DNA of 64,000 nt from the NCBI RefSeq assembly GCF_900108035.1, contig NZ_FNVS01000017.1, positions 1 to 64,000 on the forward strand, written 5' to 3'. Position 1 is the first letter of the stretch; each line of letters begins with the position of its first letter. The DNA is from Parabacteroides chinchillae (lineage in GTDB: Bacteria; Bacteroidota; Bacteroidia; Bacteroidales; Tannerellaceae). A model generated the notes under the pieces. The model saw only the letters and a program-made list of their open reading frames with translations. It was not told where the DNA came from and made no database searches. A program made the position numbers and the translations under genes. Shown piece after piece: positions 1 to 64,000 of this stretch.

Positions 1-64
1 TAGGTGTACGGAGGCTCCGCCGGTGCGTCGGTGATACTTTTGTAGGTATACGGAGGTTTTCCGT
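1..64. repeat. Two imperfect 21-22 bp direct repeats
   Basis: Two similar GC-rich units beginning TAGGTGTACGGAGG (from 1) and TAGGTATACGGAGG (from 43) lie 42 bases apart, and each can fold into a small CGGAG/CTCCG or ACGGA/TCCGT hairpin. No reading frame of useful length crosses them. Their role is unknown. They may be the end of a larger repeat array that lies outside the window. Confidence 0.4.
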
Positions 65-86
65 GTGGTACGGACACACGTTTTCG

Positions 87-108
87 GCAGGCTGCAAGGG
101 CAGCCTGC
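87..108. terminator. Strong hairpin, possible terminator
   Basis: A perfect 9-bp stem (GCAGGCTGC at 87-95 with GCAGCCTGC at 100-108) closes an AAGG loop. It is followed on the plus strand by T-rich sequence, including a TTTTTT run near 122-127. It would suit termination of a plus-strand gene lying before the window, but that gene is not visible. Confidence 0.4.
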
Positions 109-182
109 TATGTTTTGATTGTTTTTTACGTGAAAAAGGTGGGTGGAGGAAAGGTTACGTTTTTTTTGCAAAATTTCCTTCT

Positions 183-479
183 TCATGAAGAAGGACTGCG
201 GAACATGTATGTTCCGCAGATATATGTCTTATACAAGGAATGTATTTCATCTTGTTTATGAGATGTTGCGGGGGCAAAGATAGGGATTTCTTGTGCGGTA
301 AGGAAAAATATCTGCGTAAATCTGCGCTTGTTTACGGAATACAGTCTCGGGCTTTTGCCTGTGATCTCTTTGAACTGCCGGAAGAAGGAAGTGCGTGAAT
401 AAAAACGGCTCATCGCGTTCTGTTCATCTGTAGAAACACTCTTTTTTCTATCCTGGGCCTGGCTGGAGATACGAACGAT
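183..479 (-). pseudogene. AraC-family regulator, C-terminal HTH remnant
   Basis: The minus-strand frame reads SRTSFFRQFKEITGKSP near its middle, the typical end of the second helix-turn-helix of AraC/XylS regulators. The open frame continues upstream of the only ATG (413) through TDEQNAM to about 479, with no recognisable N-terminal domain and only about 30 bases left before the end of proA. The tail after the HTH is partly encoded by a TCTGCG repeat at about 309-327. This looks like the 3' relic of a deleted regulator gene rather than a working protein. Homology is visible over only about 25 residues, so the assignment is moderate. Confidence 0.45.
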
Positions 480-508
480 TTGGTATCTATAATGAACGAA
501 TTGGAACG

Positions 509-1756
509 TTATTCTCTTACTTGTCCTTCTCCTTCGATTATGTATTTGTATGTAGTGAGTTCGGGCAATGCCATTGGACCCCGGGCATGCAGCTTTTGTG
601 TGCTGATACCTATTTCGGCACCGAAGCCGAATTGTGCACCGTCGGTAAAGGCTGTAGATACGTTTGCATACACACAGGCGGCGTCTACCATTTGCTGGAA
701 TTTGCGGATGGCTTCGCCTGATTCGCTGACAATGCTTTCGCTGTGCTTCGAACTGTAGCGTGAGATATGTTGCAAGGCTTCGTCAAACGTGTTTACGGTG
801 CGGATGCTCATTTTGTAGTCCAGAAATTCTGTTCCGAAACTGTCGGGGGCGGCAGGCCGGAGTAATTCGGACGGGTATTGGTTGCAGAGTGCGGCATAGG
901 CAGGTTTGTCGGCATAAATTATCACCCGGCTGTTTTGCAGCTTGCTGCAAATGTAGGGTAGATCGGACAGGCGGTCGTGGTGGATAATGAGGCAGTCTAA
1001 TGCGTTGCACACACTTACGCGACGTGTCTTTGCATTGTTCACAATGGCCTGGCCTTTCTCTTTATCTCCGTCTTTATCGAAATAAGTATGACAGATTCCT
1101 GCACCGGTTTCAATTACCGGAACACGGGCATTATCACGTACAAAGTTGATAAGCGAACTGCTTCCGCGCGGAATGATCAAATCTACCAGCCCGATTGCAT
1201 TTAATAGTTCGGCTGTCGATTCCCTGCCAGGGGGAAGCAGTGTACAGACTGCCGGATTTATAGTATGGCGCTCAAGTACGCGGTGTATAATCCCGACTAA
1301 AGCTCTGTTTGAACAGTCTGCATCCGATCCTCCTTTCAATACACAGGTATTACCGCTTTTGAAGCAGAGCGAAAACACATCGAAAGTAACATTCGGCCGG
1401 GCTTCATAAATTACGCCTATTACGCCGAAAGGCACGGTTATTTTCCGTATCACCATTCCGTTGGGACGGGTTGCTTCATCCAGTGTTTTGCCCAGCGGGG
1501 TGGACAGGGTGGCTACGTTACGCATATCTCCGGCAATTCCTTCCAGTCGATCGGGGGTGAGTTTCAGCCGGTCGTATTTCGGATTGGCCGGATCCATTCG
1601 CGACAGATCTTTGGCATTCTCTGCCAATACGTATGACTGGCAGTTTAATAATTCTTGTGCCGTGTCTTGCAAAATCCGGTTGATCTTGTTATCACTTAAC
1701 GTCAGTAATGAACGCGATCCGTTTACTGCTTGTTCCAATGTCTTTATTATACTCAT
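509..1756 (-). CDS. proA: Gamma-glutamyl phosphate reductase (glutamate-5-semialdehyde dehydrogenase)
   Basis: ProA makes the second step of proline synthesis, the NADPH reduction of gamma-glutamyl phosphate to glutamate 5-semialdehyde in the cytoplasm. The 415-residue protein has the usual family length. Near residue 100 the motif [15 protein letters not shown] is characteristic of ProA, followed by [13 protein letters not shown] and, about residue 198, [12 protein letters not shown]. The catalytic cysteine is in [11 protein letters not shown] near residue 250. The gene starts 4 bases after the end of proB on the same strand, so the two form a proBA operon in the order B then A. ProC, which finishes the pathway, is at 30113-30916 and is not part of this operon. 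Confidence 0.96.
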
Positions 1757-1760
1757 ACTT

Positions 1761-2852
1761 TTATGCCTGGTCTAAATATAAATAATCGTAATGTATCAGC
1801 GGTTTCAAATCGCGGTGCCCGATAAGCCGGGTAGCTTCCTTGCTATCATAGCCGGCACAGCCTACGCCTAATTGTATACCTTCTTCGTTGATTATTTTTA
1901 CGATGTCGTCTTTTTCAAATTCTCCTTTTATATGTGTTACGCCAACCAACAGGATACTGGTTGCCTTCGGGTCGAGAAGTGCTTCCTCGGCACCTTTGTT
2001 GATATGGATTTCTCCTTTGGCAAAGCCTTCGGAATGGGCGATCCATTTCTTTACGCTGCTTACGGGTTTGGGCGAAGGAAGAAAGCGTGTGCAAACCGTA
2101 TCGCTTCCTTTAGCCAATAATTCCAGCAGGATATTGTTTTTCTTGCCGTTGGCAATGATAACGGTGATGCCTTCGTCGGCTACCTTGCGGGCGATATTGC
2201 ATTTGGTTAACATACCGCCGCGTCCGAATGAAGATTTGCTTGTTTGTACATATTCGGACAAGTCCTGTCTGCCGTTGTCTATTGTCCGGATTACCTCGGA
2301 TGCCGGGTCTTGCGGGTTGCCGTTGTATATACCGTCTATATTACTTAATATGATGAGTGCATCCATGCCCATCATGGTGGCGATGAGGCCGGACAGTTCG
2401 TCGTTGTCGGTAAACATCAGTTCCGTAACGGAGATGGTATCGTTTTCGTTTACAATGGGAATTACTTTGTTTTCCAACATTACTTCCATGCAGTGCTTCT
2501 GGTTGAGATAGTGCGTACGGCTACCAAAGTTCTCCTTGGTGGTCAATACTTGTCCGCAAGCTATTTTGTGTTCGCGGAACAGTTCGAAGTACCGGTTTAT
2601 TAATTTTGCCTGGCCTACGGCAGAGTAAAGTTGGCGGGCAGATACGTGATCCAGCTTTTTGTTTGGCTTCACTTCGCTTCGTCCCGAAGCTACGGCTCCG
2701 GATGATATTAGGATTACTTCTACACCATGCTGATGAAGCTCTGCAACCTGATCTGCTAGTGCTGACATACGGGTGACATCCAGCGATCCGTCTTTGCGCG
2801 TGAGTACGTTGCTTCCGATTTTGATTGCTATTCTTGTAAACTGATATGCCAT
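1761..2852 (-). CDS. proB: Glutamate 5-kinase
   Basis: ProB phosphorylates the gamma-carboxyl of glutamate with ATP, the committed and usually proline-inhibited step of proline synthesis. The 363-residue protein has an amino-acid kinase domain (IKIGSNVLT near the N-terminus, [12 protein letters not shown] about residue 50, [10 protein letters not shown] about 133, [11 protein letters not shown] about 170). It is followed by a C-terminal PUA domain (from about residue 270, [13 protein letters not shown]), as in the long ProB form. The start ATG lies about 20 bases after a TATATTTG promoter element. It is the first gene of the proBA operon. Confidence 0.96.
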
Positions 2853-2872
2853 ATTTGTGATACTTTAGTTTA

Positions 2873-2880
2873 CAAATATA
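2873..2880 (-). promoter_or_regulatory. Bacteroidetes -7 element of proBA
   Basis: TATATTTG on the minus strand matches the TAnnTTTG consensus and ends 21 bases before the proB ATG, giving a predicted leader of only about 15-17 nucleotides. No clear -33 TTTG was found. Confidence 0.6.
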
Positions 2881-2976
2881 GATACTATAATCGAAAAGGA
2901 AGTCAATATGGCTGTAGAATTAACATTTTGGTATTTGAATGAGTTTGAAGGTGTGTCAAAAATCGGAATTAAGGAA

Positions 2977-3064
2977 CGCAGACGGAGCACAGAGAAACGC
3001 AGACCCTATTGATTATTAATAAAATCAGTCTGCGTTTTTCTGTGTGTTCTGCGTTATCTGCGTC
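2977..3064. repeat. Long inverted repeat of CTGCG/CACAGA type
   Basis: The arm CACAGAGAAACGCAGAC (2988-3004) pairs with 3028-3044, 16 of 17 bases, across a 23-base loop. Extra ACGCAGAC and TCTGCGTC copies lie just outside it. A related TCTGCGTAAATCTGCG unit is at about 311-326. It lies after the 3' end of the proline dehydrogenase gene (minus strand) and before the proB promoter, so it could work as a 3'-end hairpin. The repeated unit suggests a dispersed intergenic repeat family. Confidence 0.6.
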
Positions 3065-3082
3065 CGGTGGACACAACCTCAT

Positions 3083-4258
3083 TTATTTTCTTGTTTGTGT
3101 ACGACGCTGCATTTCGTGTTTTAGCATACGAAGCTCGCGGCTTGTTTGCCCCGCTACGGATGTGTTTTCTTCTGCCCGTCGTATCAGATAAGGAAGTACA
3201 TCCCGAACGGGAGCGTACGGAACATATTTGGTAACATTAAATCCCTCGTGGGCAAGGTTGAATGAAATGTTATCACTCATTCCCAGCAATTGGGCAAAGA
3301 AGATTCTGGAGTCGTTGTGCGGGATTCCTTTTTCATCCATCAGCTTAGCCAGCTTATAATTGCTTTCTTCGTTGTGGGTTCCCATAAACATTTCGAAACG
3401 ATCCAGATGATCCATTACGAAAGCTACTCCGGCATCATAGTTTTCATCAGTAGCCTGTTTGTCTTTGCAGATGGGATCGGGATAACCCAATGCTGCGGCG
3501 CGGGCACGTTCTTCTTCCATGTAGGCGCCTCTTACAAACTTGACTCCTGCGATATAGCCTTTTTCTATTGTGTCATCGTATATGCGGCGCAGGTACGGCA
3601 TGCGGTCATGACGGTACATTTGCAATGTGGCAAAGACGATGGCGCGTTTCTTGTTGAACCGGCGCATGGCATCGTCTGTCAATTCGTCGATGGCGTCCTG
3701 AAAGCAATAGTCTTCGGCATCCACAAGAATACGGACATCGTTATCGTAAGCGCGTTGGCAAAGAGCCATGAAACGTTCGCGGAATTCCCTGAATTGTTTT
3801 ACTTCTTCGATAGTCAGCTCACTGCGTTTTTCGGAAGCTTTGCAAAGTAGTTCGTCGGTTGTTATGGTTGAAGGCTTAAACACGGCGTAAGCCAGATTGG
3901 GATTTCCTTTTGCGTAGTCTATAGATCTTAAAGTCTCTTCAAACGTGGCGCGGATGCCTTCAGGGGTTTGTTCGCCTTCGGCGGAGAAGTCGAGCGTCGA
4001 TTTAACGTTGAACTTCGTTAAATGGTTGATTACCCCAGCACAATCCTGCAAAGTTTCGCCTCCTACGAATTGCTTGTAAAGTGTAGGCTTTACAGCCCAT
4101 GCCAAAGGAAAATGAATCTTGATGGCAATCGAGCTTCCTATCTTTGCGCACTTTACCAGCCACGGATGTTTTATGGTGTTAAAAAGAAGGTAAGCATTCT
4201 TTAGTTCGCCCTGTGATTTAGCCGAGAAAGCAATCTCGGTGTTATTAAAATCCAACAT
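3083..4258 (-). CDS. Proline dehydrogenase (monofunctional PRODH)
   Basis: This flavoenzyme oxidises proline to 1-pyrroline-5-carboxylate, the first step of proline catabolism. The 391-residue protein matches the TIM-barrel PRODH domain: ATLQMYRHDRMPYL near residue 210, GVKFVRGAYMEEER about 240 and, close to the C-terminus, KYVPYAPVRDVLPYLIRRAEEN with the proline-binding RRxxEN signature. It lacks the DNA-binding and aldehyde dehydrogenase parts of Proteobacterial PutA; that second activity is encoded separately just upstream (P5C dehydrogenase, 45 bases away, same strand). The two genes probably form a catabolic operon. No signal peptide is seen. Confidence 0.93.
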   Translation of the reverse strand: MLDFNNTEIAFSAKSQGELKNAYLLFNTIKHPWLVKCAKIGSSIAIKIHFPLAWAVKPTLYKQFVGGETLQDCAGVINHLTKFNVKSTLDFSAEGEQTPEGIRATFEETLRSIDYAKGNPNLAYAVFKPSTITTDELLCKASEKRSELTIEEVKQFREFRERFMALCQRAYDNDVRILVDAEDYCFQDAIDELTDDAMRRFNKKRAIVFATLQMYRHDRMPYLRRIYDDTIEKGYIAGVKFVRGAYMEEERARAAALGYPDPICKDKQATDENYDAGVAFVMDHLDRFEMFMGTHNEESNYKLAKLMDEKGIPHNDSRIFFAQLLGMSDNISFNLAHEGFNVTKYVPYAPVRDVLPYLIRRAEENTSVAGQTSRELRMLKHEMQRRTQTRK

Positions 4259-4303
4259 AGTATTCGATTTGTGAAGTTGATTTATCAGGTTGTCCGGAAT
4301 TAA

Positions 4304-5935
4304 TTATTTTTCTCCCAAGAATGGATATTTATAGTCTGTTGGTGGAACAAGCGCTTCCTTGATAGTCCGCGGATTTGTCCATCGGATCAGGTTCAACGGA
4401 CCACCTGCCTTGTCGTTCGTTCCCGAAGCTCTTGAACCTCCGAATGGCTGTTGGGCAATAACAGCACCGGTAGGCTTGTCGTTGATATAGAAGTTACCGG
4501 CGGCATAGCGGAGTTTGTTGAATGCAACGTCTATCGCATAACGGTCGCGGGCAAAGATAGAGCCTGTTAAAGCATATGGAGAAGTGCGGTCGCACAATTC
4601 GAGTGTTTCTTCATATTTGGCATCATCGTAAACGTATACCGTAATAACCGGGCCGAATATTTCTTCCACCATTGATTTGAACATAGGGTCGGTGGTTTGG
4701 ATAACAGTAGGTTCCACAAAGTAACCTTTTGACTTGTCTCCATGTCCGCCGAAGATTACTTCCGCGTCGGGCGATTGCTTGGCGTAGTTGATGTAGCTCA
4801 TAATATTGTCGAATGATGCTTCATCTATCACTGCGTTTATAAAGTTGGAAAAGTCTTGTACGTCTCCCATCTTGATTTCTTTCAGCATTTCGCCTACCTG
4901 TTCTTTTATTTCTTTCCAGAGTGAAGCCGGTATATAAGCGCGTGAGCCGGCAGAACATTTTTGTCCCTGATATTCGAATGCACCGCGTACAATGGCTGTT
5001 GCAACATCAGTTGTAGGAGCGGATGGGTGCACGAATATGAAATTCTTTCCACCTGTTTCTCCTACGATTTTCGGATAAGATTTATAGGTGCCAAGGTTTT
5101 CTCCCATCTGTCTCCAAAGGGTGTTGAAGGTGGAAGTCGAACCTGTAAAATGGAAACCTGCCAGATCACGGCTGGTTGTAACGACCTTGCCGATTACGCT
5201 TCCCTGGCCGGGGATAAAGTTGACAACACCATCGGGTAAGCCTGCTTCCCGGAATATTTTCATCAACAGGTAATTGGAATGGATAGCGGTGGTAGATGGC
5301 TTCCATACGCAAACATTTCCCATCATGGCAGGAGCCAGGTTTAAGTTGGATGCTATAGAGGTGAAGTTGAAAGGCGTAAGCGAGAATACAAAACCTTCGA
5401 GGGCGCGATACTCCATCCGGTTCAATATACCGGTCTCGGAATAAGGCTGATCAGCATAAAGCTGGCTTGCATAGAATGTACTGAAACGCAGGAAATCAAT
5501 TAGTTCGCAAGGGGCATCAATTTCTGCCTGCATCGGGTTTTTGCTCTGGCCTAACATTACGGACGCATTTACCAGATAGCGGTATTTAGTGGAAATCAAT
5601 TCAGCAACACGAAGCATAACGGATGCGCGTTCCACCCAAGGCAATTCCGACCAGTCTTTATGTGCTTTCATGGCGGCGTCAATTGCCATTTGCACTTCTT
5701 TTTCGCCGGCTTTGTGGTAAGTTGCCAGTACATGGTGATGATCGTGCGGCATGACCACTTTTCCGGTATTTCCTGTACGGATTTCTTTTCCTCCTATCAC
5801 CAGGGGAATATCCCATTCTTCGGAACTAAGTTGTGCGAGGGTTTGTTTTAATACTTTCTTTTCGGCAGAACCGGGAGCATAGGCTTTCACTGGCTCGTTA
5901 ATTGGCTTCGGAAAGCTGAAAATTGCGTTATCCAT
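4304..5935 (-). CDS. pruA: L-glutamate gamma-semialdehyde (P5C) dehydrogenase
   Basis: This NAD-dependent aldehyde dehydrogenase converts glutamate semialdehyde, the open form of P5C, to glutamate, completing proline breakdown. At 543 residues it is the usual length for the PruA/RocA type. Visible motifs are GFHFTGSTSTF (nucleotide binding, about residue 265), PKIVGETGGKNF with the general-base glutamate (about 290), GAFEYQGQKCSAGSRAYI with the catalytic cysteine (about 325) and EEIFGPVITVYVY (about 425). It precedes the proline dehydrogenase on the same strand. Together with proBA on the same strand, it means that the forward and reverse glutamate-proline routes are encoded within 5.5 kb. 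Confidence 0.95.
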   Translation of the reverse strand: MDNAIFSFPKPINEPVKAYAPGSAEKKVLKQTLAQLSSEEWDIPLVIGGKEIRTGNTGKVVMPHDHHHVLATYHKAGEKEVQMAIDAAMKAHKDWSELPWVERASVMLRVAELISTKYRYLVNASVMLGQSKNPMQAEIDAPCELIDFLRFSTFYASQLYADQPYSETGILNRMEYRALEGFVFSLTPFNFTSIASNLNLAPAMMGNVCVWKPSTTAIHSNYLLMKIFREAGLPDGVVNFIPGQGSVIGKVVTTSRDLAGFHFTGSTSTFNTLWRQMGENLGTYKSYPKIVGETGGKNFIFVHPSAPTTDVATAIVRGAFEYQGQKCSAGSRAYIPASLWKEIKEQVGEMLKEIKMGDVQDFSNFINAVIDEASFDNIMSYINYAKQSPDAEVIFGGHGDKSKGYFVEPTVIQTTDPMFKSMVEEIFGPVITVYVYDDAKYEETLELCDRTSPYALTGSIFARDRYAIDVAFNKLRYAAGNFYINDKPTGAVIAQQPFGGSRASGTNDKAGGPLNLIRWTNPRTIKEALVPPTDYKYPFLGEK

Positions 5936-6127
5936 TGTAATTCAGATTTTATATAAGGTTAAATACATAATGTTATATGTTTGTAAACTTACGGAATATT
6001 ATGAGAAAATAGACAGTATTATAGTTAAAATATTTTTAAAGGATGGGTAAGTGTTGACAAAGTGTCGCAACATTCCGGTATATGGGATTGTTATTATTAC
6101 AAGTTAATCATCTTAAAGGAAAGAATT

Positions 6128-6316
6128 ATGGCGATAAGTAGAGTTTGGATAGAAGACGGCTGTATAGCCTGTGGCAACTGCGAGTCGGTTTGCCCTGAAG
6201 TATTTACTGTATCAGATCACTCAGAAGTAAGAGAAGGTGTTGTTTTTGCCGACTTTGAAGCAGGCATCAAGCAAGCTGCCGATGAGTGTCCGGTTGAAGT
6301 AATTAAATTCGAATAA
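6128..6316 (+). CDS. Small 4Fe-4S ferredoxin
   Basis: This 62-residue electron carrier has CIACGNC (Cys12, 15, 18) plus a remote Cys54 in DECP, the four-ligand pattern of single-cluster ferredoxins of the Thermotoga type. Cys22, in ESVCPEVF, is the residue that forms a disulfide in that family, but its usual partner Cys about ten residues before the last ligand is absent, so no disulfide is expected. I chose the ATG at 6128 because AAAGGAAAG lies just before it and the protein then begins directly with the conserved domain; the longer open frame from 6062 adds non-conserved sequence. It is transcribed away from pruA and the redox partner is unknown. Confidence 0.9.
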   Translation: MAISRVWIEDGCIACGNCESVCPEVFTVSDHSEVREGVVFADFEAGIKQAADECPVEVIKFE

Positions 6317-6361
6317 CAAACCGGAATTTGTTTTTCATCGCTTCCGAATATATTCCTAACG

Positions 6362-6395
6362 CGGGGCAAACGCAACTTAGTTGTAGTTTGCCCCG
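6362..6395. terminator. Bidirectional terminator between ferredoxin and antitoxin
   Basis: CGGGGCAAAC (6362-6371) pairs perfectly with GTTTGCCCCG (6386-6395), and the 14-base loop contains a minor CAACT/AGTTG stem. The hairpin lies between the ends of two convergent genes. Neither side has a long T run. Confidence 0.55.
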
Positions 6396-6412
6396 GTTCA
6401 TTCTAGCACTTC

Positions 6413-6715
6413 TTACATGACCGGGTTCAACTCAACAGTTAATCCCAAAGCTGAGGCGATACGGTAGAAGGTAGATACCTTCGGTTCCGTTCTGCCGGTC
6501 TCAACACGGGAAATGTAAGATTTATTTGTCCCGATCCTCTCTGCAAGTTCCGCCTGTGTCATGTTGGCCTTCTTTCGGGCTTCCTCTATAATTTGTCCTG
6601 TAAAGAAAGCGTGAGCCTTATCCTCAGCGGCTCTACGCTCCGGAGTTCCTTCTTTGCCAAATGCTACGTCTAATTGTGCATCGACATCAAACATCTTTAG
6701 TTCTTTTTCGCTCAT
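6413..6715 (-). CDS. XRE-family antitoxin (HigA-like)
   Basis: The 100-residue protein has an N-terminal flexible part and a C-terminal helix-turn-helix with MTQAELAERIGTNKSYISRVETG at about residues 53-75, typical of HigA antitoxins that both neutralise a RelE-fold toxin and repress the operon. In this toxin-first arrangement it follows the toxin gene and overlaps its original 3' end by 29 bases. The frame is intact and the motif is well kept, although the partner toxin gene is broken (see 6687-6943). It may act as a solitary antitoxin or a small repressor. Confidence 0.85.
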   Translation of the reverse strand: MSEKELKMFDVDAQLDVAFGKEGTPERRAAEDKAHAFFTGQIIEEARKKANMTQAELAERIGTNKSYISRVETGRTEPKVSTFYRIASALGLTVELNPVM

Positions 6716-6943
6716 AATATTCTTCCTTTAGTTTTAATGCTTTATCTATTTCTTTATCAGGTGTTTTTTGGGTTTTCTAAGTTTAAACAAACCGTCTCGT
6801 ATGGATTTTACATACTTGGCCGGTAATCGGTCTTGAGTCTTTAGCATAAGCAAACCATACAGAACCTTTTCTTGTGTTCCCTTATCGAGAGTATTGAAAA
6901 AATCTTTGTAGTAGTTCTCATATGCTATTATCTGTCTTTTCAT
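6687..6943 (-). pseudogene. HigB/RelE-type toxin with internal deletion and frameshift
   Basis: The frame from the ATG at 6943 reads MKRQIIAYENYYKDFF and continues to DGLFKLR, the first two thirds of a HigB-like mRNA interferase. It then runs into KPKKHLIKK and a stop at 6768-6766. In the next frame the same DNA reads KTQKTPDKEIDKALKLKEEYYE, which is the normal toxin C-terminus. The conserved middle strand segment that normally joins LR to QKKTQKTP, about 25-30 residues carrying the IFF/VLFNGF core, is missing. A single deletion has therefore removed the core and changed frame. The original stop would be at 6687-6689, inside the antitoxin gene. Confidence 0.8.
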
Positions 6944-7141
6944 GTAGCAAAGATCTGGAAAGTTTATCAGTTGAGCAACCTTTAGGGCTATATTTCGTGA
7001 AATCAAATCAGCCTTTCTAAGCCCTTATTTCTTTGTAGACGGTCAATTTGTAGTGAGAAGTATTTTCTTACCTTGATTTATTTTTGTTCTGCGGACTTTT
7101 TAATCGTTTGATACTATACTTTTATTCTTTTGACCAGGGGC

Positions 7142-7197
7142 AAAATTAATTACTACCTAGGTAAAAATTAATTTTTACCTAGGTAGTAATTAATTTT
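7142..7197. repeat. Perfect 56-bp palindrome
   Basis: Bases 7142-7169 are the exact reverse complement of 7170-7197, with no loop. Each arm contains the 10-bp palindrome TACCTAGGTA (7154-7163 and 7176-7185), with centres 22 bp apart, about two helical turns. The centre is AAAAATTAATTTTT. It lies between the divergently read toxin remnant and the XRE-cupin gene, where no gene ends, so it is not a simple terminator. A double operator for a dimeric regulator, or a cruciform site, is more plausible. Confidence 0.9.
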
Positions 7198-7258
7198 TGC
7201 CTTGCTGAAAAGATTATTTATTCCTGTACTTTTTATTAGAAAGTGCTGTATTTCTTCT

Positions 7259-7266
7259 TACCTTTG
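7259..7266 (+). promoter_or_regulatory. -7 element of the XRE-cupin/acyl-CoA synthetase operon
   Basis: TACCTTTG matches TAnnTTTG and lies 33 bases before the ATG at 7300, so transcription should start near 7271. The 56-bp palindrome ends about 60 bases before this element, close enough for regulation. Confidence 0.6.
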
Positions 7267-7299
7267 GTGCATCTTAATCATAATAAAAAACTACATCAG

Positions 7300-7854
7300 A
7301 TGAATGAGCAGATACGACAAATTGCAGAACGTCTGGCCGGGTTGCGTGATGCATTGGAGATTACGCCTGAAGAACTTGCCAGAGTATGCAACATCACCAC
7401 GGATGAATATCTTTTGCTTGAAAGCGGTACGGTGGATATTTCGGTAAGTGTACTCCATCAGATATCTCAGGCTTATGGTGTTGAGCTGACTACACTAATG
7501 TTTGGAGACGAACCGAAGATGAGTGCTTACTTTGTTACCCGTAGAGGAAAAGGTATAGCTGTAGAGCGTACCAAAGCCTATAAATACCAATCACTGGCGG
7601 CTGGTTTTGCCGGACGAAAGGCCGATCCTTTTTTGGTGACTGTTCATCCTAAGCCGGATGAAGAGCCTGTTTATCTGAACTCGCATCCAGGACAGGAATA
7701 TAATCTTGTATTGAGCGGACGTATGCTTTTGCAGATAAATAATAAAGAATTGATACTGGAAGAAGGAGACAGTATCTACTTTAACTCTGAGTTGCCTCAT
7801 GGAATGAAGGCTTTGGATGGAGAAAAAGTAAGTTTTTTGGCGATCATTTTATAA
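7300..7854 (+). CDS. XRE-family transcriptional regulator with C-terminal cupin
   Basis: The 184-residue protein joins an N-terminal helix-turn-helix (about residues 5-60, with ITPEELARVCNITTDEYLLLESG) to a cupin sensor domain (about 110-184; motifs HPGQEYNLVLSGRM and EEGDSIYFNSELPHGMKA). This architecture typically senses a small ligand and controls a neighbouring enzyme gene. I chose the ATG at 7300 because the promoter-like TACCTTTG at 7259-7266 lies inside the longer frame from 7243. The acyl-CoA synthetase starts 60 bases downstream on the same strand. Direct control of that gene, possibly with acyl-CoA or a free acid as signal, is an inference. Confidence 0.87.
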   Translation: MNEQIRQIAERLAGLRDALEITPEELARVCNITTDEYLLLESGTVDISVSVLHQISQAYGVELTTLMFGDEPKMSAYFVTRRGKGIAVERTKAYKYQSLAAGFAGRKADPFLVTVHPKPDEEPVYLNSHPGQEYNLVLSGRMLLQINNKELILEEGDSIYFNSELPHGMKALDGEKVSFLAIIL

Positions 7855-7914
7855 ATTAAGACTTGGGAAGCTAAGGAATCGGAATCCTTGTCTTCGATTA
7901 TCAATTAAGAGAAT

Positions 7915-9567
7915 ATGTTAGAAAGATTCATAGACCAAACGACTTTCACGTCGCAAGAGGACTTTAAGAAAAACTTCAGGATAAAAGTGCCTGAGAACTT
8001 TAATTTCGGCTATGATGTAGTAGATGCATGGGCTGCCGAAGAACCGGATAAGAAAGCGCTTTGTTGGACGAATGACCACGGAGAGCATATTGATTTTACT
8101 TTTGCCGATCTGAAAAAATATACCGACCAGACAGCATCATATTTCCAGTCTTTAGGTATAGGGCACGGAGATATGGTGATGCTTATATTGAAACGCAGAT
8201 ATGAATTTTGGTTCAGTATCATAGCATTGCATAAGTTGGGGGCAGTCGTTATTCCTGCTACTCACTTATTGACGAAGAAAGATATCGTATATCGTGCCAA
8301 TGCGGCTGATATAAAGATGATAGTTTGTGCCGGAGAAGAGCCTATACTTTCCCATATAAAAGATTCGCTTGCCGATTCACCGTCTATTAAGACTGTTGTT
8401 TCTGTAGGCCCTGAACTGGGAAGTTTTGATGACTTTCATGAAGGTATAAGAAATGCTGCTCCATTTGTACGTCCGGCACGTGCGAATAGTAATGACGATA
8501 TTTCGCTGATGTATTTTACTTCAGGTACAACAGGCAACCCGAAAATGGTGGCTCACGACTTTACTTATCCTTTGGGACATATCGTTACGGGTAGCTTTTG
8601 GCACAACCTGCATAAAGACAGTTTGCACCTTACGATTGCCGATACCGGTTGGGGAAAAGCAGTTTGGGGTAAACTATATGGCCAATGGATTGCCGGTGCT
8701 ACGGTATTTGTGTACGACCATGAAAAGTTTACACCGGCCGATATGTTGCAGATGATTCAGGATTACCGTATTACTTCATTGTGTGCCCCGCCTACTATTT
8801 TCCGTTTCCTTATACGTGAAGATATTAGCAAGTATGATCTTTCTTCGCTGCAGTATTGTACGATAGCCGGCGAAGCGTTGAATCCTGCCGTGTACGATAC
8901 ATTTTATAAGCTTACGGGTATTAAGCTGATGGAAGGTTTTGGCCAGACGGAAACGACTCTGACGGTTGCTACATTCCCATGGATGGAACCAAAGCCAGGA
9001 TCGATGGGGGTTCCAAATCCTCAATATGATGTAGACCTTTTGCGCCCGGACGGGACAAAAGCAGAAGACGGAGAACAGGGACAAATCGTAATCCATACAG
9101 TTAATGGTAAGCCTATTGGTTTGTTTAAAGAATATTATCGGGATGCAGAACGTACGCATGAAGCTTGGCATGATGGGTTATATTACACAGGTGATGTTGC
9201 CTGGCGTGATGAAGACGGATATCTGTGGTTTGTTGGCCGTGCCGATGATGTGATTAAAAGTTCCGGCTATCGTATCGGCCCGTTTGAAGTGGAAAGTGCG
9301 TTGATGACACATCCGGCAGTTGTAGAGTGCGCCATTACCGGTGTACCCGATGAAATACGCGGACAAGTGGTAAAAGCCACAATTGTATTGGCTAAAGATT
9401 ATAAGTCGAAAGCCGGCGAAGCTCTGGTAAAGGAACTTCAGGAACACGTTAAAAAGGTTACCGCTCCTTATAAATATCCTCGTGTTGTTGAATTTGTAGA
9501 CGAACTGCCTAAAACAATCAGCGGTAAGATACGCAGGGTAGAAATCAGAGATAAGGATAATAAGTAG
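7915..9567 (+). CDS. AMP-forming acyl-CoA synthetase
   Basis: This ANL-superfamily ligase activates a carboxylic acid to its acyl-CoA through an acyl-adenylate. The 550-residue protein carries the P-loop-like [13 protein letters not shown] (about residue 200), the GFGQTETT motif (about 342), [34 protein letters not shown] split across the A8 hinge region (about 422-455), and the catalytic lysine in [10 protein letters not shown] near the C-terminus. Its overall form is closest to the medium-chain or acetyl-type branch. The substrate cannot be told from sequence alone. It is probably co-transcribed with the XRE-cupin regulator and ends at a strong terminator. Confidence 0.9.
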
Positions 9568-9592
9568 ATTTGCTATAAAGAATATATAAAGA

Positions 9593-9623
9593 AAGCCGGA
9601 GTTTTTTATAAAAACTCCGGCTT
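9593..9623. terminator. Bidirectional terminator
   Basis: AAGCCGGAGTTTTT (9593-9606) and AAAAACTCCGGCTT (9610-9623) form a perfect 14-bp stem with a short loop. It serves the acyl-CoA synthetase from the left and probably also the eight-gene minus-strand locus, whose last gene ends at 9660. Confidence 0.8.
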
Positions 9624-9659
9624 ATCAGTTTAAAGCAAAGATCCTATGGAAAAGCGTCT

Positions 9660-11084
9660 TTACTCTGAAATCATTTTTTCAATTTCTTCCAATGAGCGTC
9701 CGGTTGTTTCGGGAATCAGTTTCCACATGATAAACATGTAAGGAATACACATGGCGGCAAACAATAGGAATGTTCCTTCCGGAGTCAGGTTCTTCAGCAT
9801 CCACGGGGTTAACTGTCCGATCAGGTATGTACCGATCCATAAAGAGAATCCTGCAATAGACATGGCAAGACCACGCACGCGAATCGGGAACATTTCTGAT
9901 AGAAGAACAAATACTACCGCACAGATTGAGATTGCACAACAGAAAATGTAGAACATGAATGATACCAACAGGAATATACTTGATATGCCCATTGCTTCAC
10001 CGTTATGGAAGTAGAATGCAATTAGCAATAATGCTAAAATCATACCTGAAACTCCCCAGTATACCAGTTTCTTACGTCCTACTTTGTCGATGATAAACAA
10101 TGCAATGATAGTAGTAATCATGTTAACCAAACCAACAAGTACCTGGTAAAATAATGAATCGCCGCCTGAAAGCCCGCTTTGTTCAAAGATTGTAGGACCG
10201 TAGTATAGCACGGCATTTACACCCATAAACTGACCCAGAATGGCAATGGCAGAACCAATAAGTACCATCTTAAAGATAGCCGGCTTGAAAAGATAAGCCC
10301 ATTGGCCTGACTTTGAGGAATCCTCGCTTATTACCATCTGGCGGGTACTTTCCAACTGGCTTACCGCTTCCTGGATACTTCCATAGATACGTTGCAGAAT
10401 ATGCTGTGCACTGTCGTCGCGACGTTTTAGAATTAACCAACGCGGGCTTTCCGGTATGAAGAATATCACTATAAAGAATATAACGGAAGGAACGGCACAC
10501 ATTCCTAACATGCCGCGCCACGATTCGGTATAGAATACTTTTTCGAATAGAGAGACGGATGCCGGATCGGTTATTGTTGCCATACCGCTTTCGGCCAGGT
10601 TCAGCAAAAGATGGTTTACCAGATAGGCTCCTACCATACCGACTGTTACACCGAACTGGTAAAGTGATACAAGGCTGCCGCGATATTTTGCAACAGCTAC
10701 TTCTGATATATATAACGGAGATATGATGGAAACAATACCGATACCTACACCTACAAAGATGCGGGAAACAATAAGCATTGTGAAATCCGTACTTACTGCA
10801 CAGCCTATGGCAGAAAGCGAGAAAAGGATGGCGGAGAATAACATTGTGCGTTTACGCCCGAACATATCACCTAAAATACCGGCAACAGATACACCGCCGA
10901 TCGAACCGACCAGTGCGCAACCTACGTACCAGCCCAGTTGCATCTCATCAAGCCCGAATAATTTAGCTACTTGCTGATTGGTTCCGGATACAACTGCTGT
11001 GTCATATCCGAAAAGGAATCCGCCTAAAGCAGCAACGAGAGATAGGAATATTACATATCCCATGTTAACATTGTTGTTGTTCAT
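9660..11084 (-). CDS. MFS sugar:H+ symporter (SP family, XylE-like)
   Basis: This inner-membrane transporter of 474 residues has about 12 membrane segments and the sugar-porter signatures: GGFLFGYDTAVVSG near the N-terminus, GDMFGRKRTM in loop 2-3, SRIFVGVGIGIVS, the FIPESPRWL motif at the end of the first half and PETTGRSLEEIE at the C-terminus. It should import a monosaccharide or a small modified sugar by proton symport. It is the last gene of the ROK-to-MFS locus, 20 bases after the DUF4434 gene. This placement suggests that the product released in the periplasm by the exported enzymes upstream is its substrate. The exact sugar is unknown. Confidence 0.9.
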   Translation of the reverse strand: MNNNNVNMGYVIFLSLVAALGGFLFGYDTAVVSGTNQQVAKLFGLDEMQLGWYVGCALVGSIGGVSVAGILGDMFGRKRTMLFSAILFSLSAIGCAVSTDFTMLIVSRIFVGVGIGIVSIISPLYISEVAVAKYRGSLVSLYQFGVTVGMVGAYLVNHLLLNLAESGMATITDPASVSLFEKVFYTESWRGMLGMCAVPSVIFFIVIFFIPESPRWLILKRRDDSAQHILQRIYGSIQEAVSQLESTRQMVISEDSSKSGQWAYLFKPAIFKMVLIGSAIAILGQFMGVNAVLYYGPTIFEQSGLSGGDSLFYQVLVGLVNMITTIIALFIIDKVGRKKLVYWGVSGMILALLLIAFYFHNGEAMGISSIFLLVSFMFYIFCCAISICAVVFVLLSEMFPIRVRGLAMSIAGFSLWIGTYLIGQLTPWMLKNLTPEGTFLLFAAMCIPYMFIMWKLIPETTGRSLEEIEKMISE

Positions 11085-11104
11085 AAATTACAGTCTTTTC
11101 TTTA

Positions 11105-12205
11105 TTATATGTTGAAGTATTCCTTATAGCGGTCGTACAAGTGGCCTGCCTGAAGGTATGCAGACTGCGGGCTCATAAAATGTGAGAACTCGAAAGTGAT
11201 GGCCTTATCATAGTTCTGACGGGCTGCAGCTTCTAACTTCATGCGTAACTTGTCGAATTTAATTGGCAGAAACTTGATAGGCATGTCGCGGTCAAATGAT
11301 TCAGCATTTGTCCAGCATTCGATACCATATTTGTCTGCCATTTTCTTGTTGACGCTAAAGAATGCATCCAGTTCGTCATAGTCTATATGTCCGTCCTGGA
11401 AAGCGCAGGCATCAACATTGCCTTTGATGGCTTCAAAGATCTCAGACCACTCTCTTTCGTGTTCCTCGACAGAAACTGCCTGCGCTTTACTCAATGAACC
11501 AGAGGCTGCATCAACAGCTTTTTTACCGTCTATCCAAGGTGAAATAAGAGTAGGTAATCCTCCGGATACTTCCTTGCATTGTTTGCCCAGGCTACTGAAA
11601 GCATCTTTTGCACCTTTGGTAGCGCGGCTGATTTCCTGACAGAGGTACCAACCCTGGAAGCTCTTATAATGACCGTATTTTTTCCATACTTCTTCAATAA
11701 CGTATTTGTTGGATTCTATTTCCCAGGTAAGATCGCCTGTATCCCAATACTTACCCGAATCGTACAAACCGAAGTAGAACTTCATGTTGTATTTGTCGGC
11801 CAGTCTCAGGTACATGTCAATCAAATCGACTGAAGGTTTGTAACAACCGAATTTATTCATTAAATATTCGGAAGGGTAGGTGATGAATTTGCGATATCCT
11901 GAACGGATAACAATTACGGTATCAATACCAATGGCTTTCATGTAGGCAAAGTCTTGATCCCATTCCTTTTCTCCCCAGTTTTGATGAGGAATGTCATGTG
12001 ATATTTCGTCCAAAAATGTTCCGCTTATCTTTAAACCCTGTGCTTTGGGGACAATTAATGTACTTTCGATGTTTTCGCCGGAAGATTGTTTGTTGCCGTC
12101 TTTAGAACAATTACTCTTATCAGCGCATGAGGCAAGGCTGCCGGTTGCAAGAACAGCACTTGTAACCGATACCTGTTTGAGAAATTCTCTTCTACTATTT
12201 GTCAT
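11105..12205 (-). CDS. DUF4434 family lipoprotein/Tat-exported protein
   Basis: The 366-residue protein begins with a twin-arginine-like signal (RREFLKQ) followed by a hydrophobic stretch and the lipobox LASC at about residues 24-27, so it is probably a lipoprotein. The mature part starts with KISGTFLDEISHDIPHQNWG, typical of DUF4434, a TIM-barrel-like family related in shape to glycoside hydrolases. Conserved acidic candidates are in GWYLCQEI and AFQDGHIDYDEL. It sits between an FAD oxidoreductase and the sugar symporter, 16 bases from the former. A glycoside-cleaving or lyase role on an oxidised sugar fits the context but is inference. Confidence 0.75.
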   Translation of the reverse strand: MTNSRREFLKQVSVTSAVLATGSLASCADKSNCSKDGNKQSSGENIESTLIVPKAQGLKISGTFLDEISHDIPHQNWGEKEWDQDFAYMKAIGIDTVIVIRSGYRKFITYPSEYLMNKFGCYKPSVDLIDMYLRLADKYNMKFYFGLYDSGKYWDTGDLTWEIESNKYVIEEVWKKYGHYKSFQGWYLCQEISRATKGAKDAFSSLGKQCKEVSGGLPTLISPWIDGKKAVDAASGSLSKAQAVSVEEHEREWSEIFEAIKGNVDACAFQDGHIDYDELDAFFSVNKKMADKYGIECWTNAESFDRDMPIKFLPIKFDKLRMKLEAAARQNYDKAITFEFSHFMSPQSAYLQAGHLYDRYKEYFNI

Positions 12206-12221
12206 GATAAAAAATATTAAG

Positions 12222-14117
12222 TTATTTGTTTATTATATTTCCTTTGATGTCTATAGGAATGGTTTCGAATGGATTTACATAATAATTTAACAACACAGCA
12301 AACTCTTTGCGGGTAATAGCTCTATCTAATGAAAAATTACTAAGTTTTGCCGAATCCCAGCGTGGAGCAATACTATTGATAAAATCATCCAGATTCTTTT
12401 CGTATGCAGGGCTATTGTTGTATTCCATTAAATCATAAGTCAATTGGATTGCTTCTTTAACAGTTATTTCCTTATTCTGTATTTTGGGGTTGAAGTTGGG
12501 ATAGTAGTCTTTCAATCCCGGAAGCAATGCTTCGGCAGTTAATGCAGAATCTGCATCAAACCAGGTTTCGTTAGACCACCCCCGGTTTGTACCGCGTCCT
12601 TTCAGGATACCTGTTGCTCCAATACGTTGCAAGGCGGCAAAGTTCCTGTCAGTTTTGGGTAAATCCAGGAAAGGTAGCAGATAGCATCCTCCCCGGAGTA
12701 ATACAGATTGAACTTCACGTATTGATACTTCTGAAACATCTTTCTTTTCTCTTACAGCCAGTCCGGCCAAAGCACCTGCCGCTTGTCCTATCTGTACCAA
12801 TATGGGTTGCAGGCGGGTTGTTCCGTTTACCAGGTTGGATACAGAAATAGACTTTTCTGTAACCAGCAAGTGATCAACATCTTTTGGAATGATAACTCCT
12901 AATGGCAGTCCGTAAGAAGGAACTGGGTAGAAATGTAGTTCCGGGAGCTTGTCTGCTTCGGGATATCGGGCATGGTGATGGTCAACAGCATAGTCTCCTA
13001 CTGCGATAGCCGTACGATATAACTTTTCCGGTTGCGCATATGGAGATGCCATGTGATTGACATTGAAGCGAACGAGTCCGTGTATTCTTCTTGATTCGCG
13101 ATGGTATGGAATAAATGGCAATTTGTCTGCTGTCGGAAATTCATCGTCGGCAAGACCTAATGTATTAAAGCCTAATTCATTTTGTAAATAATAAATGAAA
13201 CACATAGTGAAGTTTTTTGCTTTTTGCAATGCTTCTTTGCGTTCTTTAGGCTTCATTTCAATGATGTTCAGATAATAATCGTTACCCTCGATAGGCCAGT
13301 TGATCATGTATTTATTATTCGGCAATTTACCATAAGTAATCATTCTGTCTTTATCCCACAAGACACTGCCCTTTTTGGGGTTTTTACATTTAGGGTATTT
13401 GCAGGTACAATAGAATATCGAGGGATCGTAGCCTTCGGGCTTGGCTATGGTAACGTCTTTGCCATAATCTTTCAATATTGCAACGTATGTGAGATCCTGA
13501 ATAATATTGTTCGATACCTCCGGGCCAATATCTTCGCCGGATAAACTCTTGGCTTCCATTCCTATGTCGTATTTAACGCCACAGGCTTTGGCAACATCTC
13601 CTAATTCGGTACCATCTATCAATACTTTTGCTTCCAATAGTTGATACTCTCCTCCTTTATCGATCACAACACGCCAGCCTCTGGGCATTTTTTCGATTTT
13701 TTGAACAGTGGAGTTATACCATAAATCAAGCCGGTTCTCCTTTTCTGCCATTTGCTTGAATATTTTATTCATAACACTGGGCTCGGCAGCTACGGCCGAT
13801 ACCCATGAAGTACGCAGGCTGTCTGTTCCTCCATAATAATTTGAAAGCTCATTACGGAATTCTCCGAATATACCGGAAGGTAACCGATAATTTCCATCAA
13901 TACAACTTACTCCTGCTGATGTCAGAGCACCGCCTAACCATTCATATTCTTCAACAATAAGCGTATTGGCTCCTAATCGTGCAGCTTGTATACCGGCTGC
14001 GGTTCCACTGGCACCGCCTCCGATAATAAGTACGTCTACTTCCTTTGGTTGTTGGCATGCGGTTAGAAAGATAGTCCAAATACATGCAAAAAAACATGAA
14101 AATACAATTCGTTTCAT
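12222..14117 (-). CDS. FAD-dependent oxidoreductase lipoprotein
   Basis: The 631-residue protein has a short hydrophobic signal with lipobox FLTAC (Cys21), so it should be lipid-anchored. The mature part opens with a clear FAD-binding Rossmann motif, DVLIIGGGASGTAAG (about residues 28-42), and IVEE at the end of the second strand. It belongs to the FAD_oxidored group (PF12831-like), in which the flavin often oxidises a sugar or polyol hydroxyl. About residues 390-450 (VDHLLVTEKSISVS and GTTRLQPILVQIGQAAGALA) form the second flavin-contact region. It follows the double-domain oxidoreductase gene by 9 bases. The substrate is unknown. Confidence 0.82.
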   Translation of the reverse strand: MKRIVFSCFFACIWTIFLTACQQPKEVDVLIIGGGASGTAAGIQAARLGANTLIVEEYEWLGGALTSAGVSCIDGNYRLPSGIFGEFRNELSNYYGGTDSLRTSWVSAVAAEPSVMNKIFKQMAEKENRLDLWYNSTVQKIEKMPRGWRVVIDKGGEYQLLEAKVLIDGTELGDVAKACGVKYDIGMEAKSLSGEDIGPEVSNNIIQDLTYVAILKDYGKDVTIAKPEGYDPSIFYCTCKYPKCKNPKKGSVLWDKDRMITYGKLPNNKYMINWPIEGNDYYLNIIEMKPKERKEALQKAKNFTMCFIYYLQNELGFNTLGLADDEFPTADKLPFIPYHRESRRIHGLVRFNVNHMASPYAQPEKLYRTAIAVGDYAVDHHHARYPEADKLPELHFYPVPSYGLPLGVIIPKDVDHLLVTEKSISVSNLVNGTTRLQPILVQIGQAAGALAGLAVREKKDVSEVSIREVQSVLLRGGCYLLPFLDLPKTDRNFAALQRIGATGILKGRGTNRGWSNETWFDADSALTAEALLPGLKDYYPNFNPKIQNKEITVKEAIQLTYDLMEYNNSPAYEKNLDDFINSIAPRWDSAKLSNFSLDRAITRKEFAVLLNYYVNPFETIPIDIKGNIINK

Positions 14118-14126
14118 AAAAGTTCA

Positions 14127-17100
14127 TCAGTATTTATTAGTCAATATCTCCCGAGCGAAGCGTGCATAGTGTCCTTCCAATCCGCACGCGTATCTGCTTA
14201 GTGTGTTTTCACCTAATTTGTTGTTATCTCCACAAAGATAAAGGCTTTTGGCCAAATGAAGCTCTTTTAGTATACGATTTCTGTATGAAATATCATGAAC
14301 ATAAGGAACTATTCTGGTTTGTGCTATCCTGTATGAAGGTATATCATTATACCGCATGCCTTCAATAGTAAGGAGTCGGGCTAATACAGGTGTAGCCTCG
14401 GAACTTTTAATTTTTTCACATGCTATACATATAGCACGATAGTGTGAAAAATGATCTTCCAGTTTCAATTGGTTTGCTTTCTCCAAAATGACGGGAAGAA
14501 CAGATGCATCTCCTGTGCTTCCGAGTGCAATGATGAGACTGTCCAGCGGACTCATGCATTCGCCGAATTGAGCCGATGCAGTATAATGCCATCCTTCATC
14601 CCAAACATCATAGGCCTTGATCGCATCTGCAACAACAGGCGCAAACTCTTTATTTCCTAAAATACAGAGGATACTAGCATAGATAAGACGGGCATCGCCT
14701 GATGCTCCGGATATATTTTTGCGGACTATGCGGATGCATCTGGCTGGATCGGTAAGTAATATTTCAAGGCCTTTATAACGCTCTTCCACAACCTGGCGGG
14801 CTGCAACTTCGAATTCCTTGTCAGAATAAGTTTTAGTTTCCTTGTCTGTGAGTACGCGAGCCGGAAGTATTCCTTTTTCAACAAGATGCTTTTGAATCTT
14901 CCGGATGTTGATTTTCCTTAATGATTGTTTATCAATTGCTGCCAATGCTGCCAGATAGCCAACAGAATAACCTTGGTTTTGAAGACATGGCTGCATGCGG
15001 ATTACAGGCATGGCATCTCTGTGTGCGCTTGCTCCCAAGCCTGTGACAATGATTCCTTCCAATCCGCGGGGTAACAGAGATCTTAAAGGTACATCTGCGT
15101 CATATATTACGTGACGTTTGCCTGGAGGATTCAATGTGAAGAAAGGATCGATTGTCATGCCATGCGTGTCAAATGAACTTTTATGATATGATATGGTATC
15201 AGGATATCTTTTATGATTGATTACGTCGTATACAGTGACTGTATAATCTCCTATAATACGGCGTCTTTCACGTGTTTGAGGGAGTTTTCCTAAATCATAA
15301 AATCCTTTGTATTTTGCTTTGCCCTGTACATAAAGACGACTGACATCTAATATATCCGTATCATCAATAAGAGTCCAGTCTGTATTATTGTAATAGTCAT
15401 TTGGTTCGAAACGGGATAGTCCGGCTCCTTGTACGGCAAGGGTCTTCTTTCCCGTATATTCGTAATCTGCTCCGGCTGCAATGGCTATATCTGCACTTCC
15501 GGTGCTATCGATAACAATATTCGATAATATAACGCCACGGCCGAAAGGTGTTGTGACAATAAGACCTTCCACTTTTCCTTTATGTACTAATGCTCCGCAT
15601 CCGATGACACCGTACCATAGTTCGGCTTTATGTTTGCGGAGTTGTTGACGGTACCATTCTATTTTCCAGTCGGCACGGAACTTGGCGTCAGACTTAATCT
15701 GACGTGGATGATCGGCAGGAGCCATATTACGTACGGCTTTGTCAATTTCTGCTGTGTAACCTTCGCGGAAACCATCCCAATAACAGCCAATAAAGCCTAG
15801 AGTTGCTATTCCTCCGAGACCATGGAGGTAGTCTAAAACCAAAGTTTTGGCATTATGCATGGCAGCAGAAATTCCGGCTGGTGCCCCGGCGGTACCGCCT
15901 CCCATAACGACTACGTCGTATTGGCCTAATACAGGCAAAATAGATTGATTGGTTTTTACGTAGCCTTTATCCAGATTCGGACGTAGAGGATATAAAAGTT
16001 CTTTTACTTCTCCACAATAAGAAGCTGTTCCTTTAGGACTTGAAATTTGATAATCAGTCGCTAATTGGGTGTCTTGTAGATTGCTGGCAACAAATTCCCC
16101 CATCATTTCTCCTAACGCCATTGCATTGACCGGGCGGGATAACCAGCCGGCTACATCCCGTGGAACTGCCGCACATGGCCCTACAACCCAAAGGTTTTTG
16201 ACTCCTTGACATGCAAATGCTTGTTTGGGTAATTCGTAAGCGGAACGGATTGTTTCGAACCCATCCGGTGAGTATTTTATAACATTATGAACAAAAGGCT
16301 TTTTGGGGATGGATTCCATTGATAAGAGAGAATTCAGCTTTTCCCCAGCTGATATGATATGCCATGAAGGAGTATACCATAGAAGATCGGAACTGTCAAC
16401 TTGGTCTGCATCCCAAGTAATATCCCGGATATATTGTTCGGCTTCCATTAAGGATGCATAAGATTTGTCTTTTATTTCGTAATCGAAGGTATAACGGATT
16501 ACCGGATATTCTTTGCCATCTGATTTAACAGTAAATGGCATAGTGTTTACCTTCGAAATCTTTGGCGATTCAATCGCTTTGTTTCCTACTACAGTGTAAG
16601 TAAATGTTTGTTTTCCCGGTTTGAATTCTGTAAAAGGAACATTACACATTTCTGCAATGACGGCTGTCGTTGTTGTGTCAATAATACCTTTACAACGAAT
16701 GGCTTGTCTACCCGAACGGTTTGCAATGACAACACCGGCAATATTACCGTTTTTATCAATTAAAACGTTAGTAGGTAAGCTACTGTATAGGAAATGTATA
16801 TCGTTGTTGATTAATTCGTTTTCTAAGGTGGTTTTTACATGTAAGGGAGTAGGGGCTTGTTGTTGGGTATATAAAATATCTTTTTCCGGGAGATTATTAT
16901 ATGAGATTCTTGGATCTTCTTCTATTAAAAATATTTTTCGGGCAATTGCTGTTTGTGCCTGTTCTTCTTTTTTGTCTATTTGGTACATGAATGAACCGCA
17001 AATATCATCTCCCAGATAAGGCATGCCTGCTATTAAAAAAACTTTGCTTCCTGTTTTTGCTGCAGAAACAGCCGCAGAAACGGCTCCGGAACTACCTCCA

Positions 17101-17273
17101 ATAATGACGATATCGGTTTCTTCTATAATAGGAATATTGCGTTCAGACTCTTCGCAAAAGGATGGAACTTGAGTAAATTGCTGAATTTTATTCTTTGCTT
17201 CGGTAACGTTGCCGAATGATACCAGCGCACTACTAGCTGCTGTTAGCTTTAAAAAATCTCTACGTGTTATCAT
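14127..17273 (-). CDS. Tat-exported double FAD-oxidoreductase fusion with HEAT-like tail
   Basis: The 1048-residue protein starts with a Tat signal (ITRRDFLKLTAASSA). Two oxidoreductase-like halves follow. The second half (from about residue 450) has a canonical flavin motif, YDVVVMGGGTAGAPAG, with Asp481 closing strand two (LVLDY) and GASAHRDAMPVIRMQP near the C-terminal FAD contact. In the first half (from about 53) the corresponding stretch is DIVIIGGSSGAVSAA, where the third glycine position is Ser and the last is Ala, and strand two ends in FLIAG without an acidic residue. That half probably does not bind FAD in the normal way. Residues about 880-1000 resemble HEAT repeats (GDARLIYASILCILGNKEF, GSTGDASVLPVILEKA). 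It is the first gene after a hairpin behind susD. Confidence 0.8.
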   Translation of the reverse strand: MITRRDFLKLTAASSALVSFGNVTEAKNKIQQFTQVPSFCEESERNIPIIEETDIVIIGGSSGAVSAAVSAAKTGSKVFLIAGMPYLGDDICGSFMYQIDKKEEQAQTAIARKIFLIEEDPRISYNNLPEKDILYTQQQAPTPLHVKTTLENELINNDIHFLYSSLPTNVLIDKNGNIAGVVIANRSGRQAIRCKGIIDTTTTAVIAEMCNVPFTEFKPGKQTFTYTVVGNKAIESPKISKVNTMPFTVKSDGKEYPVIRYTFDYEIKDKSYASLMEAEQYIRDITWDADQVDSSDLLWYTPSWHIISAGEKLNSLLSMESIPKKPFVHNVIKYSPDGFETIRSAYELPKQAFACQGVKNLWVVGPCAAVPRDVAGWLSRPVNAMALGEMMGEFVASNLQDTQLATDYQISSPKGTASYCGEVKELLYPLRPNLDKGYVKTNQSILPVLGQYDVVVMGGGTAGAPAGISAAMHNAKTLVLDYLHGLGGIATLGFIGCYWDGFREGYTAEIDKAVRNMAPADHPRQIKSDAKFRADWKIEWYRQQLRKHKAELWYGVIGCGALVHKGKVEGLIVTTPFGRGVILSNIVIDSTGSADIAIAAGADYEYTGKKTLAVQGAGLSRFEPNDYYNNTDWTLIDDTDILDVSRLYVQGKAKYKGFYDLGKLPQTRERRRIIGDYTVTVYDVINHKRYPDTISYHKSSFDTHGMTIDPFFTLNPPGKRHVIYDADVPLRSLLPRGLEGIIVTGLGASAHRDAMPVIRMQPCLQNQGYSVGYLAALAAIDKQSLRKINIRKIQKHLVEKGILPARVLTDKETKTYSDKEFEVAARQVVEERYKGLEILLTDPARCIRIVRKNISGASGDARLIYASILCILGNKEFAPVVADAIKAYDVWDEGWHYTASAQFGECMSPLDSLIIALGSTGDASVLPVILEKANQLKLEDHFSHYRAICIACEKIKSSEATPVLARLLTIEGMRYNDIPSYRIAQTRIVPYVHDISYRNRILKELHLAKSLYLCGDNNKLGENTLSRYACGLEGHYARFAREILTNKY

Positions 17274-17307
17274 GATATATCCTCTTCATATCTTTTTTAT
17301 TGAAAAT

Positions 17308-17336
17308 AATCATGCCGGAATTGCTCCGGCATGATT
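17308..17336 (-). terminator. Intra-operon hairpin after susD
   Basis: AATCATGCCGGA (17308-17319) and TCCGGCATGATT (17325-17336) make a perfect 12-bp stem with a 5-base loop. It lies between susD and the downstream oxidoreductase gene. The U tract on the minus strand is weak (ATTATTTTC). It is more likely a partial terminator or mRNA 3'-end stabiliser that lets SusC/SusD be made in excess. Confidence 0.6.
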
Positions 17337-17350
17337 TTGTATTCTTGTTA

Positions 17351-19123
17351 TTAATAACCCTCGTTTTGTGCTAGGTTTGGATTACGGTTTCTTTCCTGTT
17401 GAGGAATAGGCCATAATTCAAATTTTTTATCCCAATAACGATTTACATCTCTAACTTTTAATTTACTCTTGTATATATCATAACTTGGAATGTCATTTAA
17501 ATCGTGACGTGCACTCTTTTTGAAATTAGGAATATCAGTGGCAGACATACCTTCATAACGGATTGTTGGCAATGGTAATCCGTAAGACGGTTGATCATTT
17601 TCTATATCTCCGATGCCCCATCTTCTCATATCAAAAATATGAAGACCTTCCAAGGCAAATTCCACTTTACGTTCACGTCTTACTAGTTGACGCATTTTGT
17701 CTTGGTTTCCTATGCGGTCTGCTGATACGTCAGGCATACCTGCACGGTTACGTACTTGATTGATGGCATCGTATACAGACTGATCTAGTTCATTTAATTC
17801 AATTTTAGCTTCTGCATAGCTTAACAATATTTCAGCATAGCGCATTATTGGAACGTTACAACTAGCGCTACTGATATTTTCATCTATTTCTTTGCTATAT
17901 TTTGCCCAGATGTAACCCACACCAGCATTGCAGAAACTTGCCCAAGCTGCAGCACTATTCATATCGTCATTATTTCTTTCTTCCCATGTATTTGTCGTAT
18001 AATTATACTGCTTGGTTGTTAATTCATATGCTTCCAATATAATGGTGTTTATAGAACCATTATTTGTTGTACATGTATCTCCGTGCATCCAAAGTGTTGC
18101 TCCGAATCTGGGATCTCTGTTTTTCTGGGGATGGCGTGGATCATATAATGGCGATTCATCGATACGTTTACCATCGATACATTCATATGTGTCGGCTAAC
18201 ATTGAACTAGGATGGCGTCCCGTTTGTCCTTGAATTCGGGAAACTTGTCCAAATGCAATTACATTAATCATTTGAACGCTGGCAGTATTGCTATAAGGTA
18301 ATTCAAATATGAATTCATTGCGAACGTCGCTTTTGGCTTGTCCAGCAATAGTCCACAAATCTTCAAAATTCTGAGCTAATCCTCTTTGACCGATGACTTT
18401 AGATGCCGCCTCTGCAGCAGCTTTAAAATATTCTGAACTTTTTCCTCCGTAATTCAGACCTCCTCCAAGTAATCCGGCACGTGCTATAACACCGTATGCA
18501 AAGGCTCTATCGACACGTCCTCTATCTTCGGCAATCCATGGAAGTTGTTCTGCTACACTGTTTATGTCTTTTATAATAAAATCTAATATTTCTACTTTAG
18601 ATGTTCTTGATACACTGTATTGTTCTGTTGTTACAGGTGTATCAAAGAAAGGAACATCACCCCATAATCCAATCAAGTAATAGTAACAAAACGCTCTTAG
18701 TACATGAGCTTCTGCTAAATATTGAAAAGATTTTGCATTCAGTGTCTCTTCATATGCTTTTGCTCCAGAAATAAGTTCGTTAGCACGTGCTATATTTGTA
18801 TATAGAAATGTCCAAAAACTTTGTACAGAGGCATTTTCAGGATTGAGACCACCACCGGCACCGATAGTCGTATTCTCATTTCTTTCTAAGGCGAGAGGGG
18901 TAAAATGGTCTAATGTTATAACATGAGGAACATTATAGCCCAGATTCATGTACATGTTTGCATAGATACCGGTTACACCCTCTTTAATTGAAATTTCGCT
19001 ATTAAAGAAACCATTACTGGTATAACCGTCATTAGTATCTGCTCTGTCTAAGAAGTCACTACACGATGTAGTGCTAACTCCAATTGTTATCAGTCCAAAT
19101 ATATATAATACTAATTTTTTCAT
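17351..19123 (-). CDS. SusD/RagB-family outer-membrane lipoprotein
   Basis: The 590-residue lipoprotein has a signal ending in STTSC (Cys21) and the SusD-type helical fold (about residue 130, FQYLAEAHVLRAFCYYYLIGLWGDVPFFDTP; near the C-terminus, RRERKVEFALEGLHIFDMRRWG and FELWPIPQQERNRNPNLAQNEGY). SusD proteins form the lid of SusC transporters and capture glycans at the cell surface. The gene follows susC by 12 bases. Without a surface hydrolase beside it, the natural ligand may be a small soluble molecule rather than a polymer; this is inference. Confidence 0.93.
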   Translation of the reverse strand: MKKLVLYIFGLITIGVSTTSCSDFLDRADTNDGYTSNGFFNSEISIKEGVTGIYANMYMNLGYNVPHVITLDHFTPLALERNENTTIGAGGGLNPENASVQSFWTFLYTNIARANELISGAKAYEETLNAKSFQYLAEAHVLRAFCYYYLIGLWGDVPFFDTPVTTEQYSVSRTSKVEILDFIIKDINSVAEQLPWIAEDRGRVDRAFAYGVIARAGLLGGGLNYGGKSSEYFKAAAEAASKVIGQRGLAQNFEDLWTIAGQAKSDVRNEFIFELPYSNTASVQMINVIAFGQVSRIQGQTGRHPSSMLADTYECIDGKRIDESPLYDPRHPQKNRDPRFGATLWMHGDTCTTNNGSINTIILEAYELTTKQYNYTTNTWEERNNDDMNSAAAWASFCNAGVGYIWAKYSKEIDENISSASCNVPIMRYAEILLSYAEAKIELNELDQSVYDAINQVRNRAGMPDVSADRIGNQDKMRQLVRRERKVEFALEGLHIFDMRRWGIGDIENDQPSYGLPLPTIRYEGMSATDIPNFKKSARHDLNDIPSYDIYKSKLKVRDVNRYWDKKFELWPIPQQERNRNPNLAQNEGY

Positions 19124-19135
19124 AACTGTATTTTA

Positions 19136-22100
19136 TTAAAATCTTAAATCTATTCCAAATGTATATACCTGCATTACAGGATAAAAACTGCCTATATCAC
19201 TTTCAGGATCATAACCGTCATAAACATTACATATAGTAAATAAATTCTGACCGCTTATATAGAAACGCAGGTTGTCTATTTTTGTTTTGCTGAGAATTTT
19301 TTTCGGTAGAGTATAACCGATTGTAACGTTCTTTACACGCATGTAAGCTCCGCTTTTAACCCAGAATGAGGATGGTATATTATTCATATTACTACCACTT
19401 CCATCAATTAGCAATAAAGGGAATTTAGCGTCTCTGTTAGTCTCGGACCAACTATCTAACTGATTACGGAATATAGTTCTTCCGATGTAGAATGGTCTTG
19501 TTCCGTATGCTTGAGAATAAATATCTTTTTTACCAACACCTTGTAAAAATACAGAAAAGTCAAAGTTATTCCATTCCGCACCTAAATTTAAACTGAATGT
19601 GTAGCGAGCTTGCGGGTCACCAATTATAGTACGATCATAGTCATCTATTTTTCCGTCAGGAGTTCCTTCTGGTCCACTTATATCCTTATATTTGATATAG
19701 CCCGGTTTTACGTTTGCTTTGTTTCCTCCATATACGGGTTGATCTGGATTATCTATTTCTGCTTGTGATTGGAAGAATCCATCAGCAACATAGCCATACC
19801 AAGAATAGATAGGATGTCTTTCTTGTGTTGTATTATTATCATTAATGTATTTGTTGCCATATAGATCGGTTATTTCATTTTTTACATCAGATAATAATGC
19901 AGTTATGCTGTAATTTACTTTTCCAATTTTATCTCTCCAATTGATAGATAAATCCCATCCATTGTTTTTCATGGATCCTGCATTTTCCCAACTAGAACTT
20001 AAACCAACGTATATAGGTGCAGGAAATATCTGCAACATATCTGTTATATTTCTGATATAATAATCAAATGTTACATTTAATTTGGAATTAATAGCTGTGA
20101 GGTCTAGTCCGAAGTTTGCTTGTGTTGACTTTTCCCATGTGATATTAGCATTGGACATGCTTGATGCATATATACCAGTTGTATATTTTTCATTAAACCA
20201 GTACCCTGCACCGGAACTTAGTGTAGATGCATATGGATAATAACCGGTAATATCTTGGTTCCCTAATGTACCATAAGAAGCACGAATTTTTAAATTACTA
20301 ATTTTATCTTTTAAAGGTTCAAAGAATGACTCTTCTGATATTCTCCATCCCGCAGATGCTGCAGGGAAGAATCCCCATCTATTATTTGAAGTAAAACGGG
20401 ATGAGCCATCATAGCGTCCTGTTAGTTCAATTAAATATTTGTCTGCAAAAGTGTAGTTGAAACGTGCAATATATGACATCATCGCAAATTCAGATCTACC
20501 TCCTGAAGCGGTGGATGTGGAAGCGTCACCATGATTTAATTGTTCATATCCATCATAGTAGAAATTTTTGCGTCCAGCCCCCATGCTTTTATTTTTTATT
20601 TCTTCGGTTTGGAAACCTAGGAATCCTTTAAAATAGTGCTTTTCTTTGAATGTATTTTCATAAGAAACTTGTGCATTAAATTGGTTTCTTATAAGTCTAC
20701 TCCATGATTCACTTCTAGCCCTTCCTGTAGTTGGATATGTCATGATATAGTTACCAGCTTCATATGTATCGTATGTATTCGTGAAGTTATCGGATTTATT
20801 TTCATATTTCCTTGTGTCATAACTTCCTAATATTTCAAGACCTTTAAGTGGAGTTAAAACTAATGTTCCTTTTACATTGATATCATTGTTATCTGAAGTA
20901 TTCACTCCTCCAACTTTTGCTTGTGCAATTGGGTTAATTCCATTTTGTCCGTTTCCCCATGTCCCATCAGCGTTAATACCTCCAAAAACAGGAGTATAAG
21001 TTAATGCTTGATTAATAATAGATGCAGCTCCTGCATTAGGCTGTTTTGATACAGTTCTACGGATATTTAAATTAAGACCGGCAGATAACCAATCTGTGAT
21101 TTTGGCATCAGTGTTAGTTCTTAAAGCTTTTCGATTGTAATCATTATTAGGTACTAAACCATCTTCGTAGTTGTAAGATGCATTAGCAAATGTCTTGATA
21201 CGATCAGAACCTCCACTGACACTTACAGAGTGGTTATGAGTCAGCATCGTATTTTTAAATAGTAGCTCTTTCCAATTTGTATCAAAATTGTGAATGTTAT
21301 CAGCTCCTTGAGTCTTATAAGTGTTGATAAGTTCTTCCGAATACTGTGGTAACATATCCTGATTGTCACGAGCAATGTTTACGGCTTCCATATATTCAAT
21401 TGCGTTAACCGGATCCGGCATTTCTGCAGGTGTACGGAAACCTACATATCCATTATAAGAGACTTTTACGCCTGTGTTTTGTGCTCGCTTGGTTGTAACC
21501 AATATAACACCGTTAGATGCTTTTGAACCATAAATGGCAGCAGAAGCTGCATCCTTTAATACAGAAATTGATTCAATTGCATTCATATCAATTGAGTTCA
21601 TATCACCTTCAACCCCGTCAATTAAAATTAAAGGAGATGCGGATGAATTGATAGAACCGGTACCACGAATTTGAATTGAGGCTTCAGCTCCGGGAGCTCC
21701 AGAACTTTGACCTACCACAACACCAGGGATTAAGCCTTGTAAAGCTTGTGAAGAGTTGGCCACATTTCGTTTGACAAGTTGTTCACTTGAAACGCTTTGT
21801 ACGGCTCCCGTCAAATTAACTTTCTTTTGAGTGCCATAACCAACGACAATAACTTCATCCAAATTTTCAGCGTTTGACATCAGTCTGATGTCTAGAGATT
21901 TCTGTCCTTTAACAGAAATCTCTACAGATTTATATCCTATATAAGATATTTCTAGGATACTTTGATCGGATGGGACTTGTAGTGTAAACTCTCCGTTAAT
22001 ATCCGTAATTATACCAATAGTGGTACCTTTTACCACGATGTTTGCGCCGATGATTGGTTCGCCATTTTCATCGACTACTTTACCAGAAATAGTTTTTTGC

Positions 22101-22243
22101 TGGTTAACGATTGTTGCGATTGGGGATTCGTCTGCGAATACCGGTTGGTAGGTGCCGACAGCCATACCTGCAATTGCCAAACATAGAACCAATGGTTTTA
22201 CCCTATTGGTCTTTGCTTTTGAAAATTTTAAGTGGACCTTCAT
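19136..22243 (-). CDS. SusC/RagA-family TonB-dependent transporter
   Basis: The 1035-residue protein has a long signal peptide, an N-terminal carboxypeptidase-regulatory-like domain (TISGKVVDENGEPIIGANIVVKGT, about residues 50-125) and a TonB box region EVIVVGYGTQ. These are followed by the plug (QALQGLIPGVVV and SIQIRGTGSINSSASPLILIDG) and a 22-strand barrel ending in FGIDLRF, with a C-terminal aromatic residue. No STN domain is present, so it is not expected to signal directly to an anti-sigma factor. It pairs with the SusD protein downstream and takes up the substrate of the ROK-controlled locus. Confidence 0.95.
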   Translation of the reverse strand: MKVHLKFSKAKTNRVKPLVLCLAIAGMAVGTYQPVFADESPIATIVNQQKTISGKVVDENGEPIIGANIVVKGTTIGIITDINGEFTLQVPSDQSILEISYIGYKSVEISVKGQKSLDIRLMSNAENLDEVIVVGYGTQKKVNLTGAVQSVSSEQLVKRNVANSSQALQGLIPGVVVGQSSGAPGAEASIQIRGTGSINSSASPLILIDGVEGDMNSIDMNAIESISVLKDAASAAIYGSKASNGVILVTTKRAQNTGVKVSYNGYVGFRTPAEMPDPVNAIEYMEAVNIARDNQDMLPQYSEELINTYKTQGADNIHNFDTNWKELLFKNTMLTHNHSVSVSGGSDRIKTFANASYNYEDGLVPNNDYNRKALRTNTDAKITDWLSAGLNLNIRRTVSKQPNAGAASIINQALTYTPVFGGINADGTWGNGQNGINPIAQAKVGGVNTSDNNDINVKGTLVLTPLKGLEILGSYDTRKYENKSDNFTNTYDTYEAGNYIMTYPTTGRARSESWSRLIRNQFNAQVSYENTFKEKHYFKGFLGFQTEEIKNKSMGAGRKNFYYDGYEQLNHGDASTSTASGGRSEFAMMSYIARFNYTFADKYLIELTGRYDGSSRFTSNNRWGFFPAASAGWRISEESFFEPLKDKISNLKIRASYGTLGNQDITGYYPYASTLSSGAGYWFNEKYTTGIYASSMSNANITWEKSTQANFGLDLTAINSKLNVTFDYYIRNITDMLQIFPAPIYVGLSSSWENAGSMKNNGWDLSINWRDKIGKVNYSITALLSDVKNEITDLYGNKYINDNNTTQERHPIYSWYGYVADGFFQSQAEIDNPDQPVYGGNKANVKPGYIKYKDISGPEGTPDGKIDDYDRTIIGDPQARYTFSLNLGAEWNNFDFSVFLQGVGKKDIYSQAYGTRPFYIGRTIFRNQLDSWSETNRDAKFPLLLIDGSGSNMNNIPSSFWVKSGAYMRVKNVTIGYTLPKKILSKTKIDNLRFYISGQNLFTICNVYDGYDPESDIGSFYPVMQVYTFGIDLRF

Positions 22244-22336
22244 AATTAAACTTTTTAATTAGACATAAATATTATTAGGTTGATAGTTTTTATTAGAATA
22301 AGGATTTATAATCGTGGTTAATATGTCTTTGTGTGA

Positions 22337-22369
22337 TGTAAAGGCTTGATTTTATTTCAAGCCTTTACA
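22337..22369 (-). terminator. Hairpin overlapping the stop of the AGE epimerase gene
   Basis: TGTAAAGGCTTGA (22337-22349) pairs with TCAAGCCTTTACA (22357-22369), and the stop codon of the epimerase gene lies within the structure. No U tract follows on the minus strand. It may be a processing or attenuation signal between the epimerase and susC. Confidence 0.55.
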
Positions 22370-23551
22370 TTTTTCCATTATTTGCCAGCACTGATACATT
22401 CCTCTCGGAACGTGGAAGCATCCTTTCCATTTTCCACCTTTCAATGGTAAAAGCACTTCACCTTGACGATTCAGATAACCGTACCATTCCGGGTATTCGG
22501 GATCTTTAAAATGAGCCCATGAGTAATCTTGAACTTTGCTGAACCAGTCTAGACATTCTTTGTTGCCGGTTAATGCATATCCTTTAGACATACAAATCAT
22601 TGTTTCGATGTGTACCCACCAAAGTTTTTGATCCCATTCCAATTGTTGTGGAGGATAGTTTAAACGGTCCATGAAATAGAAAATACCTCCGTATTTTTCA
22701 TCCCATCCTTTTTTGACCATTTTCAAAGAAATGTCAACTGCTTTTTGAATTAACTCCGGACGGTTTAGGCGAACACCTAAGTCCATAATAAACCACATTG
22801 CTTCAATTGAATGCCCAGGATTAAGAACACGGCCTTCAAAAGAATCAGAAAGTTTTTCGTCGGCAGTTACATTTTCGACAACAAGTCCTAATTCTGGACG
22901 GTAGAACACATCTAAAACTTCATGCAGACATACATCTATTGTCTTAGACATTGTTTCTTCGTCCAATAAGTGTTCTATTTCAAGAGAGAGATTGCACATG
23001 ATCATTGGCAAAGCAAAATTTTTCAGATCCCTGCTACCTGGCATTAATTTATTCCATTTGCCTTTAGGGTTATCCATCTTAGACAGGATTTTCTGATATG
23101 TGGTTTTTGCTATATCTTCATACTCTTTGTTACCTGTTGCTAAGCTAAGTTGGCCAAATGCCATGGCTGCAAATGTATATGAGAAAATATTATACGGAGC
23201 TACTAATGGTTTTCCATCTCTTGTTAATGAAAAATACCAGTTGTAATTTCCATCATGTCCATATTTTTTTAAAAATTCTCCTCCCTGGATTGCGCAATCC
23301 AGCCATTCTTGTTTTTTTTCTACTTTATTATATAAGTAGGAGAAGAGCCAAACCTCTCTGCCCTGCAGCCAGATAAATTTATCAGTGTCAAAAACATCTC
23401 CTTCACGTGTCAAGCATGTGAAATAACCTCCGTATTTGTGGTCTTGTGATTTTTCCAGCCAGAAAGGAACTACATTATCTAATAATTCGCTTTTGTATTT
23501 TTCCGCTAATTGTTTAAAATCCATATTAAATCCTCCTATTTCTTTTTCCAT
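22352..23551 (-). CDS. AGE-family epimerase/isomerase (N-acylglucosamine 2-epimerase type)
   Basis: The 399-residue cytoplasmic protein has the (alpha6/alpha6) barrel of the AGE family: DKFIWLQGREVWLFSYLYN (about 57-75), FEGRVLNPGHSIEAMWFIMD with the catalytic-type His (about 240), LWWVHIETM (about 310) and CFHVPRGMYQCWQIM at the C-terminus. Members interconvert N-acetylglucosamine and N-acetylmannosamine, or epimerise glucose/mannose-type sugars or cellobiose. The ATG at 23524 (MDFKQLAEKY) is a likely alternative start, since the first nine residues are not family-like. It lies between the ROK regulator and susC. A link to amino-sugar or sialic-acid use is possible, but no lyase (NanA) or sialidase is present in the window. 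Confidence 0.85.
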   Translation of the reverse strand: MEKEIGGFNMDFKQLAEKYKSELLDNVVPFWLEKSQDHKYGGYFTCLTREGDVFDTDKFIWLQGREVWLFSYLYNKVEKKQEWLDCAIQGGEFLKKYGHDGNYNWYFSLTRDGKPLVAPYNIFSYTFAAMAFGQLSLATGNKEYEDIAKTTYQKILSKMDNPKGKWNKLMPGSRDLKNFALPMIMCNLSLEIEHLLDEETMSKTIDVCLHEVLDVFYRPELGLVVENVTADEKLSDSFEGRVLNPGHSIEAMWFIMDLGVRLNRPELIQKAVDISLKMVKKGWDEKYGGIFYFMDRLNYPPQQLEWDQKLWWVHIETMICMSKGYALTGNKECLDWFSKVQDYSWAHFKDPEYPEWYGYLNRQGEVLLPLKGGKWKGCFHVPRGMYQCWQIMEKCKGLK

Positions 23552-23652
23552 ATTAAATCTTATTGCGCATTATTTTTATGTGTGCAACAAATATAAATGA
23601 AATATTTTAATAAATATGTATAAAGAAACAGGAAAGATTAATAAATTAATTT

Positions 23653-24858
23653 TTATAACATATCAAGTACTTTACTTCTTGAAAGATAACAGGCACCTAA
23701 TAATCCTGCACGTTCGCCAAGTTTTGAAATTATTAAATTAGTATCTTGATTTACGAGATTAAGAGAGTATTTGCGAATAGCACTTTTGATAGGGAGACGA
23801 ATGTAGTCTTGTGTTTGTGAAATAGGACCACCTAAAATTACGAGTTCCGGATTGAAAATATTAATAAGTCCGGCAATCCAACGTCCTAAATTATTGCCTA
23901 CATATTCCAATACTTCAATAGATAAAACGTCTTCTTTTAATACGGCATCTACAAAATCGGATAATGTAATATCTCCATCACCTTCTATTTTATCGGAAAG
24001 AATTGTTGTGCTTCCTTGGGCATAGCGTTCCTGTAATATTCGTTGAATGGCATATCCTGAAGCTTCTGTTTCCAGACATCCTTTTTTGCCACATTTGCAA
24101 ATGATTTCATTATCGAAAGCACTTATATGACCGAATTCCCCTGAAAATCCGGATTTGCCATAATATAATTTTCCGTCTGTTATAATTCCAGCTCCGAGCC
24201 CCCAGTTTATATTGATAAACAGAATGTCTTTTTCTCCTTTTACTGAACCTGCCATGTACTCTCCATACATCATGGCCCGTGAATCATTTTCCAGATTAAC
24301 AGGGATGTGTATGTATTCTTCTATAATTTGTGAGAGCGGTCGTTCGTTAAAGTAGAAATAGCTATAAGAATATCCGGACAGTGAATTAATCCGCCCTGTC
24401 ATATTAACTCCGACTTGTAAAATTTTATTTTTCTCGATAGGAAGGTTATTTATATACGTTTCTATGATAGAACATAATTGTTCTAGCGCCTCCGGGGTGT
24501 TTTCTAATATATAAGGGATAATATCGTTTTGATCGATTATTTTACCATTAAAATCAATAGTTGCAAGTAAAACCCGTTTCCTTTGTACGTCTACGCCGAC
24601 AAAATATCCGGATTCAGGATTTAATCCGTAGATGTTGGGTTTACGTCCACCATTTGTGTTTTGTTTGCCGGAATCAAGAAGGTAACCATCTTCCAGCAAT
24701 TCCATGATAAGTTTGGTAACAGTAGGGACACTTAATTCCATCTCTTTAGATATGTCGGCAATGGAAGAGTTGCCTGATAGAATAAGGTACTGAATGATTC
24801 GCTTTTTTAGCGCTGCATTTTTTGAATTGCTATCCGTAAAAGAAAAATTTGTAGCCAT
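23653..24858 (-). CDS. ROK-family transcriptional regulator (NagC/XylR-like)
   Basis: The 401-residue protein has an N-terminal winged helix (about residues 15-75; SIADISKEMELSVPTVTKLIMELLEDGYL) and a ROK sugar-kinase-like domain (GYFVGVDVQRKRVLLA about 88; GEFGHISAF; zinc-binding CKCGKKGCLETEASG about 253). ROK regulators bind a sugar or sugar phosphate and repress nearby catabolic genes. It opens the eight-gene minus-strand locus, 101 bases before the AGE epimerase. A promoter-like element and a palindrome AGCGAA-N7-TTCGCT lie between 24876 and 24914, suggesting autoregulation. Confidence 0.92.
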   Translation of the reverse strand: MATNFSFTDSNSKNAALKKRIIQYLILSGNSSIADISKEMELSVPTVTKLIMELLEDGYLLDSGKQNTNGGRKPNIYGLNPESGYFVGVDVQRKRVLLATIDFNGKIIDQNDIIPYILENTPEALEQLCSIIETYINNLPIEKNKILQVGVNMTGRINSLSGYSYSYFYFNERPLSQIIEEYIHIPVNLENDSRAMMYGEYMAGSVKGEKDILFININWGLGAGIITDGKLYYGKSGFSGEFGHISAFDNEIICKCGKKGCLETEASGYAIQRILQERYAQGSTTILSDKIEGDGDITLSDFVDAVLKEDVLSIEVLEYVGNNLGRWIAGLINIFNPELVILGGPISQTQDYIRLPIKSAIRKYSLNLVNQDTNLIISKLGERAGLLGACYLSRSKVLDML

Positions 24859-24875
24859 ATTTTGTCGTTTTTATA

Positions 24876-24894
24876 AGCGAATGCTAGTTTCGCT
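24876..24894. promoter_or_regulatory. Candidate ROK operator palindrome
   Basis: AGCGAA (24876-24881) and TTCGCT (24889-24894) form an inverted repeat separated by 7 bases, placed between the -7 element of the ROK gene and its ATG. This is where a self-repressing regulator would block transcription. The role is inferred from position only. Confidence 0.4.
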
Positions 24895-24906
24895 ATCCAT
24901 ATCGGC

Positions 24907-24914
24907 CAAAGTTA
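24907..24914 (-). promoter_or_regulatory. -7 element of the ROK-led locus
   Basis: The minus strand reads TAACTTTG, matching TAnnTTTG, 49 bases before the ROK start codon. It is the only good promoter match seen at the head of the locus. Confidence 0.55.
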
Positions 24915-24961
24915 AAATATATTTCCTTTCTTTTTAATATTTTCGGATATCTTTTTAAAAA

Positions 24962-24993
24962 AAACGCATGGATTAATGTTAATCCATGCGTTT
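24962..24993 (-). terminator. Rho-independent terminator of the second SusCD pair
   Basis: AAACGCATGGATTAA (24962-24976) pairs perfectly with TTAATCCATGCGTTT (24979-24993). On the minus strand the hairpin is followed by a T-rich stretch, and it lies 28 bases after the end of the susD-like gene. Confidence 0.8.
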
Positions 24994-25020
24994 CTCAATT
25001 AAATATTTATATAGAATAAA

Positions 25021-26640
25021 TTATTTATATCTGCCGGTATCCCACCAAACTCTTACGTTTTGTCCATCACCTTTACCTTGGTTCAGACTAGGATCTTTTG
25101 AGTTGGGATTTAAAGATTGTTCGTCATCGATATAACGAAGCTTTTTGATGAATGTTCCTTTTGGAAGTAAATCTAAATCACTTTCTACAACAGGTGTGAA
25201 ATCTGGGTAACCTGTACGGCGGAATTCAGACCAGGCTTCTACGCCATTCGGATAGATACCGATCCATTTTTGAGTAATAATTCTTTTTAATTTACCTTCA
25301 AAGTCCGCACCTTCATCCCATTTAACATTACCACCATTGATATATGCATCGTCGTTGTCGGTTGTATAAACAGTTGGATCTGCATTTTCACGAGCCTCTG
25401 CAAATGAAGCACGAATACCTGCTTCGTAATTTGCTTTAGCATCACCAGCTCCTGCCCATCCGCGGATTGCAGCTTCAGCTTTCAAGAAACAAACTTCTGC
25501 ATAATTGAAAACAATGAACGGTTTTGTAACCTGTGCATAGTATGAGCTTGGAGCAGTCACTTTTGAACCTTTTGGATTTGAATTCCAGTTGCCGCAAGAG
25601 TTATATCCCCAAATACAAGAGGTGTTTTCTGGCAAATAATCAGGATATTTGTCTTTGTTGTTCATCATACTTGCAGGAAGTCCGTTAGGGAGTCCTCTCC
25701 ATCTTACATCAGAAGTTCCGTTTACATATCCTTCTGTTTGGCTGAAATGTAGTGGCAGACGTGGGTCCTCAATGCTACTTTCATTCAACATTACGTCTAT
25801 GATTGTTTTACTTACACGGAATTCGTTCCAGAAGCTGATACACCATAATGAGTGTCCGTTGCTTCTTGTATCCTGTTTTATTCCTGCTGTATCATCATTG
25901 CCTTCCATTAATACATCTTTAAGAGCTTTCTCTCCTTCTGCTTTTGCCTTTTCAGGATCTATATATGAAAGACGCATGGCTAGACGCAGACGAACTGAGT
26001 TACCTAATTTTATCCATTTATCCAGGTCTCCACCGTAAATAATATCAGATGTTCCGTATTTACTTTGAAGTTCATCGTTTTTATTTGCTTTTAGACTTGC
26101 AATAGCTTCATCCAGTTCTTTGAATAAGTCGTAGTAAATATCCTTTTGACTATCGTACTTAGGTGATAAAGTACCTTGACCTGCTTCGAAGTATGGTATG
26201 TCTCCAAATACGTCTGTTGTTCTTGAAGCTACCATCGTACCTAGAATACGCATAACCTGATACATGTTGCTATATTCCGGGTGTTGTTCCAAAGAATTTT
26301 TTGTAGAATACAAGTTATTTGCAAAATACAAATAATAAGCCTTCCAGTAAGCGTCCTTTACCCAGCTGTCTTTCCAGTCATAACGATCTGTAGGAAATCC
26401 GGTGGAAGAACAAGCTATATATTGTGCATACTGATTGGTATGTAAATTTTCACCAACCTGATATTCCCATGAACGACAATTGAAACCATACTCCTGCATC
26501 TTTGGCAAAAGAAGCGACGGACTTACTGCCGTTGGCTTTTGGGGATCTACATTCATATCATCAAAGTTCCCAGTACAACTGGTTAAAATGCCCGCGGCCA
26601 AACCGATGATTAATGTTATTTTTTGTTTGAACATTTTCAT
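25021..26640 (-). CDS. SusD-like (SusD_2 type) outer-membrane lipoprotein
   Basis: The 539-residue protein has a signal ending at the lipobox LTSC (Cys about 22). It follows the SusD_2 pattern, with NVDPQKPTAVSPSLLLPKM at the N-terminus, RTTDVFGDIPYFEAGQG about residue 140 and WIGIYPNGVEAWSEFRRTGYP about 455. It follows its susC partner by 14 bases and ends at a terminator, so the pair is transcribed on its own. SusD_2 pairs without nearby hydrolases often serve ligands other than long polysaccharides. The ligand here is unknown. Confidence 0.92.
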   Translation of the reverse strand: MKMFKQKITLIIGLAAGILTSCTGNFDDMNVDPQKPTAVSPSLLLPKMQEYGFNCRSWEYQVGENLHTNQYAQYIACSSTGFPTDRYDWKDSWVKDAYWKAYYLYFANNLYSTKNSLEQHPEYSNMYQVMRILGTMVASRTTDVFGDIPYFEAGQGTLSPKYDSQKDIYYDLFKELDEAIASLKANKNDELQSKYGTSDIIYGGDLDKWIKLGNSVRLRLAMRLSYIDPEKAKAEGEKALKDVLMEGNDDTAGIKQDTRSNGHSLWCISFWNEFRVSKTIIDVMLNESSIEDPRLPLHFSQTEGYVNGTSDVRWRGLPNGLPASMMNNKDKYPDYLPENTSCIWGYNSCGNWNSNPKGSKVTAPSSYYAQVTKPFIVFNYAEVCFLKAEAAIRGWAGAGDAKANYEAGIRASFAEARENADPTVYTTDNDDAYINGGNVKWDEGADFEGKLKRIITQKWIGIYPNGVEAWSEFRRTGYPDFTPVVESDLDLLPKGTFIKKLRYIDDEQSLNPNSKDPSLNQGKGDGQNVRVWWDTGRYK

Positions 26641-26654
26641 AATAAATTGTGAAA

Positions 26655-29600
26655 TTAGAATTTAACATTAAGGGTAAAACCAAGTGAACGAGTTGAAGGC
26701 AATGCTGCATATTCAAATGCTTGTGCATAGTCTGAACGGCCGAATGAAGATTCTGGATTTATTGGAGCATTTTTGAAAATGTAGAATAAATCACGACCAA
26801 CTGCTGAAAGTTTTACACTTTGTATAGGTAGATTTCTTAACCATGCTTTTGGCAATGTATAGCCAATTGATAATTCACGAAGTTTTACGTAAGAAGCATC
26901 GTATAGATATTCTTCGGCAACACCGTAAGCTCCACCTACTGCAGACCAGTATGTTTGAGCACTAACTGTTTGGGTATTTTCTTTTCCTGTACTTTTTACG
27001 ATACCGTTTACTACTATTTCATTTTCACGATCAAGAGTTCTAGCAGAAGTACCAGCTGCTGTTGCGTATGCGTCAGTAGTTGAAATAAAGTCGCCTCCGC
27101 AACGAATATCAATTAAAGCATTCAAAGAAAGATTTTTCCATCTTAAAGAAGTGCTGAATGAACCGGTCCAGTCCGGAGTCATATTTCCGACAATTTTGTT
27201 CGATTCTTTGATAGGTAGACCATTGTCACCAATAAGCAAGCGACCATTTGCATCGCGTTCATATCCGTTACCCATGATGTCTCCATAACGACCGCCTTCT
27301 TTAACGATAACTTTACCGATACGGGTTTCTTCTCCAATAGTGAATTGTTTTAAGCTCGGATCGAGTTCAATACATTTTGTACGGTTTAATCCCCAGTTTA
27401 AAGTTACATCCCAAGTCCAGTCTTTTGTTTGGATCGGTGTACCTGTTAATGAAACTTCCCAACCATAACTCTTCATCTTACCGGCATTGATCAGCTTTTC
27501 AGAGTAACCGGAAGATATAGGAACTGCAACTTTCAGAATCTGGTTTAATGTATTCGCGTTATAATATGTCAAGTCGAAACCTAAACGGCCATTAAACATA
27601 CGGAACTCAGTACCAACTTCGAAAGAACGGGTATCTTCCGGTTTCAGGTTTGTCAATAGGAATACTGTTGCAGCTGTTGCATTTAATATTTCACCATTTG
27701 TTTTATTCAGTGAATAGACACTTAATAATTGATATGGATTAGTGTCGTTACCTACTTGAGCATAAGATGCACGAAGTTTCCAGAATGAAATTTGCTCCGG
27801 TAATGTTAATATTTCAGACATGATTCCAGACAAACTTACAGAAGGGTAAAAATAAGAACGGTTATTTGCTGGTAATGTAGAAGACCAGTCGTTACGGGCT
27901 GTAACATCTAAATAAAGTTTACTTTTCCATCCAACAGTTGCATTTCCCAATACGGAATTTACATGTTTGTTACTGTAACCTTCAGATGTGGTTTGGTTAT
28001 TACCATTACTTAAAGCAACCAAGTGAGGAATACTGAAATAACCGGATGAACCATTTACATTGTTCCATTTAAAGCTGGTCATTGCTGCACCCAAATTGGC
28101 AGTAACTGAAAAATCACCAAACTGTTTATTGAAGTTAGCCATCAAATCGGCATTGAATTCTTGGTTCGTTGCCATAGTGTGGGTATAAGACGTTGATGTA
28201 TATGTTTGGGTGTAAGAACCGTAATTTCTGATTTGGTCATGATACCAGTCAATACCAACACGTCCTGTTATCTTTAAATAATCAGTGATTTTACCAACCA
28301 ATTGCAATTTTCCAATAATACGATTACGGTCGTCTCTGTTTCCATTTTCAGACATTGTATCTGTATATGGATTTCTGTGTTCATTACTTTGGCCTGACCA
28401 GTTCACTGTATATCCGTCTAATCCGACAGGATCTTTCAAATCAGACAAACGAATACCACGCGGCATAGTGATAAGAGATCTCATGATACCGTATTCTCCT
28501 AATGCCGGACGATTTTCACCTTTTTGGCGCATGTAATTAACTTTTGCGCTTATGTCAATGTATTTGCCTTTTAATTCAGCTCCAAGGTCATAATATTGTT
28601 TGTTCAAAGAATGTCCGGGAGTGATACCCTCGTTTCTTGAATCTGAGAAAGAGAAACGGGCTGTTGCTGTTTCAGAACCTCCGGATGCAGTCAAAGTATT
28701 AGTGTAATTGACGCCTGTACGATAGAAATCATCGATATAGCTGTTTTGAGGTAGTAGTGCGTTTTGTGCATCATAACGGCTATCTTTATAAATACCGTTA
28801 GGGCCACGCCAATTGTCTACCATTTGGCCAGTCATTTTAGGACCCCAGCTTTCGGTTGCACCTACTGTGTAAGTACCACCAGAACCTTGTCCGTAAACAT
28901 TTTGGTATTCGTAAGAATCGTAGGCTTTGCTAAAATGGATGTTTCCGTTATATTCTAACTGTAATTTTCCGGATTGCCCTTTTTTTGTAGTTACAATAAT
29001 AACTCCGTTTTGTGCACGAGAACCATACATAGCAGCGGCATTGGCACCTTTTAGCACGGAAATACTTTCAATGTCTTCTGGGTTAATTTCGGAAGCAGCA
29101 CCAGAGTAGTCGATACCACCCCATTGGTTTGCATCGCCGGTTTGTTTGTCACTGATAGGCATACCGTCTACAACCCATAGCGGTTGGTTGTTACCGCTCA
29201 AAGATGTTGTACCACGTAATATAACACGGGTAGAACCTCCGACGCCTGTCGCTGATTGAGAAATTTGTACACCTGCAACTTTACCTTGTAGCATGTTTGC
29301 TACACTTTCAGAACGGACTTCTGCCATGCTTTCGGCTTTAATTTCCTGCATAGCATAACCCAACGCTTTCTTTTCGCGTTTGATACCAAGAGCAGTTACA
29401 ACAACTTCGTCGAGTTCTTCAACTGTTGAAGACAAAACAACATTGATGTTGTTTTGATTATTAACTGCTACATCAGTAGTTTTGTAACCGATAAAAGACA
29501 CCTCAAGAATAGCATTTGCCGGAGCTTGCATAGAAAAGTTCCCGTCGAAGTCTGTTGTAGTACCGATGTTTGTTCCTTTTACTACGACGTTTGCTCCTGG

Positions 29601-29780
29601 AATGGTTTCTCCATTTCTGTCTTTTACTGTACCCTTTACAACAATTTCTTTTTGTTGTGAGACTGTTACTCCTTCAGAAGGAATAACTGCGTTCGCATTA
29701 ATTGTTCCAATGCCGGATAAGAGCCCGCAGATCAATGCTGTTTGAACGAGCTTTTTCCTTTGTTTGACATTTTTACTCAT
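26655..29780 (-). CDS. SusC/RagA-family TonB-dependent transporter
   Basis: This 1041-residue outer-membrane transporter has a signal peptide and a carboxypeptidase-regulatory-like domain (VVKGTVKDRNGETIPGANVVVKGT, about 47-120). The TonB-box region is EVVVTALGIKREKKALGYAMQE and the plug contains GKVAGVQISQ and TSLSGNNQPLWVVDGMPI. The barrel ends in LGFTLNVKF with a terminal Phe. There is no STN domain. It and the SusD_2 lipoprotein form a two-gene unit between the ROK locus and proC, with a 332-base upstream region. Confidence 0.94.
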   Translation of the reverse strand: MSKNVKQRKKLVQTALICGLLSGIGTINANAVIPSEGVTVSQQKEIVVKGTVKDRNGETIPGANVVVKGTNIGTTTDFDGNFSMQAPANAILEVSFIGYKTTDVAVNNQNNINVVLSSTVEELDEVVVTALGIKREKKALGYAMQEIKAESMAEVRSESVANMLQGKVAGVQISQSATGVGGSTRVILRGTTSLSGNNQPLWVVDGMPISDKQTGDANQWGGIDYSGAASEINPEDIESISVLKGANAAAMYGSRAQNGVIIVTTKKGQSGKLQLEYNGNIHFSKAYDSYEYQNVYGQGSGGTYTVGATESWGPKMTGQMVDNWRGPNGIYKDSRYDAQNALLPQNSYIDDFYRTGVNYTNTLTASGGSETATARFSFSDSRNEGITPGHSLNKQYYDLGAELKGKYIDISAKVNYMRQKGENRPALGEYGIMRSLITMPRGIRLSDLKDPVGLDGYTVNWSGQSNEHRNPYTDTMSENGNRDDRNRIIGKLQLVGKITDYLKITGRVGIDWYHDQIRNYGSYTQTYTSTSYTHTMATNQEFNADLMANFNKQFGDFSVTANLGAAMTSFKWNNVNGSSGYFSIPHLVALSNGNNQTTSEGYSNKHVNSVLGNATVGWKSKLYLDVTARNDWSSTLPANNRSYFYPSVSLSGIMSEILTLPEQISFWKLRASYAQVGNDTNPYQLLSVYSLNKTNGEILNATAATVFLLTNLKPEDTRSFEVGTEFRMFNGRLGFDLTYYNANTLNQILKVAVPISSGYSEKLINAGKMKSYGWEVSLTGTPIQTKDWTWDVTLNWGLNRTKCIELDPSLKQFTIGEETRIGKVIVKEGGRYGDIMGNGYERDANGRLLIGDNGLPIKESNKIVGNMTPDWTGSFSTSLRWKNLSLNALIDIRCGGDFISTTDAYATAAGTSARTLDRENEIVVNGIVKSTGKENTQTVSAQTYWSAVGGAYGVAEEYLYDASYVKLRELSIGYTLPKAWLRNLPIQSVKLSAVGRDLFYIFKNAPINPESSFGRSDYAQAFEYAALPSTRSLGFTLNVKF

Positions 29781-30112
29781 ACAAGGTTATTTTTATAAGT
29801 GGATAATTTGCATACTCGCTTGTATGCTGTGATTTTCTTTTTATTGATGGTAGTTTTTGTTCAAAACAATTTATTTGTCAAATATTTTAATAAATGACGC
29901 TGCGAATATAATATGTTTTGAAAACAAAATTTGTATTTTAAATGTTAAAATTTAACGCGATGTGCGCTTTTAACATTCTCGAAAGGTGAGATTTTTTTTA
30001 TTTGCCTGTTACTCAATGTGGTTTCGGAAGAAAGAAAAATAAAATTGTTTGTTATTTCAACAGGTTATATCGAATGCTAATCAATCTTATTTTTCTTTCT
30101 GTTTTTTTTGTT
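29781..30112. other. Intergenic region upstream of the second susC
   Basis: This AT-rich stretch of 332 bases should hold the susC promoter. An inverted repeat, GCATAC-N6-GTATGC (29810-29827), lies 30 bases before the start codon and could be an operator or a leader hairpin. A near-consensus AATATTTG on the minus strand (29879-29886) is the best -7 candidate. The proC stop is at 30113, with no clear terminator beside it. Confidence 0.4.
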
Positions 30113-30916
30113 TTATTTACTAGCTTTTAAGCCTCTTATTACTGCTGATGTAAATCCGGATAATTCCATTTCATTCAAGCCTTTAATCGTAATTCCCCCT
30201 GGAGTGGTTACTTTATCTATTTCGGCTTCAGGATTACTTTTGTTTTCGATTAATAGATCTACGGCTCCTTTAACAGTATGTACAACAATTTCTTGTGCCT
30301 GTTTTGGATAAAAACCTAATTCCACACCGCCTTCTATTGCAGCTCGAATGTAACGGAGTGCAAATGCTATACCGCTGGAAGCTAAAGCTGTGCCCGCAGC
30401 CATTAATCGTTCATCTATTAATAAAGTATTTCCTAATTCATTAAATATATTAAGAATTGAATTTGTTTGTTCCTGGGATGCATTATAGGCTGCTATGAAA
30501 GTCATACTGCTGAGAACTTCGATTGCCGTATTGGGCATAATTCGAAAAATTGCAGGAGCGACAGCATTATCACAATCAATATCCTTGATGAGAAAATTGT
30601 TTAATTCTTCAAAGGTGATGCCTGCTGCTACAGATACGATAATTTGTTTTTCATAATTAAGTACGGGTTTGATTTCGTTGATAACTGTAGCTACACGCCA
30701 CGGTTTAACAGCAATTATGATGATATCGGCATTACTTACAGCTTCAATATTGTTATGGGTAAGAATAAAATCAGGATTAATGTCCCTCATTTTATTTAAT
30801 GTGTCTTCCGATTGGGCTGTACAAATAATGTCAGATGCTTTGAATATAGAACTTTGAGCCAGGCCCCGCCCGATAGCTCCTCCTATATTTCCCGAACCTA
30901 TAATTGCTATTTTCAT
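30113..30916 (-). CDS. proC: Pyrroline-5-carboxylate reductase
   Basis: ProC reduces 1-pyrroline-5-carboxylate to proline with NAD(P)H, the last step of proline synthesis. The 267-residue protein has the N-terminal nucleotide motif IAIIGSGNIGGAIGRGL, IIIAVKPWRV about residue 65, VAAGITFEELNNF about 95, FRIMPNTAIEV about 123 and, at the C-terminus, VTTPGGITIKGLNEME, the P5CR signature. It is 27 kb from proBA in this window and near the arginine operon. A divergent promoter region separates it from the C1 peptidase gene. Confidence 0.95.
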   Translation of the reverse strand: MKIAIIGSGNIGGAIGRGLAQSSIFKASDIICTAQSEDTLNKMRDINPDFILTHNNIEAVSNADIIIIAVKPWRVATVINEIKPVLNYEKQIIVSVAAGITFEELNNFLIKDIDCDNAVAPAIFRIMPNTAIEVLSSMTFIAAYNASQEQTNSILNIFNELGNTLLIDERLMAAGTALASSGIAFALRYIRAAIEGGVELGFYPKQAQEIVVHTVKGAVDLLIENKSNPEAEIDKVTTPGGITIKGLNEMELSGFTSAVIRGLKASK

Positions 30917-30950
30917 TTGTTGCTTATTTAATTAATAATCATCTTCGATA

Positions 30951-30958
30951 CAAAAGTA
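30951..30958 (-). promoter_or_regulatory. -7 element of proC
   Basis: The minus strand reads TACTTTTG, matching TAnnTTTG, 35 bases before the proC ATG. It lies back to back with the peptidase promoter at 30975. Confidence 0.55.
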
Positions 30959-30974
30959 TATAAAATAAATCTAT

Positions 30975-30982
30975 TACATTTG
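30975..30982 (+). promoter_or_regulatory. -7 element of the C1 peptidase gene
   Basis: TACATTTG matches TAnnTTTG, 42 bases before the ATG at 31025. The apparent longer frame from 30980 begins inside this element, which argues for the later start. Confidence 0.6.
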
Positions 30983-31024
30983 CAAACAAGATTAATTGCT
31001 AATAAAAAAATCAATAACAGAAAG

Positions 31025-32212
31025 ATGAAGAAACTTATCGCCGCTGGTTTATTGCTGGCATGTTCGCTTACAACATTGAGTGCACAGGATGCAAAGGGAG
31101 AATATGTTTTTACTCCCGTTAAAGAATTGAAAATTACTCCGGTTAAAAATCAAAATCGTACAGGAACATGCTGGTGTTTTTCAACATTAGGATTTCTTGA
31201 ATCAGAATTACTCCGTATGGGAAAAGGAGAATATGATCTTTCGGAAATGTATATTGTGAATCATTCTTATAAAGATAAAGCGGATAAATTTGTGCGTTTA
31301 CATGGTAAGCTGAATTTTGCCCAGGGCGGTTCTTTTGAGGATGTTTTATATGCCTGGAAGAATTATGGTATTGTTCCGGAAGAAGTTATGACTGGTTTGC
31401 AGTATGGCGAAGATATGCATGCTCACAGTGAAATGGAACAAGTGGCAACTGCATATCTGAATGCTTTGATTAAAAATCCGAATGGAAAACTGTCTACTGC
31501 ATGGCAGAAAGGATTCGACGGTATTATTGATGCTTATCTGGGAGAATTTCCTAAAACATTTACTTATAAAGGCAAAGAATATACACCTATAAGTTTTGCT
31601 AAAGAATTAGGGCTTAATATGGATGATTATGTATCGTTGACATCTTTTACTCATCATCCTTTTTATACGACTTTCCCGATAGAGGTAGAAGATAACTGGC
31701 GTTGGGCCGATTCATATAATTTACCGATCGACGAATTGATGGAAGTTTTTGATAACGCTATTAATACGGGCTATACTATTGCTTGGGGGTCTGATGTTAG
31801 CGAGAAAGGTTATACTCGTAATGGTATTGGTGTTATTCCTGATATTGAATCATTGGAACGCAGTGGTTCTGACCAAGATCGTTGGTTAGGCCTGACTAAA
31901 AAAGAGAAAGATGAAGAAATCAAAAAAATGTTGGAGAAGCCTTGTGATGAACTAACTATTACTCAGGAAATGCGCCAGACTGCTTATGATAATTATCAAA
32001 CAACCGATGATCATGGTATGCAGATATACGGTATTGCAAAAGATCAAAATGGTAAGAAGTTTTATATGGTGAAGAACTCTTGGGGCACGGATAATAAGTA
32101 CAAAGGAACTTGGTATGTTTCCGAACCTTTTGTGAAATACAAAACAATGAATATTGTTGTTCACAAAGATGCTTTGCCAAAAGCTATCAGAACTAAGTTG
32201 GGAATTAAATAA
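31025..32212 (+). CDS. Exported C1-family cysteine peptidase (bleomycin hydrolase-like)
   Basis: The 395-residue protein has a signal peptide (MKKLIAAGLLLACSLTTLSAQ) and a C1B papain-fold domain. The catalytic Cys is in NRTGTCWCFS (about residue 47), the His in DDHGMQIYG (about 338) and the Asn in VKNSWG (about 355). Unlike classical cytosolic aminopeptidase C, it should act in the periplasm or beyond. The start at 31025 gives the signal peptide directly, and the promoter element lies within the longer frame. Its substrate is unknown. It is monocistronic and followed by a terminator. Confidence 0.9.
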   Translation: MKKLIAAGLLLACSLTTLSAQDAKGEYVFTPVKELKITPVKNQNRTGTCWCFSTLGFLESELLRMGKGEYDLSEMYIVNHSYKDKADKFVRLHGKLNFAQGGSFEDVLYAWKNYGIVPEEVMTGLQYGEDMHAHSEMEQVATAYLNALIKNPNGKLSTAWQKGFDGIIDAYLGEFPKTFTYKGKEYTPISFAKELGLNMDDYVSLTSFTHHPFYTTFPIEVEDNWRWADSYNLPIDELMEVFDNAINTGYTIAWGSDVSEKGYTRNGIGVIPDIESLERSGSDQDRWLGLTKKEKDEEIKKMLEKPCDELTITQEMRQTAYDNYQTTDDHGMQIYGIAKDQNGKKFYMVKNSWGTDNKYKGTWYVSEPFVKYKTMNIVVHKDALPKAIRTKLGIK

Positions 32213-32234
32213 TATACATTAGATTATAAAAATG

Positions 32235-32275
32235 AAAAGAGGCTTTCTCTGTAATTACAGGGAATAGCCTCTTTT
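32235..32275. terminator. Terminator between convergent genes
   Basis: AAAAGAGGCT (32235-32244) pairs with AGCCTCTTTT (32266-32275), with a second palindrome CTGTAATTACAG inside the loop (32249-32260). It serves the C1 peptidase and probably also the NlpE-like gene ending at 32303. Confidence 0.75.
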
Positions 32276-32302
32276 CTATATATACAAAGATGTGCTGCTT
32301 TA

Positions 32303-32902
32303 TTATTGTACTTCTGTTAATACATAACTTATATCACCGGATACCGGCTGTAGTTGTTCATCTAACATAATAAGTGTATTTCCACTTACCAGGAAATAAA
32401 TAATCTGACTACCATCGCTTGGAATAAGAGCATATACTGTTGCATTTGCATCAGCAGGAGTTCCTTTCTTTACCTGTCTTTTTCCGGTAGAACTATACGT
32501 TTTACTTTGTCCGTTGTCTTCAGTGAGATAAACTGCATCCATTTCATAAACGCCATTGTCGGTGTCATCTTGTTGATAATACATAGTCAGATCGTAATCA
32601 ACTTCGGGAGCATTTTGAGCATTCGAAGCAGCAGCTTTTTTATTTGTTACTTTGCCTTTATACTTCTTTTGGATTACGGCACCTTTTTTCGGCTCAGCTT
32701 TTAATGAATCGCGCATATTGACAGGCTTGGCTGTCTTTTCTTTCATCGAAGGAATGATAGGTACAGCAACTTCCACCGGGACAGCTTCGGCTACTGTTAC
32801 GCTTTCTTCTTCTACTTCAACGGGAACATTTTGTTGGGATTTATTCCCGCTACATGCAGCCAAAAGTCCCAGGGCTGCTACAGCGATAAAATACTTTTTC
32901 AT
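32303..32902 (-). CDS. NlpE-like lipoprotein
   Basis: The 199-residue lipoprotein has the lipobox LAAC (Cys17), a low-complexity linker rich in Val, Glu and Lys (about residues 25-95) and a C-terminal domain resembling the NlpE N-terminal barrel: VDYDLTMYYQQDD, VYEMDAVYL, STGKRQVKKGTPADANATVY and GNTLIMLDEQLQPV. NlpE proteins sense envelope stress or metals in other bacteria, but many Bacteroidetes copies have no known role. The CxxC copper motif of the Escherichia coli protein is absent here. Confidence 0.7.
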   Translation of the reverse strand: MKKYFIAVAALGLLAACSGNKSQQNVPVEVEEESVTVAEAVPVEVAVPIIPSMKEKTAKPVNMRDSLKAEPKKGAVIQKKYKGKVTNKKAAASNAQNAPEVDYDLTMYYQQDDTDNGVYEMDAVYLTEDNGQSKTYSSTGKRQVKKGTPADANATVYALIPSDGSQIIYFLVSGNTLIMLDEQLQPVSGDISYVLTEVQ

Positions 32903-33004
32903 TTACATTGTGTTTTAAAGTGACGTTTGGGGATATAACAAAAGTTCCCCTGTATTTTGTTTTACAGAGGAACAATTTTAACTATTTCTAAATTCGTTCG
33001 TTTA

Positions 33005-33241
33005 TTATTTTGCTGTAGGCTTTACTGCATCAACAGAGATACCTTGAAATACTCTAGAGTCTGAACCTGGCAGATAAGGATAGATCATGGCAATCATAAA
33101 TGCGTAAAGAAGAAACCGGATTATATTTAATGAGGGTTGGGCCCAGTCCGGATAAAAACCTGTGATTTTTAATTTTTCCGATTCAATTTCGTTTGCGATA
33201 TATTGAAGTCCTTTTATTTTGTATTTGATGCAATAAATTGT
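33005..33241 (-). pseudogene. MscS-type mechanosensitive channel remnant
   Basis: In the gap between argD and the NlpE-like gene, one open minus-strand frame reads about 78 codons, including KLKITGFYPDWAQPS, RFLLYAFMIAMIYPYLPGSDS and VFQGISV, then VDAVKPTAK and a stop. This matches the inner-membrane part of Bacteroidetes MscS-family channels just before the pore helix. The pore segment and the whole cytoplasmic domain are missing after GISV, and there is no start codon or N-terminal region. It is a relic left by deletion on both sides. The argD terminator hairpin lies at its upstream edge. Confidence 0.75.
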
Positions 33242-33246
33242 ATCAT

Positions 33247-33283
33247 AAAAGCCGTTGTCCGGAAATATCCAGACAGCGGCTTT
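33247..33283 (-). terminator. Terminator of the arg operon
   Basis: AAAGCCG (33248-33254) and CGGCTTT (33277-33283) close a nearly complete stem that continues through TTGTCCGGA / TCCAGACAG with two mismatches. The minus strand then has TTTT. It lies 20 bases after the end of argD. Confidence 0.7.
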
Positions 33284-33302
33284 ATATTAAATAAAGAACT
33301 AA

Positions 33303-34430
33303 TTAAGCGTTGAGAACTTTCTTGAAACGTTTCATAAACTCTTGTGCTTCTGCCATGCTGAGGCAAAGAGGAGGAAGTAAACGGATTGTATTTGTCCCGG
33401 CTACACCTGTGAATACTTTCTCTTCAAACAGCAGCTTGCTGCGCACTTCTTTGATCGACTTTTCAAATTCGATACCGATCATCAAACCACGTCCGCGTAC
33501 TTCTTTGATTCCTGGTAGTTTATGTAATTCATCTAATAGATATGCACCTACCTTGGAAGCGTTGCCTATCAGATTTTCAGTCTCCATAATGTCGAGTACT
33601 GCAATGGCAGCAGCACAAGCCAGGTGGTTTCCGCCGAATGTTGTTCCCAACATGCCGTAAACAGGCTTAAACATCGGACTGATAAGCAATCCACTCATCG
33701 GAAAACCATTACCTATACCTTTTGCTACGGTGATTAGATCCGGTTTGATACCTGCATATTGGTGTGCGAAGAACTTTCCGCTACGTCCATAGCCGGATTG
33801 TATTTCGTCTAGAATAAGACAGGCTTCGTATTGGGAACACAGGGCACGTAAATCCTGCATGAACTTATCTGTAGGTAGCTGTATTCCGCCTACGCCCTGA
33901 ATGCCCTCGATGATGACGGATGAAACTCCGCCTTTTTTTAACTCCGCTTCTACAGCGGCAATGTCGTTGATGGGCAGATAGGTTACAGCAAGGTCTTCAT
34001 TTACCGGGGCGATGATTTTCGGGTTGTCGGTAACACGTACTGCGGCCGATGTACGACCGTGGAAAGCATGCTTAAAAGCCAGGACACGTTTCTTTCCATT
34101 ATGAAAAGAAGCCAGTTTTAGGGCATTTTCGTTTGCTTCTGCTCCAGAGTTGATCAGGAAAAGCGAATAATCATCATATCCGCAAGCTTTTCCTAATTTG
34201 TCCGCCAGTTTTTGTTGTAGGCTATTGATTACTGAATTGGAATAAAAGCCTAACTTATTTACTTGCTCTGTGATTGCTTTTACATAAGCGGGATGGCTGT
34301 GTCCAACGGAAATAACAGCATGCCCGCCATAAAGATCGAGGTATTCGGTACCTTGGGCATCCCATACGTGGCAACCTTTTCCCTTTACGATCTCTATATT
34401 GAATAATGGATATACGTCGAATAAATTCAT
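33303..34430 (-). CDS. argD: Acetylornithine/succinylornithine aminotransferase
   Basis: This PLP enzyme transfers an amino group to N-acyl-glutamate semialdehyde to form N-acylornithine. The 375-residue class-III aminotransferase shows LFINSGAEANENALKLA (about 100), FKHAFHGRT (about 123), CLILDEIQSGYGRSGKFFAHQYAGIKPDLITVAKGIGNGFP in pieces with the PLP lysine at AKGIGNG (about 236), and GTTFGGNHLACAAA (about 265). In Bacteroides fragilis the pathway uses N-succinyl rather than N-acetyl intermediates, so either acyl form is possible here. It is the last gene of the argR operon. Confidence 0.93.
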   Translation of the reverse strand: MNLFDVYPLFNIEIVKGKGCHVWDAQGTEYLDLYGGHAVISVGHSHPAYVKAITEQVNKLGFYSNSVINSLQQKLADKLGKACGYDDYSLFLINSGAEANENALKLASFHNGKKRVLAFKHAFHGRTSAAVRVTDNPKIIAPVNEDLAVTYLPINDIAAVEAELKKGGVSSVIIEGIQGVGGIQLPTDKFMQDLRALCSQYEACLILDEIQSGYGRSGKFFAHQYAGIKPDLITVAKGIGNGFPMSGLLISPMFKPVYGMLGTTFGGNHLACAAAIAVLDIMETENLIGNASKVGAYLLDELHKLPGIKEVRGRGLMIGIEFEKSIKEVRSKLLFEEKVFTGVAGTNTIRLLPPLCLSMAEAQEFMKRFKKVLNA

Positions 34431-34445
34431 AATGGATGATGTTTG

Positions 34446-35414
34446 TTAAAATGCTGATGGCTTCAAATGCAGCCCTACGGTTTCTTCCAGGCCGAACAGT
34501 AAGTTCATGTTGTGCACTGCTTGTCCGCTGGCACCTTTCAGCAGATTGTCTATCATTGAAATGATGAGGAGTTTATCGCCATGCTTTTCCAGATGAATAA
34601 GACATTTATTAGTATTAACCACTTGTTTCAGATCCGGGTTCTTTTCTGTCAGGAAAGTGAACGAATGATCATCGTAGTACTCTTCGTATATACGCTTGAT
34701 TTCGTTTAGTTCAATCTTGCAATCCAGATAAGTCGTGGCAAAGATTCCACGGGAGAAATTACCTCTTACCGGAATGAAGTTGATAGCACTGCTGAAACTG
34801 TTCTGTAATTGTTGCAGGCTTTGTCCTATTTCTGCCAGATGCTGATGTGTAAATGGTTTATATATTGATATATTATCATTGCGCCAGCTGAAATGTGATG
34901 TTGACGAAGGTTTTACGCCTGCTCCGGTAGAACCGGTTATTGCATTTACGTGAAGTTCGGAATTCAACATCAGATGTTTGGCCAGAGGCAAAACACCCAA
35001 CTGAATGCAGGTAGCAAAACATCCTGGGTTTGCAATATGTTTTGAACCGCAGATACGGCGGCGGTTCAGTTCCGGCAATCCATAAACAAAATCGTGTTCA
35101 TCGCTTTTGATACGGTAATCCATACTAAGGTCGATAATCTTCACATTTTCCGGAACCGTATTATTTTCCATGAACTTTTTTGTATCGCCGTGGGCAGTAC
35201 AGAAGAAAAGCAAATCGATACTGTCCAATGGAAGCTGGTCGGTAAAGCGCATATCAGTTTCACCATAAAGACCGCCGTGTACATCGGTAATAAGGTTGCC
35301 AGCGTTACTGGTACTGTTTACAAATACAATTTCGGCATCCGGATGATTAAGCAGCAGGCGGACCAATTCTCCTGCCGTATAACCTGCACCTCCTATAATT
35401 CCAATTTTAATCAT
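34446..35414 (-). CDS. argC: N-acetyl-gamma-glutamyl-phosphate reductase
   Basis: ArgC reduces N-acyl-glutamyl phosphate to the semialdehyde with NADPH. The 322-residue protein has the N-terminal IGIIGGAGYTAGELVRLLLNHPDAEI motif in its usual form, the catalytic-cysteine motif HIANPGCFATCIQLG (about 127-141) and the substrate-binding TGSTGAGVKPS followed by PFTHQHLAEI. It has a normal family length and lies 15 bases before argD. Like argD it may act on N-succinyl intermediates in this order. Confidence 0.95.
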   Translation of the reverse strand: MIKIGIIGGAGYTAGELVRLLLNHPDAEIVFVNSTSNAGNLITDVHGGLYGETDMRFTDQLPLDSIDLLFFCTAHGDTKKFMENNTVPENVKIIDLSMDYRIKSDEHDFVYGLPELNRRRICGSKHIANPGCFATCIQLGVLPLAKHLMLNSELHVNAITGSTGAGVKPSSTSHFSWRNDNISIYKPFTHQHLAEIGQSLQQLQNSFSSAINFIPVRGNFSRGIFATTYLDCKIELNEIKRIYEEYYDDHSFTFLTEKNPDLKQVVNTNKCLIHLEKHGDKLLIISMIDNLLKGASGQAVHNMNLLFGLEETVGLHLKPSAF

Positions 35415-35417
35415 GTC

Positions 35418-36617
35418 TTAAATCTCTTCGTCTTTATGGTTTGTATAATAAACGCGGAGCGGAGTGGAAGTAACCTTGATGAAGCCCTTTGCGTCTTCGG
35501 CCGTCCAGCCTTTTTGCATTTCGCCATATTCGCCGAATTTGGTTTTTACCAGGTCGTCTTGGGATTCCACGCCTACAGTAGAGAATGACAACGGACGAAG
35601 TTCAAGAATAACCGTTCCGTTTACATTACGTTGTGATTCCAGCAACATGGCTTCGATGTCGCGCATAACCGGTTCTAAGTACTGGCTTTCATGCAAAAAC
35701 ATGCCGTACCAGTTGGCAACTTGGTCTTTCCAGTATTGCTGCCATTTACTCAAGGTGTATTTTTCAAGGAAGCGGTGTGCACCGATAATCAGCATCGGGG
35801 CGGCGGCTTCAAAACCTACGCGGCCTTTGATTCCGATAATTGTGTCACCCACATGCATATCACGGCCTATACCATAAGCGGAGCCGATCTCTTCTATTTT
35901 TTGAATAGCTTTGATTTTATCTTCAAACACTTCTCCGTTTATGGCATGAACTTCACCGTTTTTGAATTCGATACGGAGTTGTTCGCTGCCGGTTTTAGTA
36001 ACCTGTTTTAAATAAGCACTTTCGGGCAAACCCTGGGCTGAGTCAAGTATTTCGCCTCCGCAGATAGATGTACCCCATAAACCTACGTTATATGAATATT
36101 TCAACTTGGTGAAATCTGCCACAAAGCCGTGTTCTTTCAGGTAGTTGATTTCGTAGTCGCGCGTCAGTGCCATATCACGCGTCAGCGTGATGATTTCTAC
36201 ATTCGGAGCCAGAACAAGGAAAGTCATGTCAAAACGGATCTGGTCGTTTCCTGCACCTGTTGAACCGTGAGCAATGGCATCAGCACCAATTTCATTAGCA
36301 TAGCGGGCAATGGCTAATGCCTGGAAAATACGTTCTGAACTTACTGAAATAGGATAAGTACCGTTACGGAGAACGTTTCCGAATACCATATATTTAAGGC
36401 TCTTTTCGTAATATTCTTTTGTTACGTCAATTGTAACATATTTGGTTGCGCCCAGTTTGTAGGCATTTTCTTCATTTTGCTTTAATTGTTCTGCACTGAA
36501 ACCGCCAGTGTTGGCACATGCTGCATATACTTCATATCCTTTTTCCTTTGCCAGATACATCACTGTGAAAGAGGTATCAAGACCGCCGCTAAATGCAACT
36601 ACTACTACTTTCTTCAT
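35418..36617 (-). CDS. argG: Argininosuccinate synthase
   Basis: ArgG joins citrulline and aspartate with ATP. The 399-residue protein opens with the PP-loop VVVAFSGGLDTSF (about residues 5-17), then AACANTGGF, AHGSTGAGNDQIRFD (about 115) and KYSYNVGLWGTSICGGE (about 170). It lies between the GNAT gene (14 bases) and argC (3 bases), so the operon is tightly packed. argB, the ornithine carbamoyltransferase gene and argH are not in the window. Confidence 0.96.
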   Translation of the reverse strand: MKKVVVVAFSGGLDTSFTVMYLAKEKGYEVYAACANTGGFSAEQLKQNEENAYKLGATKYVTIDVTKEYYEKSLKYMVFGNVLRNGTYPISVSSERIFQALAIARYANEIGADAIAHGSTGAGNDQIRFDMTFLVLAPNVEIITLTRDMALTRDYEINYLKEHGFVADFTKLKYSYNVGLWGTSICGGEILDSAQGLPESAYLKQVTKTGSEQLRIEFKNGEVHAINGEVFEDKIKAIQKIEEIGSAYGIGRDMHVGDTIIGIKGRVGFEAAAPMLIIGAHRFLEKYTLSKWQQYWKDQVANWYGMFLHESQYLEPVMRDIEAMLLESQRNVNGTVILELRPLSFSTVGVESQDDLVKTKFGEYGEMQKGWTAEDAKGFIKVTSTPLRVYYTNHKDEEI

Positions 36618-36631
36618 TTTATTATATTGTT

Positions 36632-37207
36632 TTATTTATTATTCTTGTGTTCTGAATTGTCTTTATGTTTTTCCGGGTCGTAAAGCATGGCTGTGCAAAT
36701 ACAGAATTTACGTTGTTTTTCCATCAATATATGGTGGTTAATGCAACCCTCGCATCCATGCCAGAAAGCATCGTCGTCTGTCAGTTCGTCGAATGTTACA
36801 GGAACATATCCCAAAGCTGTATTCATTTTCATAACAGCGGCGCCCGAAGTCAGACTGAATATCTTAGCCTTCGGCCATCGTAAGCGGGCCAGGGCAAATG
36901 ACGCGTCTTTAATACGCTTTGCCAATCCCAGGCCACGGAATTTTTCAACAACGATAAGTCCGGATGTTGCCACATACTGCTTATTTCCCCATGATTCGAT
37001 GTAGGTGAAACCTGCAAATTCATCACCTGCAAGAGCAATGATTGCTTTTCCTTCCTTCATTTTTTGAGCAACATATTCGTGTGTACGTTTGGCAATACCG
37101 GTTCCGCGTACTTTAGCAGCAGCTTCTATTGTCTCTAAAACGATATCAACATATACTTCGTGTGAAGCATCGGCTACCATAACATCAATTTCTACTCCTT
37201 GTTCCAT
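36632..37207 (-). CDS. GNAT-family N-acyltransferase of the arg operon
   Basis: The 191-residue protein has a GNAT fold with the acyl-CoA-binding stretch VVEKFRGLGLAKRIKDASF (about 88-106), RxxGxA/G type, and KIFSLTSGAAVMKMNTALGYVPV (about 115-138). It sits between argR and argG, as the first enzyme gene of the operon, in the place expected for a glutamate N-acyltransferase that starts arginine synthesis. No ArgA or ArgJ is seen in the window. Whether the donor is acetyl-CoA or succinyl-CoA cannot be read from sequence. The C-terminal tail is Cys- and Lys-rich (CEGCINH, KFCICTAM). Confidence 0.8.
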   Translation of the reverse strand: MEQGVEIDVMVADASHEVYVDIVLETIEAAAKVRGTGIAKRTHEYVAQKMKEGKAIIALAGDEFAGFTYIESWGNKQYVATSGLIVVEKFRGLGLAKRIKDASFALARLRWPKAKIFSLTSGAAVMKMNTALGYVPVTFDELTDDDAFWHGCEGCINHHILMEKQRKFCICTAMLYDPEKHKDNSEHKNNK

Positions 37208-37264
37208 TGTATTTGTTTGTTCTTAATCTACTTGTTTGTGTGCGGATATTATTCCGTTGTTACC

Positions 37265-37708
37265 TTATATAAAATTCGATAGAGCTTTTATGATCCTGTT
37301 CCGGCTAATGCCTTCGCGAGGAATGATCAAGATTGTATCGTCACCGGCAATTGTTGCCAATATTTCTTGCGGGGCATGTGTATCGATGTCCGAAGCAATT
37401 CCCATTGCATAACCCGGGCGTGTTTTTACAACGGCCAGATTACCCGAAAACTCGATGTTAGGATGGCTATGACCCAAATCTTGATCTGATTGCATAAGTG
37501 CTGCATGCTCCGGTAAACGATATACATAATTTCCATTCCCGTCGTGTACTTTAGCTACTTTCAGTTGCTTGATGTCGCGTGAAAGGGTTGCTTGAGTAGT
37601 GGAAAATCCGCTTGATGTCAATGATCTGAGCAATTCTTCCTGATTACTTATAGCTTCCGTTTGTATGATGCGGCAAATAGCGTCCAATCGTTCTTTTTTA
37701 GTACTCAT
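37265..37708 (-). CDS. argR: Arginine repressor
   Basis: The 147-residue ArgR has an N-terminal winged helix (residues about 5-60; NQEELLRSLTSSGFSTTQATLSRDIKQL, with the ArgR SRD motif) and a C-terminal hexamerisation and arginine-binding domain (GYAMGIASDIDTHAPQEILATIAGDDTILII, where the GxDD-like AGDDT contacts arginine). It is the first gene of the operon that it is expected to control. Two ARG-box-like sequences flank its promoter. Confidence 0.94.
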   Translation of the reverse strand: MSTKKERLDAICRIIQTEAISNQEELLRSLTSSGFSTTQATLSRDIKQLKVAKVHDGNGNYVYRLPEHAALMQSDQDLGHSHPNIEFSGNLAVVKTRPGYAMGIASDIDTHAPQEILATIAGDDTILIIPREGISRNRIIKALSNFI

Positions 37709-37710
37709 AT

Positions 37711-37724
37711 TGTATATTTATGCA
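37711..37724. promoter_or_regulatory. ARG-box-like site in the argR leader
   Basis: TGTATATTTATGCA (reverse TGCATAAATATACA) resembles the ArgR half-site pair TGAAT-N4-ATTCA. It lies just after the predicted transcription start and 3 bases before the argR ATG. Confidence 0.5.
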
Positions 37725-37733
37725 AACAGGCTG

Positions 37734-37741
37734 CAAATATA
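37734..37741 (-). promoter_or_regulatory. -7 element of the arg operon
   Basis: The minus strand reads TATATTTG, matching TAnnTTTG. It lies between two ARG-box-like sequences, so repressor on either one could block the promoter. Confidence 0.65.
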
Positions 37742-37752
37742 AATCGAATAAT

Positions 37753-37766
37753 TGAATAAATATACA
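37753..37766. promoter_or_regulatory. ARG-box-like site upstream of the arg promoter
   Basis: TGAATAAATATACA matches the TGAAT-N4-ATTCA consensus except at one base. It lies in the -33 region of the argR promoter. Confidence 0.55.
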
Positions 37767-37794
37767 TTTTGGTACTTGTTTTTGATATAATTTA

Positions 37795-37830
37795 TTCATC
37801 CCGATGATTTCACAAAATCATCGGGATGAA
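37795..37830. repeat. Perfect 16-bp hairpin between divergent promoters
   Basis: TTCATCCCGATGATTT (37795-37810) and AAATCATCGGGATGAA (37815-37830) flank a CACA loop. No annotated gene ends on either side, since the arg promoter is to the left and the M48 promoter to the right. The hairpin may be the terminator of a gene that has been deleted, or a regulatory structure. Confidence 0.7.
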
Positions 37831-37906
37831 ATTGGAAAAAGATCGGGGAGATTTAAAATACATCCAAACCCCCGGATTCTTTGTTATACTATTATCAAAG
37901 ATACAT

Positions 37907-37914
37907 TATCTTTG
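37907..37914 (+). promoter_or_regulatory. -7 element of the M48 peptidase gene
   Basis: TATCTTTG matches TAnnTTTG and lies 33 bases before the ATG at 37947. A TTTG at 37880-37883 could be the -33 box at a slightly long spacing of 23 bases. Confidence 0.6.
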
Positions 37915-37946
37915 TATTTGGAAGAAACAACAAAAAGATAAAAGTT

Positions 37947-38741
37947 ATGAAAAAGGTTGCAAGTTTATTGTGTGCCCTGTTGATTCTTGCGGGCTGTTCC
38001 AGTGTGCCCCTGACAGGTCGTAAACAGGTTTTATTGGTTTCGGATCAGGAAGTGTTGTCATCTAGTCTGACCCAATACAATGATTATATTAAAACGGCAA
38101 AGAAATCTGCAAACAAGTCGCAGAATGATATGGTGACGCGTGTTGGTAAGAAGATCGCGGCTGCAACGGAAACCTATTTAAAAGCTAATGGCATGGAAAA
38201 TGAGATTAAGAATTTTAAATGGGAGTTTAACTTGGTAAAAGACCCTCAGGTCAATGCCTTTTGTATGCCGGGTGGAAAAATTGTGGTATATGAGGGATTA
38301 TTGCCATTAGTTTCATCAGATGATGAATTGGCTGTTGTTCTGGGACACGAAGTGGCTCATGCAGTTGCCAAACATAGTAATGAGCGGATGAGCCAGCAAT
38401 TGATGACTCAATACGGTGCTGCTATTCTGGGCGCCGCTGTTAGTAATAAAAGTACGGCTGTACAGCAAATGGCTAATACTGTGTATGGAGTAGGATCTCA
38501 ATATGGAGTGATGCTTCCCTTTTCGCGTAAACATGAATCGGAGGCCGATTATATGGGATTAGTGTTTATGACTATGGCCGGATATAATCCGGATGTGGCT
38601 GTTAATTTCTGGCAGAAAATGTCGGCAGGCAAAGGAGGAGCAACGCCCGAATTTATGAGTACTCACCCGAGTGATTCGCATCGAATAGCCGATATTCAGA
38701 AAGAATTGCCGGGAATAAAGGCAAAATATGGGAAAAAATAA
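37947..38741 (+). CDS. M48-family metallopeptidase lipoprotein
   Basis: The 264-residue lipoprotein has the lipobox LAGC (Cys17). The zinc motif is HEVAH (in VVLGHEVAHAVAKHS, about residue 130), and the third ligand is a Glu in HESEADYMGL (about 195). It resembles the Oma1/LoiP/YcaL group, envelope quality-control proteases of membrane or outer-membrane proteins. The start at 37947 places the signal peptide at the N-terminus, because the promoter and a TTTG-rich leader occupy the longer frame. It is monocistronic. Confidence 0.92.
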   Translation: MKKVASLLCALLILAGCSSVPLTGRKQVLLVSDQEVLSSSLTQYNDYIKTAKKSANKSQNDMVTRVGKKIAAATETYLKANGMENEIKNFKWEFNLVKDPQVNAFCMPGGKIVVYEGLLPLVSSDDELAVVLGHEVAHAVAKHSNERMSQQLMTQYGAAILGAAVSNKSTAVQQMANTVYGVGSQYGVMLPFSRKHESEADYMGLVFMTMAGYNPDVAVNFWQKMSAGKGGATPEFMSTHPSDSHRIADIQKELPGIKAKYGKK

Positions 38742-38777
38742 CTGAAGCCTGTTTGGATTTCATTCGGATGGATTATT

Positions 38778-40571
38778 TTAAATGGTAATTCCCATTCTCT
38801 TCATCAGGAAACAGGCATTCATATTTTCGGCAATTCCTTCGCGCAGCTTGTAAGAAAAAGATAATTCGTCATCTTTTATATCAGCTTCGAAGCGATAATT
38901 TTTTATTTGTTCCGGAAATTCCTTTTCGAGGTTTCCAAGTACTAAATCGTGGGTTGCAATAATTCCGCAAGTCTTGTATGATACTAATTGTTTCATCAAA
39001 GCGATGGAACCTTTTTGTTTGTCAATGGAGTTTGTCCCTTTTAATATTTCATCCAGAATAATGAATAGCTTTTCACCTTGTTGCAAGCGGTCTATTATCA
39101 TTTTCAGCCTTTTCAATTCGGCAAAGAAGTAAGATTCGTTGCTTACTAAAGAATCGGAAGTACGCAAGCTGGTAACCATCTTTGCCGGGTAAACTGTGAG
39201 CGACTCTGCATATACGGGAGTTCCTATGCAGGCCAATAAATAGTTGACACCGACTGTTCTCAGGTAGGTGCTTTTACCGGCCATATTTGCTCCGGTAATA
39301 ATCAGGAACCACGGGCTTTTTTCGATGTTGATATCGTTTTTGATACAAACATCCCGGTTTAACAAAGGATGCCCGAGAGCTTTGCCTTCCATCTCGAAGT
39401 AATTGTTTGCAATATCAGGGTAGATATAATCAGGATGATTAAAAGCAAAACCTCCTAATGAACTGAGTGCGTCAAAATGGGCAAGGGCATCGATCCAGTG
39501 TTTGATATGGTCTGCATGTTCCATCTTCCATTTTTCCAGAGAAATAGCAAAGCGCGTATCACGTAGATACAGAATGTTAAGTATGATTCCGGCAGCACTA
39601 AACCGTTGATCCAATCCTCCGATATATTGGGACAGTTTCTTTATCGTATGCGATGCCGTCCCATCAGTGTGGGATAGTTCTTTACTGATTGATATTAACT
39701 CGCTTGATTGAAACTGATCTCCTTCAATGCTTTCCATCAACTTTGAATAAATGGAGAATATCTTATTCATTTTATCAACGGAATTATACAGGTTGTTGAT
39801 TTGCTTGCTACGGAGATAAGCTATAAATAGACTTATTAACAAGTATATACTTAGTACGGAGTAACTGATGATATTCAACAGGCAGGCGGTAGTGATAAGC
39901 AACCATAAGCCGGGAACAATCCATACAAGGGCTTTCCATAACGGACTGTTGGCAAACATAAGTTTGCCATTAACCAGCGTAGAGAGCATTTGCAGGTCAT
40001 TTTTGCTTCCTGTTTGTTTGATACCGGTCACGTAAAAATGCTGTCGCAAACCGGATAGGGTGGAGAGTTCTTTTACGGCTTCCTGACGCTTTAATATTGC
40101 TTCTTTTTGTGTCAACGGACTCATAAACCAGCTTGCCAAAAGTTCGCGTCCGAATATTGTTACAGTACGGTTGACGGATTGAAATATGGAACGGTTGCCG
40201 AATAAATCCAGATCAAGGCTGAAATCGTGTTCGGACGAACTTTTCTCAGGTGCCCCGTCGAAAGCACTGAAATCATAATCCAGTCCATTCAGTTCGTTTG
40301 TATTTAATTTGATTAGCGCTTCGGAATACTCTTTCTTGGCATATAATTTATTGTGATACCACATCAATAAAGCGAAAGGAATAATAAATGCAATTGTAAC
40401 AATAGTTAGCAACAACGGGCTTTCGTTCCTGAGTAACCATATACAACAAATAAGCGCTGCAACCAGTGCTAAACGGATGCTTCCCATTAGATGGATTTTC
40501 TTTTTTAAGCTGTTCGAGCGCCGTGTATAGGCTTCTATATTTTCTTTGTAAAAACTATATACATTTTTCAT
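38778..40571 (-). CDS. Membrane-anchored MutS-like ATPase
   Basis: The 597-residue protein has two pairs of membrane segments (about residues 31-47, 52-71, 213-230 and 236-252). These are followed by a MutS lever-like helical region and a MutS-family ATPase: Walker A ITGANMAGKSTYLRT (427-441), the ST-rich switch SLRTSDSLVSNESYFFAEL and Walker B LFIILDEILKGTNS (502-515), with THD at about 545. The mismatch-recognition domain of MutS is absent. Such proteins are widespread in Bacteroidetes and their role is unknown; a membrane location is unusual for a MutS relative. A TAAGTTTG element (40576-40583) lies so close to the ATG that the mRNA may be nearly leaderless. Confidence 0.85.
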   Translation of the reverse strand: MKNVYSFYKENIEAYTRRSNSLKKKIHLMGSIRLALVAALICCIWLLRNESPLLLTIVTIAFIIPFALLMWYHNKLYAKKEYSEALIKLNTNELNGLDYDFSAFDGAPEKSSSEHDFSLDLDLFGNRSIFQSVNRTVTIFGRELLASWFMSPLTQKEAILKRQEAVKELSTLSGLRQHFYVTGIKQTGSKNDLQMLSTLVNGKLMFANSPLWKALVWIVPGLWLLITTACLLNIISYSVLSIYLLISLFIAYLRSKQINNLYNSVDKMNKIFSIYSKLMESIEGDQFQSSELISISKELSHTDGTASHTIKKLSQYIGGLDQRFSAAGIILNILYLRDTRFAISLEKWKMEHADHIKHWIDALAHFDALSSLGGFAFNHPDYIYPDIANNYFEMEGKALGHPLLNRDVCIKNDINIEKSPWFLIITGANMAGKSTYLRTVGVNYLLACIGTPVYAESLTVYPAKMVTSLRTSDSLVSNESYFFAELKRLKMIIDRLQQGEKLFIILDEILKGTNSIDKQKGSIALMKQLVSYKTCGIIATHDLVLGNLEKEFPEQIKNYRFEADIKDDELSFSYKLREGIAENMNACFLMKRMGITI

Positions 40572-40632
40572 GGAGCAAACTTACACAAATAAAAGAATAT
40601 AACAGCACCGAAACTTTTTGATTTAATTGTTT

Positions 40633-40788
40633 ATGGAGATATATAAACAAAATGATGAAGACCTGGGGACGGGCTTAGGGCTTTCTATTTGCTCGCTTAT
40701 TGCCGAAAAACTGGGCGGATATTTGGATTTGCATAGCCGTTTTTCTATTCAATTACCTTATGATGAAAAGCCGAATAAGATGAACTAA
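40633..40788 (+). pseudogene. Sensor histidine kinase C-terminal fragment
   Basis: A 51-codon frame reads DLGTGLGLSICSLIAEKLGGYLDLHS and then RFSIQLPY before a stop. It contains the G2 box and final strands of a histidine-kinase ATPase domain, with about six residues missing between HS and RFSI, where GEGS normally lies. Everything upstream (dimerisation domain, H box, N box and G1 box) is absent, and an in-frame stop lies just before the ATG. It is a relic of a kinase gene, not a working protein. Confidence 0.75.
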
Positions 40789-40878
40789 GTTATTTAATTT
40801 TGGTTTATATAAATACATCGTAGGTGAAATGACTACAACTCATGTTATTTAAGCCAAAAATTCTGGTGGCATTTCTCC

Positions 40879-40886
40879 TATATTTG
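40879..40886 (+). promoter_or_regulatory. -7 element of pldA
   Basis: TATATTTG matches TAnnTTTG and lies 32 bases before the ATG at 40918. Confidence 0.6.
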
Positions 40887-40917
40887 CGGATAAATTAGAA
40901 ATGCTTGAAGTTTGTTT

Positions 40918-41751
40918 ATGAAAAAGACCGTTTTAACATGCTTGCTTTTTTTCTTCTGTGGTGGTGCTTTTTCCCAGGTTCTGATACATGACCCAGAAGA
41001 AAGTTATAATGCCGATAGTGTACGTGCTGTATTGGATAAGATGTCTTATTTTACTTTGTTTAAAGATAACTATTTTATTGGCGGAACTACGATCGGGCAT
41101 AAACCTACGGCAACCAATTCGGATGTGAAATTCCAGTTGAGTATTGCCCAGCGTCTTACTAAAAGTAAATTACCTTTTGACACTTATCTTTTCCTGCAAT
41201 ATACACAAAAAGCCTTTTGGAATGTTTTCCAGAGTTCTCTTCCCATGCGCGACCTTAATTTTAACCCCGGAATAGGATTGGGGCATCTTATTATACATCA
41301 TAATAAATATATAGGAAAAGGTTATCTGATGCTGGAACATGAATCTAATGGGAAAGACAGCACGGCTTCGCGAAGTTGGAACAGGATAACATTTGCTGCA
41401 GCTGTAGTCCTTAATAATAATTGGGAAACTCAGTTTAGTACATGGATTCCTATTGTCGATGGCAAGTATAATAAAGACTTGTTGAAATATAAAGGTATAT
41501 TCCAAATGGCAGTAAATTACCGTACCAATAATAAACGGTTCAACTGTGGTCTGATTTTGACGAAACGCAAGACTTGGCTCAGTTTTAATACCCAGTTGGA
41601 GCTGAGTTACAAATTTAATAACAACGAAAACCAATATCTATTCCTTCAGTACTATAATGGCTATGGCGAAGGCTTACTCGATTATAATAAGTTCAAAAGC
41701 ATGTTGCGTATTGGCATTGTAATTAAGCCACAGGATTTTAGTATCTATTAG
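40918..41751 (+). CDS. pldA: Outer-membrane phospholipase A
   Basis: The 277-residue protein has a signal peptide (LTCLLFFFCGGAFSQ) and the OmpLA barrel. The catalytic pattern HESNGKDSTASRSWNR (His and Ser at HxS and Asn at the end) matches the His-Ser-Asn triad of Escherichia coli OmpLA (HQSNG...SRSWNR). Later strands include QYLFLQYYNGYGEGLLDYN. It would hydrolyse phospholipids misplaced in the outer leaflet. The start codon chosen is ATG at 40918, because the six bases of the longer frame (TTG TTT) add nothing. It is flanked on both sides by pseudogene fragments. Confidence 0.88.
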   Translation: MKKTVLTCLLFFFCGGAFSQVLIHDPEESYNADSVRAVLDKMSYFTLFKDNYFIGGTTIGHKPTATNSDVKFQLSIAQRLTKSKLPFDTYLFLQYTQKAFWNVFQSSLPMRDLNFNPGIGLGHLIIHHNKYIGKGYLMLEHESNGKDSTASRSWNRITFAAAVVLNNNWETQFSTWIPIVDGKYNKDLLKYKGIFQMAVNYRTNNKRFNCGLILTKRKTWLSFNTQLELSYKFNNNENQYLFLQYYNGYGEGLLDYNKFKSMLRIGIVIKPQDFSIY

Positions 41752-41865
41752 CAGAAAACACTTTAATAGATTCTTTCTATTGGATAATAGATGAACTATA
41801 TTCAACTCTTGGATGTTTTGATAATAAAGCCCTGTAAATTTATAGGATAAAAATATCGGAGCACC

Positions 41866-42487
41866 ATGAAAGAAAGAATTGAACAATTAAAGTCTCTAAA
41901 CCACCAGGCAGAGTTAGGAGGCGGAGAAGATCGCATAGCCAAACAACAATATGGAAGAACCTCCTTTTGTGCCGACTTCAGACAGTCCGAACCGCACCGA
42001 TCCGCAATTGGATTTATTAGTACCCACCAATCCGAACCAACCATATGATATAAAGGAATTGATTCTCTCTGTGGCAGACGACAATAATTTCTTTGAAGTG
42101 CAGGAAGAATATGCAAAAAATATTGTCATCGGTTACATTCGACTGAATGGAAAAACGATTGGCGTTGTTGCTAACCAGCCCGCAGCATTAGCCGGAACTT
42201 TGGACATAAATGCGTCGGTAAAAGCTGCCCGTTTTGTGCGCTTTTGTGATGCATTTAATATTCCGTTGCTTACTTTAGTGGATGTTCCGGGGTTCTTGCC
42301 GGGAGTTATTCAGAAAGTTTATGTAAAGACCGGAGATGAGGTAAAAATCGGCACTCCTTTGTGTGTACTTGTTGCCATGAAGATGGAGAACGAGATCCGA
42401 AGCCCGATAGATGGAATAGTAAGAGATGTATATGTTACTGAATCGAACAAGGTTTTGGTAAATGATAAAATGCTTGTAGTAGAATAA
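41866..42487 (+). pseudogene. Carboxyltransferase (PccB/MmdA)-biotinyl domain deletion chimera
   Basis: From the ATG at 41866 the DNA reads KERIEQLKSLNHQAELGGGEDRIAKQ, the start of propionyl-CoA carboxylase beta or methylmalonyl-CoA decarboxylase alpha. It then changes frame and reads NNMEEPPFVPT, NPNQPYDIKELI and LVDVPGFLPG, the C-terminal half of the same protein, and without a break joins VIQKVYVKTGDEVKIG and VAMKMENEIRSPIDG, the biotinyl domain of the carrier protein, with the biotin lysine in AMKM. Two deletions are implied: one of about 200-plus residues inside the carboxyltransferase, and one removing its end and the genes up to the carrier. Both junctions are at short shared motifs (ACAACAA and LPG). 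A 178-residue frame from 41951 stays open, so a chimeric protein is possible but unlikely to be functional. Confidence 0.85.
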
Positions 42488-42493
42488 TCGGTA

Positions 42494-42526
42494 AATCCCC
42501 GGATGTTAAATTTCCGGAGATTTTTT
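42494..42526 (+). terminator. Terminator after the carboxylase chimera
   Basis: AATCCCCGGA (42494-42503) pairs with TCCGGAGATT (42513-42522) with one mismatch, and a TTTTTT run follows. It presumably belonged to the original carrier-protein operon. Confidence 0.7.
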
Positions 42527-42604
42527 CAAGACTAAAATTGTCCACGATTTAGCACTACGGAAGTGCGTAATTTTGCCAAAAATATGCGGATTATGGGAAA
42601 AAGA

Positions 42605-42635
42605 AAATCCCTGAAGTATTTAATTTTCAGAGATT
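42605..42635. repeat. Degenerate copy of the tRNA-Phe terminator
   Basis: AAATCCCTGAA (42605-42615) and TTCAGAGATT (42626-42635) match the hairpin arms downstream of tRNA-Phe at 47029-47061, with one base change. This is evidence that 42600-42678 is the displaced original tRNA 3' flank. Confidence 0.65.
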
Positions 42636-42655
42636 AGCCAAATTTGAAGTCTTTT

Positions 42656-42678
42656 AAAAGTGGTGCCACCAGGAATCG
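42656..42678. repeat. Distal attachment-site copy (tRNA-Phe 3' end)
   Basis: The 23-bp sequence AAAAGTGGTGCCACCAGGAA plus TCG is identical to 47081-47103, which is the last 18 bases of tRNA-Phe plus 5 downstream bases. The rest of the tRNA is absent here, as expected for the displaced copy at the far end of an element inserted in a tRNA 3' end. Confidence 0.85.
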
Positions 42679-43067
42679 GAAATCGGTTTGTACAACACTA
42701 TTTCTCAATAAGTTATATCTTTATTACGATGTTAGTCCTTTGAATAAGGTTTTCACAGCTTTGCACCATTCAACACAATTTTGTGTCTTAGGTTTGATTT
42801 CTGCGTGTAAAAGTAGATATTTATTTAGAATTATCAATATTTCCAAGAACTTTTTTTAGCTTTTACTATATTTTCAAAAACTACATTATCTTCTATGGAA
42901 ACAAAAGTATTATCTATTGATTAATAGTTGTTTAAAAAGAACAAAGAGTAACGAGCAACAATTTGGAAACGAGTAAAATGCTTTATTTAGCCTATATTTC
43001 TCGTTCTTTAAAAACTACCAATATAATTATTCTGTTATAAAGTTTTATTATTGATGTTTTTACAACT
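42679..43067. other. AT-rich end of the tRNA-Phe element
   Basis: No coding or RNA gene is supported in these 389 bases. The sequence is very AT-rich and contains loosely repeated AACGAG/CTCGTT words. It may hold a regulatory or excision-related site, but nothing definite is seen. Confidence 0.4.
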
Positions 43068-43889
43068 TTATTGCTCACAACGATATTGAGAAGGAGAACA
43101 TCCTTTGTGTTTCTTGAATACACGGTTAAAATATGGAATGTCAGTAAAACCTACATGGTAACATATTTCTGATATTGATATATTTTCTTGTTTTAATAAT
43201 TGGCAAGCTAGTTTTATCCTATATTCATTTAAATAAGTAATGAAAGTTTTTCCTATAGATTGTTTGAAAAATGTGCAAAAAGCCGATTTATTCATTCCAA
43301 CATGACGAACAACATCGTCAAGGGAAATATTCCTATATGCATTACAAATTACAAAAATACGTATCATGTCCAGTCGTTCCTGTTTCCTGTCTTTCTCTTT
43401 ATACTTTCCTACAGTATGAGTTTTATCTGCCAATGGCAAAATAGCTAATAATCTTATTAATGAGGAAAGGCGTTCCACATCATTTTGTTTATACATTGAT
43501 TTTAAAATAGATGCGATGGTTATAGATTGGGAATCATTATATTTTAGAGCTTCTTGATTTTTTTTTTAATTTTCAATATATTGGTGCAGTTCTGGAAAAT
43601 TTAGTGAACAATGATCAAGAAATTCATTAGTAAATGACAGTGTGATGTTTACTATTTTACCCTCTGTATCAGTATTATTGCCATTAAAATACCAGCAATG
43701 GGGGATTTCAGGCGGTATTATCACGACTTCACCACTTTGAAACGGTTCTGTAGTATCTCCAATAAGTTTTATACCGGAACCTATGACAATAAGTGTCAAT
43801 TCCCATGAAGATTGTCTATGCAGCCCTATTTGCTCTGTGGGAGAAAGTCGAACGTAATCATACGAAAATGATTGTTTTTCCAATAACAT
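43068..43889 (-). pseudogene. AraC-family regulator split by a frameshift
   Basis: The N-terminal part from the ATG at 43889 has a cupin-like sensor (GLHRQSSWELTLIVIGSG, FQSGEVVIIPPEIPHCWYF) and stops at 43566. The C-terminal part reads on from about 43560 in the next frame, through QEALKYNDSQSITIASILK to the two helix-turn-helices (ISLDDVVRHVGMNKSAFCTFFKQSIGKTF and ISISEICYHVGFTDIPYFNRVFKKHKGCSPSQYR). A one-base gain in the AAAA just before the ten-A run (43558-43567) explains the break, giving a stop (TAA) at the edge of the run. The gene is divergent from the VOC gene and was presumably the local regulator. Confidence 0.8.
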
Positions 43890-43939
43890 TGTTTTATATT
43901 TATATTGTTGCAAGTAATTAGAGAATATAAATACATATG

Positions 43940-43947
43940 CAAATATA
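43940..43947 (-). promoter_or_regulatory. -7 element of the AraC gene
   Basis: The minus strand reads TATATTTG, 51 bases before the AraC start at 43889. Confidence 0.55.
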
Positions 43948-43995
43948 AGACAATCTTTATGGAAAATGGAACAAATATATAGATTTGCCATGAAT

Positions 43996-44003
43996 TAACT
44001 TTG
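43996..44003 (+). promoter_or_regulatory. -7 element of the island cargo operon
   Basis: TAACTTTG matches TAnnTTTG and lies 19 bases before the ATG of the VOC gene at 44022. It faces away from the AraC promoter, so both share one control region of about 50 bases. Confidence 0.6.
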
Positions 44004-44021
44004 CCTGCAAAAAATATAGCA

Positions 44022-44408
44022 ATGATTAAGTTAGATCACATGGCGATGTATGTGCATGATTTAGAGAATATGAAAAATTTTTTTGTTCGTTTCTTCTCTG
44101 CGCAAGCCAATCAAATGTATTATAATCTTAAAACAGGATTAAGAACCTATTTTTTAACTTTTGCAGATGGTTCACGATTAGAAATCATGAATCGTCCCGA
44201 AGTCCTCATTCAGGAAAAGGAGATGTTTCCAAGTGGATATACTCATATCGCTTTTTCTGTAGGTAGCAAAGAAGTTGTAGACGATCTTACTCATATATTG
44301 AGAAATAATGGGTATACAGTGATTAGTGGTCCTCGGAAAACAGGTGATGGGTATTATGAAAGCTGTATACAGGGACCTGAAAATAATCTTATTGAAATAA
44401 CGGAATAG
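44022..44408 (+). CDS. VOC-family (glyoxalase/dioxygenase-like) protein
   Basis: The 128-residue protein has the paired beta-alpha-beta-beta-beta modules of the vicinal-oxygen-chelate fold. The first metal ligand is probably His in IKLDHMAMYVHDLENM, the second is His in GYTHIAFSVG (about residue 77), and the final Glu is in ENNLIEITE. The DGYYESCIQGPENNLIE end is typical of lyases or epimerases of this fold rather than of dioxygenases. It is the first gene of a three-gene unit with the PHP-like and sugar-isomerase-like genes. It is cytoplasmic (no signal). The reaction is unknown. Confidence 0.82.
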   Translation: MIKLDHMAMYVHDLENMKNFFVRFFSAQANQMYYNLKTGLRTYFLTFADGSRLEIMNRPEVLIQEKEMFPSGYTHIAFSVGSKEVVDDLTHILRNNGYTVISGPRKTGDGYYESCIQGPENNLIEITE

Positions 44409-44417
44409 ACATAAATT

Positions 44418-45251
44418 ATGGACAGAAAAACTTTTCTACAAATATCCGGGTTACTCTGTGCAAGTACTTTTTTGAATATAAATTTTGCGGCAGAAATGGA
44501 GAGTTCGAAGTATAAAACAATGGATAAATTCAAGTTCCCCATGATGGATTTACATGTTCACCGTTCCGAAAATCTAACGATTGAGGATATTGTTGCCAAA
44601 TCCCAACAGCTAAATATGAAAATCGGCGTCATGGAAAATATTGCCCCGTGGGGTATTACCAACGATGCTCAATTAAAAGAATATATCAACGCAATAAAAC
44701 CGTATCCAGTTTATATCGGTTTGCAGCCTATGAGTCCGGGATGGTCGAAAAATTTATCTTCCGAATTAATAGCGCAGGCTGATTATATAGCTATGGATCC
44801 GCAAATTGTAACAAAAGGAAATGGCTATGGGGAAACAATCATGTTATGGGAATATGATGCATATATAGATGACCCGGATGAATTTATGAAACGTAACATG
44901 CAACATTACATGGATATTCTTACCGGAAGTGAGCCGTTGGATGTATTTGCTTGTCCTCTTTTTCTCCCTTGTTGCATACAAAGGAAATACGACATCCTTT
45001 GGACAAAGAAGAGGTTACAGCAAATTGTTGATGCTGCTCGTTCAAGAGATATTGCAATAGAAATAAACGATACAGCACATGTCCCACATGAAGATTTCAT
45101 TTTAATGGCAAAAAAAGCAGGATTAAAATTCGTTTTTGGCTCCGATTCACGAAACCATACGGTAGGAAGACTTGATTATTGTAAGCGCATCGCTCAAAGG
45201 TGCAATCTTACAGAAGAAGATTTTTTTATACCTAAAAGATATAGATCATAG
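44418..45251 (+). CDS. Exported PHP-domain-like metal-dependent hydrolase
   Basis: The 277-residue protein starts with a signal-like stretch (KTFLQISGLLCASTFLNINFA). The mature part begins MMDLHVHRSENLTIEDIV, the first PHP motif (HxH), and continues with metal-ligand candidates in MENIAPWG (Glu), EINDTAHVPHEDF (His) and FVFGSDSRNH (Asp). PHP enzymes hydrolyse phosphoesters in polymerases and histidinol phosphatase, but exported examples in Bacteroidetes are poorly known. It follows the VOC gene by 9 bases. I see no second domain. Confidence 0.75.
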   Translation: MDRKTFLQISGLLCASTFLNINFAAEMESSKYKTMDKFKFPMMDLHVHRSENLTIEDIVAKSQQLNMKIGVMENIAPWGITNDAQLKEYINAIKPYPVYIGLQPMSPGWSKNLSSELIAQADYIAMDPQIVTKGNGYGETIMLWEYDAYIDDPDEFMKRNMQHYMDILTGSEPLDVFACPLFLPCCIQRKYDILWTKKRLQQIVDAARSRDIAIEINDTAHVPHEDFILMAKKAGLKFVFGSDSRNHTVGRLDYCKRIAQRCNLTEEDFFIPKRYRS

Positions 45252-45274
45252 TAATTATTAATTTAAAATAGGAT

Positions 45275-46189
45275 ATGGAGAGAAATAGTATTTTTAAAGT
45301 ATTTTCAATTCTTGTTGTAGCAATTCTACTTATAAAGTCTGAAGCAGTATTTGCAAAAGATAAAAAAATTGGCATCCAACTTTATTCAGTTATGGATGCT
45401 ATGAAAAAAGACCCTCAAACATCTATCAATCGACTTACACGTATGGGGTATAATGTTTTTGAACTGGTACAATGGGGAGGCGATCCCAATGTATTCGGAA
45501 TGCCAGCTAATGAATTTAAATCAATTTGTAATCAGTCCGGTGCAGAAATTATTTCTACTCATTCCAGTATTCAAGAAGAAATAGGTAAAGAAAATGAAAT
45601 CATGAACCGTTGGCGTCAACTTTTTGAGATTCAAAAAGCATGTGGGGGAAAATATTTCATCATACCAAGTTATCAAGTAAATTATACGGTGACAGAAGTA
45701 CAACGTATGTGCGATTACTTTAATCGAATGGGGAAAATTGCAGCCGAATACGGACTTAAACTTGGCTATCATAACCATGCTTCAGAATACAACAAGTTAA
45801 AAGATAGCGATGATGTCATGTGGGAATATTTAGTTGAGCATACAGACCCTGAGTTGGTTTGTTTTGAATTAGATGTTTATTGGTGTACCATAGGTGGCAA
45901 ATCCCCCGTAGTGTACCTGCAAAAATATCCTAAACGCATACAAATCCTGCATATTAAAGATGAATTTGTTATCGGTGAAAGTGGGTTAATAGACTTTGAA
46001 AATATTTTCAAGCAATTTTATAAAAACAAGATGAATGATTATGTGGTCGAAATTGAAACCCCAAAGAAATTGCGTGAAAAGACAAACGTTGACGGCAGTG
46101 TATACACATCAGAACAAATTATGGAAGAGATATTTGAGGCTGCACATAAAAGTATTGAATATTTGAAAAAAGCAAAATTTGTAAAATGA
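45275..46189 (+). CDS. Exported sugar-phosphate-isomerase/epimerase-like TIM-barrel protein
   Basis: The 304-residue protein has a signal peptide (VFSILVVAILLIKSEAVFA) and an AP-endonuclease-2-like xylose-isomerase TIM barrel: IGIQLYSVMDAM at the first strand, VFELVQWGG, IISTHSSIQEE, LGYHNHASEY (His, metal region about 162), CFELDVYWC (Glu/Asp ligands), ILHIKDEF (His) and YVVEIETP (terminal Glu). The metal-binding set looks complete. Exported proteins of this family occur in Bacteroidetes loci that process 3-keto or C-linked glycosides, but that role here is inference. It ends the three-gene cargo operon and has a terminator. Confidence 0.8.
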   Translation: MERNSIFKVFSILVVAILLIKSEAVFAKDKKIGIQLYSVMDAMKKDPQTSINRLTRMGYNVFELVQWGGDPNVFGMPANEFKSICNQSGAEIISTHSSIQEEIGKENEIMNRWRQLFEIQKACGGKYFIIPSYQVNYTVTEVQRMCDYFNRMGKIAAEYGLKLGYHNHASEYNKLKDSDDVMWEYLVEHTDPELVCFELDVYWCTIGGKSPVVYLQKYPKRIQILHIKDEFVIGESGLIDFENIFKQFYKNKMNDYVVEIETPKKLREKTNVDGSVYTSEQIMEEIFEAAHKSIEYLKKAKFVK

Positions 46190-46235
46190 GGATAGAATTA
46201 TAATTCTTTTATTGTTACATTATTTTGTTAATACA

Positions 46236-46273
46236 CAGTCGAGTAGAGTTCAAAACGGAATTATACTCGGCTG
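46236..46273 (+). terminator. Terminator of the island cargo operon
   Basis: CAGTCGAGTA (46236-46245) pairs with TACTCGGCTG (46264-46273), with one G-U pair, and TTTATTGTTTT follows. Confidence 0.65.
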
Positions 46274-46364
46274 TTTATTGTTTTAGTAATATTATGTAAC
46301 ATAACTATTTATATAATGAAACAATTATTGCAACAGAGATTTTTTTCGGCTATTGTCGGAATAC

Positions 46365-46844
46365 TCATAATGTAAGGCTTCTGCGGATGAATTGACACTC
46401 CATGAGATATTTCAGGCAGTTATCGTAACGTCTTACGGTGATGTCGGCATAGTCCGTCCCGATTAGCTTCCGGCAGTTGTCGTTATGCTCCTTGAATACA
46501 TTATATAATGTCTTGAAAGTTTCGTCTTTCCCCTGATAGCGGTTTACTATGGCACGGGCAGAAATAATCTTTCCCTCCAACTCCAAGTCTTGATAGATTT
46601 GGTAGAACTTCACACGCAAGGCATCAATATAATGGTTAAGTTCTACTGAATTGCGGTCTTTACCTGTCGATTTCTCTTTTTCCTGCGACCAGAGTGGGAC
46701 TTTGACGCTCCGTTTTAGTTGAAGTTCCACGTATAAGCGGTCATAAGTGACACGCACACGCACGGGTGCTTCCCCGTTTTTTAACAGTTTGCTACGCTTG
46801 ATGAAGAACAACACGCTGAATCTTTTTCTTTCCATACGGTTCAA
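46365..46844 (-). pseudogene. Tyrosine integrase, N-terminal part only
   Basis: The 159-residue frame starts RKRFSVLFFIKRSKLLKNGEAPVRVRVTYD, the arm-binding domain of Bacteroidetes-type integrases, and goes on to the SAM-like core-binding helices (ARAIVNRYQGKDETFKTLYNVFKEHNDN, DITVRRYDNCLKYLME). It breaks off after about residue 148 with an unrelated tail and stop. The whole catalytic domain with the Arg-His-Arg-Tyr residues is missing (normal length about 400). It lies 240 bases from tRNA-Phe and would have catalysed insertion into it. The element can no longer move by itself. Confidence 0.85.
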
Positions 46845-46864
46845 TTTTTAATGATACAAGTTAG

Positions 46865-46876
46865 GGAATCGAACCG
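46865..46876. repeat. Third partial copy of the tRNA-Phe T-arm
   Basis: GGAATCGAACCG is identical to 47097-47108 in the tRNA-Phe T-arm and lies 21 bases upstream of the integrase start. It is too short to be a tRNA gene. It may be a remnant of another attachment site, or chance. Confidence 0.4.
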
Positions 46877-47028
46877 AGAACCCTGTTATGTAAAATAGCG
46901 CAACGTGCTGTAAAAGAATGAAGTAACACTTCTATTGTGGAACATTCCGGGCTTTTAAAAACCGTCCCTTGAATAAGGACGTGCCGTCTGCTTCAATCCC
47001 ACTTATTTTGCCTGTTCTTGGAAATAAA

Positions 47029-47061
47029 AAATCCCTGAACTTCTTTGAAATTCAGGGATTT
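47029..47061 (-). terminator. Terminator of tRNA-Phe
   Basis: AAATCCCTGAA (47029-47039) and TTCAGGGATTT (47051-47061) form a perfect 11-bp stem, followed on the minus strand by TTTTTATTT. Confidence 0.75.
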
Positions 47062-47080
47062 ACATCGTTTTGCCTTCTTA

Positions 47081-47103
47081 AAAAGTGGTGCCACCAGGAA
47101 TCG
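47081..47103. repeat. Proximal attachment-site copy (tRNA-Phe 3' end)
   Basis: This 23-bp sequence is identical to 42656-42678. It includes the last 18 bases of tRNA-Phe, so the tRNA stays intact after insertion of the element. Confidence 0.85.
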
Positions 47104-47158
47104 AACCGGGGACACAAGGATTTTCAGTCCTTTGCTCTACCAACTGAGCTATGGCACC
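47086..47158 (-). tRNA. tRNA-Phe (anticodon GAA)
   Basis: The minus strand folds as a complete tRNA of 73 bases: acceptor GGTGCCA/TGGCACC, D-arm with AGCTCAGTTGGTAGAGC, anticodon stem and loop ACTGAAAAT with GAA, and T-arm GGTTCGATTCC. The discriminator is A, and CCA is not encoded. Its 3' 18 bases are part of the 23-bp attachment repeat of the element on the left. Confidence 0.95.
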
Positions 47159-47176
47159 TTGTTTTGATTACGGGTG

Positions 47177-47184
47177 CAAAGGTA
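47177..47184 (-). promoter_or_regulatory. -7 element of tRNA-Phe
   Basis: The minus strand reads TACCTTTG, ending 19 bases before the 5' end of the mature tRNA. Confidence 0.6.
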
Positions 47185-47309
47185 AACATTGTTTTCAATT
47201 TTACAAGAGTTCGTTGGAAAAAAATAGAATTGTGCTAAAAGGGAGAGAAGTGATGGATTGTTTTTTGAAAAAAAATGGCAGATTTTATTTGCAGGTTTGA
47301 TTTTATTAC

Positions 47310-47317
47310 TACCTTTG
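47310..47317 (+). promoter_or_regulatory. -7 element of tRNA-Pro
   Basis: TACCTTTG lies 22 bases before the tRNA 5' end, with a TTTG at 47288-47291 (18-base gap) as a good -33 box. Confidence 0.7.
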
Positions 47318-47338
47318 CAGCCGTAATAATAAAAGCAA

Positions 47339-47412
47339 CGGGATGTAGCACAGTTGGCTAGCGCGCCACGTTCGGGACGTGGAGGTCGGAAGTTCGAGTC
47401 TTCTCATCCCGA
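47339..47412 (+). tRNA. tRNA-Pro (anticodon CGG)
   Basis: A complete 74-base cloverleaf is visible: acceptor CGGGATG/CATCCCG, anticodon arm CCACG-TTCGGGA-CGTGG giving anticodon CGG, and T-arm AGTTCGAGTCT. The discriminator is A and CCA is not encoded. It is read away from tRNA-Phe and followed by a strong terminator. Confidence 0.93.
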
Positions 47413-47417
47413 CTAGG

Positions 47418-47456
47418 AAAAAAGGGTAGGAACAAACAATGTTCTTACCCTTTTTT
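47418..47456. terminator. Bidirectional terminator of tRNA-Pro and fucP
   Basis: AAAAAAGGGTA (47418-47428) pairs with TACCCTTTTTT (47446-47456), and the stem is extended by GAAC/GTTC. It overlaps nothing of the tRNA and ends 2 bases before the fucP stop, so it can serve both genes. Confidence 0.8.
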
Positions 47457-47457
47457 G

Positions 47458-48681
47458 TTATGGATTTGTTTTATGGCATCGGACTGCAAAATAAAATATA
47501 TAAATGAAAGCTACTAATGGAACAAAGAAACCAATTGCCATATTGGCTTCTCCTATGTACCCCATCAACATAGGACTGAATGCTCCGCCAGCTACCCCCA
47601 TTACAATATAGGAGGAGGCTTTTTTCGTATATACGCCCATACCTTCAAGACCTAATGCAAAGATGGTGGGAAACATGATAGACATGAAGAAAAAGGATAG
47701 GTAGAGGGCATAGAGGGAGATACTGCCTAATGTAGCGGTGACGAGGCTCATGCAGATTATGTTGGCTAACGAAAACCATGTGAGCAGATGGTTTGGCGAC
47801 ATCCATTTCATGGTGAAGCTACCAGTAAGGCGACCTACCATAAATAAGGCCATACCTCCGAAGGCCAGTATCCGGGAGGCTTCGATGTTGCTTGTTTGAG
47901 GATCGGTTTCGGTAACATAGTTGATGAAAAAACTGAATATTCCGGTTTGTGCTGCACAATAACAGAATTGGGCAATGACGGCACGAACAAATTGCCGGTG
48001 TTTCCAAATTGATGTTTTTTTGCCGGATTCGGAGATTGCGGTGTCGTTAGCTGTTTTTATTTCAGGTAATTTGGTGAAGATGAATAACAAGGCTACCAGC
48101 AATACGATACTGCCTACTAATATATATGGCTTTGTAAGTGCGAACGAATCATTTTCGGGTGCACCGAATATAAGCAAGCCACCTACTAACGGACCTAATA
48201 TCCATCCTAAACCATTGAATGATTGAGAAAGGTTGAGGCGTTGGGCAGCCGATTGGGCAGGGCCTAAAACTGTTGAGTAAGGATTGGCTGCTGTTTCGAG
48301 TATGCAAAGGCCGCATGCAATGATAAACAGAGCTATGAGAAAAGGGGTAGCCGAATGCAAGAAGGCAGCGGGAATAAAAGCAAATGCACCGCCTGCAAAG
48401 AGCAATAGCCCGAGGATGATACCTTTTTTATATCCATACCGTTTCATAAATGCTCCTGCAGGAAGAGCCATGAGGAAATAGGCTATATAAGTAGAAAATT
48501 GTACGAGTCCGCTTTGGGCTTTTGTCATAGTAAAAACGCCCTGGAAGTGTTTGTTGAGTACGTCAAGTAGTCCGTGGGCAAATCCCCAAAGTAAAAACAG
48601 GCTTGTAATAAGTATGAAAGGTATAAGATAGTTTTTTCCATTTGGTGCGGAAACCAGTGATTGTTTATTTGTTGTCTTCAT
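47458..48681 (-). CDS. fucP: L-fucose:H+ symporter-like MFS permease
   Basis: This 407-residue inner-membrane protein of the FucP family has about 12 membrane segments. Typical motifs are LFLLWGFAHGLLDVLNKHFQ at the first segment, SGLVQFSTYIAYFLMALPAG, GLCILETAANPYSTVLGP and LNLSQSFNGLGWILGPLVGG. Family members import L-fucose or, in related branches, other hexoses. The mutarotase gene upstream overlaps its start by 17 bases, suggesting coupled translation. No fucose isomerase, kinase or aldolase is in the window. Confidence 0.88.
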   Translation of the reverse strand: MKTTNKQSLVSAPNGKNYLIPFILITSLFLLWGFAHGLLDVLNKHFQGVFTMTKAQSGLVQFSTYIAYFLMALPAGAFMKRYGYKKGIILGLLLFAGGAFAFIPAAFLHSATPFLIALFIIACGLCILETAANPYSTVLGPAQSAAQRLNLSQSFNGLGWILGPLVGGLLIFGAPENDSFALTKPYILVGSIVLLVALLFIFTKLPEIKTANDTAISESGKKTSIWKHRQFVRAVIAQFCYCAAQTGIFSFFINYVTETDPQTSNIEASRILAFGGMALFMVGRLTGSFTMKWMSPNHLLTWFSLANIICMSLVTATLGSISLYALYLSFFFMSIMFPTIFALGLEGMGVYTKKASSYIVMGVAGGAFSPMLMGYIGEANMAIGFFVPLVAFIYIFYFAVRCHKTNP

Positions 48682-49033
48682 TTAATTTATTAGGTTGTGG
48701 TAATTTGAAAATACATTCCATACGCTGCCATTTTTCGGAAGAATTGCTTCCTGGTGCGGCTTTTTGGAACTGGTCTACAAAGGCTTCCCACTCGGCCTGT
48801 TTTTCCATTGTCGCTAAACGGGCGAATGCAGTGTTCCAATCGAAATCGTCGGGAGTTTCTACAATCATGAACAGACGCGTGCCAAGACGATAGATTTCCA
48901 TATTCAGGATACCAACGGCTCGGATGCCTTGGGGAATTTCTGGCCAGATATGTTCCGGTGAATGCCAGTGGGTGTATTCCTGGATAAGATTTTCATCGTC
49001 TTTCAGGTCTAAAGTCTGACAGTATCTTTTCAT
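48665..49033 (-). CDS. L-rhamnose/L-fucose mutarotase-family protein
   Basis: The 122-residue protein belongs to the RhaM/DUF718 group: RYCQTLDLKDDENLIQEYTHWHSPEHIWPEI (with the catalytic-region His residues), GILNMEIYRLGTRLFMIVETPDDFDW and KWQRMECIFKLPQ. These dimeric alpha-beta enzymes interconvert anomers of 6-deoxyhexoses. Its coupling with the fucP-like permease makes a pyranose 6-deoxysugar the likely shared substrate, but rhamnose or fucose cannot be told apart here. Confidence 0.85.
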   Translation of the reverse strand: MKRYCQTLDLKDDENLIQEYTHWHSPEHIWPEIPQGIRAVGILNMEIYRLGTRLFMIVETPDDFDWNTAFARLATMEKQAEWEAFVDQFQKAAPGSNSSEKWQRMECIFKLPQPNKLNEDNK

Positions 49034-49091
49034 TACTAACTATGTTTTTTTATGAATTGACAAACATACTAAAAATCTTTGGCAAATGGAG

Positions 49092-49718
49092 CTAATCTAA
49101 ATAGACCGTTTGCGAAGGATTTTTATAGTAACCGAACATCTGTTTTATTTGTTCGGGAAGTACTCGCTCGAGAGATAATGGAGGAAGTTGGTCTAATTTG
49201 AAAAAGCCTTTTCCCAGAATATCAAAGGTTTCGTTGAATGTCCCCCCGGTTATCCTGCAAAGAATAAAGAATTTGTACACGTAAAACGGAATAGCAGGGT
49301 GAGGATGTTTGCTCATATCCATGACGGCTAATAGCCGGACAGCTTCTGCGTCGAATCCGGTTTCTTCCTTTACTTCTTTTATGGCAACCTCTTTAGGTGA
49401 GAATCCTACATCCGACCAACCGCCGGGAAGAGACCAAAGTCCGTCGGCTTTCTCGCGCACAAGCAGTATTTCGTCTTTTTCGTTGAATATAACAGCGCGA
49501 ATATCAGCCTTAGGTGTGGTATATTCTTTTAAGGGATGATAGCATGCATGCACAGTTTCGTTATCTATTCCGGCAGAAAGGGCGGTTATTTTATCACTGA
49601 TTTGTATCAGTTCTTCATACCGCTCGATGTCATATTCGTTATCCGAATAGGTAAGTCCGTTTTGGGCTAAAGCCCGGATGCGTTGGGAAAAAAGTATCAG
49701 TTCTTTTTCTTTTTCCAT
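49092..49718 (-). CDS. NUDIX hydrolase with Nudix_N domain
   Basis: The 208-residue protein has an N-terminal helical Nudix_N domain (about residues 1-60) and a NUDIX domain with the box GGWSDVGFSPKEVAIKEVKEETG. This variant has Phe where the first Glu of the general box stands and Lys in place of the Arg, which is common in the Nudix_N group. It would hydrolyse a nucleoside diphosphate linked to another moiety. It probably shares an operon with the DUF4153 gene 12 bases upstream on the same strand. Confidence 0.88.
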   Translation of the reverse strand: MEKEKELILFSQRIRALAQNGLTYSDNEYDIERYEELIQISDKITALSAGIDNETVHACYHPLKEYTTPKADIRAVIFNEKDEILLVREKADGLWSLPGGWSDVGFSPKEVAIKEVKEETGFDAEAVRLLAVMDMSKHPHPAIPFYVYKFFILCRITGGTFNETFDILGKGFFKLDQLPPLSLERVLPEQIKQMFGYYKNPSQTVYLD

Positions 49719-49730
49719 AAAGATGAAAAT

Positions 49731-51191
49731 TTAACGTTGTAAATAATATGCAGGATCGATATAAGAAACATGATAAATGGAGTCGCGTGTCAGGGATATG
49801 CGGCCGATTACTAATTTGATTGAATCCAGGTCTAGTTCAAAAATTTTAGAATTAGCACTGTCTGGTATCGTATCGGTTGCTGTAAGGCCTATTTTATACA
49901 TTTGATGGAGTAAAAAAGTGTCTATTTGTTCTTTGAACAGCAGGTTTTTGTTCCCCTGGTACACATAAAATGTATCATAAGCCTGATCTGTCCAAATTCC
50001 ATCGGTCATGTCGGTACCTACAAGTTGTATGGTTTTATAGTCTTTTATCTCTATTGCGTTGTTATTGTTTAAATCGATGTAAGACGGATAAACATATTTT
50101 TCCTTAGACTGTGTATTACCTCTTGCAGACTGTGAAATACGTTCGATATCGGATGCGGTTATTCCTGGTATATAGGTGACGGACGATAAAAGTATTACTG
50201 CCAGGCATGCGATGTATAAATAATGTGCTGTACGTTTGAATATGAACATGATGGCTGTTCCGGTTAGGATTAACCCTGTTACGACCAGATATACGCGTGG
50301 TTCAGTGTAACCATATTCGTTGATGCGGTATAAAGATCCGACCCAATACATGATTAGTGCCGGAAAAACAGCCAGGCTGGCATGACGATAGAACCATTCG
50401 TAATGACGTTTTTCCAGAAATTCCTGACATCCTTTTAACATAAAAGTAGCCGAAGTAAAACTGACTACAATATAAGCTACTGCTCCTTTGGGTAGCGACC
50501 ATAGGACGGTTATCTTAATAAAATAAAGATATAATATGACAGCATATATCAATAGGGCGGGAGAAAGGACATAGTTCATCAGTACATTAAAAGTTTTGTT
50601 GCCAGCATAGTTTACATTCTCTTTTCTTTGGTTGAACATGAGAAATAGCAAAGGCATTATGCCGAGATAAAAAAAGCAGGAAGAGTAAGAAATATAATCA
50701 TATTCGTGGCCTTCCCATATTTCAAAAATATAACTGATGGAATAATAGATGGAAAGCGATAATAGCCACGCAATGGATGCTAATACGGCGGCTGAAAGTA
50801 AAGCTCCTATATAATGAATCCCTATTTGCATAAATGCATTGTTGTCTTTCTTCCAGCATCCAGCCAAATAGGCTAGTTGGATAGCAATAAGGCTGACCAG
50901 ATAGGTTGGATAATGTCTGGAGATGTCTATGAACAGGAATGGCAGGAAAGACAGTGCTGATAGGTAATAGAGCCAACGTCGTTTTTGCCATGTTAGTTGG
51001 TTGAGGATGTAGGTAAATAAGAAGATAACCGGAAAATAGAGTAGCGCCATTTCTGTATTTTGGCCTTTATAATTATGATGGTAGCATCCGATTATAAAGA
51101 ACAGAATGGAAAGGAATACTTCCATCGGATTACCTTTTACAGCTTCTTGCAGGCGGGCAATGAATATTTCAATTCTTTTTTTCATGTGCAT
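49731..51191 (-). CDS. DUF4153 multi-spanning membrane protein
   Basis: The 486-residue protein has about ten hydrophobic segments in its first 350 residues and a soluble C-terminal part of about 140 residues (from GITASDIERISQSARG). The central NYVLSPALLIYAVILYLYFIKI and LPKGAVAYIVVSF segments match the DUF4153 signature. The function of the family is unknown. It is located just upstream of the NUDIX gene on the same strand, and the C-terminal domain appears to be outside the membrane. Confidence 0.8.
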   Translation of the reverse strand: MHMKKRIEIFIARLQEAVKGNPMEVFLSILFFIIGCYHHNYKGQNTEMALLYFPVIFLFTYILNQLTWQKRRWLYYLSALSFLPFLFIDISRHYPTYLVSLIAIQLAYLAGCWKKDNNAFMQIGIHYIGALLSAAVLASIAWLLSLSIYYSISYIFEIWEGHEYDYISYSSCFFYLGIMPLLFLMFNQRKENVNYAGNKTFNVLMNYVLSPALLIYAVILYLYFIKITVLWSLPKGAVAYIVVSFTSATFMLKGCQEFLEKRHYEWFYRHASLAVFPALIMYWVGSLYRINEYGYTEPRVYLVVTGLILTGTAIMFIFKRTAHYLYIACLAVILLSSVTYIPGITASDIERISQSARGNTQSKEKYVYPSYIDLNNNNAIEIKDYKTIQLVGTDMTDGIWTDQAYDTFYVYQGNKNLLFKEQIDTFLLHQMYKIGLTATDTIPDSANSKIFELDLDSIKLVIGRISLTRDSIYHVSYIDPAYYLQR

Positions 51192-51348
51192 AATTAAGTT
51201 ATATGTTTAGAACGTATAAAGATAGGAGATATTATTCTCCTTACAGCGGGCTTCAGTCAAAATAGAAATTAAATAATCTCTATTTGGTATAAACTAAAAT
51301 TCTAGTGGCTTGTTTTATTATAAAATAATTTCATTAAAACGAACCATT

Positions 51349-51834
51349 ATGATTTTAAGTAGAAAACTATCAGATGCTCTGAATGAGCAAATAAATGCAG
51401 AAATGTGGTCGGCTAACCTGTACATGTCTATGTATGCGCATTTTCTGGTCCTTGGACTCGACGGATGTGCTCATTGGATGCGTAAACAGTCTGAAGAAGA
51501 AACAGAACATGCTTATCGTATGATTGATTATTCGGTACAGCGTGGCGGACAGGTAAATATCAGTCCGGTTAATTCGGTTCCTACAGCTTGGGGAAGTCCG
51601 CTTGAAATTTTTGAACACATATATAAACACGAAACCTATATTTCTGAACTTATAGATAAACTGGTTGATGTTGCTTCTGCGGAAAAAGATAAGGCGACAC
51701 AGGATTTTTTGTGGGGATTTGTCCGTGAACAAGTGGAAGAAGAAGCAACAGCTAAAAATATCGTTGAAAAATTAAAATCGTATGGCGAACACCATATTGC
51801 CATTTTAGATCATCAGTTGTGTAAAAGAAGCTAA
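51349..51834 (+). CDS. ftnA: Ferritin (first copy)
   Basis: The 161-residue four-helix ferritin has the ferroxidase ligands in INAEMWSANLYMSMY (Glu18), SEEETEHAYRM (Glu about 51 and His 54), AEKDKATQDFLWGFVREQVEEEATA (Glu and Gln late ligands). It oxidises and stores iron in a 24-mer shell. The ATG at 51349 gives the standard MILSRKL start. The open frame from 51310 adds non-ferritin residues. A paralogue lies 115 bases downstream on the same strand. Confidence 0.93.
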   Translation: MILSRKLSDALNEQINAEMWSANLYMSMYAHFLVLGLDGCAHWMRKQSEEETEHAYRMIDYSVQRGGQVNISPVNSVPTAWGSPLEIFEHIYKHETYISELIDKLVDVASAEKDKATQDFLWGFVREQVEEEATAKNIVEKLKSYGEHHIAILDHQLCKRS

Positions 51835-51887
51835 GAAAAAACAAAGAATTAGAGGTTGAAAGTATAGCTTAAAATTAAATAAATACT

Positions 51888-51895
51888 TATTTTTG
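51888..51895 (+). promoter_or_regulatory. -7 element of the second ferritin gene
   Basis: TATTTTTG matches TAnnTTTG and lies 54 bases before the ATG at 51950, so the second copy may be transcribed on its own. Confidence 0.55.
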
Positions 51896-51949
51896 CAATA
51901 AACATTTCACAATCATTGTGTCAAATTAATATTGAAAGGGTATAATGCT

Positions 51950-52432
51950 ATGATTTTAAGTAAAAAACTAACGGAAGCATTCAACGTTCAAGTGAATGCA
52001 GAAATGTGGTCGTCTAACCTCTATTTGTCGATGTCAGTGTATTTTCAGAAAGAAGGTCTGAATGGTTTTGCTCATTGGATGCGTAAGCAAGCCGATGAAG
52101 AAATGGAGCATGCCCACAAAATGATCGATTTCGCAATAGACCGGGGTGGTGATATTACAATCGGTCAGATAAATGTTGTCCCGTCTGCATGGGGCAATCC
52201 ATTGGAAGTTTTTGAACATGTCTATAAACATGAAATACATGTTTCTGAAATGATCGATAAAATGATGGATATAGCAGAAGCCGAAAAAGACCATGCAGTT
52301 AGAGATTTCTTGTTTGGTTTTGTGCGTGAACAGGTGGAAGAAGAATCGACGGCTAAGTCTATTGTTGATGAATTGAAACATTATGGCGAATGTCATTTTG
52401 GAATAATGGATCATAAACTAGGAAAGAGATAA
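51950..52432 (+). CDS. ftnA: Ferritin (second copy)
   Basis: The 160-residue ferritin begins MILSKKLTEAFNVQVNAEMWSSNLYLSM and keeps the same ferroxidase ligands as the first copy (Glu in NAEMW, EEMEHAHKM, EKDHAVRDFLFGFVREQVEEESTA). The two proteins are clearly paralogous along their whole length, so this is a tandem duplication. Amino-acid differences cluster in the second helix and at the N-terminus of helix three. It has its own promoter and a strong terminator. Confidence 0.93.
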   Translation: MILSKKLTEAFNVQVNAEMWSSNLYLSMSVYFQKEGLNGFAHWMRKQADEEMEHAHKMIDFAIDRGGDITIGQINVVPSAWGNPLEVFEHVYKHEIHVSEMIDKMMDIAEAEKDHAVRDFLFGFVREQVEEESTAKSIVDELKHYGECHFGIMDHKLGKR

Positions 52433-52476
52433 TGTGAAATTTGTATATTTGAAACAATTTGTTGTATATTCTGTTC

Positions 52477-52509
52477 AAGAAAGGTTGCATATTATATGCA
52501 ACCTTTCTT
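52477..52509 (+). terminator. Terminator of the ferritin gene
   Basis: AAGAAAGGTTGCATA (52477-52491) pairs perfectly with TATGCAACCTTTCTT (52495-52509), a 15-bp stem with a 3-base loop. Confidence 0.75.
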
Positions 52510-52567
52510 ATTTGTGTTAAATTGATACTTTTTTAGTTTGAAAATATATTAAATGAAATTTATTTTC

Positions 52568-52575
52568 TAGATTTG
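52568..52575 (+). promoter_or_regulatory. -7 element of the GAF-PAS kinase gene
   Basis: TAGATTTG matches TAnnTTTG. Its last bases coincide with the TTG of the longer open frame at 52573, which is therefore not a start codon. Confidence 0.6.
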
Positions 52576-52623
52576 TCTGTCTTGAATATCAAAAGAATTT
52601 CAGAAAACTATATACTGGTATAT

Positions 52624-54297
52624 ATGGCCTCAGTATCTAATATCAAACAAATTATTTCGGAAGTAATAGCTTTGCTTTTCAATTCAGAGGAAAAAGATGC
52701 CATAGAAAAAGCAATGAAAATACTTATTGACTTTTTTAATGCTGATTGGGTTTATGTCGCAACTTTTGATACTGAATATAAAGTAGCTGATTTTTTGTAT
52801 GAGGTTACAAGTACCTGGGTCGATACTTCCAAAGAAGATTCATCTGTTTTGTCTTATGAAACAATACCATGGATGATTGATACTCTTATTTCCGGAAACG
52901 ATATTGTACTTCACGATATTAAAGATCTGCCCGAAGAAGCACATATAGACCGGAAATTATTTCAAAAGCAAGGATTATTGTCTATGTTGGTGTTGCCGCT
53001 TTCTTTTCATGGAAAAATCAGAGGCTTTCTTGGTTTTGATGCTATTCGTGTCCGCCGCCAATGGACATTGTCAGAGATAGAAAATGTTCGTATTATCTCG
53101 AATATATTCTCTATTATTATAGAACGTCAGAATGTCCTGGAGAATATTCAAGATTCCCGGAAACGTTTATTACAAAGTAATATGCGTTTTCAGATGATAT
53201 TTTCTAACTTGCCTGTTGGAGTAGAATTATATGATACGGATGGATTCCTGATTGATGTAAATGAGGCAGATGCCCGGATTTTTGGGAGTCGCCGGGAATG
53301 TTTGTTGGGAATTAATTTATTTGAGAACCCGAATCTTCCTGTAAATGTTGCCGGTTGCTTAAGACGATATGAAAATTTTGATTTGCCTGTTACTTTTCAT
53401 TTCGATAAGATTGGTAATTATTATTGCAGTACTATTACAGACCGTGTTAAGTATCTTCAGATAAGAGGGTTGATTTTGCATGATGAAGAATTGGGGAAGA
53501 TTGGCTATTTGCTTATTATCAGTGATAATACAGAGAACCGCCTGAAAATGGAGATGGAAGAGAAACTGAGAAAAGCGGAAGAAGAGAAACAGAAGGCAGA
53601 GCTTGAGATGGAGAAAATACGGGAAGCGGATAAGTTGAAATCGGCTTTTCTGGCTAACATGAGTCATGAAATCCGTACCCCGCTTAATGCTATAGTTGGT
53701 TTTTCCGGAATTATGGCAGAAATGGAAACTGTTGAAGAACGTCGTTACTTTCAGGATATAATCAATAAAAATAACGAGTTGTTACTTCAGCTGATATCTG
53801 ATATTCTTGATTTTTCGAAAATAGAAGCCGGTGTCTTGAAATATCAGAAAAAAAGTATAAATCTAAAACACATATGCCAGGGAATAGCTAATATATACAT
53901 GGCATCGGAGTTTACCCATTTGCGTTTTGTTTTTGATAAAGATGCCCATCCTGATTTATTGCTCCATACAGATGAACAGAGAATCCGGCAGATTATTATA
54001 AACCTTATTTCGAATGCGTATAAATTTACAGATAAAGGGCAAATTGTATTATCTTATAAGCTTGTGGGAGAATTTGTTCAGATTTCTGTTACAGATACAG
54101 GTATAGGTATTCCTCCGGAATATCACGATAGTATATTTGAGCGATTTGTGAAAATAGATAATTTTAGCCAGGGAACAGGTTTAGGTCTTCCTATTTGTAA
54201 AACAATTGTAGAAGCTTTGGGTGGAAAAATAGGGCTTGAGTCGGAGTTGGGAAAAGGTTCCATTTTCTGGTTTACACTTCCTTTGTTTTCGTATTGA
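52624..54297 (+). CDS. GAF-PAS sensor histidine kinase
   Basis: The 557-residue kinase from the ATG at 52624 has no membrane segment, so it should be cytosolic. It has a GAF-like domain (about residues 20-175), a PAS domain (about 185-305; VGVELYDTDGFLIDVNEADARIFG), a short coiled coil (about 306-337), a HisKA domain with the phospho-acceptor in SHEIRTPLN (His about 348) and a full ATPase domain with INLISNAYKFT (N box), DTGIGIPPE (G1) and GTGLGLPICKT (G2). No response regulator lies beside it, so it is an orphan. Confidence 0.9.
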   Translation: MASVSNIKQIISEVIALLFNSEEKDAIEKAMKILIDFFNADWVYVATFDTEYKVADFLYEVTSTWVDTSKEDSSVLSYETIPWMIDTLISGNDIVLHDIKDLPEEAHIDRKLFQKQGLLSMLVLPLSFHGKIRGFLGFDAIRVRRQWTLSEIENVRIISNIFSIIIERQNVLENIQDSRKRLLQSNMRFQMIFSNLPVGVELYDTDGFLIDVNEADARIFGSRRECLLGINLFENPNLPVNVAGCLRRYENFDLPVTFHFDKIGNYYCSTITDRVKYLQIRGLILHDEELGKIGYLLIISDNTENRLKMEMEEKLRKAEEEKQKAELEMEKIREADKLKSAFLANMSHEIRTPLNAIVGFSGIMAEMETVEERRYFQDIINKNNELLLQLISDILDFSKIEAGVLKYQKKSINLKHICQGIANIYMASEFTHLRFVFDKDAHPDLLLHTDEQRIRQIIINLISNAYKFTDKGQIVLSYKLVGEFVQISVTDTGIGIPPEYHDSIFERFVKIDNFSQGTGLGLPICKTIVEALGGKIGLESELGKGSIFWFTLPLFSY

Positions 54298-54319
54298 CTG
54301 TAAGGAGATAAATATTTCC

Positions 54320-54327
54320 TATATTTG
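54320..54327 (+). promoter_or_regulatory. -7 element of the M64 peptidase gene
   Basis: TATATTTG lies 35 bases before the ATG at 54363, which matches TAnnTTTG. Confidence 0.55.
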
Positions 54328-54362
54328 TATGCATAATTAAAAGCCAATGAAAACTACTTGTT

Positions 54363-55646
54363 ATGAAAACACGACTTTCTTTTCTTTTGTTCTTTTTGGT
54401 TTGTGGCCTGGCATGTATGGCACAAAATGAATTTGATACTTATTTCCTTCCCAAAAGTCTGCGGATAGATTTTGCTCTTAGTGGAAATGCCAAATCTCAG
54501 TCGGCTGCAATTCAACAGTTTCGGGAAGAACCCGTTTGGGGAGGACCTCGGAAAAATTTGATAGATAAGTTTAATTATGGCGGATATTATGTGAATATAT
54601 ATAACAAGGCCGATAATCGACTGATTTATTCTCGTGGTTTTAATACGTTGTTTGAGGAATGGCGTACTACGGAACAGGCTGATAAAGAAACACAGTCATG
54701 GACAAATAGTATTTCTGTTCCATATCCGAAAGCTCCGGTTTTGATTGAAATTACTGCCCGGGATAAGAAAGATATGAAATTTCATCCATTATTGAAAACA
54801 GGAATGGATCCTTCCAGTATTTTTATTGATCGTGGAAAACTGAAGGATAATAACATTACTCGAGTTCAGTATAAAGGAAATCCGGCAGAAAAAGTAGATA
54901 TGGTCTTTTTGGCTGAAGGTTATACAAAAAACGAACAAGATAAGTTTATTGCAGATGTTAAGCGTTTTGCCGAATCGTTATTTAAAACCGCCCCTTATGA
55001 TAAGTATAGGGATGATTTTAACGTTTGGGCGGTTGGGTTAATTTCGGAAGACTCCGGTACGGATATCTCGGGTCAAGGCGTTTTTAAGAACACGGCACTT
55101 AACTCGGGTTATTATACGTTCGGAATAGACCGGTATTTGACAACGCCTGATATGAAATCTATTCGTGATGCCGTTTGGAACGTACCCTGTGATGCTATTT
55201 TTATTCTTGTGAATGCAGATACGTATGGTGGCGGAGGTATGTATAATTTTTATGCAATGGGTACGGCGGATAATGTAAAAACCCAAGTTGTGTTTGTTCA
55301 TGAATTCGGACATAGTTTTGCAGGATTGGCAGATGAATATTTCGCATCTTCTGTTGCTTATGTAGATTTTTATAATCTGAAATATGAACCGTGGGAACCC
55401 AATATAACAACATTAGTGAATTTCGAAACTAAGTGGAAAGATTTGCTGCCGGATAATACTCCGGTTCCAACGCCATTGGATGATGAAAATAAAGATAGAA
55501 TAGGGGTGTTTGAAGGCGGGGGCTATATTGCTAAAGGTATTTATCGTCCTATGGATCATTGTATGATGCGGGATTATGCACCATTCTGTCCGGCTTGTAG
55601 CCGGGCTATTGTGCAGATGATAAATTTCCTGACCGATAAAAAGTAA
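54363..55646 (+). CDS. Exported M64-family (IgA-type) metallopeptidase
   Basis: The 427-residue protein has a signal peptide (LSFLLFFLVCGLACMAQ), an N-terminal beta-rich domain (about 22-165) and a catalytic domain with the zinc motif HEFGHSFAGLADEY (about residue 310) and VDMVFLAEGYT about 180. M64 takes its name from a Clostridial IgA protease, but the Bacteroides members have been studied mainly as structures and their substrates are unproven. A structural Cys-rich end, MDHCMMRDYAPFCPACSRAI, is present. It is followed by an M23 gene with its own promoter. Confidence 0.88.
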   Translation: MKTRLSFLLFFLVCGLACMAQNEFDTYFLPKSLRIDFALSGNAKSQSAAIQQFREEPVWGGPRKNLIDKFNYGGYYVNIYNKADNRLIYSRGFNTLFEEWRTTEQADKETQSWTNSISVPYPKAPVLIEITARDKKDMKFHPLLKTGMDPSSIFIDRGKLKDNNITRVQYKGNPAEKVDMVFLAEGYTKNEQDKFIADVKRFAESLFKTAPYDKYRDDFNVWAVGLISEDSGTDISGQGVFKNTALNSGYYTFGIDRYLTTPDMKSIRDAVWNVPCDAIFILVNADTYGGGGMYNFYAMGTADNVKTQVVFVHEFGHSFAGLADEYFASSVAYVDFYNLKYEPWEPNITTLVNFETKWKDLLPDNTPVPTPLDDENKDRIGVFEGGGYIAKGIYRPMDHCMMRDYAPFCPACSRAIVQMINFLTDKK

Positions 55647-55658
55647 AGATATTTTCCG

Positions 55659-55666
55659 TATGTTTG
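55659..55666 (+). promoter_or_regulatory. -7 element of the M23 peptidase gene
   Basis: TATGTTTG matches TAnnTTTG and lies 22 bases before the ATG at 55689. Confidence 0.55.
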
Positions 55667-55688
55667 TCCGATATAACGACAAGATATT

Positions 55689-57374
55689 ATGCAAGTACAT
55701 CATATTATAGCAGGCATTTGTCTGACTTCTTTTATTGTAACTTTACCTCTTACAGCGCAGGAATATCAAGCACCTTTTGATTTTCCGATCCTATTGAGCG
55801 GAAATTTCGGAGAATTAAGAAATAATCATTTTCATTCGGGGATAGATTTTAAGACACAGGGTGTTGAAGGTAAGCCTGTGCATGCTGTAGAGGAAGGATA
55901 TGTTTCCCGCATTTCGGTTAGTCCCTGGGGATATGGGAACGGACTTTACTTGACTCATCCAGATGGAACAACTACGGTCTATGGGCATTTGAATAAATTT
56001 TCTAAAAAGATTGCCGACTATGTGAAAGAGCAGCAATATCAAAAAGAGAGTTTTAATGTGGACTTGAGTCTTACCCCTGATATTTTCCCGGTGAAAAAAG
56101 GTGAAATAGTAGCTTTGAGTGGTAATACGGGAAGCTCGGGAGGACCTCATCTGCATTTTGAAGTACGAGATACGGAAACGGAAGAAGTGCTTGACCCGAT
56201 TGACTATTTCAGGGATAAAATCACAGATACACGGGCGCCCAAAATACAAGGTGTTATGATTTATCCTATATCAGGGCAAGGTGTTGTGAATGGCAGTAGC
56301 AAGAAACAGGAGTTGAAACTTATTACTTCTAAAGATGGAAAACAGGCTGTTACAGGAAAGTTGGAAGCGTGGGGTGATGTCGGGCTGGCTGTTAAAGCAT
56401 ATGATTATATGGATAACACTTCCAATATTTATGGAGTGAAAGAAATTACTTTATTGGCAGACAGCCAGGTTTTGTTTCATAGTAACCTGGATCGTTATGC
56501 ATTTGATGAAACCCGTTATCTGAATAGTTTTACGGATTATGAGGCCTGGAAAAACAAACGTTCATTTTATATGAAAAGTTTTATAGAACCGGGTAATCGT
56601 TTGCGGTTTATGGAAGGAATAAACCGGGGTATACTTTCTGTGGACGAACCGAAAACTTATCATTTAATTTATAGGTTGTCCGATACATTTGGTAATACGA
56701 CTCAACTTTCCATATGGATTGAAGGAAAACAACAAGCTATACCGGAACCGGATACTTCCGGTGTAGAGTTTTTCCATTGGGGAAGCGATAATAAGTTTGG
56801 TGCTAAAGGTATACGGCTTACTATTCTACGTGGCAGTTTATATGACGACGTGTTGTTCAGATATGAGGTGAAAGAAGATGAATCTGCATTGTCTGCAATC
56901 CACGTTTTGCATAATCAGCCGGTTCCATTGCATAAATCAGCACAGTTGTCTCTGCGTTTGCAACATGACACTTTGGAAAATAAGCAACAATATGGGGTGG
57001 TACGTGTACAGAATGGACGTGCATCCTGGATGGGCGGAGTTTACAGGAATGGTTGGATAGATGCTGACATTAAAGAATTGGGGAGTTATATGATCAAGCA
57101 AGATATAAAAGCTCCGGTTATCACGCCTCTGAATCCGGCAACCTGGGTAAACAAACGAAGCATTGCTTTCCGGCTGTCGGACGATTTAAGCGGTGTGCAA
57201 ACATATAAAGGAACTGTAGACGGGCAATTTGTATTATTTGAAATGAATAATAAATCTGTAATTACTTATCGCTTTGATAAAGAAAGGTTGAAACCCGGCA
57301 AACATGACCTTGAACTTGTTGTGACAGATGCTTGTGGCAACCAATCTGTTTATAACCACACGTTTAATTGGTAG
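55689..57374 (+). CDS. Exported M23-family (LytM) peptidase
   Basis: The 561-residue protein has a signal peptide and an M23 domain in its first third: NHFHSGIDFKT with the first His and Asp (about residues 37-47), HPDGTTTVYGHL (about 93) and GPHLHFEVRD, the HxH motif (about 155-166). All metal ligands are present, so it should be active against peptidoglycan cross-bridges or peptides. About 370 residues follow, with Ig-like or beta-rich segments (LSDDLSGVQTYKGTVDGQF near the C-terminus), probably for binding. It has its own promoter. Confidence 0.9.
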   Translation: MQVHHIIAGICLTSFIVTLPLTAQEYQAPFDFPILLSGNFGELRNNHFHSGIDFKTQGVEGKPVHAVEEGYVSRISVSPWGYGNGLYLTHPDGTTTVYGHLNKFSKKIADYVKEQQYQKESFNVDLSLTPDIFPVKKGEIVALSGNTGSSGGPHLHFEVRDTETEEVLDPIDYFRDKITDTRAPKIQGVMIYPISGQGVVNGSSKKQELKLITSKDGKQAVTGKLEAWGDVGLAVKAYDYMDNTSNIYGVKEITLLADSQVLFHSNLDRYAFDETRYLNSFTDYEAWKNKRSFYMKSFIEPGNRLRFMEGINRGILSVDEPKTYHLIYRLSDTFGNTTQLSIWIEGKQQAIPEPDTSGVEFFHWGSDNKFGAKGIRLTILRGSLYDDVLFRYEVKEDESALSAIHVLHNQPVPLHKSAQLSLRLQHDTLENKQQYGVVRVQNGRASWMGGVYRNGWIDADIKELGSYMIKQDIKAPVITPLNPATWVNKRSIAFRLSDDLSGVQTYKGTVDGQFVLFEMNNKSVITYRFDKERLKPGKHDLELVVTDACGNQSVYNHTFNW

Positions 57375-57431
57375 ATAAGATACTGGCTTGAATTTGAAAC
57401 CATTTTAACGTCGAAAATCATAGTTGAAAGA

Positions 57432-57461
57432 TTTGTTTAAATCAATTAATTCGTATATTTG
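57432..57461 (+). promoter_or_regulatory. Full promoter of the phosphohexomutase gene
   Basis: TTTG (57432-57435) and TATATTTG (57454-57461), 18 bases apart, form a complete Bacteroidetes -33/-7 promoter, 48 bases before the ATG at 57510. The longer frame from 57483 starts inside the leader. Confidence 0.75.
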
Positions 57462-57509
57462 TTTTCTTTATAATAGAGTAATTTGTTCAACAACAAACAC
57501 AATATAAAC

Positions 57510-59258
57510 ATGGAAAACAACGAGTTATTGGAAATGGTCAGAAGTAAGGCTCAAGGATGGCTTACTAAGAGTTATGATGCCGAAACACGTGCGCAGGTAC
57601 AAGCTTTGTTAGACAACGAAGATGCTACGGAATTAATAGAATGTTTCTATAAAGATCTGGAATTTGGAACAGGCGGCTTGCGTGGAATTATGGGTGTTGG
57701 CTCTAACCGTATGAATATTTATACTGTTGGTGCTGCTACGCAAGGCTTATCTAATTATCTGAAAAAAGAATTTGCTGATTTAGATCAGATAAAAGTCGTA
57801 ATTGGTTACGATTGCCGTAATAATAGCCGCAAGTTTGCTGAAATATCGGCAGATATTTTTTCTGCAAACGGTATCAAAGTTTATTTGTTCGAAAATCTTC
57901 GCCCTACACCTGAAATGTCATATACTATCCGCAAATTAGGGTGTCAAAGCGGAATTATCCTGACTGCATCCCATAATCCGAAAGAATATAATGGCTATAA
58001 AGCATATTGGGATGACGGAGCACAGATGATAGCACCGCATGACCGTAATACAATTGCCGAAGTAAATAAAATACGCAATGCCAGCGATATCAAGTTCAAA
58101 GGCAACAAAGAATTAATTGAAATTCTTGGTAAAGAAATCGATGATCAATATATTCACGATCTGACAACAATATCTTTGTCCCCGGAGTCGATAGTCCGTC
58201 ATAAAGATATGAAGATCGTTTATACTCCGATTCATGGAACAGGCGTTAAGTTGGTTCCTGATGCTTTGAAAGCTTTTGGATTCACGAACATTATTCACGT
58301 TCCTGAACAAGACGTTGTAAGCGGAGATTTCCCAACTGTTGTCTCTCCCAATCCGGAAGAACCGGCTGCGTTATCTATGGCAGTAGAAAAAGCAAAAGAA
58401 ACAGATGCAGAACTGGTATTAGCTTCTGACCCGGATGCAGACCGTGTAGGTGCAGCTGTTAAGAATAACGAAGGCGAATGGGTTCTGTTGAATGGTAACC
58501 AGACTGCTTTGATGTTTGTTTATTATTTGATTACCCGCTGGAAAGAACTAGGTAAAATTCAGGGCAAGGAATATGTTGTGAAGACGATTGTAACAACGGA
58601 AACAATTCGTACTATTGCAGAACGTAATGGTGTGGAACTGTATGATGTTTATACAGGTTTCAAATGGATTGCCGATGTAATGAAGAAGAATGAAGGCAAG
58701 AAAAACTACATTGGTGGTGGTGAAGAAAGCTATGGTTTCTTATGCGAAGACTTTGTTCGTGATAAGGATGCTGTTTCGGCCTGTGCTATTCTTGCAGAAA
58801 TTGCTGCCTGGGCAAAAGACCAGGGATTATCATTATTCCAATTGTTACAGAAAATTTATGTGGAATATGGATATTCAAAGGAACAGGGAATTTCTGTAGT
58901 GAAGAAAGGTAAGAGCGGGGCAGAAGAAATAGAAGCTATGATGAAGAAGTTCCGCGAAAATCCATTGCAGGAAATAGCAGGTTCAAAAGTGACATATTTC
59001 TATGATTATGCTTCGCTGAAAGGTCATAGTTTTGCTGATAATGAAACTTTATCTCTGGATATGCCTACAACTTCTAATGTATTGCAATATTTTACGGAAG
59101 ATAATACGAAAGTCTCAATCCGCCCTTCAGGAACAGAACCTAAGATTAAATTCTATTGCGAAGTGCATTCTAAGATAAACAGTGTGAATGATATTCCGGA
59201 AGCCGAAAAAGCGGCTGTCGAAAAGATCAATCAGATTAAAGCATCATTAGGTATTTAA
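57510..59258 (+). CDS. Phosphoglucomutase/phosphomannomutase
   Basis: The 582-residue protein of the alpha-D-phosphohexomutase family interconverts hexose 1- and 6-phosphates. The active-site serine is in LTASHNPKEYNGYK (about residue 150), the metal loop is SDPDADRVG (about 310), the sugar loop is GGGEESYGF (about 410) and the phosphate loop is RPSGTEPKIKFY near the C-terminus. Its length fits the long PGM/PMM form. It is monocistronic, with its own complete promoter and terminator. Confidence 0.94.
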   Translation: MENNELLEMVRSKAQGWLTKSYDAETRAQVQALLDNEDATELIECFYKDLEFGTGGLRGIMGVGSNRMNIYTVGAATQGLSNYLKKEFADLDQIKVVIGYDCRNNSRKFAEISADIFSANGIKVYLFENLRPTPEMSYTIRKLGCQSGIILTASHNPKEYNGYKAYWDDGAQMIAPHDRNTIAEVNKIRNASDIKFKGNKELIEILGKEIDDQYIHDLTTISLSPESIVRHKDMKIVYTPIHGTGVKLVPDALKAFGFTNIIHVPEQDVVSGDFPTVVSPNPEEPAALSMAVEKAKETDAELVLASDPDADRVGAAVKNNEGEWVLLNGNQTALMFVYYLITRWKELGKIQGKEYVVKTIVTTETIRTIAERNGVELYDVYTGFKWIADVMKKNEGKKNYIGGGEESYGFLCEDFVRDKDAVSACAILAEIAAWAKDQGLSLFQLLQKIYVEYGYSKEQGISVVKKGKSGAEEIEAMMKKFRENPLQEIAGSKVTYFYDYASLKGHSFADNETLSLDMPTTSNVLQYFTEDNTKVSIRPSGTEPKIKFYCEVHSKINSVNDIPEAEKAAVEKINQIKASLGI

Positions 59259-59285
59259 TCGATTGTTAAATTTATAAGATTGAAT

Positions 59286-59329
59286 AAGGAGGCTGTCTAA
59301 CAATCAAAGTTAGGCCGTCTCCTTTTTTT
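59286..59329 (+). terminator. Terminator of the phosphohexomutase gene
   Basis: AAGGAGGCTGTCTAAC (about 59287-59302) pairs with GTTAGGCCGTCTCCTT, three mismatches or G-U pairs, and a run of seven T follows. Confidence 0.75.
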
Positions 59330-59399
59330 GAATACCCATTGGATATTCATAGTTATGAGTTGGAAAAATCATAACTATGGTTTTCTAAACTCATATCTT

Positions 59400-62267
59400 T
59401 TATTTGTGTTCTCTCTTTTCTTCATGTTCTTCAAATTTCTTTTTTTCCCCTTCAAAGAAGCGTTTTACTTTCCCGAAAAAAGACGAAATACCTTTTGCGA
59501 CATCTTGTTCTGTTTTTGATACACCGACAGAGGCTGCAACTGCCGGACGAAGAAGCTGCCATAGGTAATTGAATGTTGAATGATATGGATCACGTTCTAT
59601 GTACATGTTTATGTATCGGAGTTTGCTGTCTGCCTTTTCCGGATGGCTCGGATTGTTATCCCTAAGTAATAGATTGGCCAAACCTGATAGAAATGCGTTG
59701 CTGTGAATTTCGCCATTCTTCTCTTTCTGCAAAGAAACTTTAAGGTTGCGATATGGAAATTGCAATTCTATTTCCCCGCCTTTACTGGATGCATCCATAT
59801 TAAAAGAAAATCCGTTAGTCCACCCGCTTTTTATTTCGGCTGAAACCAGCGGTGTGATGATTTCATTTAGTGCGGTTAAATTCAGACTATCCATTTGGGC
59901 ATGTAGTAAAAACCGGTCGTTTAATGAATCAACCGGTAATTTCCAGGTAGCCGCAAAGTAACCTTGCCCCATTAGTTTACCGTTTGCATCTAGCCGTATG
60001 TATTGATTATTGGAGGAGATGATGTTTGTCAAACCGGCAAAATGTCCGTTCATATCTGTAAAATAGATCTTTCCCGGCAGTGTTCCTTTCTTTTCCAGTT
60101 CTTCATAAATAACAGAGAAATTTTTTATGTCTGCATTCCCAATAGTGAATAGAACCGGTGCTTTTTGAATAAAAGAGTAAACCATCGGGACGATATGAGG
60201 TTCGACATAAATCTTTTTGTTTTTAAAATTCTGCAATAATACATCTTTTATTTTCAGATTTCCTATTTTTAATTGATTATGAGTGAAGTAATGTGGTATG
60301 TCAATATCTGTCAGTGAGATATTTCCTATTTTTACATCAAACCAATCTTTATGTTGTGGTTGTTTATAAGCAAATTCCATTTTAGGATATGGCGATACTA
60401 GATGTAAGCTATCCAGTATTAGCTGGGATTGCTTCAATTTCAAAGTTCCGATGTTTAAAAAGTAAAAACCGTTGTCTAATGGAATTTTTATGTCTTTTGT
60501 CTGGAAATAAATGTCTTTTAGATTATATTTTTGTTTGATATTATCTATATAGACTCCTGTTAATTCCAGATCAAAAGGTGAAATTATCTCATCTGTTTTT
60601 GTACTATCGTTGACTATGTTTATGTATTCAAAACGACCTTCTGTTATTTTAATTTTATCTAACACGACCTGATTTGTAAAAGAACCGAGTTGCTTATAAA
60701 TGTTTTTAATGTTAAATTGGGCTTTGCTGGACTGTGGTGGTAATATTTTCTTTTTTTGATACCATTTGAAAGTAAGTTGGGGCCGTACAATTGTTAGTTT
60801 TCCCATATTTAAGATACTTAAGTTTGTGCCTTTTTTATAGAATAGGCCATTTAAGCCGACAGAATCTATTTGGCCGGAAATATAATCTTTGTGTGTGTTT
60901 GTAGATATAGGATTTAATTTTACTTTGTTTATCTGGAAATGTTTTGTTTCTGTATTTAACATCATGTTTTCTATCTGGAAGTGATAGTTATGTGCCGGCA
61001 TCATTCCATTTATTCCTGAGGCATTGAATGAAAAACTGCGAAAATATCCCAGATCATATTTTTCAAACGAAAGAGAATCGATTAGAAATTCATTCCCCCG
61101 GAAACTAAAATTGTCCACTTGATAAATATCCTTGAATTGATGTTTGGATTGGGAATAGTTGAGGTGTGCATCGTTGACTGATACTTGATGAATAGATACA
61201 CTATGCAGTACTGGGGAAATAATATCATATAAAGATAACGCCTGTACGATTGAATCTGTTTTTGCAATATCTGTTGAATCTTTATTAGAACCTGATTTTT
61301 CATTTACCAGATTGAATGCTTCTATGTCAGGATTTGAAATATTAAAGGAATGTGCTTCTAAGTAATTCAATGCATGTTTACGTTTAAAGAAAACACCTTT
61401 TGCTTCGATGTCATGTATATTGGCCAGTAGAAAATTGTCAGGCTTCTGTTTTCTTTCGTTCCATAATTTTTCTTGGGGAAGAATGCGTATATCTTTGATG
61501 TATATGATTGAATCTTGGGTGTCTAATGCGATACTATCTGTTTGGAGTAAAAAATCATTGTTTGTCAGTAATGTCTGGGGGCGATTGGTTTTAAAGTCAA
61601 AGTTGTCGCAATATAATAACTTACCGTTTGTGGATGATAAAGAATCCAGCCAGAAACCATATCCGTGGAAGCTAACATTGTTAAGTGCATATATAATAGG
61701 TGTGGACGAGTTCTGGACGGTATAAAATATACTGGCATTTTCCAGGTTAAGTGTACGGACGCTTAATACATTAATGTAAGGTGATATAATTTCGTATAAT
61801 GTTTTTGATTTGCTGTGTTTTATCTCTGCTGCTGTGTGGTTGGCATAAAATGGGCTGAATAGATGTATTTCGGGTGACTTGATTTCGAAAGATTGAAAAT
61901 GCAACCTTTTAAAATTCCAGCGCCAGGTAAGGTTTACACCTCTGAAACCAATAGTTCCGACTTTTGCATTGATATATATGTCGGGCAGGCTGTCTTTTGA
62001 TTCCCATAAATGAAAGGTTGCCGGGTCGGGGGTAAAAGATACGCCGCTGATTTTCAATTCGCCTTTAAAAAAACTGATAGACAAATCATTAAAAGAAAGT
62101 TTGTAAAAACCGTCCGTCGCTTTAGAAGTTCGTTCAACCAGTTCCTTTTTAAGGAATCGTTCCAGGCGATTGGTTAAAACCATGTTCAGGACGAAAAGGA
62201 CAGCTGACAGTAAAATGACAGATGAAACTATAGATTTTATTAGCCTTTCTATTTTTCGCCCTTTCAT
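59400..62267 (-). CDS. AsmA/DUF748-like envelope protein
   Basis: The 955-residue protein has one N-terminal membrane helix (about residues 11-32) and a very long periplasmic part of repeated beta-strand segments with recurrent motifs such as LKISGVSFTPD, YEIISPYINVLSVRTLNLENA, LHSVSIHQVSVNDAHLNYSQ and LTIVRPQLTFKWYQ. The C-terminal third is AsmA-like (LTALNEIITPLVSAEIKSGWTNGFSFNMDA). Related AsmA-like proteins form hydrophobic grooves that carry phospholipids between membranes, which is the best guess here. A charged tail, FEGEKKKFEEHEEKREHK, ends the protein. It is followed downstream by a terminator-separated gene on the other strand. Confidence 0.75.
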   Translation of the reverse strand: MKGRKIERLIKSIVSSVILLSAVLFVLNMVLTNRLERFLKKELVERTSKATDGFYKLSFNDLSISFFKGELKISGVSFTPDPATFHLWESKDSLPDIYINAKVGTIGFRGVNLTWRWNFKRLHFQSFEIKSPEIHLFSPFYANHTAAEIKHSKSKTLYEIISPYINVLSVRTLNLENASIFYTVQNSSTPIIYALNNVSFHGYGFWLDSLSSTNGKLLYCDNFDFKTNRPQTLLTNNDFLLQTDSIALDTQDSIIYIKDIRILPQEKLWNERKQKPDNFLLANIHDIEAKGVFFKRKHALNYLEAHSFNISNPDIEAFNLVNEKSGSNKDSTDIAKTDSIVQALSLYDIISPVLHSVSIHQVSVNDAHLNYSQSKHQFKDIYQVDNFSFRGNEFLIDSLSFEKYDLGYFRSFSFNASGINGMMPAHNYHFQIENMMLNTETKHFQINKVKLNPISTNTHKDYISGQIDSVGLNGLFYKKGTNLSILNMGKLTIVRPQLTFKWYQKKKILPPQSSKAQFNIKNIYKQLGSFTNQVVLDKIKITEGRFEYINIVNDSTKTDEIISPFDLELTGVYIDNIKQKYNLKDIYFQTKDIKIPLDNGFYFLNIGTLKLKQSQLILDSLHLVSPYPKMEFAYKQPQHKDWFDVKIGNISLTDIDIPHYFTHNQLKIGNLKIKDVLLQNFKNKKIYVEPHIVPMVYSFIQKAPVLFTIGNADIKNFSVIYEELEKKGTLPGKIYFTDMNGHFAGLTNIISSNNQYIRLDANGKLMGQGYFAATWKLPVDSLNDRFLLHAQMDSLNLTALNEIITPLVSAEIKSGWTNGFSFNMDASSKGGEIELQFPYRNLKVSLQKEKNGEIHSNAFLSGLANLLLRDNNPSHPEKADSKLRYINMYIERDPYHSTFNYLWQLLRPAVAASVGVSKTEQDVAKGISSFFGKVKRFFEGEKKKFEEHEEKREHK

Positions 62268-62342
62268 AGATTTTTTTCCGGATAAAAATGCCTTGTATAA
62301 TAGAAAACAAGATCAGTGAAGTTATGTTCCCGGATTTATTCT

Positions 62343-62939
62343 CTATTTCTGCAAGCCGTCAAAAAGAAGTGCGATATTGGATGTGAATAACCTGACCGAA
62401 ATAGCTAACAGAATAATACCGAAGAATTTCCGGATCATATATATGCCGCCTTTCCCTAATATTTTTTCCACTTTAGCCGTCATGCGGACAACAAAATAGA
62501 CCCATATCATATTTAATATCAAAGCAACTAAAATATTGATAGAAGCATATTCGGCTCTTAGCGAAAGTAATGTAGTAAATGAGCCTGCCCCAGCTAATAA
62601 AGGAAAAACCAGAGGGACAAGAGTTGCTTCTTTTATAGGGCCTTGATTCTTGAATATTTCAATGTCCAGAATCATTTCTAATGCCAGCAGGAATATGATA
62701 AAAGAACCTGCAACTGCAAATGATTCTATGTCTACGTGAAACAGTTGGAGTATATAATCCCCTACATAGAAAAATCCTACCATCAGTCCAAATGAGATCG
62801 TTGTAGCTTTCAGTGCATTAACGCCTTTTCCACGTCGTTTTAGTTCTACAATGATAGGAATAGAGCCAATAATGTCGATTACGGCGAATAAGACGATAAA
62901 GGCACTTGCCATCTGTTGGAAATCAAAATTGGATAACAT
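62343..62939 (-). CDS. MarC-family integral membrane protein
   Basis: The 198-residue protein has six predicted membrane segments and the MarC-family opening AFIVLFAVIDIIGSIPIIV, FAVAGSFIIFLLALEMILD about residue 75 and PLVFPLLAGAGSFTTLLSL about 108. The role of the family is unknown; early links to multiple antibiotic resistance were not confirmed. It has the typical length. It is 33 bases after the DUF4130 gene on the same strand. Confidence 0.9.
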   Translation of the reverse strand: MLSNFDFQQMASAFIVLFAVIDIIGSIPIIVELKRRGKGVNALKATTISFGLMVGFFYVGDYILQLFHVDIESFAVAGSFIIFLLALEMILDIEIFKNQGPIKEATLVPLVFPLLAGAGSFTTLLSLRAEYASINILVALILNMIWVYFVVRMTAKVEKILGKGGIYMIRKFFGIILLAISVRLFTSNIALLFDGLQK

Positions 62940-62972
62940 AGCTTTATTTATTTATGATTTTTGTTTTGTCTT

Positions 62973-63737
62973 TTATTTTTTCTCAGGCATGTATTTCCAG
63001 AAACGCTCCGGCATGTTTTGCCTGTGAAGTTTAGGATTTAAACGCTCCTTTATGGCAATCGATTTGAAATAGGCCGACCACATTTGTTGAAATAGTTTTT
63101 CGTCTTTATCCATTATATCTTCACTTAATAAACCCGAAATGAGATGTGAATCTTTATTTTCGAAGTGTACTTCTATTGTTTCCTGCAAATCATAATAATA
63201 ACCATATTCACGTTTTAAATCGTAAAGAAGCCATCTCTGATCGGCGAAACGGTCTGTTAAATGTGATAAAGTGAGTGGTAATACGTTGTATAATGGTGCT
63301 AATGCTGCAAAATAAGTTCCGTCGGAAGCTTTCTGGAAACGTAAAAATTGTATGACACGTAAACGTTCCTGACTCACTTTTTTCCATATTTTTGAGACTT
63401 CAAGTACATCCGGGTCTCCCAGGTTATATTCTATTGTTTTCGGAGCATCAATTGCCTTGCGTATATAACGAAACAAAAGCATGTCTACTTCCGGTAGTTC
63501 CGACAACCACGTAATGCTTAATCCGGACAATGACAATTCTGATATTTTTTTCTGCAGTCCTTTCCATACACGTTCTGCTTTTGTCCCATCTGTATATATA
63601 GTTACAGCTTCATCGTAGAACAGCGGTAGAGGTTCCTTTTCTGTTAGTAAAACATCCGGGAATGTCCGGCGGGTATAAGCGTCGAATACTGCGGTTAGCA
63701 AACCTTCAAATGTTTTGTCATAAATAAAAATAATCAT
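62973..63737 (-). CDS. DUF4130/TIGR03915-family probable DNA-metabolism protein
   Basis: The 254-residue protein starts IIFIYDKTFEGLLTAVFDAY and contains ERLRVIQFLRFQKASDGTYFAALAPLYNVLPL (about 130-162) and FADQRWLLYDLKREYGYYYD (about 170-190), the central signatures of this family. It is consistently found beside a radical-SAM protein with helix-hairpin-helix motifs (TIGR03916), and that gene lies 3 bases upstream here. In other bacteria it is fused to a uracil-DNA glycosylase-type domain. The pair has been proposed to act in DNA repair or modification, but no reaction is proven. Confidence 0.88.
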   Translation of the reverse strand: MIIFIYDKTFEGLLTAVFDAYTRRTFPDVLLTEKEPLPLFYDEAVTIYTDGTKAERVWKGLQKKISELSLSGLSITWLSELPEVDMLLFRYIRKAIDAPKTIEYNLGDPDVLEVSKIWKKVSQERLRVIQFLRFQKASDGTYFAALAPLYNVLPLTLSHLTDRFADQRWLLYDLKREYGYYYDLQETIEVHFENKDSHLISGLLSEDIMDKDEKLFQQMWSAYFKSIAIKERLNPKLHRQNMPERFWKYMPEKK

Positions 63738-63740
63738 CTG

Positions 63741-64000
63741 CTATTCTTGAAACTGTATTATCAATTGTCGGTCGTCTGTTTTTGTGTTTGCTTTTTTCGT
63801 TAATATCTGCCGTAAAGCCTCGGGACTCACTTCGTTTATTGTCTTTACCGGCAGTTCGCGGCAGGTAATGAAATACTGGGCTTTTTTCATAACAACACCT
63901 ATTTTCTTTAATTGTTCACTTCCAAGGTTTGAATATCGGCGGGAGACAATGATTATCTGGGCTGATTTTATACCTATTCCGGGTACGCGGAGCAACATCT
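63741..64000 (-). CDS. Putative DNA-repair radical-SAM protein, C-terminal part (window edge)
   Basis: The partial frame of about 86 residues contains helix-hairpin-helix-like RVPGIGIKSAQIIIVSRR and LKKIGVVMKKAQYFITC, matching the C-terminus of the TIGR03916 radical-SAM family. The cysteine motif and SAM domain lie beyond the window. It is the upstream partner of the DUF4130 gene and is probably co-transcribed with it. Confidence 0.82.
   Translation of the reverse strand, partial: MLLRVPGIGIKSAQIIIVSRRYSNLGSEQLKKIGVVMKKAQYFITCRELPVKTINEVSPEALRQILTKKANTKTDDRQLIIQFQE

Follow-up and report, generated by a model that had tools for sequence, protein, structure and literature searches.

The nan operon of Tannerella forsythia reportedly includes a SusC/D-type pair, and the regulators and epimerases of the nan systems of Bacteroides fragilis and T. 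forsythia are presumably ROK and AGE-like proteins, respectively. In B. fragilis, nanR-L-E-T are described as sialic acid genes (PMC13114119). In Bacteroides thetaiotaomicron, a 2013 prediction placed the use of sialic acid and GlcNAc under the ROK protein BT0433/NanR (PMC3878776), and the BT0433-BT_0435 region of this regulon encodes a DUF4434 protein of solved structure (4h41). The 3-keto-glycoside routes, with a BT2157-type DUF1080 hydrolase, a BT_2158-type dehydrogenase or LacABC, are a further point of comparison and place envelope oxidoreductases beside glycan use.

How does the locus studied here compare with these systems? It lies in a 64,000-nucleotide stretch of Parabacteroides chinchillae DNA (the window; contig NZ_FNVS01000017.1), and all features given below are on the minus strand. 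Its DUF4434 protein is 78% identical to BT_0435 (4h41), and by analogy BT0433/NanR may be the B. thetaiotaomicron match of its ROK protein. Compared via BT_0435 and a Bacteroides finegoldii locus in which ROK is divergent from DUF4434-MFS-AGE (L075), the P. chinchillae locus goes beyond the BT0433-BT_0435 arrangement by a pair of exported flavoproteins and two SusC/D pairs, in the order given below. An epimerase, a regulator and a transporter are common to our unit and the nan systems of B. fragilis and T. forsythia; it differs from them in that no lyase was detected in the genome, no sialidase is present in the unit, and SusD2 scores far under the NanU cut-off. Unlike the 3-keto-glycoside routes, the unit has PF12831 flavoproteins rather than Gfo/Idh/MocA proteins or LacABC and contains no DUF1080 protein. 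With moderate confidence, we favor the reading that ROK controls a locus dedicated to a glycan containing N-acetylhexosamine, and more specifically, perhaps, one yielding ManNAc.

Gene content and extent of the locus

The first-pass annotation described an eight-gene unit at 9660 to 24858. All eight ORFs are intact at these positions, and a Pfam/NCBIfam scan assigned them to ROK, AGE, SusC, SusD, two PF12831 proteins, DUF4434 and an MFS sugar porter, so that the family guesses, including the proposed roles in uptake (SusC/D, MFS), ROK sensing and cytoplasmic epimerization (AGE), hold as gene assignments. The extent has to be revised, since the unit comprises ten genes and a second SusC/SusD pair upstream, at 25021 to 29780, belongs to it. 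The same ten-gene order is kept in Parabacteroides bouchesdurhonensis, whose counterpart of the TonB-dependent outer-membrane porter SusC1 (26655 to 29780; TIGR04056, 746 bits) is 85% identical. SusC1 is also 62 to 64% identical to the SusC proteins of three DUF4434 loci (L042, L043 [Tannerella] and L098), and the surface lipoprotein SusD1 (25021 to 26640; PF12741/PF12771 type, 325 bits to PF12741) is 54% identical to its counterparts there. Downstream of SusD1, a hairpin followed by a T-run at approximately 24963 to 24992, a likely terminator, was read by eye; the hairpin scan did not list it.

The ROK gene (23653 to 24858) and the AGE gene (22352 to 23551) are followed by SusC2 (19136 to 22243; TIGR04056, 989 bits), SusD2 (17351 to 19123; PF07980, 178 bits), the flavoproteins FAD1 (14127 to 17273) and FAD2 (12222 to 14117), DUF4434 (11105 to 12205) and the inner-membrane, XylE-like MFS sugar porter (9660 to 11084; TIGR00879, 357 bits, cut-off 238). 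From AGE to MFS the intergenic gaps are 108, 12, 77, 9, 16 and 20 bp. The hairpin scan placed a stem of 12 to 13 pairs between SusD2 and FAD1 (17308 to 17336), a possible attenuator or processing site, and a terminator-like hairpin of 14 pairs 3' of MFS (9593 to 9623). With two SusC/SusD pairs and a predicted processing enzyme, the unit has the makeup of a Sus-type polysaccharide utilisation locus.

The epimerase and the DUF4434 protein

AGE scores 708.7 bits against the N-acyl-D-glucosamine 2-epimerase model NF052547 (cut-off 600), and its best solved structures are 6f04 (E-value 4.7e-154) and 2gz6 (1.8e-152). Catalysis by N-acylglucosamine 2-epimerase uses an arginine, two histidines and a glutamate, and in the alignment to 2gz6 AGE keeps R65, H247, E316 and H380. 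By model cut-off and active-site residues, it is assigned as a GlcNAc 2-epimerase; the cellobiose 2-epimerase and mannose isomerase subtypes were rejected. A NagB gene is located elsewhere in the genome. Against the favored amino-sugar reading, the unit has neither a kinase nor NagA, and the best AGE relative in T. forsythia is only 37% identical and lies outside the stretch compared.

An epimerase of this type would also suit a sialic-acid locus, in which the unit serves Neu5Ac and AGE acts on the ManNAc released by Neu5Ac cleavage. The labelling of BT0433 as NanR in 2013 (PMC3878776) speaks for this idea, as does a single BNR_2 sialidase-like protein that is encoded in another part of the genome. 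However, no NanA scored over the cut-off in the genome, where TIGR00683 retrieved only DapA (332 bits, cut-off 206) and a 27-bit match, although a lyase too distant for the models would escape such a search. Moreover, MFS is an SP sugar porter on which the sialate models score far under their cut-offs, and SusD2 reaches only 44 bits against NanU (cut-off 425). As the model search found no lyase in the genome, sialic acid was set aside as the substrate, and we regard this explanation as highly improbable.

The first-pass annotation had recognized no classical glycosidase or GH family enzyme in the unit. GH20, GH84 and NAGPA are indeed absent from it, which also counts against the amino-sugar reading, but the claim is doubtful because DUF4434 resembles clan GH-A retaining glycosidases both in its fold and in a pair of glutamates. 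The protein, which carries a Tat-like signal, is a (beta/alpha)8 TIM barrel, and beyond 4h41 its structure matches are mostly glycosidases of GH-A type, at an identity of only 9 to 15%. Glu191 and Glu302 are positioned just past strands 4 and 7, as judged from the strand ends of the model, like the glutamates of GH-A retaining enzymes, and both are invariant in all 57 rows of one DUF4434 alignment and in 18 of 18 rows of another. Hence, the unit probably has its glycosidase in DUF4434, a hydrolase by structure-based prediction. The 4h41 entry, released in 2012, is titled 'putative alpha-L-fucosidase', a label that nothing in the present data backs. Our literature search found no report of an activity for DUF4434, and neither DUF4434 nor BT_0435-BT_0437 is named in the main text of the open-access full texts searched. 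Relatives of BT_0435 are encoded by at least 584 stretches in Bacteroidota genomes.

GH5, GH164, GH2 and GH1 are families of clan GH-A, and GH5 mannanases and mannosidases, together with GH164, dominate the top of the fold ranking. This ranking would favor a neutral beta-mannoside locus, with DUF4434 as a beta-mannosidase or mannanase and AGE acting on mannose or a disaccharide. Against it stand the scores of AGE, 709 bits as an N-acylglucosamine 2-epimerase versus 63 as a cellobiose 2-epimerase (cut-off 800) and 34 as a mannose isomerase (cut-off 600), and we give the mannoside reading little credence. Fold rank is no guide to specificity, and the mannoside-rich list may be accidental.

ROK, its putative operator and the proposed function

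The ROK protein has an N-terminal winged helix (HTH_24) and scores 185 bits against PF00480; at 179 bits it is under the NagC model cut-off of 650. Putative ROK operators lie 5' of AGE (23600 to 23615) and 5' of SusC1 (29880 to 29895, ATTTATTAAAATATTT). The two share an exact word that occurs nowhere else in the genome. With one mismatch allowed, the operator had 4 genome matches and a backward control 5, which limits the informative matches to the exact copies. An operator-like palindrome recurs at related loci when searched with a pattern derived from the window's own sites; the majority palindrome of 27 aligned sites is TTAATAAAATATTTTATTAA. In these matches, overlapping sites and near-identical loci were tallied separately, and no more than 600 bases of any intergenic stretch were used.

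We hypothesize that the two SusC/D pairs bring in fragments of an amino-sugar glycan and that DUF4434, exported folded by the Tat pathway, cuts a glycosidic bond by a retaining mechanism with Glu191 as the acid/base and Glu302 as the nucleophile. In the envelope, FAD1 and FAD2 might alter a portion of the glycan, either ahead of this cut or following it. The MFS porter would take up the sugar, and AGE would convert ManNAc, the presumed product, to GlcNAc, which would enter the general GlcNAc route. ROK would sit on the palindrome 5' of AGE and SusC1 until released by an amino sugar or its phosphate. Because no sialate lyase is recognisable, ManNAc cannot be traced to its classic source, and the source supposed here is a guess. 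Viewing DUF4434 as a probable glycosidase of clan GH-A within an amino-sugar regulon makes its function directly assayable.

The exported flavoproteins and related DUF4434 loci

The two exported FAD oxidoreductases of the first-pass annotation can now be assigned to PF12831 (Pfam cut-off 27 bits), with one correction. FAD1 (1048 residues; 229 bits in three stretches) has PF12831 in both halves and is thus a double flavoprotein; its second module has the dinucleotide-binding motif GGGTAGA, and its first a weaker one, GGSSGAV. FAD2 (631 residues; 302 bits) has a lipoprotein-like signal, with LTAC in its N-terminus, whereas FAD1 has a twin-arginine signal (RRDFLK). An RRxF signal is present in all seven FAD1-type ORFs and in none of 17 FAD2-type ORFs. 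Export of FAD1 in its folded state through Tat would suit a protein that carries its bound cofactor along. Matches of PF12831 proteins of this type to solved structures are confined to the first, FAD-binding part, and FAD1 itself had no match at 1e-5.

We compared 77 related loci, from the best 80 matches of a longer list, so that close relatives weigh more; L060, L066 and L097, which have no intact DUF4434 ORF, were left out. ORFs came from a simple script, each cluster was named after scanning one or two of its members, and several loci end at contig ends. Within six genes of DUF4434 we found MFS in 70 loci, AGE in 40 (plus three of low identity), SusC in 37, ROK in 32, SusD in 29 and a PF12831 protein in 25; the 34 loci with no AGE in this range, which weigh against the amino-sugar reading, include some cut by contig ends. 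This recurring partner set is beyond chance, and the PF12831 flavoproteins are recurrent yet optional members of it.

What could the flavoproteins do? The first-pass annotation proposed that a sugar or glycoside is oxidized outside the cytoplasm, then cleaved or rearranged, and its product imported; in the form considered here, FAD1 and FAD2 would oxidize a hydroxyl of the sugar ring, giving a keto-glycoside that is cleaved before uptake. The 25 loci with a PF12831 neighbor are in line with this proposal, as are the 13 gains or losses of the PF12831 label on the DUF4434 tree, at least five forced by well-supported branches, which suggest repeated recruitment. So are operator-like sites between ROK and FAD2 in seven loci (L027, L034, L072, L079, L080, L085 and L102; L079 and L080 are the same species) and the presence of a PF12831 protein in all three loci with a BT_2158-type glycoside 3-dehydrogenase, too few pairs for a tree-based test. 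However, these are just three of the 77 loci, and 52 have no PF12831 neighbor. Loci with the label group together on the tree as well (none of 500 shuffles was as low), so that shared descent accounts for part of the recurrence. A scan of the ten unit proteins found neither a BT_2158-type dehydrogenase nor a DUF1080 keto-glycoside hydrolase; two BT_2158-family genes are located elsewhere in the genome. Nor would an electron acceptor be obvious in the envelope of an anaerobe. With a plausible ordinary hydrolase at hand in DUF4434 and structure matches covering only the FAD-binding part, the oxidation-first order was not borne out, and we consider it unlikely.

For the amino-sugar locus that we favor, we tentatively suggest, as an idea with a small chance of being right, that the exported flavoproteins, repeatedly recruited to ROK-controlled loci, perform an undescribed flavin-dependent step of glycan breakdown. 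This step could be a redox-neutral cut in the anaerobe's envelope, with transient oxidation of the ring, elimination and re-reduction on the bound FAD, and could by analogy be the flavin counterpart of the NAD-using glycosidases. Should DUF4434 and the flavoproteins share a glycan substrate, this would be new flavin chemistry in glycan feeding, testable in a genetically tractable species.

Across the same 77 loci, four have both a flavoprotein and the GHL10/DUF5018/phosphoesterase/NAGPA module, 21 the flavoprotein only, 25 the module only and 27 neither; the rarity of flavoproteins in module loci (Fisher P = 0.011, relatedness ignored) was not used as evidence. At L067, fumarate-reductase-like genes, recognized by eye from their first residues, precede the flavoprotein gene and were taken as neighbors rather than partners.

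A ten-gene, probable amino-sugar locus

The unit is most likely an amino-sugar PUL built around a core of the BT0433/BT_0435 type; its arrangement is new and its kind is known. The first-pass annotation described eight genes between 9660 and 24858, and all eight open reading frames are intact there on the minus strand. According to Pfam and NCBIfam, they encode a ROK protein with an N-terminal winged helix, a GlcNAc 2-epimerase (AGE), SusC2, SusD2, two PF12831 flavoproteins (FAD1 and FAD2), DUF4434, and an SP-family MFS porter. The gaps from AGE to MFS are 108, 12, 77, 9, 16, and 20 bp, and terminator-like hairpins lie 3' of MFS and between SusD2 and FAD1. The unit does not end at these eight genes, however: a SusC/SusD pair upstream of ROK (SusC1 and SusD1, 25021 to 29780), differing in type from SusC2/SusD2, belongs to it too. 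SusC1 is 62 to 64% and SusD1 54% identical to SusC/SusD proteins near DUF4434 in related stretches L042, L043 (Tannerella), and L098. All ten genes recur, identical in kind and order, in P. bouchesdurhonensis (L149 and L025, overlapping stretches of one contig), with identities of 85% (SusC1), 86% (SusD1), 92% (ROK), 90% (AGE), 85% (SusC2), 92% (SusD2), 82% (FAD1), 72% (FAD2), 90% (DUF4434), and 90% (MFS). A third Parabacteroides genome carries ROK-AGE-SusC2-SusD2 (L150) and FAD2-DUF4434-MFS (L024) on separate contigs, and the SusC1/SusD1 pair was not found next to its ROK gene.

The earlier statement that no recognizable GH family enzyme is present is doubtful, as the DUF number of DUF4434 conceals a predicted GH-A glycosidase. 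At least 584 stretches encode relatives, of which the best 80 (72 to 90% identity in the best segment) were used. Distribution in the order is patchy, since 5 of 198 evenly drawn genomes, our own included, encode DUF4434 (E up to 1e-80). Within six genes of DUF4434, at 77 of the best 80 loci (three without an intact DUF4434 frame were left out), we counted MFS at 70, AGE at 40 plus 3 of low identity, SusC at 37, ROK at 32, SusD at 29, and a PF12831 protein at 25. The P. chinchillae genome has six further PF14488 matches (contigs C21, C4, C14, C27, and C30); on C30, a pair of these lies within about 2 kb. Stretches L116, L119, and L120, from same-class genomes, encode a short DUF4434 of about 310 residues that keeps both putative catalytic glutamates and lacks a signal peptide, probably a cytoplasmic form.

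An operator-like palindrome

The 16-bp word ATTTAWTAAAATATTT matches exactly in the gaps 5' of AGE (23600 to 23615) and 5' of SusC1 (29880 to 29895), its only two exact copies in the 3.57-Mb genome. One mismatch adds two sites; these matches carry no meaning, since the backward control gives five against this total of four. When as many as two mismatches are allowed, the window and the 80 loci hold 33 sites within 29,386 bases lying 5' of core genes and 11 in 76,221 bases of remaining intergenic DNA, while 20 mononucleotide shuffles of the upstream set gave 4.35 on average and 7 at most. The majority palindrome of 27 aligned sites is TTAATAAAATATTTTATTAA, which we infer to be bound by ROK. A terminator-like hairpin is legible in the intergenic sequence 3' of SusD1. 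From this hairpin and the site shared by AGE and SusC1, we see two co-regulated transcripts, SusC1-SusD1 and AGE to MFS, with the ROK gene between them. At seven loci an operator-like site lies between ROK and FAD2, a position that would put FAD2 there under the same control as the other site-bearing genes.

The likely sugar

AGE scores 709 bits against the N-acylglucosamine 2-epimerase model (cut-off, 600), versus 63 and 34 bits against the cellobiose 2-epimerase and mannose isomerase models. It retains the four catalytic residues known from the Anabaena enzyme. Among the 77 loci, GH20 occurs at 5, NAGPA at 6, DUF5009 at 6, and SASA esterase at 4, these labels being cluster names that rest on scanned members; one related locus has a GH84 gene. 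The scanned DUF5009 protein weakly resembles NagX (49 bits; cut-off, 480). BT0433, a ROK protein two locus numbers from BT_0435, is named NanR in PMC3878776, which predicts its pathway to be "sialic acid; N-acetylglucosamine" and assigns it an orthologue in every one of 11 Bacteroides genomes. A 2025 study (PMC12596196) counts NanR among four "closest match" iModulons that overlap known regulons to a limited extent and include uncharacterized proteins.

Sialic acid is unlikely as the substrate, despite one BNR_2 sialidase-like gene in the genome, because the NanA model found nothing there beyond DapA and one 27-bit match. A NagB gene lies elsewhere in the genome. Free ManNAc, out of a ManNAc-containing glycan, is thus our best guess for the AGE substrate.

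The six NAGPA-type phosphodiester glycosidase loci (L050, L091, L093, L095, L099, and L103, by cluster; identity confirmed in one member) include five with GHL10/DUF4985 genes. A phosphodiester-linked amino-sugar glycan, e.g., teichoic acid, would fit them.

Exported flavoproteins

The interesting part of the locus is the chemistry of its exported flavoproteins. FAD1 (1,048 residues) matches PF12831 in both its N- and C-terminal halves, with GGGTAGA in the second module and a weaker GGSSGAV in the first; its type is rare, turning up in 6 of 295 genomes from the order (our own included; E up to 1e-50). Besides FAD1 and FAD2 there is a third kind, shorter at about 570 residues, with a Tat-like signal in 8 of 10. 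Among the matches listed (60 of 88), solved PF12831 relatives align only over about the first 180 profile positions. On the DUF4434 tree, 13 changes are needed to explain the presence of any kind, and well-supported branches force at least 5 of these; shuffled labels required 22 on average and more than 13 in all 500 shuffles, so descent partly accounts for flavoprotein presence. Several separate gains or losses remain beyond descent.

The proposal that oxidation outside the cytoplasm comes first stays alive, because a flavoprotein accompanies the BT_2158-family glycoside 3-dehydrogenase gene in all three loci that have one (two whole and over the cut-off, one cut by a contig end at 466 bits), although this falls short of showing oxidation. 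Keto-glycoside routes, as outlined in PMC9007349, use LacABC and DUF1080 enzymes, unlike those of our unit. Two BT_2158-family genes over the cut-off lie on C21 and C14 of the P. chinchillae genome.

In a same-genus stretch (L106, 6206 to 18308), SusC and SusD accompany three consecutive PF12831 genes, the FAD1-type gene in the middle, and a divergent GH20 gene; one of the trio has a Golvesin C-terminal domain, and DUF4434 is absent from the fetched 20 kb. Elsewhere in the window, a 955-residue protein (59400 to 62267) and a 277-residue protein have no Pfam match at 1e-10; the latter adjoins a xylose-isomerase-like TIM barrel (AP_endonuc_2; 44418 to 46189 for the pair). An M64 peptidase is followed by an M23 peptidase at 54363 to 57374.
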